64,000 nt of DNA from Auriscalpium vulgare (lineage: Eukaryota; Basidiomycota; Agaricomycetes; Russulales; Auriscalpiaceae): contig JAHBBC010000010.1 of NCBI GenBank assembly GCA_019915015.1, forward strand, positions 62,001 to 126,000, in the 5' to 3' direction. Made by a program: the position numbers and the translations under genes. The first letter of the stretch is position 1. Each line of letters begins with the position of its first letter. The notes under the pieces are model-generated. The model saw only the letters and a program-made list of their open reading frames with translations, searched no databases and was not told the DNA's origin. Positions 1-64,000 of the stretch are shown in pieces.

Positions 1-2
1 TT

Positions 3-464
3 GGTGACTGCGTCGACTATGCGCGGAAGGCCTCCGTGTCCGCGTCCGCAGCTTTCTCCAGATCACCGAATCCCGAGTGCGCTGCCGCAATGCTCGGCCT
101 GCGCGACAAGGCAACGACGCTGATGAACGAGGGCCCGATTGCGGGTAGCGCAGACGTGTTCGCTCGGGTGCCGGATTCAGGTGCGTCTTCTTCTTTTGTT
201 GTCTATTGGAATATTTTTGAGCGGTTTCCTGTAGCGTGGAAAAAGTTCAGCAAGTCGTTCGGCAAGATTGGGGTTATGCTGCGCGACGGGGAGGGTATTT
301 GGCGATTGATTTTGGACGCAGATAACTGTGTCTTCGCTGCGCTATTGAGGGCTGACGAGGATCATTTTATCGAGGGCCGTAGCATCAAGCAGCTGAAGAA
401 GATGCTCTGCAGGATACACAAGAATAAATGCACCCTCCAGCGTCTGTCGATGACCAGTTGGTGA
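3..464 (+). CDS. 3' end of an unrecognised gene, cut by the left edge
   Basis: A reading frame is open from the left edge to a stop at 464 (about 153 codons). There is no convincing ATG near its beginning, so the 5' part would lie outside the window. The product is Ala/Ser-rich at first, then more ordinary (FVVYWNIFERFPVAWKKF), and ends in a Lys-rich stretch. I do not recognise a domain. An intron could also lie inside. The following 465-1948 has weak, mostly non-ATG open frames on both strands and nothing I can support. Confidence 0.25.
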   Translation, partial: GDCVDYARKASVSASAAFSRSPNPECAAAMLGLRDKATTLMNEGPIAGSADVFARVPDSGASSSFVVYWNIFERFPVAWKKFSKSFGKIGVMLRDGEGIWRLILDADNCVFAALLRADEDHFIEGRSIKQLKKMLCRIHKNKCTLQRLSMTSW

Positions 465-1948
465 TTTTCTCCTTGTACATTGGTGTTCTGCTGTGCGCTC
501 TCTGCTTCTTTCTGGTGCTCCATAGATCATTGAACAGTGACTCGACCTTGTATCCGCTCATATCTTTGCACAGTCTTCAAAAGGACGCTCGCGCATTTTG
601 TTCCCGATATCGATAGCCTATTACAAGCCACATCGGTTCATATTTAATTCCCAAATAGCAAAGTGTCGGGTATGTCATAAGCGCACTCAGCTTCGAGCGT
701 CCCTGATGAATGTATGCGGACCATCATGAGCAACTCCAATCACGAGGCGCTAGCGAGACTCCTTACCAAGAATGATCGGGGCGGCTGTTCCCCCGATGTG
801 CACCCCCTGTGAATTTGAGGAATGCTCTGCACGAACTGGCGTCGTGAGTACATAGTTTGAATCAAGTTATTGGCTGGACTCGCACCGTCTGTCCGCCCGG
901 CACCTGCGGCCCAGCTCGCTTTAAGCGCCCTGTTCATCGCCACCCACGATGCGGCGTGCATGATAATGGACCCGGTGTAGAGCTTTGTACACGGGCCAGG
1001 CACATCGCACGCCGTGACTTTGATGCCCATCATCACCAAGTCGCGCAGCTCGGCCCTCCAGTCGGTGTCGGAGCTCACAACGACCCTGGTGAAGTACCGA
1101 CTCTCGGACCAGTTGCGTAGCGTGAGCATCCAACAGAAGCTGCTAGGGTCCGCAGCTGTCGACGGCGCAGCGGATGCGGCGGGTTCAGACATGGTGGGCT
1201 GGACGGCTGCGCGGGGGGGAAGCGTGTTGCAGGCGACATCGGAACACAAACAGCTTTATATAGGCGCATGAAACATAGCCCAGTTGGTATACTAGCATTG
1301 GGAGCCTAAGAACGGTATGAATGGCAGATTGACGCGCACCTGATATCACGCGGGTTTAAGCCGTCTCCATATTCGATAGGTGTAGTTCCAAGGAATCACT
1401 GGCCAGAAAACATGGCGGCAGCTGCGATCCCTTAGCAAGAAGACACGGAAACAGGTGCGAGCTCGACTAGGAGTCATTGAAAGGCAAAGAACGACATGTG
1501 GCGGCTGCCGGTGAGCCCAACGCCCCCACGGACAGACTTTTCTTCCCCGCATCTCCACTCTATCGCCCTCGATGCCGGCGCGCGATGAAGTTGTGTTTTC
1601 GTGTGGTTGATGCAGCCGGTAGTGAGCCGCGCACGGTCATTGTGGAGTAATCGGCGACTGCCTGACCACTAGAAGCGTGCTCTCTCGGAGTTCATCTAGG
1701 TTTCGGGCAGGCAGCTGCCGTTGACCCGCATCGTCCAGATGTTGCCGAGCATCTGCAATCTGGAGGCGGTCATGTCGGACGGTTTTACTGCGCGCGGGCC
1801 GATGATACAGTTGCGATGGGATTTTGCAGGCGGATTTGAGACGGAGAGATAAAACAGTTGTATGGGAGAGCATGCTGACGACGATAACGACAACGGGAAA
1901 AGCAGGCAGTGCACCATGTTAGGTTGAACGAGACGCTCGATAGGCGGG

Positions 1949-3104
1949 TCAAATCCAGTCAACGCGGCGGCTCTGTGCACCCTGTGAACCAAGAATCAAC
2001 ACCGCTTCACGTGTGATGAGTCAAGACAGATACACGCACCCCAAAATAATGATCATCCTGATACATCTCCATTTTGATGCCGCGTTCGCGGCAGACTTCG
2101 TTGAGCATCATGAGCTGGTACGGTGACGAGTGGGGCGTCGCGCTGATATGCTGTAATTTGGGCAGCATACGTAGCGCTGCGCAGAAGGCCCGGACGCCTT
2201 GGTCAAGTTCGAGCGACCGGATTTTGTCCCAGCGAATCTTGGAGCCGCTCAGGTGGTACCCAACACGGATGAGGGCCTGAGCGAGAGAAATGACCGCCTG
2301 GCCCATTGGAAATTCGGTGAAGACCAGGTTCTCGAGGTGCGTGAGCTGCGCGAGCACCTCATGCGGTGGAAATTCCCCTTGAATCCGCAAGGATTGTAGA
2401 TGAGGGAGCACGCCTGACAGCTGCAATATCCGACAAGTAGACGGGCCGTGCCACAAAGGCGACCTCAGCTCCAGTTCTCGCAGCGGTGGACTGTTCACGC
2501 GCCACAAAAAATAGCGTATTTGATAGTTCCCATCGATAGACAGCGACCGGACAGTGTCGGGGATGTGAATTTTTGGGAGCGGCTTCGGGAGATCGTAACG
2601 TCCTAAGGCACGCACAGAGAGCGTGCGGACGGATGGCCACATGTGCACGATCCATTCCACCATCGTGTATTCGGCGATGAGTTCAAGAGACACGGGCTGC
2701 AGCTGGGCCGCACGCAGACGGGTCTCGAGTGTGGCGTTGAAACTTGAGGACCTGAGGTGGTCATTGACGGACATGGTGATACCGCTCAGGTGGGTACACA
2801 GCTCCAGGAGCGCCATGTCCCTTTCATACCGGACGCGTTCCCTCGCCGCGATCAAGACTGCATGGATGTAGCGGACGTGTTTGGCGAAGCGTGGGGCATT
2901 GCGGAGGGTGTTCAGGAGGGCGAGGCGGACACCGCCGCCGTCGGGAACGCGACGGAACAAAAGGCGCTGCGCCGGGGTTGTCCACGCGCGGCAGACGAGC
3001 GCGCATGCATGAAGGGTAGAGTAGTCGACCGCGGAGCCGTGCTGAGACGAGCGGTAGACCCAATCGATCACCTCGATCTGAACATCCAGTGGAACCGGAA
3101 CCAT
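1949..3104 (-). CDS. F-box/LRR-like protein, paralogue 1
   Basis: Two exons: 3104-2040 and 1981-1949, with intron 1982-2039 (58 nt, GTGCGT...CACAG). They join to 1098 nt, 365 aa. The N-terminus has the F-box-like pattern of this cluster: a helix (LDVQIEVIDWVYR), then LHACALVCRAW and QRLLFRRV at about residues 30-55. The rest is a series of leucine-rich segments such as LRELELRSPLWHG and LPHLQSLRIQGEFPPHEVL. Reading straight through the intron gives a spurious tail. The spliced form ends RRVDWI, matching three paralogues here. F-box proteins usually recruit substrates to SCF ubiquitin ligases; Skp1 binding is inferred and not shown. Confidence 0.75.
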
Positions 3105-3685
3105 GGTATTGCAGGAGCGTTCCGGGCAGTTAATGTGATGGCTTCAATGGAGGTTATGAGTGTTGTGGGATTGAGCAGATGAGCAGCGAAGGCCTGGCAT
3201 GGTACGCACCTGGACAGAGGGCCACTCACAAGTAATCTGGCTATTAATTGGGTTAGCCACCAGTGTCGAAGATTGATGACCGAGATCGGACATGCCTGGA
3301 GTGTAGACGATCGCTCACTGTTCGCCAGAAAACATATGCACCACTGAAGAATGGCCTGGCAAGCGGAACGACGAAGTGAAAGCACCACGCGGCCGATGCG
3401 GTTTCCCACGGTTTGTTGGTTGAACTCTGTTGAACTCTGCTTCTCCTCTTCCCAACACTCTCAGACGCGTCAAAAGCGCTCCCTCCATTTGGTGTATTTC
3501 TATCGTTCAAGCACATTGCTATACTGCGGGCGGTATCGACGGCGGCGCGTACACAACAGCGCACACTATTCATCGCACTCGACTTTGAAGGATCGCGGGC
3601 GAACGTACAAGTGCGTAGCAGTGTTTGTTTTCTAAACTCATACTCATTGAATCATGTCTTAGCTTCATCTAGACGGCAACCCAAC

Positions 3686-4967
3686 ATGCGGATATCAGCA
3701 TCTGCGATCTGGCGCGCAATCCTTGAACTCATCCTTCGGCTGTTTAGAACCCGCCGCTCGCAAGACAGCACGGCTTATGTCCCCCTCAGAGCTCTGCGAT
3801 ATCTGCCTATCGAGTGCGCGGGCTCCTCCTCGAACCTATCACATACGACCTTGGAACCGTCTCCTCGAGGCTGCCCGCCGTCCCCGGCCGTCCCTCTGGA
3901 ACTGCAGTTCACGGTCATTGAATGGCTATACACCTCCGACGAGAACGGGATTGTCGACTCCCGCACGCTCCGCACATGTGCTCTTGTCTGCCGCGCATGG
4001 TCGTACCTCGCCCAGCGCCTTCTCTTCCGCCGCATATCCCACCGCAGGCCCGCCGACATCTTCATCACCATCCCGCTGCTCCTGCGCACCTTGCGCACAC
4101 GACCTCTCCTCGCCACGTATGTTCGCGTTGTCGCCGTCAACCTCACTCGGGACAGCCTCTCCGTGCTCGAGCTCTGCCGGGACGTCCAGGGCCTCTCCCT
4201 TTGGCTTTTCGACATTGACGAGTGGTACACTCTCCGCGCCGAGGTAGAAGCTCGCTTGCGCGCAATCCCAATGCACCCCGTCGCTCTTGATCTCTTCGGT
4301 GATCTCGAGGTGGTCCGCCTGCTCGTTCAAATCTGGCCGAATGTCCGCTCACTCAGCATAGGCGTCTCGAATCCTTTCCTTGACGATGCTGGCGACACCT
4401 GCAGTGTGCTCATCCCACCTCCGCGCGCCCTGCAATCGCTTTCCATCGTGCACGGCTGCCTTCGGAACTTCCTGCCACCGGAAGGGCGTTTCTCAGATCT
4501 TCGCGCGTTGGAGCTGCATGCGCTATCCGAGTCCGACAGCGAGCACCTGCAGGCGTTGGGCGTGCTCCCGCAGATGCGCTCTCTGACAACCTGGGGCCGC
4601 CCTCCGTCTCAGGACATTCTCGACAAACTTGCGCAGCTCGAGAGCCTGGTCTTCGGCATCTTGCCGGTGGCGATCTCGTTTCCCCGGACTCTGCGGCATG
4701 TCGGGTACCACGCGAGCACCGGGTTGGAGGCGGACGTCGGGGTGCTGCTGCGCGCGCTGTGGGCGTCGGAGGGCGTGCGGCTCGTCACCTGTACACGTGC
4801 TGTGGGACCGCTCCAGGCGCTTTTCGAGGCATGCCGTGCGCGGGGTGCCGAGTTTGTCGTCTACAAGAACGCCGCCTGTGCTCCGGTGAGTCGAGTATCT
4901 GCCGACTCTGTGCCAATTGGTCGCCTAATTCAATCGACAGCGAGTGCAGGATGCTGGCTGCTTTTGA
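3686..4967 (+). CDS. F-box/LRR-like protein, paralogue 2
   Basis: Exons 3686-4885 and 4941-4967, intron 4886-4940 (55 nt), total 1227 nt, 408 aa. I start at the ATG at 3686; the frame is open further upstream but only with non-ATG codons. An N-terminal extension of about 70 residues precedes the F-box-like segment (LELQFTVIEWLYTS, LRTCALVCRAW, QRLLFRRI). The leucine-rich repeats follow (LRALELHALSE, LPQMRSLTTWGRPP, LAQLESLVFGILP). The last exon gives RVQDAGCF, so this copy has diverged from the VDWI ending of the other members. It is divergent from and oriented opposite to paralogue 1. Confidence 0.75.
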
Positions 4968-7123
4968 CGGCCGCCATTTCCCTCGACGCATGCAGAGAAA
5001 ACGACACCATCCCATCCAACTTTCATACTCAAGAACAACTTTCCTAGCCATCGCCCGCCTGTATTCCGAGGCCGGGTTTCCGCGCCTCAATCCCACCACA
5101 GCGACCCCATTCCGCGCCTTCGTCGTCAAACCGCCGATCTCTCCTCCGCGTTGTCTGCGCCCGCCTCCGCAAGACGTCACCGACGCTGCACTTCCCGGTG
5201 CCCTCGTCACACTCCCACCGCGCAGGCCGCAGGGAAGCCCGTCGTGCGAGCAGCTGGTGGCGCGCGCATGGTATACGCAAATGCAAATGCCGCATGCGTG
5301 CAAGGAGTCTGGGCAGCGAGCGCCGAGGCGGCGGAGCAGCAGCGTACGGCGGGCTGTGGTGTATGTGGAATACAGTTGCTTGGTCACTTCAAGTTTGCGA
5401 TCGAAGCTGAATTGTCTGAGATGTGCACCTTGAAGGCTCGAATTGGGTGTATATTTTACATCTGTGCTAACCCCCGTAGCGACGAAGACAACGATTGCTG
5501 GGCAACGTCGATGCGGACGGCTATTTCTGCGAGTAGCACGGGCCACGGGCCCATGATCAGAGCCGAGATGGCTGGGGATTGGTTAGGATCCGGCGATCGT
5601 ACTGCCGCAAACATTGGTCTCCCCAAAGCTCCACATGCATCACGGTCTCCAGCGTATCCCATGTCCGTGAACGTCTCCGAGTCTGCCGTTGGACCGGCTA
5701 TCGGAGCGCTAGAATCACCCCGTCTCGACTGCGGTCATACACGCGCACTGCGCGTGCAGGGCCGGAATTGCGTGCGGAAATTTTGTGTCGTGTTCTGGAG
5801 GTCGATCAATGCGCGCAGACTGCGATGAAGTCAGTCTAGTGGTATGCGCGCAAATCAGCAGGGCCGTACCATGAACCGACCAATGGGCAAGCGCCAGATG
5901 CTAGGCACTGGCTCCTCCATCCGCGGCTTCAGAGAGCGGGTCGGCGTCGTGATCATCATCGGCGAGCCAGCTTTCTGCGAGTGGAATGGCCAAGAAGCAG
6001 CCGCTGTCCTTCAGCGCAGATGACGGCGCCGTGAAAACGGGCGTGACAGTACCGAGACCTCGAGCGCGAGGCTGTTCTATGGATATCATAGGTTGTGCGG
6101 CAGTGCAAGGTAAAAGCCTCACTGGCGTCGATTGACTCCATGGCGATTCGACGAGATCGGTTCGCGGTGACGGAGCCATTCCGTACCATCTAGGTAAAGT
6201 TCAGTACTCTGAAAGCCTGCCGAAGTGAAGAACGCACATGGTAGCCTGGCCAGCCCAGCAGCCCTGGCACCTCTGCCTCGACACTCTCCGAGCTCTCGCC
6301 CATCGTCGCCGGACCGTAAGTGTCTCTACACTTCAATATTTGCGCGCAAACATATTGTCAGACCTGTAAAAATAGGGCGCGTGTCCCGTTGAGCGCGACG
6401 CCGTGTAGTATCAGCGTATGACGCACCTGCAGAGCATCGGACCCCTCGAGGTGCGCGTGGGGGCGACTTGCAACAGCTTGCAGCCCGTCCCCTCGAGATG
6501 TGTCTTCAGCGTCACCCGGAAGACGCATGGGGATGGTGGATGACTGTGAGCACGAGCGCGCAAGGCAGGATCGTTGAAGAGCGGGACAACGAAGCCGGTG
6601 GTGGATGATCTGGTGGGGCGCGCTAGGGCGGTAGGAGGCTGACGAGGCTGTTTTGTCTTCTGCATGGAGGCCTTTTGTAACGGTAGTTGTCGAGGAGCGC
6701 GAAAGGATTGGTACTGGAAGAAGACATGGGCGTTGCAATCGGCCGGCGTGCATTGTCACAAGCTCGCGGGCTCTACCGGCGTTTGCCGGTGCGCCTCTGT
6801 CTGCAACGTCACTCAGCACCCCCGTCCTTCTAGTTCTGGCTTCAGTCCGTGTCTGGATCCTGTTCATTGCTCTTGATAAGCTGCTTCGTGCGTATCTGTC
6901 TTCGTTTCATTCTGACGAGGCATCTCTCTGTCAGTGAAAATGGCACGCAGTTTTAGTTTTCACGGAACCGTTATTCATTGAAATCAACATTTAAAGTCAG
7001 GTGCGTGGCTCTGCACTGTCTTGCATCTTGTGTCCTCACCAGCGCCATTCATACCGCCGGCAGCTGCATCATCAGCCCAAACCAAATTGGTTCCCATCCT
7101 TCGCGCAACATCCGAGCTGCATC
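4968..7123. other. Gene-poor gap between F-box paralogues
   Basis: Several open frames of 70-250 codons lie on both strands, but they overlap each other, are rich in Arg/Pro/Ser, and give no recognisable domain. A possible plus-strand intron (GTAAGTG..TGTCAG, 6309-6360) and a possible minus-strand intron (about 6364-6427) overlap the same interval, so neither is convincing. I see no supported gene. Confidence 0.4.
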
Positions 7124-8194
7124 ATGCCGACCCCGTTCGACATCCAAGCCATCATCATAGAATGGGGGTACCGGTCATCCCAGCACACGTCCATCGATTA
7201 TCCTACCCTACGTGCATGTGCCCTCGTGTGCCGACACTGGAGACCCATTGCGCAGCGCTTCCTGTTCCGCCGAGTTCCCCATCGCAGCGCTCATTGGGTT
7301 GCCTCTTGCGGCCCTCCGTCCCTACTTCTACTCCACACCCTCTGCGACAATGCGCACCTCGCCGCGCACGTCCGGTTCATCCGCCTGTTCCTTTCGCTCC
7401 ACGGGGACGCCTCCGAGACCGCCAACATCGCGCTGGTCGATCTGCGCCCCCACACCGAGGTTCTGGTGCGCTCGAAGAGCGCTTGCGAAACGTCCAGCTG
7501 CGCCCAGTGTTTCTGCGAGTATTCTCTGACCTCACCTTCGTCGAATGCATTATGCAGACGTGGCCAGACATACAGGGGCTTGACATCAACGTATGGCGCA
7601 ATTCTCATTCACCGGAAGCTGGCCCTCTCATCCGCGTGCGCTGCGCCGTGCGGTCTCTCTCTCTGCGTTTCACATCATGGGCGCCTGAAGATGGCCTTTC
7701 CTCTCTCCGCGATCTGGAGCTCAATATCCATCAGTGGCCCGTTCTACTATGCCACCAGCTCCATGCGTCGCGCGTGCTCCCGCAGATCCGCTCGCTGAGA
7801 CTTATGGGCCACATACCTCCCCCCGACATCCTCGAGCATCTGATGCAGCTCGAAAGCCTCGTCTTGGGTACTCTTCCCGCGACGAATGTGGCGCTCCCGA
7901 AGTCCCTGCGCCATCTTGGATACCATCCGGAAAGTGAAGATTTGGCGGAGCAGCACGACGCTAGCTTTGTATTGGCGGTGTTGCAAACGTATCCCAGCTT
8001 GCAGATCGTCACCCTGACGTGCCGCTTGCTAGCCGCACAGATAACTGAGCTCGAAGCGGCATGTTGCGACCATGGAGTTGACTTGGAGGTGTACGAGTCA
8101 TATCATCATTATCGGGTTCGTGTTATCGCAGACTTCTCCTGCCGTGTGGTGCTGACTAGTACAACAGCTGCCGCGGAACGTCGACTGGATTTGA
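7124..8194 (+). pseudogene. F-box/LRR-like paralogue 3, frameshifted
   Basis: The ATG at 7124 opens MPTPFDIQAIIIEWGYR, LRACALVCRHW and QRFLFRRV, the cluster's F-box-like signature, in one frame up to about 7450. The homology then continues in a different frame from about 7470 (LEERLRNVQLRPVFLRVF) through the leucine-rich repeats. Compared with paralogues 1 and 4, about 18-20 residues are missing at the switch. No GT..AG intron of reasonable size fits, so a small out-of-frame deletion is the likely cause. The 3' end is normal: intron 8116-8167 and a last exon 8168-8194 giving LPRNVDWI. It is probably a recent pseudogene or a sequencing error. Confidence 0.65.
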
Positions 8195-8849
8195 ACTCAT
8201 ACGGACGCCTCTCGCCTCCCATCCCATCCACCATCCATTTCCGCCGATCAAAGCCGCCTATCTCTGCGCTCACATTTACGCTCGCGCCACCGTCGAAGCC
8301 GTGTGGCCCTCGCCATGTCTTCGCGCGACGGATAGGAAGACGCCCACGGTGTTGACAGTGCGGTACAAGAGCCCACCGTCACGCCTTATGACCGACGGCC
8401 GACCGAACCCGCACCGATGTCGAAGAATGTTCAGCAGGATCGGAAGCCCTCGCCGTCAGTATCAGACCATCGCTTACGCTGGTCTCCCAGTCACCCGTCA
8501 ACTTTGTCGCCATTGTGACCGCCGTGGGGTGGATATGACCAATGAATCCCATCGCGGAGGCAAGCATGATGATCACATGTTTGGACAAATGATCGTCAAT
8601 TCGATCACCCAGGCTCCGCAACGATCGTGAGATGCGTTCCTTTGCCGCTTCACCAACACTATAGGCTGACGTGTGTTGACTAGTAGACTTGTTCTATCCT
8701 GTTCATCACTGCCCATTGACGCTGTCTACAAGACCATATCACGATTCGCATCTGCTCTATCTCTACGTTCCACCGCCATCGACCTCCTCCCCATCTGATT
8801 CAAGGACCTGTGCATGACACAGAACGCTCGAACGCCTAGATTCGTCACG

Positions 8850-8857
8850 TATATAGG
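8850..8857 (+). promoter_or_regulatory. Candidate TATA box of the lipase gene
   Basis: TATATAGG lies 46 bp upstream of the lipase ATG, a normal distance for a fungal core promoter. It is assigned by position only. Confidence 0.4.
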
Positions 8858-8902
8858 TGCATTCCATGAGATCTGGCAATCCATCCATCTTCTCTCACCA
8901 AC

Positions 8903-10231
8903 ATGGCTGCCCGTGCGTTCACGTATGCCTCCGCCATTGCTGCGCTGGTCGCAGGCTTCGTCGACGGGGCCGCGGTGTCCAAGCGGCAGAGCATCACGAC
9001 GCTGTCCACCGACGAGATCGGCGCGTTCAAGCCCTTCACATTCTTTGCTAGCGCCGCCTACTGCAATCCGTCCGAGACGCTGACATGGTCCTGCGGAGGT
9101 GCGTTTCTGTATGGTTCATTCGCGATGCCAGTGCAGTGCACTGAGGCTTGGTTCAGCAAACTGCGACGCTAATCCGGGATTCCAGCCCGTGGCGTCCGGC
9201 GGCGATGGGGGCTCTGTGCAATTCTGTAAGGTGCCTTCAACGCACAACGGTGACGCGCCCGCTGACCGCATGCTGCGCGAATGTCAGGGTTCGTGGGGTT
9301 CGCGCCGGCGCAGAGCACCATCATCGTCTCGCACCAGGGCACCGACCCGCACAATATGTGAGTACGGTGGCACCCCGCGGAGTTTACGACTGGTGACTGT
9401 ATCCTGGCAGCATGTCCCTCCTCACCGACGGCGACGTGGCCCGGGGGCCCCTGGACCCCGCTCTCTTCCCGGGCGTGTCGTCTTCGGTCGAAGTACACAA
9501 CGGGTTTGCTGGATCGCAGGCAAGGTCAGGCAAGGCGCTTGGCCGTCTCTCTTGCCAGGTCCGAATGTCGACGCTGATAGCTGCATCACTGTTTTACTAG
9601 CACGGCCGCCGCCGTGTTGGACGCCGTGAAACAGGCCATGTCGGCGCATGGTACGAATACCGTTACTGTTGTGGGACATTCTCTTGGTGCGTAAAGAGCA
9701 GCGTCTGCAGCACCGCATCGGATGTCACGTTCCTCGCTCTTATTTCCAGGCGCCGCACTCGCGCTCCTTGACTCTGTATTCCTGTCGCTAAATCTGCCCA
9801 GCGGGACGACGGTCAACACCATTGGGTATGGCATGCCACGCGTGCGTCTGCTATTCCTTCATCTTCCTGTACATGCTAACGCATTCATGGGTTTATAGGT
9901 CGGCAACCAAGAGTTTGTTGACTACATCGACGCCCACCAGAATGTCACGCATGTCAACAATCAAAAAGACCCGATACCCACGGTACCAGGACTTTTTCTG
10001 GGCTACCACCACTCATCCGGCGAGGTGCACATCCAGGCGTCGAATGCGTGGGACGCTTGTTCCGGTACGTACGCAAATGACTTATCTTCCTCCGCGCGCT
10101 TGCTGACAGTAGACTTACCAGGTCAGGACAGCGAGTCTAAGTTGTGCATCGTCGGTGATGTCCCGAACATCTTTGAGAGCACAGAGAGTAACCACATTGG
10201 CCCGTACGACAGCGTCACGATGGGCTGCTGA
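8903..10231 (+). CDS. Secreted class 3 (Rhizomucor-type) lipase
   Basis: Eight exons with seven introns (9099-9156, 9226-9287, 9358-9410, 9525-9600, 9687-9749, 9842-9898, 10065-10121; 53-76 nt) join to 903 nt, 300 aa. A hydrophobic signal peptide covers about residues 1-23 (MAARAFTYASAIAALVAGF) and is followed by SKRQ, a possible Kex2-type KR site. The fold signatures of alpha/beta-hydrolase lipases are visible: IIVSHQGTDP near residue 100, the nucleophile elbow GHSLG with Ser177, YGMPRVGN, then Asp233 in NNQKDPIP and His289 in NHIGPYDS as the rest of the triad. It should hydrolyse acylglycerols or related esters outside the cell. It sits inside the F-box cluster with no obvious functional link. 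Confidence 0.92.
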
Positions 10232-10295
10232 GCACTCGGGGCACGGTGCTTTTCATCTTTCTTGTTGTTCCCTTGACTACTTATACTGTGTCTCA

Positions 10296-10309
10296 TGAAT
10301 AAATAAAAA
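10296..10309 (+). terminator. Candidate polyadenylation signal of the lipase gene
   Basis: GAATAAATAAAAAT lies about 65 bp after the lipase stop codon. It contains AATAAA, which fits a 3'-end processing signal. Confidence 0.45.
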
Positions 10310-11036
10310 TAGAAATGTGGCCGACTGCTATGCTTCCAACTTTGCTCGAGCAACTCATGCTTTCTATATCACGTCTTGACGGGGATGCGGATGATGTCCA
10401 GCAGGTGAAAGCCTATATAGAGCGAGAGGTTTGTCTAGTAATCGATAGCGAGCTTGTGGATTTGTCGGTATGCAATCAAATAGGACCGTGTACAGAAAGA
10501 GTGCGACGTTACGAGTTCGGGAGATGAGCTCGAAACAAGCTGGATGTGCGCCTGTGTGACCCGACGAGCCGCCACCGCCTACACAACGAGGCATCCTCGC
10601 GCGCCACGTTCTTTTCAGACATACTTAATCCCACTCCAAAGTGCGCCGATGCTCGCCAACGATGTTTGCCGACGCTTTGCGCGATCGCATGGGGTCCAAG
10701 TCGATTGAGTAGTTGGTCGGGTCAACTTGACCTGTAAGTCAAACTATGCTGCGCTCAGTGAGCATCATAACGGCAAATGCTGGTGTGGGTAACTCGCGCG
10801 CATTGAGCCCGTCACAATGAGCGCGCAGTGTTGAAGCGACGTGGGCATAAGGTGTGATGCTGGCAGGCGTAGTATGCGCGGGCAGGAGTAGACGCCAGAG
10901 ATGTCGATGACGAGAACGCGGGGGGTCTATGCTAGTAGGCGTATCACGAAGGAGACTTGAGGAAGACACCGTGTATTACTAGGTGTGTCTGGAGCGAGCA
11001 TTGAGCCGGGCTGAGGGGATGCGCGGTCCAGCTGTC

Positions 11037-12185
11037 TCATATCCAGTCAATGTGGCGAGGTCGCTGCATGCTGGAAGTCAATAATAAAAAAACGCGTGTA
11101 TGCAAATTCTGGGAACTGACCATGAAATATTCCGCCGATTCATATGTCGCAAAGTCGACACCACAACTACGGCACATTTCCTCCAGCGCAGTGCACATGT
11201 CCGGATTGCCTTGGCGCGTTACACTGACGCATTGCAGACTTGATAGACCGCGCAGCGCCGTAGTCACAAACTCGGTGTCGGCGCGCCTGTCGCTGTCGGA
11301 GTGATACCCAAAGTGGTGCAACGATTTGGGTAGAGAAACGGGGTGCGCGGGCGGGTCGTCAATGATAAGGCCTTCGAGTTTCCCGAGTTCATCGATGATG
11401 TCCTGTGGAGGGAAGGCACCTCGCAGCTGGAGCGTCCGTATCTGCGAGAGCCTGACCACAGAGCGGATGTGCTGAGAGTAGCGCGCATCTGACCACCGCA
11501 CCGGGTGTGACAAGGTCAAATCGTGGAGGCTAGGGAGGGCGTCCTCCGGCGACAGCAGGTACGCCGTAAAGTGCGAATCGAGCGTCAGTGCCTGCACTGC
11601 CGTGGGTAGAACACGGGGGCGGAGGATCGGGTTCACGGCCCGGCACTGTGCGCTCACCACAAGCACCCGTATAGTCGGCCACATCTGCACGACACGGCTG
11701 ACCAGCTTAGGCTGGCCATCGACGGCGAGGAACGTGGGGTGCAGAGGGAGGGCGCGTAAACGTGGCTCCAGGTCCGAGCTCCATTTTGGACCAGAACGCA
11801 AGGCAGTGAATGTTATGCCCTCGACGTGTGGGCAGAGCTCGAGCATGGCGATCGCCGTTTCAGCGGCTATATGGTCGTTCTGGAACTCGTAAGGTCCAAG
11901 TCTAACAGAGTATAAGATAGGTCCGAGGCGAATGGAGCGCACGTGCGCAGAGAGGTGGGGACTGGTACGGAGGGTGTGCACGAGGAGCGGGAGCCGGCGA
12001 TCAAGGCTGTAGAAGGGTTCGCGGGAGATCCGGCGGAAGAGGAGGCGCTGCGCGGTGGCCGTCCATGCGCGACAGACAAGCGCACATGCGCGGAGGGTAT
12101 CGTAGTCGATGGTGCTCGTATACTGAGACGCGCGAAACACCCACTCGATCGCGAGGAGCTGGACGTCCAAAGATAGGATTGCCAT
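11037..12185 (-). CDS. F-box/LRR-like protein, paralogue 4
   Basis: Exons 12185-11121 and 11063-11037, intron 11064-11120 (57 nt), total 1092 nt, 363 aa. The first exon is 1065 nt, the same length as in paralogue 1. The F-box-like N-terminus reads LDVQLLAIEWVFRASQ, LRACALVCRAW and QRLLFRRI. Leucine-rich segments follow (LHDLTLSHPVRW, LSQIRTLQLRGAFPPQDII, LGKLEGLIIDDPP). The spliced C-terminus is RPRHIDWI. It looks intact, and the likely role is an SCF substrate receptor (inference). Confidence 0.75.
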   Translation of the reverse strand: MAILSLDVQLLAIEWVFRASQYTSTIDYDTLRACALVCRAWTATAQRLLFRRISREPFYSLDRRLPLLVHTLRTSPHLSAHVRSIRLGPILYSVRLGPYEFQNDHIAAETAIAMLELCPHVEGITFTALRSGPKWSSDLEPRLRALPLHPTFLAVDGQPKLVSRVVQMWPTIRVLVVSAQCRAVNPILRPRVLPTAVQALTLDSHFTAYLLSPEDALPSLHDLTLSHPVRWSDARYSQHIRSVVRLSQIRTLQLRGAFPPQDIIDELGKLEGLIIDDPPAHPVSLPKSLHHFGYHSDSDRRADTEFVTTALRGLSSLQCVSVTRQGNPDMCTALEEMCRSCGVDFATYESAEYFMVSSQNLHTRVFLLLTSSMQRPRHIDWI

Positions 12186-13187
12186 GTCCGATTGTCACTT
12201 GTACAAATTGAAGCCAGGTAAGACAGAGGAACGGGCTTCCTGTGGTGGCAGTGAGCATGGGAAATAAGAGAAGATACGATGAGTTACGCACCAGAGCAGA
12301 ATAAAGCACTGTTTGAGGGCTGGAGAGCTTCCACGGACCTTTCGGGGAGGGGAGGAAGGAGACTCCCAGTAGCTGATCGCGTACGTCCGTGTTGTGCAAA
12401 GTTTTGGAGGACTGAGAATTGAGATGACAGGAAGTCGGCAGTGCTGGAGTCGTCGACACGCGTATGGTCGATGTTGAAGGAGTCGGACCCCGGATAGCCC
12501 CGCCCCCAGCTACCCGGCCTTCAGGTTGGTCAAGCTCGACACATAAATACGCTCAAGAAACCGCGCACGCGTTCAATAACCCCCAAGCGGCTTCAAGGGC
12601 ACACGGTCGGTAGCGAACAACCAGTTGCACATAAATTCTGTGTTACTTCTCGAACTAGCACCCGTTCCTCGCGTACATATGGTCCTCGTGTCAGCATAAA
12701 ACATTTTATTTCTTCTTGCACAGTATGTAGTGAAAAGGTCAGGATTCTGAAACCACAATGCGGGAAATGGTGTCACCGTAGAGTAGGGTCCCAGAAGGAA
12801 GAGTTTATGCGCGACCCAAATGCCCATCGCCAAGTCAAGTCTCGCCAGTCTGATACCACACATGTCGTACTGTGGACCTCCCTGAACTTCGCTTGCCTTG
12901 ATCCCTCTGTCTGCCATGTGAAACCAGATCCGCGTCGGGAGATGCAAAACGGTTCTAGCGCGAGGGTCCCGACGACGGCTCGCCTGAACTACGCTGATCT
13001 GGAACGGTCGCCCAACTTCAGTGTAATTTCTGGGCAACAATGTGTCCAACGTACCGTCCCAAGATGATGGTGATGTCCCTTATGCCGTACAATGGCTATC
13101 CAATATATAAATGTGACCGGTCAGGAAGGTAATGATGGGCAGGGTTAGATATGCGTCCCGTCGATCGCGAAGCTTGGGACCGCTGAG
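12186..13187. other. Intergenic region, no supported gene
   Basis: The longest frame here (12573-13049, minus) begins with a non-ATG codon and shows no domain. The rest has only short frames. Confidence 0.4.
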
Positions 13188-13912
13188 TCAAATCCAGTCG
13201 ACATTCTGTGGGCCCTGTTGGCTGAAAGTCAATATCGCGTCACAAGTAGACCACGTTCAAGACATACCCAGAAGTGATCCGCACTCTGATACATCTCCAG
13301 TTCGATGCCGCGTTCGCGACAGACTTCATTGAACATGGTGAGCTGGTGCGCGGACGAGAGGGGCGTCACACTGATCTGCTGCAGTTTGGGCAGCGTACGT
13401 AGTGCTGCGAGGAAGGGCTTGGCGTCCTTGGCATGCTCGATCGACAGTCGGTACCTTCTGAGGAGGTACGCGACACGAATGAGGGTCGGAGGGAGCGAAA
13501 TGACCGCCTCGCCGACAGGGAGTTCGGTGAATACCAGGTTCTCGAGGTGCATGAGTTGCATGAGCACCTCATGCGGTGGAAGTTCCCCTACAATGCGCAA
13601 ACTTTGTAGATGCGGGAGTACGCCTGCCTCGTGCAACCACTCGCAGACGGACGTGTTGCGCCACGAAGGCCCGTTCAGCTCCAGTTCGCGCAATGGAGGG
13701 AAGTTCGCCTTCGCCAAGTAGCCGACTTGGTCCCCAATGATGGACATAGACTGAACAGTTTCGGGGATTTCAGGGAGCGGCTCCCAAAATTCCGAAAATT
13801 CCAAGTCCTCGTCGTAAATATAGACAGAGAGCGTGCAAATGGATGGCCACAGGCGCACAATTGATTCCACGATGTCGTAATAGGCGTCGAGTTCAAGAAA
13901 TACGAGCCGTGT
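13188..13912 (-). pseudogene. F-box/LRR-like paralogue 5, 5'-truncated
   Basis: Only the C-terminal leucine-rich part is present. Reading from about 13912 it aligns with paralogue 1 from the LEL..VESIVRLWPS segment to the end, including LPHLQSLRIVGELPPHEVL and LPKLQQISVTPLSSAHQL. In-frame stops appear just upstream, and no F-box segment is found before 14.4 kb. The 3' end is intact: intron 13215-13267 and last exon 13214-13188 giving GPQNVDWI. It is a truncated duplicate of paralogue 1. Confidence 0.7.
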
Positions 13913-14433
13913 CAGTAGTTAAGGTAACTATATGACTGGAGTAGTAGCGACTAGCTTTTAGAGAGCCATCGCTGAGCATGGCAGTACGATTCCGACTGAA
14001 TAGTAGGCACCAAGAGAAGATTTAACCTGTTGCGCACAATGAGGGACACCTGCCACTGGGTGCTTACGGCCTTCTCGTTCACGGCCAGGAAGCTGCACAC
14101 AAGGAGCAGTCACTAGTCACTGCTTGGTCCGCGCCGGAGACTCGGACGCGTTCAAGCGGGAGACCTCAAACACTGGTCATTGCTATGATTTTGCAGAATT
14201 TGTTGTACTTATTTTATATGTATGTACTCTGCAAGTCTATACGAAGAAGTAGCATTTACTGCTGAGCAGCTATTCACAGGTGGCGCTTGGTTAGACACAC
14301 TGCAAGCAAATAGCTGCTGAACAAGACCCGCAGTGTATTGAGGATGAGGGTGGGTCGATCCGTGCGCGCCCCGTCCAAGGGTTTCGAGAAGCGCCGTTGC
14401 TGGGTAACTGCACGGCCTGCGAGGCGTCCACCG

Positions 14434-14917
14434 TGTTGGAATTTGGTGATGACGCTAGTCTCATGACAAATACTATGGAATGATCTAGAACGATCTGGAC
14501 TTGTTTGATCATGGAACATTGTAGAATAGTCTAGAATAGCTACTGTACAGGATTGCTATACGCTTACTCAGGTCTTAACTCCTATCTCCTAGGATGACTG
14601 ATGTACTTACTGATGCTGTGCAAGCTGACTGATTCTTACACATTATGTCTTACACATATGCTTTATGCTTACTACACAATTTCTGATTGGTTGATATGCA
14701 GAGCCCCAAGTAGTATAAAAGGGCTCCTTTCTTCGCTCAGATACCTCAGTCTTTTCACATCACAGACTGAGGTGAGCATTCCTATGCATACTTAGGAGTC
14801 TTCTCTTTACTAACTCACTTGTAGTATAGACTAACGTCTCTCTAAGGTACTGCAATATAGTCTTTTCACATCACAGACTGAGTATAGACTAACGTCTCTC
14901 TAAGTTGTGTTTCATCA
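14434..14917 (+). repeat. 5' LTR of the copia element
   Basis: 484 bp, starting TGTTGGAATTTGG and ending GTTTCATCA. TATAAAA at 14714-14720 is the likely promoter core. A short internal duplication (cttttcacatcacagactgag, given here only as its position, 14753-14890) occurs twice. Confidence 0.95.
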
Positions 14918-14929
14918 GGTTATGGGCCC
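14918..14929 (+). other. Primer-binding site, half-tRNA type
   Basis: GGTTATGGGCCC begins directly after the 5' LTR. Its complement GGGCCCATAACC is the anticodon arm of eukaryotic initiator tRNA-Met, as in Drosophila copia and related elements that are primed by a cleaved half-tRNA. There is no match to a tRNA 3' end. Confidence 0.75.
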
Positions 14930-15611
14930 TGCCTGAACACCTGCTACAAGAAGTTACTTTGCTTTTTATCAAGGCGAGTCTACCATCATCTTCCCACTCG
15001 CGCCCTATCTTGGAGCTCTTCATTGAGCTGCCATTGTGCTCTCGCCCCTTTGGGGTTACGCGAGCGCTGATGACGGAGGCATGGCGATGCCAGAAGTCAG
15101 CGTGAGCCCTTCTGCCCTGTCCCTCTGTGCGCATACTGTACAATTACCTACCCTGGTGTAGACCACAACTGTGTCGAACCAGAAGAGTCCACTACGGGCT
15201 TAGGGGAACCTGGGGAAGCCTGGGGGAACCATAGGTCCACTGAACTGTTGGCTGTCTGTCCCTTAAGTGGGAAGCAGTTTTGGTGTCCCAATCCTGAGGG
15301 CGGTAGTCAATCCACCCAGGAGCACCTGTTACAACTGCAGTGCGCTACTATAAGTACTTAGATTTGTGGAGCCCAACCATCTAGGCTTTAATTAGGATCC
15401 GGAGGTGTACCTTGGTGCATTCTCGTTTCATCCTAACCACAAATTTGCATACAAGTACTGTAATTGTACTGTATATGCGCACATGGACATGGGCAGGACA
15501 GGACCTTAGGGTTCTGGCTTAGAGATACAGCACATAGGGTTGACGTCGTCTTGAACTTCTTAAAGAATCTGGGTCTGACTGCTCCTCAAACCCAGATCAT
15601 TCGCTCTACAC
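14930..15611. other. Untranslated leader of the copia element
   Basis: About 680 bp separate the primer site from the gag-pol ATG. No long frame is present. This is the usual place for packaging signals, but none can be recognised by eye. Confidence 0.5.
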
Positions 15612-18600
15612 ATGTCTGGAGAATTACTTCCCAAAGGATTTACCATCCTAGCTGGAAACAGCAACTATGCCCTTTGGCAAGATGATATGATGGCCTTTCT
15701 TAAAGTCAAGAAGCTCTGGAGGTACACCAGTGGCTCCAAGCCATCTCCCAAAGCTGCAGATCCAGACAATCCTACTGCAACTGAGGTGGAGGCGGAGGCA
15801 GTATGGGATGAAGAAGATGATGTGGCGCTTGGATACATTAAAGCATCCCTGGCACCAGCCTTGAAGAACAAAGTGGGCAACGATGACCACTCTTCTGATG
15901 CCTGGAAATTTCTCAAAACATCCTATTCCAAACCCGGCACTCGCACCATCTTCACCCAATTTGACCTCTACCTTTCCACCCGTCTCATCGATACCAAACC
16001 TCTTGGACCTCAGATCAATGACTTTGATCAGCAGTATGAGAATCTCAAGAAGAATGGCATAACTGTTACACCCATCCAACACGCGTACTTCCTCCTCAAG
16101 GCCCTCCCAGATTCCTACAAGGCATTTAGGGATCTTACCCTTGATTCCTTCAGTGACCTTAAAACTGCCACTCCTGCTGAGATCACTACTCGCATCCTTG
16201 GCAAAGAGGCTAGCATAAAGGCAGACTCCACCATCGCTGCCACTGTTAATTCTGCGGCTGCCAAAGCCAAAGGAAAGCAGAAGGTGGAGAAGGGCAAGTG
16301 CAAGTACTGTCACAAGAAGGGTCACTGGGAGGCCAATTGTCGCAAGAAACAGGCTGATGAAGCTGGCGACAAGAAGAAGGGAGGGGACAGTAGTGGCGGC
16401 GGCGGAGGTAGTAGTAAACCCTCTGTAAATGCTCTAATTGTTGAGGCCTCGTCCTCCAATGAAGTCGCTGTTGCCTGGTACCTCTCGCCTGATAAGAATC
16501 GCTGGATGCTTGACAGTGGTTGCTCTCACCATATTACACATACACGTACAGACTTTGCCCAGTACACGCCCCTAGAAAAACCTGGACATATTGCCGTTGG
16601 TGATAGTACTGCCCAGGCTATGCACTTCTATGGGACGGGCACTGTCAATGCGTGGACAGATGTGGATGGGAAGCGTGTTGCGGTCACGCTTAAGAATGTG
16701 CTTTTTGCACCTAAAGCCGCTCATCGATACATATCGGTGACTACACTGTTGAACCAGAAGTTTGATGTGCTTCTACGTGGTTCTACAGGAGTGTGTACAA
16801 TAGAACGCGCTGGCATAACCTATGGTATTGGCCAAAAGCACGATCAGTTTTATTGGTTGGAGCTTACACCTAAACCTGCGGTTCATGAGGCGACGGTTAA
16901 AGATGCGGTCTCGGTTGACATTGCTCATGGACGCTTTGCTCATATGTCACATGGCGCCCTGAAACGACTTACTTCTGAAGTTGTCAAAGGGATTGTCATA
17001 GACCATGCTACAGTGGCTACTAAACCCTGTCATGGATGTGAGCTTGGCAAGAGCACTCGCCAGACCTACCCTAGTTCAGATAAGCGTGCCGCCAGGGTTC
17101 TTGGCAAAATCCATTCGGATCTAGTCGGACCTATGCGTGTGCAGTCTATCCAAGGATTCACATATATTGCGACATTCCTCGATGACTTCAGTAACAAAGG
17201 AGTTGCTATGTTCCTCAAGCGAAAGTCAGATTTTCTCCTGGCATTTGAAACATTCCTGGCCAGAGCTGAGAAGGAAACTAGTGTCAAGCTAGTGATCTTT
17301 CACTCTGATCGAGGAGGGGAATATATAAATACTATCTTGGATAAACGCTTTAAAGAACTGGGCATCACGCATCATAAAACCATGCCTTACACGCCACAAC
17401 AGAACGGACGTGCGGAGCGCTGGAATCGTACCATCATGGAGAAAGCCCTGTCTATGCTTCATCATGCAGGCTTGTCTCTTGGGTTCTGGCAATGCGCGGT
17501 TGAGACTGCTGTTCATGTCTACAATCGCACTCCCACCCGTACGTTGAAATGGAAGACGCCAATGGAGGTATGGAGTGCTGGTCACATTCCTGACGTTGCG
17601 TACTTTCGCGTTTTTGGCTGCAAAGCCTACGTGCACATTCAGAAGGAACATCGTCATAAATTGGAACCTAATGCCAAAGAAATGACGTTTGTGGGTTACG
17701 AGGATGGTTCAAAAGGTTACCGTTTCTGGAATCCTGCCACCCGGTCCATTGTGTTGTCTGGCGAAGCAACATTTGATGAGACTTCCTTCATTTCAAGACC
17801 AACCCAGAAAGCGCCCCCAAGCGCTCCTGATCCTCCTACTCAACACCTAAGTCTCTCTGATTTAATCAATGATGAGGACTTCACTCCTGAACGGAGGCCT
17901 GTGCCCGCTCCTCCAGTTAACGCAGCTGGAGATGACTCGGATCCAGATGAGGATCCAGCACCCAAAGTAGAGAAAGACGATTCTAAGGTTAAAACACCAC
18001 CTGCTACACCACCACCATCACGACCACATACGCCTCCACCTCCTGCTCCACCTCGCACACCACCTCGTCGCGCAACCAATGCTAGAGTTGATAATGAAGC
18101 ACTTAGGCATAGAGTCCCACCGTTAGAAGAATCTCCACCTATCGCTGAAGCAGTGACACCACCAGCGCGTCCACGACGTGCAAATGCTGGTCAAAGAGCT
18201 GCAAGGCTCGGCGATCAGTATGATGGCTTAACTGCACTTCAAGTTGAACAGCTGGATCTTCGACGGCGATTGCCTGATACACAAGGACTTGTGCGTCAGC
18301 TGGACTTTGAAGCTCCTAATCTCCACGCTCTGTTAGATCTCATGGTTGGTCACGATCCCAAAACCTACACAGAGGCTATGGCATCGCGAGATTTTTCCAA
18401 ATGGTGGGAGGCGTGTCGGTATGAATTGGACCAGCTGAATAAGCTTGGTACTTGGGAACTGGTGGACAGACCAAAGAATAGAAAAGTCATTAAAAATCGT
18501 TGGGTGTTTAAGCTCAAGTCCAATGGCGTTTATCGTGCACGACTTGTAGCAAAGGGATTTACACAGGTTGAAGGGGTCGATTACACGGAAACTTTCAGTC

Positions 18601-19901
18601 CAGTCGCCCGCTTTGAAACTATACGTTTCCTTCTTGCGTTGGCCGCGCTTGAAGATTGGGAAATTCATGGTATGGACGTCAAGTCGGCGTTCTTACATGG
18701 CGAACTGGATGAAGAGATCTTCATGGAGCAACCAGAAGGTTTCCTGATCCCAGGGTTAGAGGACAAGGTAGTTCGATTGCTGAAGGCTATCTACGGCTTG
18801 AAGCAGGCGTCCAGAGTATGGAACGTACAAATCGATGCTCTCTTGAAGGAAATTGGATTCACCAGGACCTATTCGGATACTGGTGTCTATGTCTATCGGC
18901 GACAGGAGGGGAACACAGTTACCATTTTGGTGCTGTATGTCGACGATATGGCTATCATGGGCAATTCGCTCCCAGAGATCACTCGAATCAAAGCCTTGCT
19001 TAAGACTCGATATGAGATGTCAGACTTAGGGGAGTTAAAAGAATTCCTTGGCATACGTATCACAAGAGATAGGCGCAAAAGGACATTGACAATCGACCAG
19101 AAGACATATCTGGAAGAAGTCCTTGATAGATTTGGGATGAAGGACGCGAACCCTGCTCGAACCCCTCTACCTGCGGGCTGTGTTTTGATAGCGTCTACTG
19201 AAGAAGTGGACAATGCACGTCGGAGTTATTACCAGTCGCTTATTGGCAGTATGATGTACTTTGCCATTGGCACTCGTCCAGACGCGGCATATGCTATTGC
19301 ACGCCTAGCACAGTACAGTGCGAATCCCACTGAAATGCATCTGAAGATGGCGAAGTACGTCTTGCGGTATATCAAAGGCACCCTTGACTACAAGCTTGTC
19401 TACAATGGCTTATCAGAGGAAGCTCAACTGCTTTCATACACGGACTCTGACCATGCTGAGAATAGAGACGATAGGACTTCCATTTCAGCCTTTGTTGTTA
19501 AACTGGCTGGAGGAGCTATTTCCTGGATGTCGCGGAAGCAAGCTACTACTTCCCAATCCACAGCTCAATCGGAATACATCTCTATGGCGGAGGCTGCAAA
19601 GCAGTTGCAGTGGTACTACAACTTGTACTCTGAGCTTGGACTACCGGATCCCACTCCTATCGACATGCGATGCGATAATCGAGCTGCTATTCTTGCCGCA
19701 GAAAATCCCATGGTTGGTAGGAACATGAAGCATGTAGAGGTTAAATACCACTTCATCCGGGAGTGCGTGGCAAAGGGACTTGTTCGCCTTGTACCAACCC
19801 CATCGGCTGAGAACGTCTCTGATGCTTTGACCAAGTCATTGCCTTATGAGCTACTTACTCGGTTCAGTGGGAGCATGGGTTTGACTCGTCGCAAGGACTA
19901 G
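15612..19901 (+). CDS. Copia Gag-Pol polyprotein
   Basis: One uninterrupted frame of 1429 aa. In order: a Gag region (about 1-225); a CCHC zinc knuckle CX2CX4HX4C starting at Cys230; an aspartic protease with the active-site DSG at Asp301; an integrase with an HHCC-type region (about 435-480) and a DDE core (HSDLVGPM, FLDDFS, HSDRGGEY), followed by PYTPQQNGRAERWNRT; a reverse transcriptase with the YVDD active site near residue 1109; and RNase H beginning around YTDSDHAE (about 1276). Integrase precedes reverse transcriptase, which is the copia order. No frameshift separates gag and pol, so Gag excess would have to arise another way. Confidence 0.96.
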   Translation: MSGELLPKGFTILAGNSNYALWQDDMMAFLKVKKLWRYTSGSKPSPKAADPDNPTATEVEAEAVWDEEDDVALGYIKASLAPALKNKVGNDDHSSDAWKFLKTSYSKPGTRTIFTQFDLYLSTRLIDTKPLGPQINDFDQQYENLKKNGITVTPIQHAYFLLKALPDSYKAFRDLTLDSFSDLKTATPAEITTRILGKEASIKADSTIAATVNSAAAKAKGKQKVEKGKCKYCHKKGHWEANCRKKQADEAGDKKKGGDSSGGGGGSSKPSVNALIVEASSSNEVAVAWYLSPDKNRWMLDSGCSHHITHTRTDFAQYTPLEKPGHIAVGDSTAQAMHFYGTGTVNAWTDVDGKRVAVTLKNVLFAPKAAHRYISVTTLLNQKFDVLLRGSTGVCTIERAGITYGIGQKHDQFYWLELTPKPAVHEATVKDAVSVDIAHGRFAHMSHGALKRLTSEVVKGIVIDHATVATKPCHGCELGKSTRQTYPSSDKRAARVLGKIHSDLVGPMRVQSIQGFTYIATFLDDFSNKGVAMFLKRKSDFLLAFETFLARAEKETSVKLVIFHSDRGGEYINTILDKRFKELGITHHKTMPYTPQQNGRAERWNRTIMEKALSMLHHAGLSLGFWQCAVETAVHVYNRTPTRTLKWKTPMEVWSAGHIPDVAYFRVFGCKAYVHIQKEHRHKLEPNAKEMTFVGYEDGSKGYRFWNPATRSIVLSGEATFDETSFISRPTQKAPPSAPDPPTQHLSLSDLINDEDFTPERRPVPAPPVNAAGDDSDPDEDPAPKVEKDDSKVKTPPATPPPSRPHTPPPPAPPRTPPRRATNARVDNEALRHRVPPLEESPPIAEAVTPPARPRRANAGQRAARLGDQYDGLTALQVEQLDLRRRLPDTQGLVRQLDFEAPNLHALLDLMVGHDPKTYTEAMASRDFSKWWEACRYELDQLNKLGTWELVDRPKNRKVIKNRWVFKLKSNGVYRARLVAKGFTQVEGVDYTETFSPVARFETIRFLLALAALEDWEIHGMDVKSAFLHGELDEEIFMEQPEGFLIPGLEDKVVRLLKAIYGLKQASRVWNVQIDALLKEIGFTRTYSDTGVYVYRRQEGNTVTILVLYVDDMAIMGNSLPEITRIKALLKTRYEMSDLGELKEFLGIRITRDRRKRTLTIDQKTYLEEVLDRFGMKDANPARTPLPAGCVLIASTEEVDNARRSYYQSLIGSMMYFAIGTRPDAAYAIARLAQYSANPTEMHLKMAKYVLRYIKGTLDYKLVYNGLSEEAQLLSYTDSDHAENRDDRTSISAFVVKLAGGAISWMSRKQATTSQSTAQSEYISMAEAAKQLQWYYNLYSELGLPDPTPIDMRCDNRAAILAAENPMVGRNMKHVEVKYHFIRECVAKGLVRLVPTPSAENVSDALTKSLPYELLTRFSGSMGLTRRKD

Positions 19902-19924
19902 TGCTTGTCACTATTCGACTAGCC

Positions 19925-19937
19925 CATCAAGTGGGAG
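19925..19937 (+). other. Polypurine tract of the copia element
   Basis: CATCAAGTGGGAG directly abuts the 3' LTR, the position where plus-strand DNA synthesis is primed. The purine-rich AAGTGGGAG is typical for copia elements. Confidence 0.7.
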
Positions 19938-20421
19938 TGTTGGAATTTGGTGATGACGCTAGTCTCATGACAAATACTATGGAATGATCTAGAACGATCT
20001 GGACTTGTTTGATCATGGAACATTGTAGAATAGTCTAGAATAGCTACTGTACAGGATTGCTATACGCTTACTCAGGTCTTAACTCCTATCTCCTAGGATG
20101 ACTGATGTACTTACTGATGCTGTGCAAGCTGACTGATTCTTACACATTATGTCTTACACATATGCTTTATGCTTACTACACAATTTCTGATTGGTTGATA
20201 TGCAGAGCCCCAAGTAGTATAAAAGGGCTCCTTTCTTCGCTCAGATACCTCAGTCTTTTCACATCACAGACTGAGGTGAGCATTCCTATGCATACTTAGG
20301 AGTCTTCTCTTTACTAACTCACTTGTAGTATAGACTAACGTCTCTCTAAGGTACTGCAATATAGTCTTTTCACATCACAGACTGAGTATAGACTAACGTC
20401 TCTCTAAGTTGTGTTTCATCA
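19938..20421 (+). repeat. 3' LTR of the copia element
   Basis: 484 bp, the same length and, by eye, the same sequence as the 5' LTR, with its TATAAAA at 20218-20224. Identity of the two LTRs implies recent insertion. Confidence 0.95.
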
Positions 20422-20426
20422 CACCG

Positions 20427-22600
20427 TGGTCGTGCGCGCCCGTCAATCTTGAGGACTTCGAGGCGCGTCAACGCGCCGACGTCCAGAGGAGCTGCAGGGG
20501 CGGCGTCCGCCCCTGCTCCGCGTCCGGCGATGACGTGGTGCCTGGTACCGTGGTCGTCTCGACGTCGTGTAAGTTGACCGCCTCGCCCACGGCGAGCAGC
20601 CTCGTCCAGCCCCTGGCCAGCGATGTGCGTGAGCTACGTCGTGAGCGCGGCTGTTCGAGCTGCGCGCGTCCGTGGGTGTCGCCGCAAGAGCCATGTCCAT
20701 GGCGGTCCGCAGACTCGTCCAGATGCGTCGAGGCGCTGGGGTCGTCCAGGAAGGCCGCAGGCCCTGCGCGGGCGCCCCGCGTATTATGCGCCACGTCCAC
20801 GTCCATGCCGCATGCGCCACGTCCAGCCCGACGACGTTCTTGAATGCGACCGACGTGCGTCCGCGCGTGTCGTCCAGGCAGCTGCTTGGCGAAGGCCATC
20901 TTGATGCCCGCGTTCGCGGTGAGCACGTCTTGGCGCGGTCGTGCGTGTCGTCCAGGTGCGTCAAGGAGTTGGTGCCTCGGCCAGGAAGGCCGCAGGCGCT
21001 GCCGCGCTGGTGGGTGCGTGAGCCTTGAAGTTGAGTGTTGGCGGCGGCCGGCGTCAGGCGGATGACGTGGCCAGCGGCGGGAGCACATCATCTAAAGATC
21101 AAGTAGGTGAGTCCAACGCCGGCGTCAGGCGGATGACGTGGCCAGCGGCGGGAGCACATCATCTAAAGATCAAGTAGGTGAGTCCAATCAATTATACACA
21201 ACGCGACGAGGTACGTACCTACGCGCAGCGTCGATACGCGGTCGTCGCGCAGTGTTGCCCGCGTCGTCGCGCAGTGTTGCCCGCGTCGTCCTGTACTTTT
21301 GAGCCGTGAGCGCCGTCGCGTGGCTGCATGGACCACGAGGCGTCCCGGGTATTTGTGCGCGCCCGGCAATCTTGAAGATGTCCAGACGTGCGCGTCCACG
21401 GGATGGACGCGCACTTGGGAAACTCCTCCAGCGCAGTCGTGCGCAGACTATGCCGCGCCCTGGGTGCCCTTGAGATTATGCGCCACGTCGTGATTTTTTG
21501 AGATTTTAGGACATCCCACGGCCCCAAAACAGCGGCGTCGCTGCTGCCAGAAAATGGGCCGGCGCCGAGGAGAAGGGTCCTCGTCCAGGGAGGATGACGA
21601 GTTGGCGCTCGGCCAGCACAACGCGTCGGCGTCCGTTGAAGTGGCGCACGGCCACCACGCTTAAGTTGAGCGTGCGCGGGCGTCCAGCGTGCTTTTGGTG
21701 CGGCGGGACGACGTCGCAAGCTCGGCTTTGGCCCCTGTCCGCGCGTCGTGCGCTACCATGATCGTCTTGACGTCGTGCAGACGAGTAAGCATGCGCCGGA
21801 TGACGCGTCCAGGGGCGGCACCCGCACGTCTGAATATTATGAAAGAGATGAGGTAGGTAAGCCAAAGAAATCGAAGACAAAGTTGACAGCGGACGTACCT
21901 AGGCGCAGCGCGCCCGCTCCAGCTTCCATGTCCGGCGTGATGGGAGTTGTACGGCAATCGCCACATCGCGACGCATCCAGCGGTCCGGTGGTATCTTGGC
22001 AGGATGCAAAGATGGCGGGATGCAAAGATGGCCGCGACGATGCGCGGAGGTCGCACAGTGTCGTAGGGCGCCTCGTCCAGAGGTTTCGAGTCGTGAGCGC
22101 AGTCACCGTCGGGTGGCTGCATGGCCTGCGAAGGCGTCCGACGTGTATTTGCGTGCCAGTGGTCTTCATTGTCGCGAAATCTCGTTGTCCAGCGGAGTTG
22201 TGACAAGTTCGAAGTAGGTGGCTAAGAGCAAAGACGTTAGTGAAATCGTAACAAAGGGGTCGGCGCGATGACGACGTACCCGTGCAGCCTAGTCATCGCC
22301 AACGCAAAACCGCATGGGCGAGTACGCACGGGCGCGGTACAAGGGGCGGACGAGGGTGATCACGTCGATCAGCGCGGCTTGCCTGCAACGCGGATTTCTG
22401 AGGCACGCGCGGCCGGACTTGTGCAACGACAGCGCGGTCGGGCTTGTCCACGTTCATTGAACTAAGGTGAGGTTGCACCGTGCCAGTACGCAGGATGCCG
22501 GACGACGTCAAGGCGACAAGTGAGCGGAGCGGCAGGCTTTAGCGTCAAAGTGAGTGTTAGTGATCGAAAAGGGAAAATAGACGCGCGTACCTCGTGTGCT
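20427..22600 (-). other. Repetitive intron-bearing minus-strand locus, interrupted by copia
   Basis: GC-rich blocks repeat in divergent form and are separated, on the minus strand, by four intron-like segments: 22590-22537 (54 nt), 22279-22222 (58 nt), 21898-21830 (69 nt) and 21218-21163 (56 nt). All start GTACG and end AG, and the first two contain CACTAAC branch-point-like sequence. The blocks between them share about 85 bp (for example 22095-22150 and 21295-21350), and the same block continues left of the copia element at 14350-14433. The translations are Arg/Thr/Trp-rich and match no family I know. It could be an unknown repeat-protein gene, a long non-coding RNA, or a degraded repeat. 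Confidence 0.4.
21047..21188. repeat. 71-bp direct tandem duplication
   Basis: Two nearly identical copies, 21047-21117 and 21118-21188, each contain GATGACGTGGCCAGCGGC and the 3' splice site of the minus-strand intron. The duplication therefore doubles the acceptor site. Confidence 0.85.
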
Positions 22601-23220
22601 CGACCATGACGAGTAAGTGAGTACAACTGCGTGCACGGCTTGTCGCTGCTGATCGCCGTCTGCTCAGCCGCAGGCGTGTCTTCTCATTCAGCGCAGGAGA
22701 TCCCACCGCGCGGGCCTTTGACACTGGGAGTCACTAGTCACTGCGCGCGGCGCGTCTTGTCATCCAGCGCGCCTCACGCGGCGTCGCTGTGCATTGGCGA
22801 ATGCGCAGGCTGGCAAGCGAGGGGCGGTAGTGAAGGCCCGCGGCACTTTGCGGCACGTCGGACGACGAGGGCGAGGCGCGGCGTGCAGGTGCGGCGTGCG
22901 GGGCTGGTGGATGACTTGTCGGGCATCGTGCTCGCAAGTGGCAATTACGGTGTGCGGCGTGCGGACACTGTGTGTGGGGTGACTCAAGGTCATCGTGCGG
23001 GGTTGACGAGGTGCGTGTTGATAGACATGAAGAGCAACGTGCCTGCGGCGTCCAAGGTGGAGGCCGGAGTCTTCGAGCGCCGCGGGTGAATGAAGGATAA
23101 GCTGACGGGGGCGAGGGGTGATCATGAGACGTGCGCCAAATCTCTGACGAGCTGCTAAACTTACCGCGGAGCTGTCACTCTGCGAGTCGGGGCCGGGAAG
23201 ACGCTAGGGGGCGCGGAATG
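22601..23220. other. No supported feature
   Basis: GC-rich sequence with overlapping low-complexity frames on both strands. No domain and no consistent exon structure. Confidence 0.4.
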
Positions 23221-24410
23221 TCAATGTTGGATGGTTGTCACGCCGGGCTGGGCGGTAGGTAACGAGGCGCACGAAGGGCGGAAGGGTAGGGATGACGAGC
23301 GCGGGGGTGACGTGGTGTGGAAGTGGGTGTGAGTACGGAAGGGCGCGCGTTGGCGACTTGGCGTAAGGGAAGGGTGGAATAGCAGCGCGTGCGAGTGATG
23401 TGGCATGTACAGCGCCTGCTGCACCGTGTCCTTGGACAGGTCCACCGACACCCAACATGAAGAGAGCGTCTCGATCGCGCGCTCCTTCGCCTTGATGTCG
23501 CGCTGGATCTCGCATTGGCCGCGGTTGATCGAGGTGAGTTCTTGCGTCGCGACAATGATGAGCGGGGAGTCGTGCAGCATGTCCAGCGCTCCGTGCACGT
23601 AGAGGAGCGTGTAGACGGTGTTGATGGGGGCGACGCAAGGGAAACCGAGGATGTCCTTGACTTCTGGTGTTTGACTGTCCTACGGCGCGCGTCAATATTG
23701 TCGGCCCACACGAGACTGTCGATGTAGACGCACCTGCAGCAGGTATATGAGCTTCCCATATGTAATACGCATCTTGTCCGGGTTCGTAATCTTGTAGCGC
23801 CGCCCTAGCTCGAATATCCGTTGATAGAACTCCTCGTTCCCGTGGACGTCGCGCTCCGCGAACAGCTCTTGGCCCTGCTTGTAGTCTGCCGCGAGCATAA
23901 GCCCCGACAGAATCGCGCACAGCTCGCGAATCTGGTACACAACGCGCTTCGCCTTGCTCAGCCCGAGTCCGATGGTGTCGATCTTGTCTGGGTACTCGGA
24001 CACCTGGAGTGCCGCATCGAGCAGCCGCAGGAACTTGCGCTCGCTGAGGGTGAGGTGCGTCGGGATGTACTGCGCGCGGTGGACGAACCACCCGCCCGGG
24101 TCCGTGCCGATCTCGGGCTGCAAGATGAGCTCAAGGTTGGGACGGGGGGCCGGCGCCTTCACGATGAGCAAGTCGAGCTCGTCGGCTCTCGTCTCAAGCC
24201 ACAAATACCCTAGTCGACTTGGGATCAGAAGATACATCCCACAAGACGAACGAAGAACTCACCCCCATGTCCCGAGCGAACGCGCGCACGGCGCCACGCA
24301 TCGCACGCCGACGCATCCCGCAGGTCCTCATGTGTGTTGAACGAGCACGGGACTGTGCACGCGGCGTCACCGACAATGCGGCGCACATACGAGGGGAATA
24401 CGCACTGCTG
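23221..24410 (-). pseudogene. DUF2009 (UPF0652)-like protein, truncated remnant
   Basis: Minus-strand pieces: about 24410-24263, intron 24262-24218 (45 nt), exon 24217-23734, intron 23733-23680 (54 nt), exon 23679-23221. The translation has the conserved flow of fungal DUF2009 proteins: RLGYLWLETRADELDLLIV, LQPEIGTDPGGWFVHRAQY, NPDKMRITYGKLIYLLQ, then DILGFPCVAPINTVYTLL and LIIVATQEL. A one-base shift seems to be needed near 24275 to connect the first piece. After a segment ending VDLSKDTVQQALY the homology stops and the frame runs into unrelated sequence. The N-terminal part is also missing. The family's function is unknown; the assignment rests on recalled family patterns. Confidence 0.5.
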
Positions 24411-25066
24411 TAGAGGCAGGTGCCGAGAGAGTCATCCTCTTGGGCGGCGCTGATCTGCGCGTAGAGTGCCGCGATGGCGGTGGAGGAGTGCGTGGTGCCG
24501 GTGTCGATGATGGCCGCGGTGCTGTCCACGACCTGCTGGCCGTTGACAGAGATGCTGTCGAAGGTCGTCTGCCAGTACCTGCGCAGCGACCGCATAAGCA
24601 TCAGCATCACGATCACATTCGCGTGGCGAAATACTGACCGCCGTGGAGACGTCGATGGTGGTGAAGTCTCCGGAGTACAGCTGGTCGTTGACGCCGCCGA
24701 TACCCGCCGCGATGAGCGATTGGAAGAGCGGGTTGGTGTTGTAGTCCGAGAGCGACTGGAACGTCATGCCGAGCAGCCCATCCGCAGGGAACTGGGAGCT
24801 ATCGAAGCCCGTAGAAAAGGTCTTCGCGGAGCCGAGGGTCTGACCCGTGGCCTACAGCAGAAAACAATGCGTCAGATAGACTCTCAGCAAGCAAAGAGCT
24901 GCGAACGTACGGTCAAGCCAGCAATGGACACGGTGTCTGTGTACCGCTCGCCAGTGACGGACGATCTGTGGAATTCCCGACACGCGTCCCGCACAGTGCT
25001 GGTGTCGGCCGCGGAGGACAGGGCGCGCGCTGTGCTGATTGCGCAGATGCATGACGCGTCGTCCAA
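24411..25066 (-). pseudogene. Pepsin-like (A1) aspartic protease remnant
   Basis: Three pieces joined by normal introns: 25066-24911, intron 24910-24852 (59 nt); 24851-24639, intron 24638-24579 (60 nt); then 24578 to about 24411. Recognisable A1 features in order are GERYTDTVSIAGLT, GLLGMTFQSLSDYNTNPLFQSL, YWQTTFDSISVNGQ and the second catalytic motif AIIDTGTT. The first catalytic DTG lobe is absent upstream, where the sequence no longer resembles a protease. The C-terminal third is replaced by DUF2009-like sequence near 24410. It is a broken internal fragment, not a working enzyme. Confidence 0.7.
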
Positions 25067-26118
25067 CAGCGCAAGGTTTGTGAGCTCGGTGAGCGCAGGT
25101 GGGGAGGCTAGCGAGGTGCGCGTGCTGCGGGGGAAGGAGGCGCAGGGGTATCGAGTGCTGGAGCGTCGGGTGGAAGACGAAGCGCAGATGCGCGGCGAGA
25201 GTGGACGCGTCGACGAGCGGGTCGGACCCGTTGTCTGCGTCCAGCAAGGCTAGGCTAGAGCAGCGTAAGCTTGATTGCACAGCCAACTGCGCACTAATAT
25301 GACGCACCAAATCCGACCCAAGCAGGTGCAGGAGGGTGTCCCGCAGCCCGCTGGTTTGTCGCGCCCACCCCCGACGGTGCGCAGGGCGCCAATCATGGCT
25401 GTGCCGCAGAATGCTTGGTCGACGGCGCGCAGACTGCAGCAGTGCATGGTGATGCGCTGGGACTTAATGGCAGGTGCGCGAGACGTCGAGGAGATGGGAT
25501 GTGGAGCGACGTGGACGCGAGTCGTGGGCGAGAGGGACAACTCGAAGGGGACGCGCGAGCCTGTTGGCAAGGCATCGGCAGGGGGCCGAACGAGCGGGCC
25601 GGGCGTAGCCACCGGAAGACGCCGAAGGTGTGTCACAGAAAACTTCCCATCAGCTCGCTCGTCGCTGCGATTTTGCAGCTGGTCACCAGTCTATCCATAG
25701 ATAATAATTGCTGTAGGTGCTGAACAGAGCATAGACAAGGGACGGGACTTGTGCTGGTGCTGGTGGAAGTCAGGATGAATGAACCAAGTGTGATAGATTA
25801 TAAGATAGTCAATAAGCAAATCCGAAAAGGCAACGGCAATCAAACCGGGGATCAAACCGGCACCCGGCGACCATGACCGAATAGATGCAGGCACGACCCC
25901 GAAAAACACCCTAGTAAACGATTCAACTTCGTAAACTCAGGGAATCGTAAAATGAAAGTACCGCTAGTGGCTGGTCCCATTACTTTACTGCGTGACTACA
26001 ACTCCAGGCCCTTCAATGCAGCAGTGGATCCCTGCTCCAGCTGTCGTGTAGTATTAACTATGTACTGAAGATCCTGTAGTAATCACCCTGCACTATGTAG
26101 TAGATATGGTTCAAGACG
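25067..26118. other. No supported feature; composition changes to AT-rich
   Basis: 25.1-25.7 kb is GC-rich with overlapping frames and no domain. From about 25.7 kb the sequence becomes AT-rich and non-coding as the satellite array is approached. Confidence 0.4.
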
Positions 26119-27560
26119 GCATAGTAAATACTTCTGCCTCGCCAGTGCGGTCCGAAAGCGCGCAGTAAATACTTTAGGCGCGCAGTAAATATCCCTGCGA
26201 TTGTTGCAGGCCTGTAGGGACGTCTCAGTAAATACTTCCGCCGCTCTAGTGCGGTCCGATTGCGCGCAGTAAATACTTAAGGCCCGCAGTAAATATCCCT
26301 GCGATTGTTGCAGGCCTGTAGGGACGTCTCAGTAAATACTTCCGCCGCTCTAGTGCGGTCCGATTGCGCGCAGTAAATACTTAAGGCCCGCAGTAAATAT
26401 TACTGCGATTGTTGCAGGCCTGTAGGGACGTCTCAGTAAATACTTCCGCCGCTCTAGTGCGGTCCGATTGCGCGCAGTAAATACTTTAGGCCCGCAGTAA
26501 ATATTACTGCGATTGTTGCAGGCCTGTAGGGACGTCTCAGTAAATACTTCCGCCGCTCTAGTGCGGTCCGATTGCGCGCAGTAAATACTTTAGGCCCGCA
26601 GTAAATATTACTGCGATTGTTGCAGGCCTGTAGGGACGTCTCAGTAAATACTTCCGCCGCTCTAGTGCGGTCCGATTGCGCGCAGTAGATACTTTAGGCC
26701 CGCAGTAAATATTACTGCGATTGTTGCAGGCCTGTAGGGACGTCTCAGTAAATACTTCCGCCGCTCTAGTGCGGTCCGATAGCGCGCAGTAAATACTTTA
26801 GGCCTGCAGTAAATATTCTTGCAGCTGTTGCAGGCCTGTAGGGACGTCTCAGTAAATACTTCCGCCGCTCTAGTGCGGTCCGATTGCGCGCAGTAAATAC
26901 TTTAGGCCCGCAGTAAATATTACTGCGATTGTTGCAGGCCTGTAGGGACGTCTCAGTAAATATTCCGCCGCTCTAGTTTGGTCCGATAGTAAATACTTTA
27001 GGCCCGCAGTAAATATTCCTGCAATTGTTGCAGGCCTGTAGGGATGTCTCAGTAAATATTCCGCCGCTCTAGTTTGGTCCGATAGTAAATACTTTAGGCC
27101 CGCAGTAAATATTACTGCAATTGTTGCAGGCCTGTAGGGACGTCTCAGTAAATAATTCCGCCGCTCTAGTGCGGTCCGATTGCGCGCAGTAAATACTTTA
27201 GGCCCGCAGTAAATATTACTGCAGCTGTTGTAGGCCTGTAGGGACGTCTCAGTAAATACTTCTGCCGCTCTAGTGCGGTCCGATAGCGCACAGTAAATAC
27301 TTTAGGCCCGCAGTAAAGATTCCTGCAATTGTTGCAGGCCTGTAGGGACGTCTCAGTAAACATCGGAACATTACGGCCACTCAGGCATCTCGCTTTCAAA
27401 GCGAGATGCCTGAGTGGCCGTAATCCCCCGACTCACCGTTTGAGCGCTTATATAGTGTGGTCCGATAGTAAATACTTTAGGCCCGCAGTAAATATTCCTG
27501 CAATTGTTGCAGGCCTGTAGGGACGTCTCAGTAAATACTTCAGCCATGATAGTATGATCC
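26119..27560. repeat. 104-bp satellite array, about 13 units
   Basis: The segment CGTCTCAGTAAATAC recurs at 26221, 26325, 26429, 26533, 26637, 26741, 26845 and 26949 (exact 104-bp steps), then at 27045 and 27141 (96-bp steps, an 8-bp loss) and at 27245 and 27349 (104 bp again). A last, interrupted unit ends near 27560. Each unit holds about three copies of CAGTAAATA, a TTGTTGCAGGCCTGTAGGGA segment and a CGCTCTAGTGCGGTCCGA segment. Edges are degenerate. No protein is encoded. Confidence 0.95.
27370..27424. repeat. Perfect 27-bp inverted repeat with 1-nt spacer inside the satellite
   Basis: Arms 27370-27396 and 27398-27424 are exact reverse complements around a single C at 27397. The left arm begins ATTACGGCCACTCAGGCATC. 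The segment replaces part of one satellite unit and would form a 27-bp hairpin or cruciform. Confidence 0.95.
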
Positions 27561-28272
27561 TAAATCATGCACCGGTAAATACTTCTACTTCGCTAACAAG
27601 CCCAATATAGTATTTACTACAGTGTTGGCAACTCGGAGCGAATCGTCTAAGTCGTGCTGTGTGAATCCTGTCCCCTGATATCGTAGCCACTTCCAGACAC
27701 AGAACGACCTCTCTGTCCTGTCAACTGCACTCCACAACGCACATCACTCTCGAGGCTCAGGGAACACACATGATATGCTCCATACTATGTAGATAGATAC
27801 ACGATGGGCGCTCCACAAGCCAGCAGACACGATGCAGGTAAGTATGCCGCAGAAATGTGTACTAGGGAAGGTGTACTGAGATGACGAACAGCATGAACAA
27901 TATGCAACAATCCAAGGAGATGCATACGAAATATGAAGATAGCGCGTGTTGAGACGCGCGAGGAGACAAAGGAGAGACGCACGATGAGACAAAGGAGAGG
28001 CGCACGTTGAAGCACGCAATGGAATATAACCACGTGTTGAACGTCGAGATGATATATTTATTCGAGCGAGGGCGAAATCTTGAAGGCATCAGGCGTGGAG
28101 GCGAGTTAAGGTAGAGGCGACGCGCGTTGAGGCGGGATTTAATGAATAGAAATGCATGTTGTGATGCTTAGGGCGTGTTTGATGAGTTCACAAGCGACGG
28201 CTCGTTACTTACGTGCCGTCCGTCGCCTGGTACATTTGATCAGCGGGTAATCTACTATCATTCTAGTATGAC
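27561..28272. other. Intergenic, no supported gene
   Basis: AT-rich sequence with a few short repeats of an AGACAAAGGAGAG type motif near 27.97 kb. Open frames are short and without known domains. Confidence 0.4.
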
Positions 28273-31200
28273 TCACTTCTTGCTGGGCTTCGCTGCCTCG
28301 GCCTCGGCAGTGCGCTTCTGCGAGCCGCGGGTGTTGCTGACGTGCCCCTCCTCCTGCACTGTGCGCCTCGCCGACGTGCGGGTCTTGCTGGCAGGTGCCT
28401 CCTCTGGCGAATTTTCTGGCGCTTGCACCGCAGCCATAGCGGTGCGCTTCGACGATGTGCGTTCCTTGACGACGGGAGGTGCTGTCGCAGCGCTGCCCTT
28501 CTGCGCGCTCCGGGCATCGCTTCGCAGATGCGATACCATCTGCGCGAGAACCCATGCCACGTCTTCCACTGCCGACTCCCACTCGCGCAACTCCTGGTCC
28601 GTCTCCGCTGCTGCGTGCCACCAGCACAACACTGGGGAGTAGTTTAGTGCACTATGTCCCTACAGTTGTAACAAGTGGGTGGTGTCATAGGCAGGCAGGA
28701 TAGTGAAGTTCAAGTATAGGGCAGTATAGTGCACTATAGTGCATATATCAGTACTATAGTGTCCTTGGATGCACTATAGTAGTAGCATGACTGTAAGGAC
28801 CATTGTATTTTTGCAGCAATATAATGGGCCTTGAAAATGTTATAAATAATGGTGTAGATGCACAGGTGGAACTGCGATATAGAGGTAATTTAGCAGAATA
28901 TATCTGGTTAATGGTAGAGAGCTGTAGGGCAATCACTGGCCAATGGATCCCATGGGTTTATGTACTATAGTGAATCAATAATATATTACAGAAATGCTGG
29001 GATATATGCACCTTCTCTCCTTTGAAATGAGCTCTATAAATTCGGATAATATTACAGCATGTGGCTTAGTAGAGTGCATATGTGACCTGAATTTACCAGA
29101 ATACAGGGGGTCAGTTCTGAGGAGTTGTGCAGTGCACACTGTATCAGATATTCATCTACTATACTCTTTGAAGCTTTCTTAATTTGTTATGGGATGACTG
29201 GACATTCATAAATCATGAAGAAAAAGGTGAGCATATGTACCACACATGCCATTGCTGTCTGAATTTATCATAATATTTTAGACTAATGGCAAGCCGCACC
29301 AATGCATATATACTTATACACTATAGTGTTATTTAGCTTGCTTCTATCCTCAAACTTTTTCAGCACTGAATAGCTCCTCAATACTTGGGGAAAAAAATCC
29401 CTAGATATTCCAGAGCACTATTACACCATGCCCCTTCCATCCCTGAAAGTTTTGTGTTCTTGCATGCAATTGGTATATAGTACCATACTTCTGATCCTTT
29501 GATACAGCCTAAGTGATCCATATGTCCCTGTGCCATCTATCCAAGCATATGTGTGAACTGAAATGATTATTTATTTTTCAATGAGCCATGATCTATGAAT
29601 CTTACTTGAGCACAAGCTCATCCTCTGTAAAAGAAATAGCCATTTATATCCATATGCCTGATCATAAACTAGATCACCCTGGGACAAGGATACCTCAGAC
29701 ATTACAGGCTGTATGAGAGTGGAAGTACAGCACTTTCTGCCAACTCTAGATAGAATTCCCATATTTTGAGCATTGGGTGGGGCAAGGTCTGTGAATGCTC
29801 TATGATATCTGTGGATTATATTGACCAAGTACTGGAGAGCTATTGGACACATCATATGCTTTTGTGGCCAACCAATTAGATCACCACTATAGGGCACAAA
29901 TCTATATGCCTTGGTGTGGCTCACCAATGGCTTCAGATATTATGATAAATTCCGACAGCAGTGGCATGTGTAGTACATATGCTCACCTTTTTTGTCATGA
30001 TTTATGAATGCCCAGTCATCCCATAACAAATTAAGAAAGCTTTAAAGAGTATAATATCACTATAGTAGATGAATATCTGATACAGTGTGCACTGCACAAC
30101 TCCTCAGAACTGACCCCCTCTATTCTGGTAAATCCAGGTCACATATGCACTCTACTAAGCCACATGCTGTAATATTATCCGAATTTATAGAGCTCATTTC
30201 AAAGGAGAGAAGGTGCATATATCCCAGCATTTCTGTAATATATTATTGATTCACTATAGTACATAAACCCATGGGATCCATTGGCCAGTGATTGCCCTAC
30301 AGCTCTCTACCATTAACCAGATATATTCTGCTAAATTACCTCTATATCGCAGTTCCACCTGTGCATCTACACCATTATTTATAACATTTTCAAGGCCCAT
30401 TATATTGGTGCAAAATTACAATGGTCCTTACAGTCATGCTACTACTATAGTGCATCCAAGGACACTATAGTACTGATATATGCACTATAGTGCACTATAC
30501 TGCCCTATACTTGCACTTCACTATCCTGCCTGCCTATAACACCACCCACTTGTTACAACTGTAGGGACATAGTGAATAAACTAAGCCCCACAGCCCACCA
30601 GCAGAGGGCGAAGAGCACGAGCTCAAAGCCGGTCCGCCCGCCCTTCAAGCATGCCTGCCATCCTTCGAGCGGAGTGGACACGTCACGCTTCAGCGGCCAG
30701 TCCTGGCCTCGCCACTCCGGTTGCAAACTAACCCACCAGGCTCGCCAGCACTCCGAGAAGTCCGATAGGTCGTCAATCTCAGGCGTCTTCGCAAGGTCGC
30801 GGCTGCGAAGCCAACGGGTGACTTGGGCAGGGCGTGCGGTAGCTGAGAGCTGGAATTGTTTTCCCTATCGAACCGTGAGCCGCCTTTGCCATCTCCGATG
30901 AAGGAACTGACGCACCTTGCCTGTCTGGAACCCGAGAAGCTCCTCCATCTTTTCCCACAACTCTACTACCAGCCCCCACGTGTCGTCCTCAATGGCCTCC
31001 TCGAGATGCTTGAGATCGCTGACGATCCATGACGGCCGTGCGATTGTGTTCCCATCGTCACGGCCCAGGGTGTCTTCTTTGGCGTCGTCAACGGCGGAGT
31101 CAACCGCCATGCTCTGCTCGCTGGTCTCGGTTGATCTCGCCGAGGAGGGTGAGCGGGCAGGAGGTGCGTCGGTGGTCGACGAATCGGTGGTCGACGAAGG

Positions 31201-33000
31201 GGGAAGGAGTTCCTTGGATGGAGATTGCGTCGTCTGCTCATCGCCGCTGGACGCTGACGAGGGCGTGCGATCAGGAGGTGCCTCGGTGGTCGATGAAGGG
31301 GGGAGGAGTTCTGTCGATGCGGATTGCCTCGTCTGTTCATCACCGCTGGACACTGACTGCTCGTGCGGCACCCTAAAAGTGACTCCAGTCAGCATTCCAT
31401 ACTACAAGGAAAAGAATACGACATACGGGGTGTTCTGCTCACTGCCAGCCAGCGCTTGCAGTCTTGCGGAATGCCGTGGAGGCCCTACGTCCTCTCCCAG
31501 CGCCGCCAGCTTTGCGCGCTTTGCATCCCTCTCCGTTGTCGTCTTCTCCTCCGGTGCGAAGAAAGGCTTGTCAAGATCGAGCGCCTTGAGCATCTCGGTA
31601 TTTCGTGCGATGTTGTTGAGGCGTTCTTGCTCGTATGCCGTGATGCCGTGGGATATCAGCGGGAGCGCCGGTGAGCCGTCTTGATCATCAGCGTCGACCT
31701 CGAAGTCAAGCTCCTCCTCCTCATCCTCATCACCAGTGGCCGCGTCCTCGTCAAGATGCGAGGCCTTGCGTTTCTTCCTCTTCAAGCGGGAACCCTTATC
31801 TGAAGTCGTCGACGCATCGATTGGTGGGTCAACGGTGCCTGATTCGGCGTGCACAGCCTCAGCTGATATCGTCTCGGTGGGCTGCGAGCCAGAGGAAGTT
31901 GTCGACGAGGCACGCGCTGCGGTGGTACGAGGAGCTACGTTTGTCTGGTGAGTCCTGGATATAGCAAGGACAGCCGACTTCGTCTTACCGTAGACGGCCT
32001 GCAGGAAGTTTCGAAAGGGCGCTTCAACCTTATCCTTGAAATCCGGATACATGGTGGAGAAGTTGCGGCCATCTTCCAAGCTTGAATGGACGCTACGCGC
32101 ATACCCTGCGGTGAGTAGAAAGCATATCATACGAAAATAGTACGCTCACGGATACGTCATGATCTTGCCGCCGTGCTCAGGGCTTGGACCACCGAAGACC
32201 ATCGTGCACATCCACCCGGTCAAGTCCTGGATCTCCCCCACCGCAACGGCCGCGGTCCTTGGAAGCTTCTCAATCATTCTATTGCATCGTGTAAGCACAT
32301 TGTCAGACAGTGGTAAAGCAGGCGACTTACTCTTGGCACTGCCGCGCCTTCAGTGCCCCGCTATTGTCAGGCCCGGGGCTGCTATCGTCATCCGGCGAGC
32401 TGTCGCGACCCTCGTCGTCGTCAACGTGTTCGCCGTTGCGAACTTTGGCAACAAGCGCCTTGATATCGTTGGTCTCAACCTCCAGCAACTCACGGCACTT
32501 GCGGTTGCGGAAAACAAGCTCGGAGACAGCTTCCTCGTTGTCAGGCTTCTTCTCCAGGTACTCCTTCCAGGCCGCCTCTACAACCGCCTTCAACTTATCC
32601 TTCCAGAAGAGCTGTTGGTACACCTGGTACTCGGATTTCTTGCGAGTCTGCTTCCCGGTCAGATTGAGGACGCCACGCCGACCGGGCCCTTTGGCGCCAC
32701 GCGGTGTGCTGCGGGAATGGTTATTGAACCACTGTTTAAGACGCTGGAATGCGGGATGTGTTGTAGTAAGTCCCGCTTCGTCCTCTTCGCGCAGACGACA
32801 TGACTTACCTTTCGAAGTTTAGGCTGGCCTTTCACAGGCGGGCTGTCGTCGGTGTCGTCCGTCTCGGGCCATCTCGCAAGCCAGGCGGAGTATAAGTGAG
32901 GCCAGAACTCGCCCATAGAAAGTGAGCTTCCGCTCTGGGCCTCGCGGTAGGTAACGACATATTCTTTGAGAAATTCAACCTGCTCGGGCTTCGCCCACAT
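28273..33000 (-). CDS. Conserved basidiomycete protein of unknown function, split by a transposon
   Basis: Six exons: 33000-32809, 32743-32331, 32278-32150, 32092-31427, 31372-30916, and 30864-28273. The last is interrupted by the 28627-30594 element. Leaving out the element plus one 9-bp repeat gives 2472 nt, 823 aa, all in frame. Visible parts: an N-terminal MWAKPEQVEFLKEYV..FWPHLYSAW segment; RLKQWFNNHSR (about residues 64-74); a GWMCTMVFGGPSPEHGG segment; a charged, Ser/Thr-rich middle with RLKRKKRKAS, probably nuclear; and a C-terminal domain with CWRAWWVSLQPEWR and GFELVLFALCWW, where the insertion lies. I recognise the WFNN plus WW..LQP.WR architecture from unannotated Agaricomycete proteins, but no function is known. 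The 54222 gene appears to be a distant relative. Confidence 0.7.
28627..29277 (+). repeat. Left terminal inverted repeat of the MULE-type element
   Basis: About 650 bp, matching 29937-30594 in reverse. It contains many short palindromes of the type GCACTATAGTGCA near 28715-28790. Confidence 0.85.
29937..30594 (-). repeat. Right terminal inverted repeat of the MULE-type element
   Basis: Reverse complement of the left arm, with a few substitutions and small indels. Confidence 0.85.
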
Positions 33001-33291
33001 GAGGAATGGCGGGCTGGGCGACGGGAGTGGATGGGTGGGCGATGATGGGACGTGGGACGAAGGACACAGTGATTACTGATCTCCCTGCAGTGAAAAAAAA
33101 CCCCGACAGGTCAGCGTCGCGATGGTAGAACTCCGCCAAATCACTAGATCGTCTAGATTTATTTCACTACGGCTGCGCGGGTCTTGGTAGTGCGATATAT
33201 GTAAAAGGCAAGTCGATCAATCTCCCCTTGGTTCACTACCACATCACCACTCGATCCCGTTCACTTGCGCAACACTCAGTTCCCCCCCACA

Positions 33292-34248
33292 ATGACCTCT
33301 TTCCCCATCAACATCCAAGAGCCTGCGGAGCCAGCCGGTACGCTCCCCCGATGCTGCGGCGATTTGGTTCTGATTGCCATCTTGCCACTTAGCGGCTACG
33401 ACGCTCGAGCGCCTCCCGACCTACACAGAGGCTCCAATCCCTGGCAAATGGAAGTACTATGCCCTTGTGGATACCCGTTTCCGCGGCATATACACTGACT
33501 GGTACGTCTTCTTCACAATCACGGCGGATCCTTGTGCTAATATCCTGCTAGGGTGGTTGTTGGCCCCGTCGCTGCCGCTCTCAATGGCACGGTCAAAAAG
33601 TGCACGTCGTTCGCCGACGCGATGAAGGCTATGAACGACAACTCCACTGCAATGGAAATGCTCGCAGCGGCGATGGGCAGTGTCGTCCTCACCGACGCAA
33701 GCAGTGCCGGCGGTTCCTCGGCGGCCGGCGCCACCGGCGCCACCGGCGCTCCCACCATCAATGTCCCGACGCATGGTGCTCAAGCTCCCGTTCAGACCGC
33801 TGACACCCAGGTCTCGCAAGGCGACGAGGCTGGTTCGCAAGGCGGCGGATCCGGATCCAATGAGGGATCGGCGGGATCAGATGCTGATGAGGACGCACCT
33901 GAGCACGGCTTGGTTGAGCTGTTTCCGACTGCGCAAGAAATTGGTATGTCGTCCATCTTTCTCTCTCTTGGCTGTTATTAACAATTCTTGCAGAGCGGGC
34001 TCGTCACGAAGAGCGTGGCAGTCGTCCTGGTGGAGGCTGGCCGTACCTTGCGGTCGCCCGCGGGCACAGGACCGGAGTCTTTGCGAATGGGTATGTCGCT
34101 CGGCTTCCTGGTCCCTTATTTATTCCCTTCACATCTGACTAAAGACAGGCCTGCTGCCGCGGCACTTATTGTTGGGTTCCCCGGCGCGTCTGCGGTCGGC
34201 TTTCGTACGGTTGCAGGCGGGTATTTATGGCTGCATCCCGATGCCTGA
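33292..34248 (+). CDS. Protein with two RNase H1 N-domain-like (Cauli_VI-type) repeats
   Basis: Five exons with introns 33338-33392, 33502-33551, 33944-33993 and 34091-34148 (50-58 nt) join to 744 nt, 247 aa. The first domain is PGKWKYYALVDTRFRGIYTDW followed by KKCTSFADAMKAM (about residues 28-80). The second is GGWPYLAVARGHRTGVFANG followed by GFPGASAVGFRT near the C-terminus. Both follow the W-Y-x-V..G-x-x-x-G-I/V-Y/F-x-x-W..A pattern of the domain that in RNase H1 binds RNA/DNA hybrids. A Gly/Ser/Ala-rich acidic linker separates them. No nuclease domain is present. A related gene is at 43324-44047. Confidence 0.55.
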
Positions 34249-34725
34249 AGTGTAGTCTAGAAGTGTCGAAGCTCGTAGACCAATTATATGCTGCCTGTCC
34301 TTTTCTGAAGTCGTCTTAAGTGTGCTTTTGCCCGAAGTCTGTGGTGATTTCCGTCAGGCTACGTTCTACTGGCTTGAGTTACATAGAAATGACGAGTGCG
34401 GGTGGGAAAGAGGTGTCTCAACCACCGAGATTCACATATATTAGCAGAACCAGAAAACGCCTTGGCTCATGTACACCTTAGAAAGCATCTATGGCCATGC
34501 CCCTATCCGGAACTCGACAACTTGGGGAGTGCTGTGTGGTGGTGCACAATGAGTTGTCCGAGCAGCCAAGATTCGGTTTGGCGCGCGGGTCAAGCTGGTT
34601 CACAGTTGCGCTTGACACTCACTGCGACATCCAACGTCCCATCTCATTTGATCCTTCCCTCATCCTCCACATTTCCCGGCTTCTTAAATCAACCTCTCTG
34701 GTCAGAATTGTGATAGCTCAAGTCG

Positions 34726-35495
34726 ATGGGGAAAGATCGGCGGCAAAAGGACTACAAGAAGTACGTGAGCCGCACCAATACCGCCTCTTCATTGTCCTCC
34801 ACGGCTCACTGTATCACTGCTACTAGACATCACACGAAACGACTCGATTATCAGCGGCAATACAACCTGGTCAAACGTGCTAGCCGTCACAAGGTCAGCA
34901 AGGACGAACGTCACCGAGTGGACCAGCTCAAGAAGGTGTCGCTTTATTATGGGTTGACCCAGTGCGTAGCCCTTTACTTTTGCATTTGCTATGTACTGAA
35001 CATGCTGTACATATTTTAAGACCGTATGACTGTGAAATTGCATGTGTGTGGAAGGCGGCGGACCCCCTGCGCACACCAGACATGGCTCGCTTCGAGGACG
35101 AGCGCTGGACCGAGTGGACCACGTTTCGCGACGAAACGAAGGCCTTCTCTCCGGACGACTGGCTGTGCCGATACACTGGAGCTCTGCGCATTGCGATAAA
35201 GGACCAGCAGGACGTCGCTCGGGAGGTCATCAATCACCAGGGCTCGAGCGAGGGTGACGTCCATTGTCAGCGGAGGTATATTGCCGCCTTGCATCAGGAG
35301 ATGGAACTCATACAGCGCGGGATCAAGACATATGAGGCTGCCCTTTACAACGAAGCCTTCATATTTGGAGGTTTGGAGGTCGGCGGTGAGTCTTCGCCAT
35401 GCACCGCGCCCGACTCTTCACTGACGTCACTTTCTACAGAGTCCGCATGGCATATTTCAAGAAGTTATACGGATTCTGACTGTCCGTTGGCGTGA
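34726..35495 (+). CDS. Hypothetical protein, Lys/Arg-rich N-terminus
   Basis: Three exons with introns 34962-35020 (59 nt) and 35386-35439 (54 nt) give 657 nt, 218 aa. The first 75 residues are basic (MGKDRRQKDYKKYVSRTN, RLDYQRQYNLVKRASRHKV). The centre is acidic and helical (DMARFEDERWTEWTTFRDE, HQEMELIQRGIKTYEAALYN). No family is recognised. It lies on the same strand about 100 bp upstream of KDZ-1. Confidence 0.55.
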
Positions 35496-35598
35496 CGGAC
35501 AGCTTGAGGCACTGGCAGTTAGACCATAGTCACTGTATATACGCTCAGCATTTGCTTATGTCATTTGCTGCTGTCTCTTCGCGTCCTCCACGTCCATC

Positions 35599-38500
35599 AT
35601 GCCGCGGGGCGGTAAGCGCAAGCACCGCGCTGCTATCATTGTTCCTCTTGAGTCTAGACAGCCCAAGCAGACTGTTACCTCAACGCATGTCAATATCGCT
35701 GTAGCTGGCAGCAACCGGAGGCGAAAGACCAGCCACAAGACATCACATTACACAGATGCCCTCCTTACACCAGCAGCGCTAGCAGACGCCCTTCCTTCAG
35801 AACCCTCTCTCCCTGACAATGCCATGAGTATTCCTGAAGACCCTTCCGAGTCAGTAGACGGCGAGTCGCTGGGAATACACGTTGAGGACATAGTCCGGTG
35901 TCGTCGTCGGCGCCACAAGCGCGTACGTCTCCCCTCCTGTGTTCCTGCGCATTACTGATGACCAGCAGTCAAGCGGAAAGCCTATACTGGATTGGATCCC
36001 CTTCCGGGGTGTCTATTTGGATGAAATTTTGCGGTTAGAAGGTCTCGGCGAGCATGAAGCGCTACCTCCATGCGTCGGATGCAAGGCCGCACTTGGTGAG
36101 CTGAGATGCACGGACTGCATGACCGGAAGTCAACTGTGTTCCCCTTGCATGGTCGCTACGCATACTGGGCTCCCATTTCACCGATTAGAGGTGTGTTTCC
36201 ACTGTATTTCGTTGACAGAACACTGACAACCGAGTAGAAATGGAATGGCATGTTCCACGAGAAATTCACGTTGCGCGAAGCCGGTCTCCGCCTTCAATTA
36301 GGCCATGACGGGCAGCCCTGTCCACACCCGTACCAAAAGCCTGCGCCTATGACGGTTATCGACGTCAGTGGCATCCACGAGGTCCAGATCGACTTCTGTG
36401 CTTGCGGCATCGTCGGTTCTCATCATCACACGGTCCAACTCCTCCGCGCGCACCTGTGGCCTGCAACAACGGAGCGGCCGCAGACGGCAGTAACTCTGCG
36501 CACTCTTAAAGGCTTCCATGCTATGACAGTTCAGAGCAAACTGAACGCGTACGATTACTGGTGCAGCCTTGTACGGCTCACAGACGGCATTGGGACGCGT
36601 GCTCCCAAGGTACGTCTCTTTCAAGTCAATCATCGCTTGCTTCATTGATCACGGTGTTCACAGTATCGCTATAGAGAGTTCATTCGCTCGGTGCGGTTCT
36701 TTCGTCACATCCGAGCTCTCAAACGCGCCGGTCGTGGACACGATCCCGCGGGCATCGAGGCTACGCGACATGGCGAATTAGTGGTCCAGTGCCCGCTCTG
36801 TCCGCAGCCGGGGATCAACATGCCCGATGGGTGGGAGAATGTTCCTGAAGACGAGAGGTGCGTGTGATGCGCCTGAATCATTTGGGCGCACATTGATCTC
36901 GCTTGCGTTCAGATGGAAGCACGCCTTGTTCCTCGCGGTCGACGCTAACTTCAAGCTCAAACTCAAGAACCGCAAGCTCGTGGACACAGAGCTCGCACCA
37001 GGCTGGGGTTATTTCGTCGAGCAGGGCCCGTACAACGAGCACTGCGAGAAGTACAAGTCGGAGCCGGAGGTAAGTCCAATATCACCGGTCATCAGTATCG
37101 TCTGATGGTCTGATGTATCTCCGCAGATCAAATATTGCGACTCCAATCACTCGGCTATTGACCATGCCAACCTCCCCGCACAGCGCCGCTTCAGTGTCAA
37201 CGGCGTCGGCGCGGTCATTTGCTCCCGCCATTGCTACTATCTTCGTCACGGTGTAGGGGACTTACTCTTCGGTGAAAGGTGAGTAGAATTACGGCTTTCA
37301 ATGTTGTCGCTTACTGAGAAAGTCGGGCAGATACGCTAGCATGGATTATATGCTCCTTTCGGCTCTTGCGCTATCAGCGCCGAAGATCAAGACACTATAC
37401 ATATCATATGACATCGCGTGTTCATTCTCCAAGAATTTCGACGTCCGGCAGAAGAGGTACCCGGAGCACATTCGTATCAACATCATTGAGGCCCTGCGCC
37501 TCATATGGGCCGTCCCCAAATTTCATCTCATCGCGCACGGCCCCAAGTGCCAGACCAAGTACTCGCTCAACAACATATTCGGTGTGGGCCGAACGCATGG
37601 TGAGGGAATCGAGGGCGGATGGTCGGACTTGAATGGGGTCGCACTGAGCACGCGGGAGATGACCGGGGCATCGCGTCACGAGAGTATCGACGATAGTCTT
37701 GGCGCCATCAATTGGCGCAAGACGATATCGATTCGTACGTCTGGCCTGCCTAACCGATTTTGATCCGGGCATCTAACGGTGTCGCAGCTCGACTTGTGAA
37801 GAAGAGCCTCAAGGTCGCATTCGAAGCACTGGAAACGCAGCGGCCAGCTTTTGCGGAGGCAAGCGAGAACGTACCCGTTGAGACTCAGCAGGAGTGGGCC
37901 GCGATGATGCGCGCATACGATGCGGATCAAAACGCGCCAAATCCATACGAGGAACCCGTCGTATGTATGTCTCAATCATTGTATCTCACCTGATTTGGGC
38001 TGCGCTGATACGTTCTTCCCTTAGCTACGTCTATGGTTGATGTCCGCTTGGAGCTCGCCGAGGAAGAGGCAAGAGAAGCAGCCGAGGGACAGCTTGCTCC
38101 CCATGAGACGACGGCAAGCATGTTTTTGACGGTCGGGTTTGAGCTCGAAGAACAGCAGTGCGTGTGCTCGTCTCCTGCGTGTGCGTCGTGCCTAACCAGA
38201 TTGCCAGGCGACTCGTGCGAGAAAAGGCTCGAAGTGTCCGCGCAACGGCTCGCATACCAGCAGAAGGCGCAAGTAAATTCAAGACGCCAAAGGACAGACA
38301 CAACAGCGCCGAGAAGGTGGCGCTCAAGGAGAAGCAAACAATCCTTCGGCATCGCATCAACAACTGGCGCCATATTCAACAGCTATACATCCCCTGCGCC
38401 AGCGCACTGCTCTCTCAAGCTTCCGCCGCTTCAGACCCTTCCCAGGCGACTGACGACAACGCCGCGGCAGTCGATCATCCAGAGAACGAGACCCTTTACC

Positions 38501-38637
38501 TGTACTACTTCAGTTGCGTCCCGGACCGGGCGGCGCTGGTATGTGCAGCCCGCCGGGTCATGGCGCGGACCCCGCCCGTACCGCGCGGACCCAGCGCGCC
38601 CAGCAATGCTGGAGCAGCTCGAGCCCGTGCGCTGTGA
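35599..38637 (+). CDS. KDZ-superfamily transposase with CxC2 cluster (KDZ-1), C-terminus apparently truncated
   Basis: Ten exons with introns 35923-35968, 36191-36237, 36610-36663, 36858-36912, 37070-37126, 37279-37330, 37735-37787, 37965-38024 and 38158-38207 (46-60 nt). Total 2565 nt, 854 aa. A basic N-terminus is followed by a cysteine cluster (Cys143, 146, 155, 158, 165, 168, then His173 and His179). The RNase H-like transposase core follows: DANF with Asp381, SYDIAC with Asp501, and GEGIEGGW with Glu565/568, preceded by VPKFHLIAHG. CPLCPQPGIN and RHGVGDLLFGERYASMDY are also family hallmarks. The C-terminal WRHIQQLYIP helix is present, but after about 38500 the frame enters GC-rich repeats, so the end looks lost. 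KDZ transposases move DNA transposons and are linked to TET/JBP genes in mushrooms (Iyer and colleagues). Confidence 0.85.
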
Positions 38638-38744
38638 GGGGATCCCGCCATGACCAGGCGGATGCCGCCCGGTCTGTGCGCCGCTCGGGAGCCCCGCAAC
38701 CATCGCCGCCCGCCGCCGTCGGTGCGCCTGGTCTGTGCGGGCCG

Positions 38745-39240
38745 TCCCCTCTAACCGTCGACGCCGCCGCCGCCTGCACCCCGCGCGCCCGCCTGCACCC
38801 CGCGGGCACCCCGCGCGCCCGCAAGGACCCAGCGCCGCAAGGGCTCTGCGCGCTGGCCCTCCACCGTCGACGCAGCCGCCGCCTGCACCCCGCGGGCACC
38901 CCGCGCGCCCGCAAGGAGGGCTCTGCGTGCGATGGAGGGATGGTGGACGCGGGGTGCGCGACGGGAGTGACGCCACAGCGGGCAACGTCGCGCGGTGTCT
39001 TGCAGCGTGCGCGTGGCGGACGAGGCTGCCGTCTTGAGGCGAGGGCGCGATGTCGAAGGTGATGAGGCGCAGCGATGATGTCGAAGAGCAGGTGTTAGCC
39101 TGGTTAGAAGAGCGAGCATGTCAGCTCACGATACCGGGGCCTGGAAGTCCGTGCGCGACGCTGTCGCAGCGCACGACGTCGCGCGGTGTCTTGCAGCGTG
39201 CGCGGGGCGGACGAGGCTGCCGTCTTGAGGGCTTCAGCGC
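38745..39240. repeat. GC-rich imperfect tandem repeats and a 58-bp direct repeat
   Basis: Between 38745 and 38930 units containing CCTGCACCCCGCGGGCACC recur. A segment around GTCGCGCGGTGTCTTGCAGC occurs at about 38987-39044 and again at about 39177-39235. These sequences replace the expected KDZ C-terminus. Confidence 0.7.
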
Positions 39241-40305
39241 CGGCATGGGTGATGGGGAAGCGAGACAGGCGAGCGAGACGGCTGATGCGAAGGCGCGTGG
39301 TCAGCGGCAGCGCGGGCGAGTCGTGGAACATAGTGTCGAGGGCGTGCTTGCGGGATGTGATAGAATCGTATTGACCGAGGTGGCGTCCAGCTTTTACCGT
39401 GGAGGAATGAACACGACGAGGGTGGCATGGAGAAGCACGTAAGCCAGTGGACGTCCGTACTCTCATGTCGATGGTTGGCGATCCAGAATGAGCAAAGAAG
39501 GGTGGAGGATAGACACAAAAGACCAGGTGCGGGCGCAGAGTCCGAGTCAGGTCGCGCGCGTGGCCTCTTGCACGCGTTCTCATCCAACTCTCACCACCAT
39601 CCTGCCACCCTGTGTACCCCCATACATCGCTCCGGCTGGCTTCATCGTCCACCCCGTATCCTGGTCTTCAGGTGTGTCCTTATTCCTCGATACCTCTCCG
39701 GCACGCTGAGATGCGCCCCATCGCCAACACGCTCCGTCCCATTTCACCGTTCACGGCGTCTGTAGGTAAACCCTTCCTCCACCTTGAGCCCCCGCCCACG
39801 CGGTGGTGACGAGACCTCGTCAGCCCGCCTTGTCGCAGCAGTCTTGACGTATTCCAGGTGCGTTGCCATTGACTCCTCGCTCCTCCGTTGCCCATGCCGA
39901 CGTGGTCACCACGGACACTCTTGGGCAGACGTGACGCGCGCCGTCCGTTGTCCATCCTCCACTGCGAGTCCCGACGCGTGCCCTCCTCGCCACTCGTCTC
40001 CTTCACCAGGTGCGTTTCCCTCGAATGCTCGCTCCTCCATCGCGCGTACTGACGCGACCTCGTCAGCGCGTCTTCTCGCAGCCGTCTTTCAGCCCGTCTT
40101 CTCGCAGAGCCGTGTATTCCAGGCGCGTTGCCACGACTCCTCGCTCCTCCATCCCACGTGCTGACGCCACCTCCCGGGCAGTCGTGCAGCCCGAGCGCAG
40201 CGTCGCGCTCTCCTTTGTGCAGACACTCTCTTGGCAGTCAAGCCTCCGTCCCTCCTGCTCCTCGCAGCCCTCCCTCGAACACCCGCTAACCGAGCAAGAC
40301 GCGAG
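39241..40305. other. No supported gene
   Basis: Pyrimidine-rich on the plus strand, with several CGCAGCCGTCTTTCAGCC/CCCGTCTTCTCGCAG style repeats near 40080. Overlapping frames only. Confidence 0.4.
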
Positions 40306-40668
40306 ATGTCAACCGTTGTGCGCCGCGCCATCAGGGAGTTCCTCGAGGTACGTTGCTGGCTTGCTGCGCGTGCTGGCTTAGTCGTATCCATCCAGGACGA
40401 GGACAGGTACGACGACTTCGTGCGCCGCGTATCCGAGAGTAGTGTGGGCGAGCAGGTATGGCCGCGACCGGGGAGCAAGCAGAGTCACGCGAGCGAGGTC
40501 GCATGGTTCATCGGCGGCTCGAACAGCACCGAGCAGCGCATCCTTGTACTCCGCGTACACCCTGTCCGCGCCCTGATCAAATTGGCGTTCGACATCGACG
40601 CGCCGCCGACCCTCCACGCGTTCGTCCAACAATGGCGCGCTCGGATCTGGACCACGCGCCAGGTCTGA
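40306..40668 (+). CDS. Small hypothetical protein
   Basis: Exons 40306-40347 and 40396-40668 around a 48-nt intron (40348-40395, GTACGT..TCCAG) give 104 aa. The product begins MSTVVRRAIREFLE and continues DEDRYDDFVRRVSE, VAWFIGGSNSTEQRIL and LIKLAFDIDAPPTLHAFVQQW. Codon use and composition look genuine, but I do not recognise the family. The intron is in frame, so an unspliced protein is also possible. Confidence 0.45.
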   Translation: MSTVVRRAIREFLEVRCWLAARAGLVVSIQDEDRYDDFVRRVSESSVGEQVWPRPGSKQSHASEVAWFIGGSNSTEQRILVLRVHPVRALIKLAFDIDAPPTLHAFVQQWRARIWTTRQV

Positions 40669-40949
40669 TCTAGTTCGGGGTCTAGTCTGGGAAACGTCAG
40701 CAAGCCGTAGAGCGGGTGGAAAGAAGACAAAGAATGCGCAAAGCCAATGCAGCGGCGGTTAGAATCGGTGAAAGGCAACTGTAAATAGCACCCTCCTCTC
40801 GCACCCTTGTACATACAGAGACGCTACGTTAACTTGTAAACGGGACTCGTCATCTTGTCTTTGAATGCAGCGTCGGCACCTGCCAGCAGACGTCCATAAC
40901 GGGATGCCTGCCTGTTGCCCGTGGGGCATCAGCGTTCTTCTTCTTCGTG

Positions 40950-42780
40950 TGAACTGACAAGAGACGCACCTCCTCCCGACGTCACCGACCGTGAGGTGCA
41001 AACCGTCTTCGCGAATCTTGTCTTGCTTTTCCAAGATGCGTTCGGCCTTGTCCTCGCGCCGGCGAACAGCGTCTGCCGACCAGGGATCTTCCTCCTTCTC
41101 AGGGAGCCCCGCGGTCCCCTGGGCGAGCATCATGTTTTGGAACTCGCCGCCGTCGGTCCTCTCAAGGTCCTCGCGGTAGCCCTGCTCCACGACGTGGCCG
41201 TCCCGGAGAACGTAGACGAAGTCACTCTCGGTGATCTGGGAAAGGTCGTGTGTGATGACGATAGTGGTCTTGTTGTGTCGCCAGCGTTTGATCGCCTCGA
41301 AGACGAGGATCCGAGACCGTGCGTCCAGCGCGGATGTCGCTTCATCTGCAAAGAAGTGGTCAGCAAGTATTTGTGACAGGAAAGTGCGGCACACGTACCG
41401 AGAATAAGAATCTTAGGCTCGCGGATCATAGCTCGCGCGATCGTGAGACGCTGCTTCTGACCACCAGACAGATTTGCTCCGCCGTTGCCGAGCACAGTGT
41501 CGTAACCGTTGGGCAAGTCAGCAACAAATCGCTGCATGAACGCAACGGTGCAAGCGGCGACAACCTCAGCGCGTGTTGCGTCCTGGCGGTGACGCATGCT
41601 ACCAGCTGGGTCCTGCCAAGCCCATGGCGACGTTGTCGTGGACAGTGATGTCGAACAAGATCGCGCCCTGCGACGCCGCTCCAATCTGCTGACGTGTCCA
41701 GTCCGAGTCGAGGTAGTCGACATCCTGGTCGTCCAACGAGATCGAGCCGGACTGCACGTCGTACATCCGCAGGGGCAGTTGAGCGATCGTCGACTTGCCG
41801 GACCCGGATCCGCCAACGATGAAGGTGGTCTCGTTGGCTGGAAGATACATCGAGACGTCGTTGAGGACATGCACTGATGGGCGGGAAGGGTAGGCGAAGG
41901 AGACGTTAGAGAGATTGATGTCCCCGAGGCACTTCTGCGGGACGATCTTCCGGAAGCTGGCCGTCTTGCGCTTGGTGCCCTTCGCCTGTTGCAGCGGGAA
42001 TGATGCAGTGCTGGGCCGACGGCCGAAGGGCGATGGCTGCTCGGGGGAGGGTGCCTCAACGAGAGTGAGGAGCGAGCTCATCGGGGACTTGCCCTTGGCG
42101 AGGGTGATGAAGCACGGGATGCACATCTGGAGGTTTGGGGTTGCGATGAGGCACGCCCAGAAGACAGCCATCACGTCGCCGGCGGTCGCCTTGCCGTCGC
42201 GCACGAGCTTGCCGCCGAACCACAAGCCCTGCACGAACATCGCCATCACGGCAACCTGGGTCATGCCACTGGTGACTGCCCAGACGCGGTTGAGACGCCA
42301 TGCGGCAAGGCGCAGTTTGTCGGTAAGGACTGCGAGGGCGGATTGTTCGTACGACGAGGCGTTAAAAGCCTTCACGGTCGCGATGGCGGTAATGGCGCGG
42401 TCGACGAGCGTCGCCGCGACCGAGAGCTGGTGGCGCTCGTCAGCAACGAGAGGCCCTGCCAGCCCCTGGGAGAAGCCTTGAATGATGATGAGGGCAGGGA
42501 CCGCGGACAGGATGACGGGGGTGAGGGCCCATGAGCGGTCGACACCGAGGACGAGGCAGGTGATGCAGGTGGTGATGTGCTGGATGACCATGCCGCACGC
42601 CAGAGACGACGCCATACGGACTTCGTCGGTTTCCCTGTCGCCTTGTGAGTGGAAGGGTTATGAGTAGGAAGAACAGAACGCACCTTGCGAACTTGGCCAT
42701 AAGGCCGCCAGCACCGACGGGCCCGTCACCTTCGGCGGACTCTACTGAGTCTTCGGAGCCCATCTTCATAGACGTCCGTG
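40950..42780 (-). pseudogene. ABCB/Ste6-type ABC transporter, internal fragment
   Basis: Covers part of the first transmembrane domain and the first nucleotide-binding domain. Starting near 42780: SVESAEGDGPVGAGGLMAKF, intron (about 42622-42682), then transmembrane segments with ADERHQLSVAATLVDRAITA, Walker A GGSGSGKST, the Q-loop region AASQGAILFD, signature LSGGQKQRL, Walker B ILILDEATSALD (rejoined across intron 41346-41398) and the H-loop TIVITHDLSQ. Near 41600-41625 the frame shifts between NVAMGLAG and DATRAEVVAAC with no acceptable intron. The N-terminal helices and the entire second half expected of a full ABCB transporter are missing. It is therefore a dead fragment, bounded on its 5' side by the island's palindromic motif. 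Confidence 0.8.
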
Positions 42781-42784
42781 CACG

Positions 42785-42848
42785 CGCGCATGAAAAACGC
42801 GGGCCAGATTGTGCGTCCTCCGTGCACGCACGCATGAAAAGCGCGGGA
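42785..42848 (-). promoter_or_regulatory. Island palindrome pair upstream of the ABC fragment
   Basis: Two minus-oriented copies (about 42785-42805 and 42829-42849) of the CCGCGYTTNTCAGRCGCGCG motif, degenerate at the CAT instead of CAG position. Confidence 0.55.
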
Positions 42849-43323
42849 CGGTCTTTTGGACGCAACGGCGTGGTCGATTTGCGGCCACAGCGCATACAGC
42901 TGCCGCGAGGAACACGTCTTAGCGGTGAGACTGGCGGAGGCTGGAGGACGCCTGCACTGTGTGTCCCTCCGCATGGCGATGGCTGTCGAATTGTCAGACA
43001 AGATGCCCACCAGAGTGAACTGCCCACATACTGTGACCGGGTGGCCGGTTTGTTGCGAAATCCTGCAGCGATGAGCAAAGGCTACAGCGGGAACTGGAAA
43101 GGCCAGTGGGAGACGCAATCACTGAGTCAGCACAGTCAGCTTCCCACGCGCGACAATCAACAAGGAACTGCGCACGTGATGGGAACCGCGGACGCGCCGC
43201 ACTACTTATCAAGACGCGTGCCACTTGCCCTGAGCCGCTTGCCCTGAAGGCTGTGACACGGTGCAAACGCATGAGTGTATTGCACGCAGGCGTGTCAATC
43301 TAAATACCGAGAGTATAACACCC

Positions 43324-44047
43324 CTATGACTCGCTCCCGTCTACTTCCCCACGCGCTGCGCGAAGCGCGGACGTTGAGTTGTTGCGCTCGGCGGCCTCAG
43401 CGGCCTCGCGCTCAGCGGCCTCGGCACGGTCGTAATCGGACCATGTCCCATGCGGCTTTCCCCAGCCTTCGCCGTCGCCACCACCCGAGACACCACCCCA
43501 CTTATCATCCCAATGCCCCCAACTACTAGCGGCATTCGACGACCGTGCATTCTCCTCGACATCCCAGGCCCAATCCCCGGAGGAACCAGCTGGCGACACA
43601 TGGTTGCCTCCGTGTGATGACGAGGCCGCTGCCGCGGATGATGACGATGCGCGCGCGCGGACGGGTGTGGATCGCGGAGCTGTATTGGCAGAAGCGCGCT
43701 GCGGCGCAATATACGCGGGCGGGGGGGTTGGGCATGCCGGCGGAGGTGGGGCAGAGGACAGGCTCATGTTCACGATAATATCGATAAGGTCGTTCGTTGC
43801 CCGCGCGCCCTGTACTGCATCATATGCGGCGGAGAAAGTCGAAAGCTTCATGACACCGAGATCGGGGCACCGATCGCGCAGGGTACAGACGGTACTCCTG
43901 CAACGAGCTGTCAGCTAAGAGCCGTGAGCGAGAGGCAAATGCTCACCAGCTGGTGTACACCCCAGCAAACTCCGTGTTCGTCACTGCATAGTACCACAAT
44001 GTCCCGCTGATTGGGCCAGTCACGTAGCCTGGGAGAGTCGAGGACAT
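43324..44047 (-). CDS. RNase H1 N-domain-like protein, paralogue of 33292
   Basis: Exons 44047-43947 and 43897-43324, intron 43898-43946 (49 nt), 675 nt, 224 aa. The N-terminus reads LWYYAVTNTEFAGVYTSW and, after the splice, MKLSTFSAAYDAVQ. This is the same layout as the first domain of the 33292 gene, and the intron also splits the Trp codon of the ..Y/T..W motif. A Pro/Ser/Ala-rich stretch and a Trp/Gly-rich segment (GHWDDKWGG) follow. Hybrid-nucleic-acid binding is possible by family analogy only. Confidence 0.5.
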
Positions 44048-44506
44048 GGCGCCCGGGCTGAGCGGCCACAAATCGTCAACGGGGTGACACAGTAGCTGGG
44101 CGGTATTACCTTACAACGGCAGGGAGCAGGAGGGAGCGAGGCGATGGCCTTGTGCTCTCGGTAGTTATTATGCGACTGATCATATTTTGAGGTCCGATGA
44201 TGGACAGTGACTGCCGCTATACCCATCTCTCATCGTCTTCGCCTCCTTCGCTGCTGAGGGGCCGTTGATTCTCAGAGGCGAGAGACTCCGCGATCGCCGC
44301 CGCCAGGTCAAAATGTACACCGAGTCCGCCTTGTTAGAGCGGGACTGGACACAGCATCAGCTCCGCGAAATCTCGCACTGCACTATGCCCGCACCTTGCT
44401 TTCACCTCCCATCCTTTCGTTTACCGCGCTCATTGCCAACTGCCCGACTGCCGACTGCCTTTGTAACGGCGGATCTATCGGCGACATCCAGCGCGATGGG
44501 ACAGTC

Positions 44507-44573
44507 CTCGCGCGTCTGAAAAACGCGGAGCTAATTTTGCCCTCGCGCGCGCCTGAGAAACGCGGTGGCGGGT
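44507..44573 (-). promoter_or_regulatory. Island palindrome pair upstream of 44047
   Basis: Two minus-oriented motif copies (GCGTCTGAAAAACGCGG and GCGCCTGAGAAACGCGG on the plus strand) lie about 460-530 bp before the ATG at 44047. Confidence 0.55.
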
Positions 44574-44832
44574 TTTCAACAGCAGGGGTGTGTGGAAGAT
44601 ACGCGACCGTTTTTCATTCAGCACCAAACAAATAAATAAAAAAATTGGCGAGCGTGCAATAATGACAGCCGGCGGTAATCTACAAGGACGGGGGCCGGCA
44701 CGGCGATACAGTCCGCTCACTCGACGTGGGCTCTGATGCGTCGTCAGCACCAGGTAATGATTAGCAGGGGCCAAACTCACAAACGACCGCCGGGTCCGAC
44801 ACTGACGCTGACCTCCGCGTCCCCGAAGCTGC

Positions 44833-45291
44833 CTAAGAGCTGGCACCCCGCGAGGTGGAAGGGCCCCATACCGTCGGGACCCGTCGCGCCAGGCGACCGA
44901 TTGCCCGGAAGGGGATGGCCGACGCCCCCCAGCGACGCGGAAGAGCCGCAGGCCCTGGGGAAGCCCGCGAGACGTTGCGCCGGGTCCTCATGAAGGGATC
45001 GGGACGCCCCACTGGGGGGCATTGCGAGGGGCAGCTGCACGCGTCGCCCATACGCTCGTCGAGCAGGAGCTCAAAATACTCGAGCTCGGGGATTGACAGC
45101 ACCTGCATTCTCCAAACAAGTCAGGATAGCTCGCGCACGACACGGTTCATACGCACGTAGCGTCCAGGGACCCTCATAGTGACGTTGAACGCGAGGGTGA
45201 TGGTAGGTGACATGGGGCGGGTGGATGACATGGGGGTGGTGGATGGCATGGGGGTGGTGGACGACGTGGAGGTGGTGGATGACATTGACAT
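44833..45291 (-). CDS. Small two-exon protein of unknown function, paralogue A
   Basis: Exons 45291-45157 and 45102-44833, intron 45103-45156 (54 nt), 134 aa. A low-complexity Met/Ser/Thr/Pro lead (MSSTTSTSSTTPMPST) precedes SPTITLAFNVTMRVPGRY. The second exon begins VLSIPELEYFELLLDERMG. The ATG at 45213 is an alternative start. The same exon plan, with VPGRY at the splice and L-S-x-P-E-L-x-Y after it, occurs at 49929-50473. Confidence 0.5.
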
Positions 45292-45719
45292 GGGGGCGGG
45301 AGGCAAGATGTCCTGGTGGGCGCGCCGTGACCCTCGCAGTCTCTCTAGCCGACCGGAGCTCCGGACGTCGTGATGAAGACTAAAAAGACGTTATTGGTGT
45401 ACCTTGGATACAGCCATGCATTCGCTAGCATTTGCTAACCGGGTGCCTGCCAGGGTCGTATAGGGTGTTCGCTATCCTTTGCTACCCGAGCGCAAGCGGC
45501 ACTCGCTAATGCCCGATTCGAACACCTCTTTGTTATTCCGGCGCAACACGGCGACCTGAAGCGAACTGAGCCCCGTAACACGATTCCGAACTGTTAAGCC
45601 TCGGTAGGTACATTACGCGAGATAGCGTCTGGCAACGTGACGCCTCACTCAACATTCAACCACTCCGGCGGCTGGCATATCAGCGGGATCATCTTCCACA
45701 GCCTCAACTACATGAGACG

Positions 45720-46440
45720 TCAGCACGACGCGCCCAGGATGCAATGCGCACGTACACGCGGATAGGTGGCCGAGAAGCCACCCGGGATGACGACCTTGCG
45801 TTTGAACACCGACGCCGGGTAATCGCCCTCGCCTGCACGGTAGATCAGGCTCTGTTCATAGTGAGCCTGCGTCTGTCGGCCGACGTCAGTGCATGCGTGT
45901 TGGATCTGCGAAGGGACGCTCACCTGCGCCGGGAGCTGTAGGTACTGCAGCACGCTGAGTCCTCCGTTCCAGATCTCCTCGAACTTGTAGACACCCATGT
46001 AGGTGTACACGTTCGGATTGGCCCCGAGCCTCGCAATGACGGTCTCGACGGGCGGGAATTGTTCGTCCGGGCTGATGAGGCCCATCATGATGCCGGCCAT
46101 CCCAGGCTCCGGAGGCATCAACGGCTGGCGGTCGGACTGGAAGGCGTAAAGGGACTGCAAGTTGTGCTTCTTGACGAAAGCATCGTCTCCGACAATCAAG
46201 CGCTCCCTGTTGGCCATCGTCTTCATGGCGGCCACCCGTTCCAACTGCGCCAGGTTGAAAGTGCGATGCTCGTCGAGGTAGTAAGGCGGGGGGTGGATCT
46301 GGTCGGTGATCTGGGTGGCCCAGGGCGGAGCGTACACGATTGTTGGCATCTGCTGGAATGGCGTCAGAAAAGACAATACGACGCACGCATACGCCACGTA
46401 CCTCGTCCGGCCAGGTATAAGTCTCCGTACTAAGCGACAT
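45720..46440 (-). CDS. Hypothetical two-exon protein
   Basis: Exons 46440-46402 and 46352-45720, intron 46353-46401 (49 nt), 672 nt, 223 aa. It starts MSLSTETYTWPDE, continues QMPTIVYAPPWATQITDQ, and includes LERVAAMKTMANRERLIVG and VYTYMGVYKFEEIWNGGLS. I recognise no family. It lies between the small paralogue A and the TET/JBP-like gene, on the opposite strand from the latter. Confidence 0.55.
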
Positions 46441-46705
46441 TTTCGTGGCGACTTCGCGAGGACTTGCGTACAATAGTAGGGCAGCGATATGCTGAGGTGG
46501 ATGGGAGGCGGGGGATGAGCAGCTTGTCCTGCATTATATAGCTGAGACGGGCCACCAGCAGCGACTAGAAACGCACCTGTTAGGATATGCGGCTTGGCCT
46601 CGATGCTGGGGGCGAGGCACGGAGAACTGGGGGCGAGGCACGGAGAAGTCGCTGCGCCCTCGCAAGCAGCATTCGGCTTGACTGAATCGGCCACCGGCAT
46701 GCGAA

Positions 46706-47221
46706 ACGCATATCCCGCACTACGGATACCTAGGCGCGAGGAGCGCGAGGAAGGGGAGCTGGTACCGGTATGGAAGTCAGCAGGCGCGCGATCATGAGAA
46801 TGAAGTCTACGCACCGTCGTCGCAGAGATTCCACCGAGATGATCCACCGTATGCGCGCGCGCCTGAGAAGCGAACGCGGGGCATTGTAGGAAACCCGTCC
46901 ACGCACGTCTGACAAACGCGGGGCGGGCACAAGATCGTGCGTGCTGCGTCGAGGGAGTACCAAACGCATATCCCGCACTACGGATACCTAGGCGCGAGGA
47001 GCGCGAGGAAGGGGAGCTGGTACGGGTATGGAAGTCAGCAGGCGCGCGAGCATGAGAATGAAGTCTACGCACCGTCGTCGCAGAAATTTCACCGAGATGA
47101 TCCACCGTATGCGCGCGCGCCTGAAAAGCGCGGGGCATTGTAGGAAACCCGTCCACGCACGTCTGACAAACGCGGGGCGGGCACAAGATCGTGCGTGATG
47201 CGTCGAGGGAGTATTGGCATG
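46706..47221. repeat. 258-bp direct tandem duplication
   Basis: A block starting ACGCATATCCCGCACTACGG at 46706 repeats from 46964 with few changes. Each copy carries one pair of the island palindromes. A third, partial copy of the palindrome pair follows at 47300-47360. Confidence 0.85.
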
Positions 47222-47358
47222 GCCGAGGGAGTCTTTGATAGGGTCCGATCGGACAGGATCGTGGGCGATGCTTGGCGCGATGCTTGTCGGGTATGTGCCA
47301 CGCGCGCCTGAAAAACGCGGGGCATTGTAGCGTCCACGCACGTCTGACAGACGCGGGG
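46854..47358 (-). promoter_or_regulatory. Three island palindrome pairs upstream of 46440
   Basis: Minus-oriented motif copies near 46854, 46902, 47114, 47156, 47302 and 47335, each pair about 33-48 bp apart, 410-920 bp before the ATG at 46440. One member of two pairs carries an extra GAA before the final ACGCGG. Confidence 0.55.
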
Positions 47359-47361
47359 CGG

Positions 47362-48000
47362 GCACACGATCGTGCGTGCTGCGGTGTTGAACTGGGATGA
47401 GACGGACGAGCGGCGATGAGGGAGGGCTGGTATGGTCGAGGGTTCAGGGGGAAGGCAGGTGGGAGGAGAGAGAGGGGCGCGTGAACCGAAGTCGAGAGCG
47501 CTCAAGATAAGCGCTGATGAGAGGGCACGTGCAGAGCCACAAGAGAACGGCATAGCGGGCGGGCGAGTCGTGCGTACGAGGAAACGGCCAGCCAGGCCTT
47601 GAGCTTGAGGAGCGCGGACGCAGAGAGGTGTTGGGGGAGGTGGAAGAAAGCCAGTCGCTCATACCACGCCTACATGCACACATCTCCCCGCGGCCCCATG
47701 ACCAGCAAAAGGAGCAATCCACGCCGAGCGACAGCTCCGAAGCCGCCGTGTGCTCGACGCAGAGAGGTGTTGGCGGCGGGAGTTGAGTCGACAGTCGTTG
47801 GAGGTAGGTGGTGAAATTTGAAAGGACGCGCAGGCCCGCCCGGTGCCAGCGCGTCAACCAGCACAGCCACTGATGCGGCTGAGCTAGCATCAGTAGCACA
47901 GCCACTTGAAGCGGCTGTGCACCGCCGGCAGACGTCTGTTCCCCATCTCACGGTCTCACCGTTCCCCCATCGCACTGTTTTTTTTCTCAACTCGCCGCTC
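47362..48000. other. Intergenic between divergent genes
   Basis: No supported gene. A short direct repeat (CTCGACGCAGAGAGGTGTTG / GCGGACGCAGAGAGGTGTTG) is at about 47618 and 47756. Confidence 0.4.
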
Positions 48001-48057
48001 CTCGTATCCCTGACCTCCGCCCGCCATCCAACCCTCCCTGCCCCCCACCAGAGCCCC

Positions 48058-48112
48058 CGCCCGCGCTTCTCAGGCGCGCGTGCACTCTGCCCCGCGCTTG
48101 TCAGGCGCGCGT
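48058..48112 (+). promoter_or_regulatory. Island palindrome pair upstream of the TET/JBP-like gene
   Basis: Two plus-oriented copies, CCCGCGCTTCTCAGGCGCGC and CCCGCGCTTGTCAGGCGCGC, lie about 80-130 bp before the ATG at 48190. They are preceded by a pyrimidine-rich block also found at 51282, 51414 and 59894. Confidence 0.6.
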
Positions 48113-48189
48113 CGACATCACCGTTCCCCCATCGCACTGTTGCCCCATCTCGCTTTTCCTCAACTCGTAGGTCCTATCTGGTGCGCTGG

Positions 48190-49631
48190 ATGACGGGACA
48201 CAGCAGTGCCGCCGCCTCTAGCAGGAAGAGCACCTCTCGGGGGCGACTTCGTCTGCCCGCCGTCGTGCCCGAGTCTGTCCCTGGTGTTCTTCGGGCGCCA
48301 TTGCCTGCGCGTTTGCCACCACTTGCTGGCGGGTCACGCAACTCCGGACGGCCGCGAAAATCGGGGGTGTCTTTCAGGCGCCCCAACACTGCCGGTGCGT
48401 CGATTATGACGTACTATCTTATCACTCGCCTCATGAATCGCATGTAGACGCGACTCCTCGGCTCAAGAACCGCGGCATCGGCAAAGCTTTCAAGGGCTTC
48501 CACGACAGGAACGAAAAGCTGTTGCGGACAGCGCTCGACAACGCAGGTGTGTTCACTCCGAACGTTGTCATGTCGTTCGTATATCTGACGGACTTCCCAG
48601 TCACTATCCATGTGGACCTGCGCGAGTTAGCCGCCGTTGCAAGCGAGCTGAACGACGAAGGAGTCGCGGACCTCCTGGACGGCCCGCTTGCCCACCTTAA
48701 GCCGCAAAGTTTCACGGACGGGCAGCCCAGGTCCTTTTTCGACCGGAACGGCTTGCTCATCGCGTTCCACTTCCCTGGATACCTCTCGCCCTCTGTCAGC
48801 GTGCGTTCCCATCCCCTGCTACTCCTGCACTTGGCTAACCCTTGTGCTCTTCTCAAGCGGGCCCATGCGACGTATCTCGATGAGTTTGCGGACAAATTCC
48901 CGCCCCAAATGTCGGCCGATACGCTGGGGCGCGGCGCGAAGCAGGGCTACCGCGGTGAAGGAGACAACAAGGTCGGGTGCCACCATATCTCACCCGGCTG
49001 GAAGGAGATAGGAAAACCGGTGCGTCGCTTGCTTTTGTCACAGGCCACAGCAGCTGAATGACGGGCACAGAATGAACCGCTGCGGTTCAGCGGTTCGTTG
49101 GCGGGCACGAAGCCACACGCTGCTGCCACACAGCACCTGCTTTCGCAGATCCAGATCTTTCAGATGCGGATCGAGCATTTGATCGAGATTGCCACTCCCG
49201 ATGCGCACCGTGCGTATTCCAAGGCCATGGAGCACCTCCGCCAGGGTACGGAGACTGCTGTGCACGCCAACGGCTGGTCGTCATCATTCCAGGGCATTTC
49301 CATCATCTACAACCGCGAAACACCGAGCCATCGCGACGCCAAGGGTTGTCTAGCTGGGGTTGACGCGCTGTTGACGGTCGGTCCGTACCATGGTTGCACC
49401 CTCGACCTCCCCATCTTTCGTACGAGCTTGGGATACGAATCCGGTACGCTCCTTCTCCTCGTGGGCTGCATTGTACCTCATAAGGTCATGCCCTGGAGCG
49501 CCGGAGGCCAGCGATTGTGCCTAGTGCATTTTACGCACAAGGACATACTTGATGATTACGGAGTCCCCCACCCGCTGTTCACTACGTTCGAGGGGCTTCG
49601 TGCCGCTTATCCATCTCTTCCACCCAAGTAG
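48190..49631 (+). CDS. TET/JBP-like 2-oxoglutarate/Fe(II) dioxygenase
   Basis: Four exons with introns 48395-48447, 48801-48857 and 49020-49070 (51-57 nt) join to 1281 nt, 426 aa. The C-terminal half carries the double-stranded beta-helix signature: SIIYNRETPSHRD with metal ligands His327 and Asp329, a LTVGPYHGCTLDLP strand pair, GYESGTLLLLVG, the distal His377 in VPHKV, and Arg388 in GGQRLCLVHF as the likely 2-oxoglutarate-binding Arg. This arrangement, with short spacing and no CXXC or other DNA-binding domain, resembles the mushroom TET/JBP proteins that oxidise 5-methylcytosine. Substrate and activity are inferred. The basic N-terminus (exon 1) may be for nuclear targeting. It lies between two KDZ transposases. 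Confidence 0.8.
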
Positions 49632-49928
49632 AACATTGTGTACTTTCTACAATATATCTTGCGTACTCTCGATGAAACTTATTGCGTGCGGCTTGCCGAG
49701 TACCGGAGAGCGGACGCAGGAGACGCCGCCCAGCTTACTATCACATATCTTCACATGAAGGAATGGTATTTCGCGTGCAGTAACGACAGAGAGACTCGTA
49801 GGCTAGGGGGACTGCGGGGTATCCGTGCAGGGGCAGCAGTGTGGAATAAACGGCGAGGACTGATGAGAAAACTCAATGAGATGCCAAGACGCACAAGGGC
49901 ACCAACGTACCAATGACGGGCGACCCTT

Positions 49929-50473
49929 TTAGGGGGTGTGCTCTCCCTGCGCGCTCGGCACCTCCACAAACCCGTCAAAGGGACCTCCGGTGCCCAGTTC
50001 CTGGGCGGGAAGGCCCATATGCCCCTCGTTCTCCCCGCAGGCGCTCAGCGGCGGCATTCCGCCACTTGGCCGCGCCGCAGGCTCTGGCGAGTCGTCGCGC
50101 CAGACCGTCTGAACCGGGGGTGGCCGCCCAACGCGGCCGCGGCGCACGAATGGGGCTTGTGGGGCGCGCGAGGAGTGCTCGTGCGTCGTCGCCGCCGTGG
50201 GGTTGTGGGACGGCGCCGCGTTGGGTTCCCGCGACGACGTCGGGGTAGGGGGCGCCTGTGAGGGGTGCGCACCCGTGTCGCTCCTGATTGCGTACTGGAG
50301 CTCGGGCATGGAAAGCTCCTGCGCCAGCAAAACCACTCAGTATGCGAGCCGAACATAAAAATTTGTGTACGCACGTAGCGGCCGGGGACGCTCATGACGA
50401 CGGTCACGTTGAGGTTGAGGTTGATGGTGGGGGACATGGTGGCAGGAGGCAAAGAGCGGTGCGACCGTGGCAT
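49929..50473 (-). CDS. Small two-exon protein of unknown function, paralogue B
   Basis: Exons 50473-50375 and 50318-49929, intron 50319-50374 (56 nt), 162 aa. Exon 1 has SPTINLNLNVTVVMSVPGRY. Exon 2 opens ELSMPELQYAIRSDTGAHP and becomes Pro/Ser/Ala-rich. The splice falls after the same VPGRY motif as in paralogue A at 44833-45291, showing common descent. The stop is convergent with the TET/JBP-like gene about 300 bp away. Confidence 0.5.
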
Positions 50474-50530
50474 GACCAACAGACGGGCGTCCCTCGGCTC
50501 ACCGGCTTATCTGCACGCGTACCTCGCTGT

Positions 50531-50872
50531 CGCCGCCAACGCAGCTCACATCTGTGCGCGCACGTCTGAGAAACGCGGGCAAGAGGGTCGTACATGAAGG
50601 TCACAACAGTATGCGCGCACGTCTGATAAACGCGGGCTCGGTTGCTGGACTGCGGGGGAAGGCGGTGACGATGCGACGGTAGAGCGTCGATGAGAGTGTG
50701 GTCGCCGCCAACGCAACTCACATCTGTGCGCGCACGTCTGAGAAACGCGGGCAAGAGGGTCGTACATGGAAAGTCACAACAGTATGCGCGCACGTCTGAT
50801 AAACGCGGGCTCGGTTGCAGGACTGCGGGGGAAGGCGTTGACGATGCGACGGTAGAGCGTCGATCGGAGTGT
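50531..50872. repeat. 172-bp direct tandem duplication carrying island palindromes
   Basis: Two copies, from about 50531 and 50703, begin CGCCGCCAACGCA and contain CAAGAGGGTCGTACATG and GACGATGCGACGGTAGAGCG. Each holds one pair of minus-oriented island palindromes. Confidence 0.85.
50557..50805 (-). promoter_or_regulatory. Two island palindrome pairs upstream of 50473
   Basis: Minus-oriented copies near 50557, 50613, 50729 and 50785, about 85-330 bp before the ATG at 50473 (plus-strand form ACGTCTGAGAAACGCGGG and ACGTCTGATAAACGCGGG). Confidence 0.55.
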
Positions 50873-50909
50873 TGCGGTTACATCGAGTCGAGGCGCAACG
50901 AGAAAGAAT

Positions 50910-50981
50910 TGCCATGGACTGCAGAGGGTTGGCTGAAGGAGGAACTGCCATGGACTGCAGAGGGTTGGCTGAAGGAGGAAC
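50910..50981. repeat. 36-bp direct tandem duplication
   Basis: Copies 50910-50945 and 50946-50981, each TGCCATGGACTGCAGAGGGT plus 16 bases, are identical by eye. Confidence 0.85.
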
Positions 50982-51119
50982 TTCGACATCAAGCTCCGAC
51001 GTTGTAAGTCGTTAGCGCTGGCCGCGATTAGCGCTCTGACGGTGACCGCGATAAGCTTGCGATAAGCGCCCTGCTGATCTGATCGTCTTCTCCGTCGCCT
51101 CGTCACTCCACCACTGCTG

Positions 51120-51400
51120 AGCTCGCGCTCTTAGCTTTTGCCCTCGCTCCTCACCCTCTGTCACTCTCATCACCTCACCTATAACCCAAGGACCAAGCTC
51201 TCCAGCCAAGGTATGTGACCACGATCCGGTATGTAGACATTCTGACGATCGGACAGCGAGCAGCACCACCGCTCCGGCCGTATCCCTGACCTCCGCCCGC
51301 CATCCAACCCTCCCTGCCCACCACCAGAGCCCCCGCCCGCGCTTCTCAGGCGCGCGTGCACTCTGCCCCGCGCTTTTCAGGCGCGCGTTGACATCCCCAC
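51120..51400 (+). repeat. Promoter-region block shared with 59720-60020
   Basis: About 280 bp, including ATAACCCAAGGACCAAGCTC, ATTCTGACGATCGGACAGCG and a palindrome pair, is almost the same as 59720-60020. Both copies lie just upstream of different genes (51561 and 60096). The last 110 bp is repeated once more at 51414-51526. Confidence 0.85.
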
Positions 51401-51522
51401 CAACCGCTCCTCGTATCCCTGACCTCCGCCCGCCATCCAACCCTCCCTGCCTCGCACCAGAGCCCCCGTCCGCGCTTCTCAGGCGCGCGTGCACTCTGCC
51501 CCGCGCTTTTCAGGCGCGCGTC
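51337..51522 (+). promoter_or_regulatory. Two island palindrome pairs upstream of 51561
   Basis: Plus-oriented copies near 51337, 51369, 51469 and 51501, about 40-220 bp before the ATG at 51561. Confidence 0.6.
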
Positions 51523-51560
51523 GACACCCCCGATAAGCGTTCGGCGCTCCCAAACCCAAC

Positions 51561-53902
51561 ATGGCCCCCGACACCCTGAAAACATCCGCGAAGGCCAGCA
51601 GTAGCAAAAATGGCAACGACAGCAGCGTCAAGACAGCCTCCACCACGTTCACGTATCAGGACGTCATCGCTGCGGCGCAGCGAAGCGCCGCCCGGGGTGT
51701 CACCTATGTCCTTCGCGCGATGGATTGCGAAGTCCTCGCATGCTGGGATAGTGGGCGGGGCTCCGTGTGCGTCTCCAGTCCGAATACAAAATGGATTCCC
51801 GAGGTACCCACCCACCGCGAGCATCGTACCTTCAGTTACTTCGCCGACGGCATGCTCGGGCCATTCGAGCTCATGAAGTGGCCCCAGGTCTACGACGCCA
51901 TGTATCCTCATAGCTGTGCTGCCCCATTGAACCCGGCGCTTCCACTTCCCGTCTGCGACGACAGGCGTTCGCCAGTCCAATTCAAAGACACGGCCGTGCC
52001 ATGGATGCAGTGGTCGCCAAAGCTCCTCGAAGAATGGAGCCGCACGAGCAGCGCGACGATAGGGTGCCTCGCTCAAGATGTCAAGCTCCGCCTGCAGCAG
52101 GCTCACTCTGAAGTGAACGAGATGGTTGCCAAGATCGCCGCGGAACTCCCCAAGCAGTCTAAGCGCCCATTGGACGGCGACAAGCTCGACCCCGCTCTGC
52201 AGTTCGCTGAGAGGCTCCTCTCGAAGGCGAAGTCCGTGAGCGGTGTGCTGGCCGGGGAGCCGATGGCGTCGTTCGAGGTCCTCCAGTGGTTCCGGGAGAG
52301 CCAGCGCATCCTCCTCGAGCTCAGGGCCTGGGTTACCTACATGCTCGTCGTCAAGCCGAGGGTCGAGGATCCGCGCTTCAACGCCGTCGACTGCCTGCCC
52401 GTCCGCGGTATCATCACGGAGAAGGTGCTGCTCGCGGAGACGATGTTTCGTGTTGGAGTCCCGGTCTGGCTGGTGCGGGAGCCCTACACCATCAGCGACG
52501 CGACGACCGTTCTCATACCCGTGCGCCCCACACCCGTGTCGAAGTACCTGAGCAACAAGCAGTTCATGATCGAGGGTAACAAGTACAGGAGGGCGCCTCC
52601 GTGGGAAGACGGGGTGAGTCTGGACGCCATGATGGTAGGGTTCAGCGAGCAGCTTTTTCGGTTCAGCCTCAGCAGTCAGCCCCTTGTCAGCGCAAAGGTC
52701 GCACTGGGAGCGGAAGATCGCCTCGAAGCGGCGAAGGCGGAGGAAGCGGCGATGGAGGCGACGGCCACGCAGCACGGTCCGGGCCCTTCCTCAGGTTCAG
52801 GTAAGTCAGCGTTCCTGTTCATGCGGGTTGCCGCGATTTGACCTCAATCGCTATCCTCATGCTAGCACCTCGCCCGCCTGTCGGGCGCGCTCAGAAGACC
52901 GGGTCTGAGCGTTTGGCGAAGGCGGAACCGAAGCCTGCATGGCTCACCGCGGAGTGTGCCTTCTTGGCCGCTGTCATCGCGCGAGACCCTGCCCTCGCAG
53001 TAGCACATCCGCACCGGCCGCAGCTTTACCACCTCCCTCCAATTCATCTTTTCTTCAATGAAGGCAGCATCCAGGGCGGCAGAATTCACAATTGGTTAAG
53101 AATCCGGCCATGGTGCATCGCGCAAACCGTCAGGCCGCCGGAGGGGGGAAGGGTGGTTCTCACGGCTGGCCAATGGCGCATAGCTCTGGAGGGTCGCTAC
53201 TACCGGATCGACATCCCCGCCGACCGTGACATTCGGCCGCAGTCGTCGTCCGTCGACATCGGCAAGCTGCCTCCGCCCCCACCCAAAACAGGCACGGCCG
53301 CCGGCCCGCAGCGGGCCCCGGACCGGCGCACGCAGCGGCGCGCGGCCGACCGCATCGACGTCAACGTCCGCTTCGGTGTGCACGGCGGCTTTGAACCCTA
53401 CCGGGAAGAGTTTCAACCACTCTGGGGGTCGCGGGGGCTTGCCCGCGCGCAGGCAGATTTGGACACGCGGGTTTGGATGGAAGTGACGTGGGAGTTGTCT
53501 TGCATGAATTTCCGTCTCGAGCTCATGGCACTCGACCGCATCATGGATCCTGCTGCGTACTCCGAGGAGTCGGGCTGGGGCACGGCGCGCGAGGAGGAGG
53601 TCATGCTGATCTGGGAGGGCGACGGCAAGGTGCGGCCGATGTGGGATCGCCGTGAAGTGATGTGCGGGATTGAGAGTCTTACGGACGGCAGGCGGCTTGG
53701 GGCCTTCACGCGATGGGCGCGTGTGCTGAATTCTTGGCCTGCCGCGAACGGAAAGCTGCCGGAAACACCGGAGGGCACCACGCAGGATCTTTTCGAGGCA
53801 GAGATCGCCCGTTTCTACTGCTTCCAGTTCTATTCCGTGTCGGGTCGCCTACCATCGTTCCCCCTCGTCGCTCCTAGCTCATTGTCTCGTCATTATCAGT
53901 AG
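51561..53902 (+). CDS. Large conserved hypothetical protein (gene A)
   Basis: Exons 51561-52800 and 52866-53902, intron 52801-52865 (65 nt), 2277 nt, 758 aa. After a Ser/Lys-rich lead come FTYQDVIAAAQRSAARGVTY, a FAERLLSKAKSVSGVLAGEP helix region and a VLLAETMFRVGVPVWLVREP segment. The second exon opens PRPPVGRAQKTGSERLAK. It contains PPIHLFFNEGSIQGGRIHNW, LTAGQWRIALEGRYYRIDIP and FGVHGGFEPYREEFQPLWG. I know this only as an unannotated Agaricomycete family and see no catalytic motif. A further intron ending just before the terminal stop is possible. Its upstream block is duplicated at gene D. Confidence 0.65.
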
Positions 53903-54221
53903 GCCGACTTTCGGCGTGTATTTGTCATGCTCCGTATAAATGCGTCGGCGAAACCGCCCTGTGACAGATCGAGATGAGTGGGGTTGAATTTGCTAACAAG
54001 AACACTGACAGCGTCCGGGCCTCCTGCAAGGGGCAGGGCGGCGGGCTGATCTATCAGGGCGGCGGCGCGTACGGAAATGGACTACGGACTTGTTTGAATT
54101 CAGGGCCTCGGTCACGTGGCGCGGTGCGGCGCGCGGGCGCAGAGAGACAGTGCAAAGTTAAGCCCTCCCCCCCGAATGCTGGTTCGCACGTCGCTCACTA
54201 CACCCTTCACTGTCATTATTC

Positions 54222-56137
54222 ATGCCCGCCTCCTGGAAATGGCGCAAAGAGGAGACCGCCTGGTTGGCAGAGGCTTCCGACAAAGAATTCGCCGAGCGCG
54301 AGCTCGCGCCGCCTAAGGCCGCCTACTACTCTCTCGACAACATCGCTGCCAGGATCACCGACCTCTACGAGGAGCACTTCAAGGACGCTCACCAGGGGGA
54401 ATCGGAGGAAGACTACCAAGCTCGCGTCAAGAAATCGCACAAGAACAAAAATCGAAAAGTCCTCCGGATCGTCGGCGAGACTGGCGAGGAGCGTCTCCAG
54501 CGCCTTGCCGCGTGCCCCACGGTGAGTGGCCTGTACGCATCCCTGTCGCCACGGCTTGACCTGTTATCGCAGAGGATCAGGGGCTACCTTGACGGGCAGA
54601 GCGCGAGGTATTCGAAAGCGCTTCTGGCTGCTCCGCAGATAACTCGCCTCGCACCAGTTGCAGCGCCCGCGGGGTCCGCGTGGAAAGTCTTCCAGAGTGC
54701 AGACTGCACTCACCGTGACAAACCTGTCATTCAACCGGGGGAATCACCTGCGACATACCAGAAGAGGGTCTCGGCCGCCTACCATGCTCTGAGCGCAGAT
54801 GATATCAAGGCGCTCGAGGCGCTCGGTGCGGAGGAAGCGGCGCCCAGCAACAGCAGCTCCGAGGTGGAGCGCCAGAAGTAATGCCCCGTCCATCACTTTA
54901 TCGCGCAGTGACGCTGACGCCTTTGCCCTCCAGAAAAGCTGCCGGCATGATTGAGGCTATTAATCGACAGGCACAGCATTGGTACGAGGAGACGGGCTGG
55001 GTCGGTCTGTACATTGCGGGCGGTCCTTTGGAAGGTGGACGTACCGGTGCTCACATGTACGTGTTGAGCCTCCCGCACGCAAATCACCTCTCATTGCGTT
55101 ATTGTAGCATGCCGATAGGCCAGACGCCGCAAGAGGAAGACTTCGAGCAGTGGCTTGTACGCCGCACTCCAGATTGGACTTCGCAACACCTCCGGATAGA
55201 ACTCCTCGCGTTCATGGAGAAGATCTTCGGTACGCAGTCAACCTGAGGGACAGCGCAATAGGAACTGACGTACCGACGACAGGAAACCGACCCGCACTCG
55301 CCACGACGGTCGCGCCGTCAGCGGTGTCCTCAGAGAGCGTGTACGTGCCTGTTGCACACACTGCGACCGTCGACTCCCCGCTCAACGACATTGACGCTGC
55401 GCCCGACACCGCGCCCGACACCGCCGCGTCGGACATTACGCCGGTGGCCGACACCACGCTCGCTGGAGCAGACACTGCGCTCGACACCGCGCCCGCGTCG
55501 GACATTACGCCGGTGGCCGACACCGCGCTCGCTGTTGCAGACGCTGCGACGGTTGACTCCCCGCTCAACAACATGGCCACTGCGCCCGACACTGCGGCCG
55601 CGTCCGATACCTCGACGCTGCCAGAGGCCGCGTCCGACACCTCGACGCTGCCAGAGGCCGGACCGGACGGGCCGATTGCCACGCACGCTGCCGACCCCTC
55701 GGAGCCGCAGTCCGCTCCGGTCATGCTCACCGAGGCTCAACCTGCTGCCTCGCACAATAATCGCAAGGGAGCCAAGAAACGGAAGTCTGCCGCGCATGAC
55801 CCTACGGAGGCCCCGGCCACCAAGAAGCCGCGCACGAGCGAGAAGCAGGGCACAACCAAGAAGTCGCGCACGAAGGTCCCCGCTGCGGTGCCTACCGCGC
55901 CGCCGGTGGACCGTCCTGGAGCGCGGGTGCGCAAGGCATCGGACAGAGCGGCAGGACGTGAACTGTGCGTATCCCTAGCCGTCATTACTCCCCGCAGCAC
56001 ACTGACACGTTGCTAGTCAAACGTTAGCCGAGAGGCAGGAGGCGGAGCGTGCGCTCGTGCAAGCTCAAGGGGAGGCCATAGCACCCCGAGGAGCGAAGGC
56101 CGGAGTGCGCGGAAAGACGATGCCCAATCGTCGATGA
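54222..56137 (+). CDS. Multi-exon hypothetical protein (gene B), distant relative of the 28273-33000 gene
   Basis: Six exons with introns 54522-54572, 54878-54933, 55057-55107, 55230-55282 and 55965-56016 (51-56 nt) give 1653 nt, 550 aa. Parts: MPASWKWRKEETAWLAEASD, a basic helical segment (YQARVKKSHKNKNRKV), then SAWKVFQSADCTHRDKPVI, and TGWVGLYIAGGPLEGG followed by WTSQHLRIELLAFMEKIFG. The last two occupy the same order as the WFNN-to-KDKL and GW..GGP segments of the 28273-33000 gene. Exon 5 is rich in Asp-Thr-Ala-Pro repeats and then Lys/Arg-rich. It ends RKASDRAAGREL across a splice shared with gene C. Function unknown. Confidence 0.6.
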
Positions 56138-56147
56138 TCAGCGGTCC

Positions 56148-56293
56148 TATCCCCGAATTCGTGACCAATCTAGATTCTCTAAGGGTCGCTTCGCTACGTC
56201 TACCGCCTCTTTGCTCTGACTATCCCCGAATTTGTTACCAATCTAGATTCTCTAAGCGTCGCTTCGCTAGCTCTACCTCCTCTTTGCTCTGAC
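56148..56293. repeat. 73-bp direct tandem duplication
   Basis: Copies 56148-56220 and 56221-56293, each containing ACCAATCTAGATTCTCTAAG, lie between genes B and C. Confidence 0.85.
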
Positions 56294-56661
56294 GACGGGA
56301 CCGCTTTGCCGCCGACTCAGCGGAACAATGTGCCCTGAATTTATTTTAAAGGCGTCGGCAAGGCGTCGCGTATCGAGAGATTTGGTTTTCGTAAGGCTCC
56401 AGTGGTGCATGCCGAGGTACTCGCTCACGTCGGGCACCAGGGCAGGGGAGGGTAGGGGCAGACAAGAGACAAATTCTTCGAAATGCCGCCGAACGGCCGC
56501 CCAGGAGGATGGGTGGCCGCCCTGGCGCTTGAAGGTGCGGGTCTCTGTGAATCATGCGCGACGGGGATGGACACGTCAAGACATTTAAACGGATGGATTC
56601 TCACCAGAGCTCAGCACCAACCTTTCAGAACGCTCAGAACGCTTGCCATCCTTAGTCGACA

Positions 56662-59485
56662 ATGGCCCGCCTCGCTCGCACCGTCCTGCACTCGTCTCTC
56701 GCGTACAGCTCCCGTCTCAAGAGAGCTTGCTTCGTGGACGCCGAGGCCCGCAAACCCGACATCGTGGCCTCCGCCTGCTCTCACTGCGGCGCGTACGGAC
56801 GCCTGGCGATGACATACAAGCCTGAGCATGCCGGCCAGTGGCACGCAGTGGTGAGTGGCACTTTACCGGCTTGGCCTCTATCCCCGCTCAATGGACGCAT
56901 TTCGCAGTGCCTGAACGCGCAGTGCCCGTGGCGTAAGGCGGAGCGCAAGGCCCGAGCGTGGTACCCGGCGCAGGAGATGCCTACGGCTGACAGGGTCGCT
57001 GCCATCGAGGCCGTCCGCGCGGCGGATGAGGTGGCGAAGGCCACGCAGAAGATCGCTAGGGCCGCCGAGGCGAAGCACGCGAAAACGTTGAAGGCGAAGG
57101 CGAAGGTATGTACCACTCTGTCCGCTTCACGCCACTCACTGACCGTGCCGCAGGGTGGACGCGCGCGCAAGAACCGCGGGTCGCGCGGCGAGGGCAGTGC
57201 GCTGCGCGATGAGCAGATGGACGGCGACGCGCGCCTTGCCGCTTTGATCGCCGAGCAAGAGGTTGCGGGTGTGCGCGCTGCAGCCGAGCAGACAGACCGG
57301 GACTTCGCGATCGCGGTCCGCGCGGCGGAGGAGTTGGCGAAGCCCGCGCACAAGATCGCTAGGGCCACCGAGGCGAAGCACGCGAAAACGTTGAAGGCGA
57401 AGGCGAATGTATGTACCACTCTGTCCGCTTCACGCCACTCACTGACCGTGCCGCAGGGTGGACGCGCGCGCAAGAACCGCGAGTCGCGCGGCGAGGGCAG
57501 TGCGCTGCGCGATGAGCAGATGGACGGCGACGCGCGCCTTGCCGCCTTGATTGCCGAGCAGGAGGTTGCGGGTGTGCGCGCTGCAGCCGAGCAGATAGAC
57601 CAGGACATGGCGATCGCGCTCGCCCTCGTCGACGCTGACGCTGACGAGGGCGCGGAACGCAGCTCATCTGTTGTTCCAGAGTCCGTCACCCAGGAGGTAA
57701 GCAGTCATCCACGCGCCGCACCCCGGGATGCTCTCTGATGGCAGGTCTTGCAGACGATGCGCACGAGCAGCGATGGAGGAGAGGCGGATGGCTCGCGGGA
57801 CCCGTCGGGCGACGGCGACGCTCCCGCCGACGGCGACGCACCCGGCGATGACAGAGACGACGGCGATCGGAGCGATGGCGATGAGGCTGGCGGTCTTCCT
57901 GTGAGCCCGCCAGCGTACAAGGGCATGCGGATCACGTTGTGGCGGGCGGTGCGTTCTGACATCCACTTAGGCTGTAGGCTGACGCTGATCGGCTCCGTCA
58001 ACAGGGACATCTACGCTACGCTTTTCGACACATCCTGTGCACCGCCGAGTTCATCCCTGCGTACGCGATCACCTTGGAAGAGATGGAGGCCGCCGGGTTC
58101 GCAAACAACACCCAGACCCAGTACTGGGACCCCGCTCGCACCAGGTGGGCTCCGGATAACTACCAACGCTTTGATGACCCGATCCCACTCCCGGATGCGG
58201 CGCAATACGTTCTGATTCGCGCGCGAGACACCCACGGCGATGTCCTCAACAGTTTCGGGACGGAAGTCCGGTGGCTGGAGAGCCAGACGCCACTCGAAGG
58301 GCTGCCATTCACCGTCGTCGGACTGCACGGCTCCGTCGAACCCCTCCCGGAGCCCACCCAAGACGCAGATGGCGCCACTGCCGCCGAACCCCTCCCGGAG
58401 CCCACCCAAGACACTGATGGCACCACTGTCGCCACCGAATCGCCTCCTCCTTCATCGCCTCCCCCTTCCCTGCGGGCCACCGCCGGTTCTACGAGCGCTG
58501 ACGCCGCCCAGGCGATTTCCCCTCCGCCGCCGTACTCGTCTGTCGTCGGAGGTCGCGGTCGTGACGACGCGCCGATGGTCGACTTGGAGGCTCTGCGGGC
58601 TCGTCGGCTCCAGCGTCACGACACGGCGTTCTACGGAGAGGATCAGCTGGGAAGGGGCCCGTGGAGTTTTGTAGTCCCAGGCGCCTTCAGGCCCACGAGG
58701 TCGCCGCCGATCGAGAGAATCTGGGCTAACGCAGCCGGGGGGCGTGTACAGCCGATGGGGCGTGGCGAGGGCTCGTCGACTGGACCGCAGCAAGGACGTG
58801 GTGTCAAGAGGCCGGGCGAAGACGACCACGTGGAGGGTTCGTCGACTGGACCACAATCTAAGAGACGTGCCCTCGATGCGCCGCCTGCGACCGATGTCGG
58901 ACGGCGTGAGCGTAAGGCTACGGACAGAGCGGCTGGGATTGGACTGTGAGTACTATGGTTTGTGTGTGTCAATAGCAATCTCCTGAGCCTTCCATCAGCC
59001 GGACCCTGCTCGACAAGAAGACCGACGCCGCCCGCACCTATGCCCGATCGCCCGCCGCCCTCTCATCCGCCGCGCCGACGTCCGCCGCCCCGTGGTCTCG
59101 TGTGCCCGCGCCCGCCGCCGCGCCCTCCGCCGTTTTTGGTGCGCGTGCAATGGGGGCAGGCACGTCCTCCGCCACCACGTCCTCCGTCCCCGCGAACGGT
59201 CGCCCGTCCACCCCAGTGTTTGGGGCGCCGACGTCCTCCGCGACCAGGTCCTCCACGCCCTCCGCCGCTTTTGGCGCGCGTGCATTGGGGGCAGGCACGT
59301 CCTCCACCACCGCGTCCTCGTCCACCGCAGGCACGTCCTCGTCGGCCACGTCCAACGCCGTCCCGTGCACCGTCAGCGACAGCGACAACGACGACGACCT
59401 TCACTCCGAGTGGGTGTGGATTCGGGGCAAGTTTGTGAGGGTTTGGGACCTCACAAAGCCTACCAAAAGGAGGCGTACCGACTAG
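56662..59485 (+). CDS. Multi-exon protein with CxxC motifs and internal duplication (gene C)
   Basis: Seven exons with introns 56851-56907, 57106-57153, 57409-57456, 57697-57744 (or to 57753), 57949-58004 and 58946-58998 give 2514 nt, 837 aa. The N-terminus has ACSHCGAYGRLAMTY and, after the first splice, QCLNAQCPW, a possible zinc site. Two near-identical Ala/Glu/Lys-rich blocks of about 85 residues follow (GGRARKNR..ALRDEQMDGDARLAAL). Then come an acidic Asp/Gly stretch, a folded-looking segment (HLRYAFRHILCTAEFIPAYA, YQRFDDPIPLPDAAQYVLIR), a Pro-rich region and RKATDRAAGIGL. The end has Ser/Thr/Ala repeats and a final acidic HSEWVWIRGKFVRVWDL. Four introns are in frame. No known family. 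Confidence 0.6.
57010..57615 (+). repeat. 303-bp intron-plus-exon tandem duplication in gene C
   Basis: The first copy (about 57010-57312) and the second (about 57313-57615) match closely, including the 48-nt intron GTATGTACCACTCTGTCCGC.. at 57106 and 57409. The period is 303 bp (101 codons), so the frame is kept. Confidence 0.9.
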
Positions 59486-59719
59486 GCCACTGGCAATGCA
59501 ACGTCGCTCACGGGCGCACATAATTTCTTAGCACAAATTCCATTTCGTCTGTCCTTAAATACAGTTTCGTTTTTAATGAGAACTTGTCTGTGCCATGTGA
59601 AAGGTGTGAACGTGTGGATTATACCAACTACGCTACGTTGTGATGTGAGTGGTCACTGGTGAAGACAAACGATCACGTGGTTCCGGTATATGCCGGGACC
59701 TGATAGGCGCTCGGCTTCT

Positions 59720-60020
59720 CCGTCGCCCACCAGCTCGCGCTCTCTAGCTTTGCCCTCGCTCCTCACCCTCTCTCCCTCTCATCACCTCACCCTATAACCC
59801 AAGGACCAAGCTCTCCAGCCAAGGTATGTGACCACGATCCGCTATGTAGACATTCTGACGATCGGACAGCGAGCTGCACCACCGCTCCGGCCGTATCCCT
59901 GACCTCCGCCCGCCATCCAACCCTCCCTGCCTCGCACCAGAACCCCCGCCCGCGCTTCTCAGGCGCGCGTGCACTCTGCCCCGCGCTTTTCAGGCGCGCG
60001 TTGACATCCCCACCACCGCT
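59720..60020 (+). repeat. Promoter-region block shared with 51120-51400
   Basis: Second copy of the block described at 51120. It includes ATAACCCAAGGACCAAGCTC and ATTCTGACGATCGGACAGCG and ends about 75 bp before the ATG of gene D. Confidence 0.85.
59949..60002 (+). promoter_or_regulatory. Island palindrome pair upstream of gene D
   Basis: Plus-oriented copies CCCGCGCTTCTCAGGCGCGC and CCCGCGCTTTTCAGGCGCGC lie about 95-145 bp before the ATG at 60096. Confidence 0.6.
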
Positions 60021-60095
60021 CCTCGTATCCACTCCGCCATCCAACCCTCGCTGCTCCCCACCAGAGCCCTATCTGTGCTGCCTGCAGATCACCCG

Positions 60096-61104
60096 ATGCA
60101 AGCGAGACAAGGCTGGCAGAAGGGCCGTCAAAGGCGCGGTTCCGGCCATGGCCCAGCGCAAAAGGGGCCGAATTACGAGGGCATCGGGTGCTACTACACG
60201 CTCGATTCGCGTGCTAAGACTGGCCCGGAAGCGTCGGAGCCGGAGCTCATCTCCAAGAAAAAGAGAGGGACCTACTCCGAGCGCAACGTCTTTCTCCGGC
60301 ACTACCCCAAACGCGGAGACGGCACATTTGTGTTGGACGAGTTCCTGGAGGGCGCACATGACTCGGACGACGACTACTGGGGCGATAGCGACGTCGACGG
60401 GACAGGTGCGTAGTGCATTCATTAATCCGACTTGCGCGGCTCATCGCAATGCAGGGTTCGCGATGGTCTCTGTGGTCGCCCCAGCGCCGGCAACCTGCGA
60501 CACAGGTACCTCCAACGACCCGAATGTCGCCCCACCGGGCGCAGCCCCTTCGACGACCGCGACGACCGCGACGACCGCGACGACCGCGACGACCGCTCCC
60601 TTGACCGCCGCCCCGTCGACGGCCGCCCCATCGATTGCCACCCGGAAGATGTCAGTGCAGGAGTGGAAGCAGCGGCGGCGCATGGGTGGTGAGCCCGAGG
60701 ACTGGACAGGCCCTGCCGCGGCGCGCGGGCAGTTCTGGACGCCTGCTGGGCAAAAGGCAGGCCCGGAGGCACCTGTGCTACATGGGCAGATGGGCTCAGC
60801 AGCCCTCCCTGGGTTGCCCCTCTCACCCACGGGCGGCGCGCAGGCACCCAAGCGTCGCAGGCCGCGCAAGCGTCGCAATGGGTCGCCGGACCGCTCTCGC
60901 TCCCCCATCCGCCGGGAGTTGTCTCCGGCGCGACGTCACGGTTCACCCAGGCGCAGCTCGTCCCCTGGGCGCGGGGACAGGTCTTCAGCGCGTCGCGCAA
61001 GGACCCCTCCGCGCCGCGCCGGATCGCCTGTGCGGGCGCACGGCCATCCTGGGGGAAGTTCTACGCGGCCCGCGGAAGCCGCATCCACTTCGCGCATTCG
61101 TTAG
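60096..61104 (+). CDS. Hypothetical protein with Arg/Ser-rich tail (gene D)
   Basis: Exons 60096-60405 and 60455-61104, intron 60406-60454 (49 nt), 960 nt, 319 aa. The start is the first ATG in frame; an upstream exon cannot be excluded. Exon 1 ends in an acidic segment (GAHDSDDDYWGDSDVDGT). Exon 2 has a Thr-Ala repeat, MSVQEWKQRRRMGGEPEDW, and then an RS/RP-rich C-terminus (RSRSPIRRELSPARRHGSP) like that of splicing-associated SR proteins or other nuclear factors. No RRM is present, so the role is unknown. Confidence 0.55.
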
Positions 61105-61190
61105 TACTTGAACTGGGGTGGGTTGGATCGAGGCGCGGCCCTCAAAACGTGTTCACCCTATGCCACTAATATACAGCCTGCCGTATTTAC

Positions 61191-61297
61191 ATGTACAAGT
61201 AGTCGTGGTCACAAAAAAACGCCCGTATTGTCGCCAAAATTTATATGTACAAGTAGTCGTGGTCACAAAAAAAAACCCGTATTGTCGCCGAAAAGAG
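61191..61297. repeat. 54-bp direct repeat
   Basis: ATGTACAAGTAGTCGTGGTC followed by an A-tract and CCGTATTGTCGCC begins at 61191 and again at 61245. Confidence 0.85.
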
Positions 61298-61430
61298 TGT
61301 GAAGCCGGGACGGCGGGAACCCGGCCCGATGCAGATGTTGTCGTTTGTTTGCGCCGCGTCAACGGCGCCCGCGATTCAGAGCTCGCCATCCACCAGCAAC
61401 CATCCCCGCCGTCAATCGTGCCCCGCCTCG

Positions 61431-61687
61431 CCGCGTTTATCAGACGCGCGTTGAGCGCACCCTCCGCCGTCTACGTGCCCCGCCTCGCCGCGCTTATTAG
61501 GCGCGCGTTGAGCGCATCCACCACCGTCAAGCCTACCTCGCCGCGCTCGGAGCCCCCGCGACTCAGAGCTCGCCATCCGCCAGCAACCGTCCCCGCCGCC
61601 AATCTTGCCCCGCCTCGCCGCGTTTATCAGGCGCGCGTTGAGCGCACCCACCGTCAAGCATACCTCGCCGCGTTTATCAGACGCGCG
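61431..61687 (+). promoter_or_regulatory. Four island palindromes upstream of KDZ-2
   Basis: Plus-oriented copies near 61431, 61488, 61618 and 61667 (CCGCGTTTATCAGRCGCGCG type) lie 36-290 bp before the ATG at 61723. Each is preceded by CTCGCCG, unlike the copies elsewhere. Confidence 0.6.
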
Positions 61688-61722
61688 CCGTGGGTTAGAA
61701 CGTTCCGAGCCAGAGAAGATCC

Positions 61723-64000
61723 ATGCGGCGGACTCCTAGAAAACCCAAGGCTGCTCGTCTGCAGCCGACTGGCCAACAGGGCTTCAGCCTGGAGAGCTGG
61801 TTTCATTCTGCAAAACATGCTCGCCCGTCGCCAGTGGAGAAGTCGACGGCCGCCCCCGCGACCGTACCTGCATTCGTACGCGCTGCTTCTCCCAATCCAT
61901 TTGACACCACCGGCACGGAAGGCAATACCCAGGAGCAGGCGGAGGGCAACAGCGTGGAGGCGGGCGAGGATGGGAAGGCACCAAGCAACACCATTGTGCG
62001 TACTGTTGACGGACCTACTGCGCGGTTTGAATGCTGAGAGGTCGCGCGTCGCTACAGAAACCCAACGAGCGCATGACGCAGTTTCTTGGGCAGTACGCTC
62101 AAAACGCACAGGCCGCCCTATTCCGCCGCGAGGTCGGCCCCGAAGGCAAGCAATGCGCGCGCTGCCCCGCGGAAAGCAAGGGTGTGGCTACGCACCGCTG
62201 TGTCGACTGCTTGCACCGCCGCCCTCTCTGTCGCGAATGCCTTCTGGATGGACATCGGTGGCTGCCGTTCCACCGCGTGGAGGAATGGTCGCCCTCGGAG
62301 CGATTCTGGCAGCGAACGACCTTATCCAAGCTCGGCCTCGTCCTCAATCTCGGGCATGGAGGCCTGCCATGCAAGACCTTCAAAACCAGGGGCGATCTTC
62401 GAGAGATGACCATCGTACATGGGCGAGGTATTGAACGCATCCAAGTGAAATTCTGCGCGTGCATCCAGGGCAATGCCAGAATGATCGCGTCCGACTTCGA
62501 TCAGCTCATGGATTGCGACCTGTTCCCGGCGTCCTGGGTGCGACCGATGACGGCGTTCACCTTGGCGGTGATGAAGGACTTTCAATTACTGGCGTTGCAA
62601 ACACAGGCGCCCGCCGGCGATCTCATGAGGTACCTGGCGAGATCGAGCGACAACATTGACCCAGACGACGTGGACGTGAGTGGTACGGCGATATCGGCGT
62701 CAGCACATCATTGAAATTGGTTCGCAGGACCGATACCGGGAGTACATGATCTCACAGCGAGAGTTTGCGTACCTTTCTGCCACCAAACGCGCGAATGAAC
62801 AGCCGCGTCGCGACATGAACGCGGGTTCTCTGGCTGTGCTGTGCCCGGCATGCCCGCAACCTGGCATCAACATGGATCCTCACTGGCAGACGCGAGAGGA
62901 TGCTTTGCGGTGGGTGTTAGATTCTTTTGGCGCTTGGAGCACTCGAGCTGAACCTGTTGGGCAGATTCCTGGACGCCATGTACTACGCCACAGATGGCAA
63001 TTTCCATTTGAATCAGAAGATCAAGCCCATGGACATGGCGGACACGCCTCTGACCATGGGCGCCGCTTACTTTGCCCACGAGGGGGACTACACGAAGTTC
63101 CTGCCGCGGGTGCCCCCCAGAAAGGAGCCAGAGGTAAGCGGCGACTATCTGCAGCGTTGCATGGCCGCAAAGCGCTCATGAATGATAATCGCAGGAAACG
63201 ACATGCCATGAGTTCGGGGCGCTGGGATACGGGGCGCATACCGGGAAAGTGTCTGGCGTCGTCGGTCTCTACTGCCAGAGACACATGTTCGCGTTAGCGG
63301 GTGGGCTTGTGGATCTACAGAAGGGCGAAAGGTGCGTACGTGGCTGCGTTGGAGGATTCGGGATGCTGACACGGCCTTTGGTGCGCCAGATTCGCCAACG
63401 TCGACTACGTAATGCTGACGGCGCTGCAGCCCTACATGGACTTGACGACGCACGTATCCGGCTACGACATAAACTGTCAGTACCGCATCAACCTCGAGGA
63501 TCGATTGAAGTGGATGCGGGAGAACACTGCCGATCTAGGGTCAATCCAGAAGTACCGCATTCCGTTGACATTGGCGGCGGTGGGAAAATTTCATCTCCCC
63601 GCCCATTGCGCGTCGTGCCGCATCTTCTTCTCCTTCCACTTTCTGCCCTGGTGTGCTATGACGGACGGCGAGGCCGCGGAACGCCTCTGGGCGATACTGA
63701 ATTCCATCGGGAATGCCACGAGGGAGATGACGCCGGGCAACAGGCACGACTTCATCAACGCGATGCTTTCTGACCTGAATGCGCGAAGAGTCCACGGCAT
63801 TGGTGCGGACTGCTGCTCAACTTACGCGCGTCGTGTACTGACGTTCTCGCAGCGAAATACCTGGCGAGGAAGCACGATGAGGCCGCGGACTCGTTGGTGT
63901 GGGTGCGGGAGGAGCTCGAACTCGTGGAGCGGGAGGCGAAGGAGTCGGTAATCGAATGGAGGAAGGAGCTGGCAACGTGGCAAGCCGACGTCCTCAACAT
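61723..64000 (+). CDS. KDZ-superfamily transposase with CxC2 cluster (KDZ-2), cut by the right edge
   Basis: Seven exons are visible with introns 61996-62057, 62676-62727, 62910-62964, 63134-63194, 63332-63389 and 63803-63852 (50-62 nt). The frame is open for 1940 coding nt and continues past 64000. The cysteine cluster starts at Cys124 (CARC..HRCVDCLHRRPLCREC, then HRWLPFHRVEEW). The catalytic core has ATDGNFHL with Asp368, SGYDINCQY with Asp486 and TDGEAAERLW with Glu554/557, preceded by VGKFHLPAHC. CPACPQPGIN is also conserved. All core motifs look intact, and no frameshift is seen within the window. It is a different subfamily member from KDZ-1, with a longer N-terminal lead. Confidence 0.88.

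Follow-up and report, generated by a model that had tools for sequence, protein, structure and literature searches.

Most genes of one 30-kb KDZ transposon carry at their 5' ends oriented pairs of a 20-bp imperfect palindrome, and this motif is a property of that transposon: outside the copies of the element it occurs no more often than by chance. Several other element families with a homologue of gene A, one of the genes so marked, have tandem hairpins of their own upstream of it. The transposon was found in a 64,000-nucleotide stretch of the Auriscalpium vulgare genome (contig JAHBBC010000010.1, positions 62,001 to 126,000), here called the window, whose features are collected in Table 1. 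Judging from the sequences, we see about an even chance that the pairs are family-specific tandem stem-loops in transcript 5' leaders, recognised by a putative factor.

A motif confined to one transposon

At up to three mismatches the motif matches the window 26 times, all between 42783 and 61687, where 0.21 matches are expected (sd 0.41, largest 1) and none of 100 shuffles reaches 26. An earlier note on this DNA had counted about 24 copies between 42.8 and 61.7 kb and none in 1-42 kb; range and absence stand (zero matches at the same threshold), and the count is corrected to 26. It had also described pairs 30-55 bp apart, all in one orientation relative to the gene at eight loci. Pairing and orientation are borne out, since 13 pairs account for all copies and each of the 13 is oriented like the next downstream gene, at eight gene starts; the start-to-start spacing is 31-58 bp.

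The note proposed a genome scan, in which an even scatter would have refuted its reading. The matches are concentrated, with 97 of the 105 in the genome lying inside five copies of one element and the other 8 (by subtraction) comparable to the control (10), so the motif is a family-specific element and a host promoter motif is ruled out. The expected enrichment near KDZ or TET genes is seen in this element but is not general, as a related KDZ/TET element (L037) does not have the motif. The genome holds at least 168 matches to the KDZ domain (each exon counted separately), and the motif does not mark KDZ or TET genes as a class. The paired motif has 0 occurrences in each of the collections viral_contigs and genome_contigs, which cover viruses and prokaryotes and have little bearing on fungi, and the window gives 0 matches in Rfam 15 at gathering score. 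In the available parts of a mainly open-access literature, no described element like the paired hairpin motif was found.

What had been taken for a regulatory island proved to be a multi-copy mobile element continuing past the window. It is one transposon of 29,936 bp (38502 to 68437 in window numbering), present in five genome copies with common ends (GTACTAC... and ...CCCTC), terminal inverted repeats of about 163 bp and differing 7-bp target duplications at the four copies having both ends. The same element encodes a KDZ transposase (PF18758, 93 bits; CxC2, 87 bits) and a TET/JBP protein (PF12851, 59.7 bits). According to the available part of their description, TET+ Kyakuja elements of Agaricomycetes likewise combine a KDZ transposase with a TET/JBP gene and 7-bp target duplications, and no paired motif is seen in that part (PMC12730594). 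The Laccaria elements Kyakuja-1 and -2 have CA..TG ends without inverted repeats, whereas the present 30-kb element has neither feature, and because of this difference in the ends we call it Kyakuja-like (PMC12730594, in part). The Cryptococcus elements KDZ1-3 are similar in being KDZ transposons with inverted repeats (139-241 bp) but differ in size (about 9-11 kb), in carrying CxC1 and in their 4-8-bp duplications; the accessible portion of their description makes no mention of a hairpin motif (PMC12810828).

Table 1. Features of the transposon within the window (positions in window numbering)
Feature	Position	Strand	Basis or remark
Kyakuja-like giant transposon, window part (end 68437 outside)	38502..64000	+	five copies, common ends, 7-bp target duplications
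Left terminal inverted repeat (right one beyond window)	38502..38669	+	156/163 bp identical to right end
Captured host ABC-transporter fragment	41133..42770	-	Pfam match; ATG 42769
Motif pair before ABC fragment	42783..42846	-	motif scan
Intron-like stretch upstream of ABC hairpins	42983..43031	-	intron-signal search
44047 gene	43324..44047	-	weak RNase H1 N-terminal similarity, below cut-off
Motif pair before 44047 gene	44509..44565	-	motif scan
46440 gene	45720..46440	-	DUF6697 (PF20411)
Intron-like stretch between hairpins and 46440 gene start	46759..46814	-	intron-signal search
Motif pair 1 before 46440 gene	46856..46921	-	motif scan
Motif pair 2 before 46440 gene	47114..47175	-	motif scan
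Motif pair 3 before 46440 gene	47301..47356	-	motif scan
Motif pair before TET/JBP gene	48061..48111	+	motif scan
TET/JBP dioxygenase gene	48190..49628	+	PF12851; start agrees with L039 homologue
Gene B, function not assigned	50045..50473	-	sequence-derived gene model
Motif pair 1 before gene B	50559..50635	-	motif scan
Motif pair 2 before gene B	50731..50808	-	motif scan
Intron-like stretch upstream of gene A hairpins	51211..51256	+	also at gene D (59824-59869), whose leader is a duplicate
Motif pair 1 before gene A	51337..51387	+	motif scan
Motif pair 2 before gene A	51470..51520	+	motif scan
Gene A, two exons, homologues in other element families	51561..53902	+	sequence-derived gene model
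Motif pair before gene D	59950..60000	+	motif scan
Gene D, function not assigned	60096..61104	+	sequence-derived gene model
Motif pair 1 before KDZ transposase gene	61431..61507	+	motif scan
Motif pair 2 before KDZ transposase gene	61618..61687	+	motif scan
KDZ transposase gene with CxC2, continuing beyond window	61723..64000	+	domain match

Pairs at gene starts

Of about 12 element genes, 8 have the motif in front and about four do not: a paralogue of B near 45234, the genes near 54222 and 56662, and a minus-strand gene near 66.0 kb. Measured on gene models derived from sequence, the distance between the end of the motif and the start codon is 13 nt at the ABC fragment (ATG 42769), 35 nt at the KDZ gene (ATG 61723), 40 nt at gene A, 78 nt at the TET gene, 85 or 121 nt at gene B, which has two possible ATGs, and 95 nt at gene D (ATG 60096), that is 13-121 nt at 6/8 genes; it rises to 415 nt at the 46440 gene and 461 nt at the 44047 gene. 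Binding to short repeated motifs close to the ends is common among transposases, and the KDZ transposase could likewise have internal sites here. We grade this very unlikely, as about 4.3 kb and 6.7 kb separate the outermost copies from the ends of the element and the orientation of the copies follows the genes.

The leaders of the TET gene, A and D are one duplicated block, so that the eight starts amount to six independent sequence contexts, and internal tandem copies are found at gene B and the 46440 gene. Such copying would also fit leaders duplicated from one gene to the next, with a hairpin that is itself functionless; this is improbable in our judgement, since the six different flanking contexts have only the 20-bp motif in common and paired hairpins with compensated changes are kept in other families.

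At the ABC fragment, identity to the host parent (C19:663274-664326) begins at 42770, 12 nt behind the motif pair. This junction would agree with a role of the hairpins in cargo capture, foreign coding sequence being joined beside them in fixed orientation, and integron attC sites offer a comparison for capture at hairpins. It is a single case, however, a recombinase of such kind was not found, and pairs also stand before the transposase and TET genes, which belong to the element itself; we give capture a slim chance.

For the 44047 gene, the RNase H1-N-like similarity named in the earlier note is present but under the cut-off (16.2 against 21 bits) and is therefore only a lead; two homologues of the protein, both from Auriscalpium vulgare, have no Pfam domain. 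Gene A has no match in Pfam, a sole sequence match in the PDB at E 0.98, and a predicted structure (mean pLDDT 46.7) with zero fold matches at E <= 0.001. Intron-like stretches occur in 7/16 regions, with a chance of 2-9% each and some belonging to adjoining genes; at A/D, ABC and family 5 they lie upstream of the hairpins.

Other hairpins in related elements

Related elements do not have the sequence of the present motif (family 1), and several of them have different tandem hairpins ahead of their gene A homologue; other hairpins are also present in L037. By predicted pairing, structure is kept in related elements while sequence differs. A tandem-hairpin detector run on 12 regions reported similar pairs in L040, L041, L042 and L043, the score of L043 (6.6) staying below the highest among 40 shuffles (6.9), and no pairs in L038, L039, L044, L045, L046 or three L037 regions. 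Since the detector found none there, what is described for L038 and L045/L046 (pairs) and for L037 (hairpins) comes from lists of hairpins and from inspection by eye, in L037 partly also from repeated blocks; a hairpin pair is lacking in L039 and L044. Loops of the UUUCA type are shared by families 1, 5, 6 and L038, on different stems. In families 5/6 the sense strand has pairing in 48/48 stem cells and the antisense strand in 40/48, with two doubly compensated pairs; families 3/4 have near-perfect DNA palindromes, centre included. Among the matches listed, no Plavaka or KDZ that could have moved families 3, 5 and 6 lies near them.

RNA stem-loops or DNA palindromes

Stem-loops in 5' leaders are consistent with the nearness of the motif to start codons, with the intron-like stretches upstream of some hairpins and with the preference for G.U over A.C on the sense strand. 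Stem transitions in 49 hairpins give 20 G.U against 3 A.C columns, a count partly biased, as the search that found families 5, 6 and L038 tolerated G.U or was done by eye, and descent accounts for some shared columns; sites L047 and L048 and the second TET hairpin of family 2 are excluded from it. Restricted to families 1-4, the count is 11-12 to 3 (p about 0.03, calculated by hand). At family 1 position 6/14 the combinations are C-G 6, U-A 6, U-G 4 and C-A 0, and the covariation score is reached by 9/500 shuffles (17/26 sites). The family 3 C.A mismatch is seen again in one hairpin of L047, if the L047 gene is on the minus strand.

Against the leader reading count the gaps of 415 and 461 nt and the two elements without a hairpin pair. 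Folding energy in family 1 is better on the sense strand at 11/26 sites and on the antisense strand at 15/26; in family 3 the sense strand is better at 1/4, with C.A mismatches. Of the six family 1 leaders only two show folding clearly stronger than that of shuffled sequences (z -1.8, -2.5), and the best fold in 4/6 pairs both copies together, not each alone. An extended family 1 stem was considered and dropped, flank complementarity (14/26 sites) being not above that of permuted flanks (p 0.25).

The main alternative, which by analogy we hold possible but doubtful, is that the pairs are duplex DNA palindromes bound by a putative element-encoded protein that would activate or de-silence the element's own promoters, perhaps together with the TET/JBP dioxygenase. 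The model is VANC of Arabidopsis VANDAL transposons, whose targets are, in the part of the source available, a linear DNA motif whose binding protein is proven, with methylation loss (PMC5735166). Within that same part, the targets resemble the present motif in being short, family-specific, non-coding, tandem, same-oriented and rare elsewhere, with other motifs in related families, and differ from it in that ours is a palindrome at gene starts with a putative binding protein (PMC5735166). Beyond this likeness, DNA binding would suit the palindromes of families 3/4, the TET/JBP gene on the element and the folding of family 1 without sense preference; it sits less well with the G.U excess on the sense strand, with sites only 13-40 nt before three start codons, with stems that vary while UUUCA-type loops recur, and with element proteins in which a Pfam-type domain search recognised no DNA-binding domain beyond the transposase CxC2.

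A possible private regulon

If the pairs are leader stem-loops, element transcripts of family 1 would carry CGCGY-U[UNUCA]G-RCGCG in tandem in their 5' leaders. One step further, a family-specific factor, most simply element-encoded, would recognise these stem-loops; the genes of the element would thereby come under its joint control (be translated, protected or kept unsilenced together), and cargo would be included once captured behind such a leader. The common regulator or start-site architecture suggested earlier agrees with this as far as an oriented, gene-proximal element is concerned (13/13 pairs), but what was called an island is mobile, the motif can fold as a hairpin and mostly occupies the place expected of a 5' untranslated leader, and the structure is kept in relatives with other sequence. 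Iron-responsive elements form a 5'-leader stem-loop regulon of this kind, with a short stem and a conserved loop, oriented and common to unrelated mRNAs. The present pairs are unlike them in being tandem, transposon-borne and different in each family, and in their RNA form being putative.

More speculatively, giant fungal transposons might tag most of their transcripts, those of captured host genes included, with a private pair of 5'-leader stem-loops, stem and loop forming a family code that would diverge together with an element-encoded reader. Such an autonomous regulon would separate an element's own transcripts (or nascent transcription sites) from those of the host and of rival elements.

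Large eukaryotic transposons carry many genes, and their joint expression in a silencing host is an open question. A tag confined to one family and placed at most gene starts, with other hairpins in relatives, is a concrete handle on private transposon regulons and bears on the route taken, be it RNA or anti-silencing of DNA beside a TET/JBP enzyme. The capture of the ABC fragment suggests that foreign cargo could come under element control in one step, and the findings together suggest a private control tag by which each element family runs its own genes.

The motif and its transposon

The earlier note had described a palindrome in paired copies that follow the orientation of the genes, and this proved real. 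Allowing up to three mismatches, we counted 26 copies of the motif CCGCGYTTNTCAGRCGCGCG, every one within positions 42783-61687 of the window, against 0.21 expected. The copies make up 13 pairs with a start-to-start distance of 31-58 bp, and all 13 share the orientation of the next gene downstream. Six distinct flank contexts surround them, one duplicated leader block being common to the TET, A and D genes.

Searching stretches of the genome to which the window belongs with BLAST revealed five copies of one element, a Kyakuja-like KDZ transposon (family 1). The copy studied here measures 29,936 bp, extends 4.4 kb beyond the window and ends in inverted repeats identical at 156 of 163 bp. Four copies carry 7-bp target duplications, each different (read by eye), and the fifth, C53, stops at a contig end. 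Identity is 99.3-99.9% in the majority of the long alignments, with lower values for parts of the C8 copy (96.8-99.6%); nested insertions distinguish the copies, and left-hand parts are missing from C8 and C53. Among the element's products are a KDZ transposase with CxC2, a TET/JBP dioxygenase and a DUF6697 protein; several further proteins, including that of gene A, gave no Pfam match. By our own gene models the motif stands upstream of 8 of about 12 element genes, its outermost copies lying about 4.3 and 6.7 kb inside the element ends.

Positions of the transposon, its captured fragment and other features
Feature	Window position	Other position
Transposon (family 1)	38502-68437	
Captured host ABC-transporter fragment	41133-42770	
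Corresponding gene outside the element		C19:663274-664326
Diverged tandem repeats composing the right end, just inside the inverted repeat	66.1-68.3 kb	L026 (fetched region) 2100-4300
104-bp unit, tandem array of about 12 copies	26123-27360	
Repeat, about 2 kb long, that recurs nested within the element's C6 copy	28623-30596	
Second KDZ transposase domain of the window, outside the element	36923-37712	C10:98923-99712
Exceptional palindrome match		C13:1257665-1257688
Hairpin-less gene A homologue (L044) beside an apparent VPS4-like host ATPase gene		C7:184801-187501

The genome-wide scan proposed earlier, run at up to two mismatches, found no even scatter: 97 of 105 matches fall inside the five copies (25, 25, 25, 14 and 8), and the remaining 8, a number obtained by subtraction, compare with 10 for a reversed control. 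As the genome holds at least 168 KDZ-domain matches, the motif marks this element family, not KDZ genes generally. A blind, strand-symmetric scan for similar hairpins in tandem covered the 25.5 kb of element within the window and found 15: 12 coincide with motif pairs, including one whose register is shifted, and the other 3 with plain tandem repeats. About 86 kb outside the element yielded 4, from stretches of 38.5 kb (3), 15.6 kb (1) and 31.7 kb (0).

The ABC fragment is, judged from its sequence, a recent capture by the element. Its protein is 96% identical to that of the C19 gene, and the DNA 99.2% identical over the 239 bp covered by the fetched piece. This identity starts at 42770, 12 nt past the second hairpin, and the fragment's first ATG (42769) corresponds, with the frame read by eye, to a methionine codon inside the host gene; the leader is therefore the element's own, with host sequence joined onto it.

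Related families with other hairpins

Homologues of gene A are present in further repeated families of the genome, of which we inspected L037 together with nine upstream regions. Family 2 is represented by L037, a related element with KDZ and TET genes; the family 1 motif is missing from it, but different hairpins precede its genes for A, TET and KDZ. Families 3 and 4 (L040, L041, L042) carry paired palindromes, AGTGCAGYCT-NNAA-AGRCTGCACT, with 53 matches genome-wide versus 7 in a control; all sit at these families bar three at two other places. One of the exceptions, AGGGCAGCCTGTAAAGGCTGCCCT, lies 1.3 kb upstream of a Plavaka-like gene on the minus strand and differs from family 3 by a double change in one stem pair. 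Families 5 and 6 (L043, L045, L046) show tandem hairpins with the loop UUUCA or UUUAA. Exact copies of their second hairpin stand at eight genomic places; at three loci two places 14-22 kb apart presumably share one element, and one such second site, L048, again bears a tandem pair. A further pair was found by eye at L038, whose gene A homologue is 49% identical; none was found in the upstream regions of L039 and L044, and the gene A homologue of L044 is perhaps a domesticated or ancestral copy. The closest protein relatives come mostly from Auriscalpium vulgare, and family 2 gene A is nearly identical to a protein of this species.

RNA stem-loops or DNA palindromes

We see about an even chance that the pairs are tandem RNA stem-loops in the leader. 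In families 5 and 6, a hand-made structural alignment of three sequences gave pairing in 48 of 48 stem cells on the sense strand versus 40 of 48 on the antisense strand, with two doubly compensated pairs. Strand-symmetric extension of 49 hairpins (two family 1 sites yielded no stem) gave, on the strand of the gene, 20 distinct G.U columns versus 3 A.C columns (p 0.0004 when loop-closing pairs are left out). The set is partly biased: families 5, 6 and L038 came from inspection by eye or a G.U-tolerant search, and common descent accounts for some of the columns. Restricted to families 1-4, the count was 11-12 versus 3. Family 1 shows covariation at positions 6/14 (17 of 26 sites examined). Intron-like stretches lie upstream of the hairpins at A and D (a single duplicated leader), ABC and family 5; they occur in 7 of 16 regions, with a chance of 2-9% per region, and some belong to neighbouring genes. 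The distance from hairpin to gene start, 13-121 nt at six of eight genes, is likewise counted in favour of RNA.

Other results speak against RNA or are neutral. In family 1 the sense strand folded better at 11 of 26 sites, hence without sense preference, and the pairing potential of its flanks (14 sites) did not exceed that of permuted ones. Shuffle scores of its leaders were weak, whereas the six leaders from other families reached z -2.6 to -7.6, and in family 1 the two motif copies often pair with each other. Family 3 reversed the preference (sense better at 1 of 4), and the hairpins of families 3 and 4 are near-perfect palindromes as DNA. These palindromes and the family 1 result would suit candidate DNA sites for a protein of the element that acts as activator or against silencing, for which the targets of the anti-silencing protein VANC offer a comparison (PMC5735166, in excerpt); we consider such sites the main rival but less likely than RNA stem-loops, given the G.U excess, the compensated stems and the nearness to gene starts. 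Functionless duplication, cargo-capture sites and transposase sites jointly take up the remaining probability.

The motif of the earlier note held up, but it belongs to a single giant transposon, and several related elements carry a counterpart with a different sequence.
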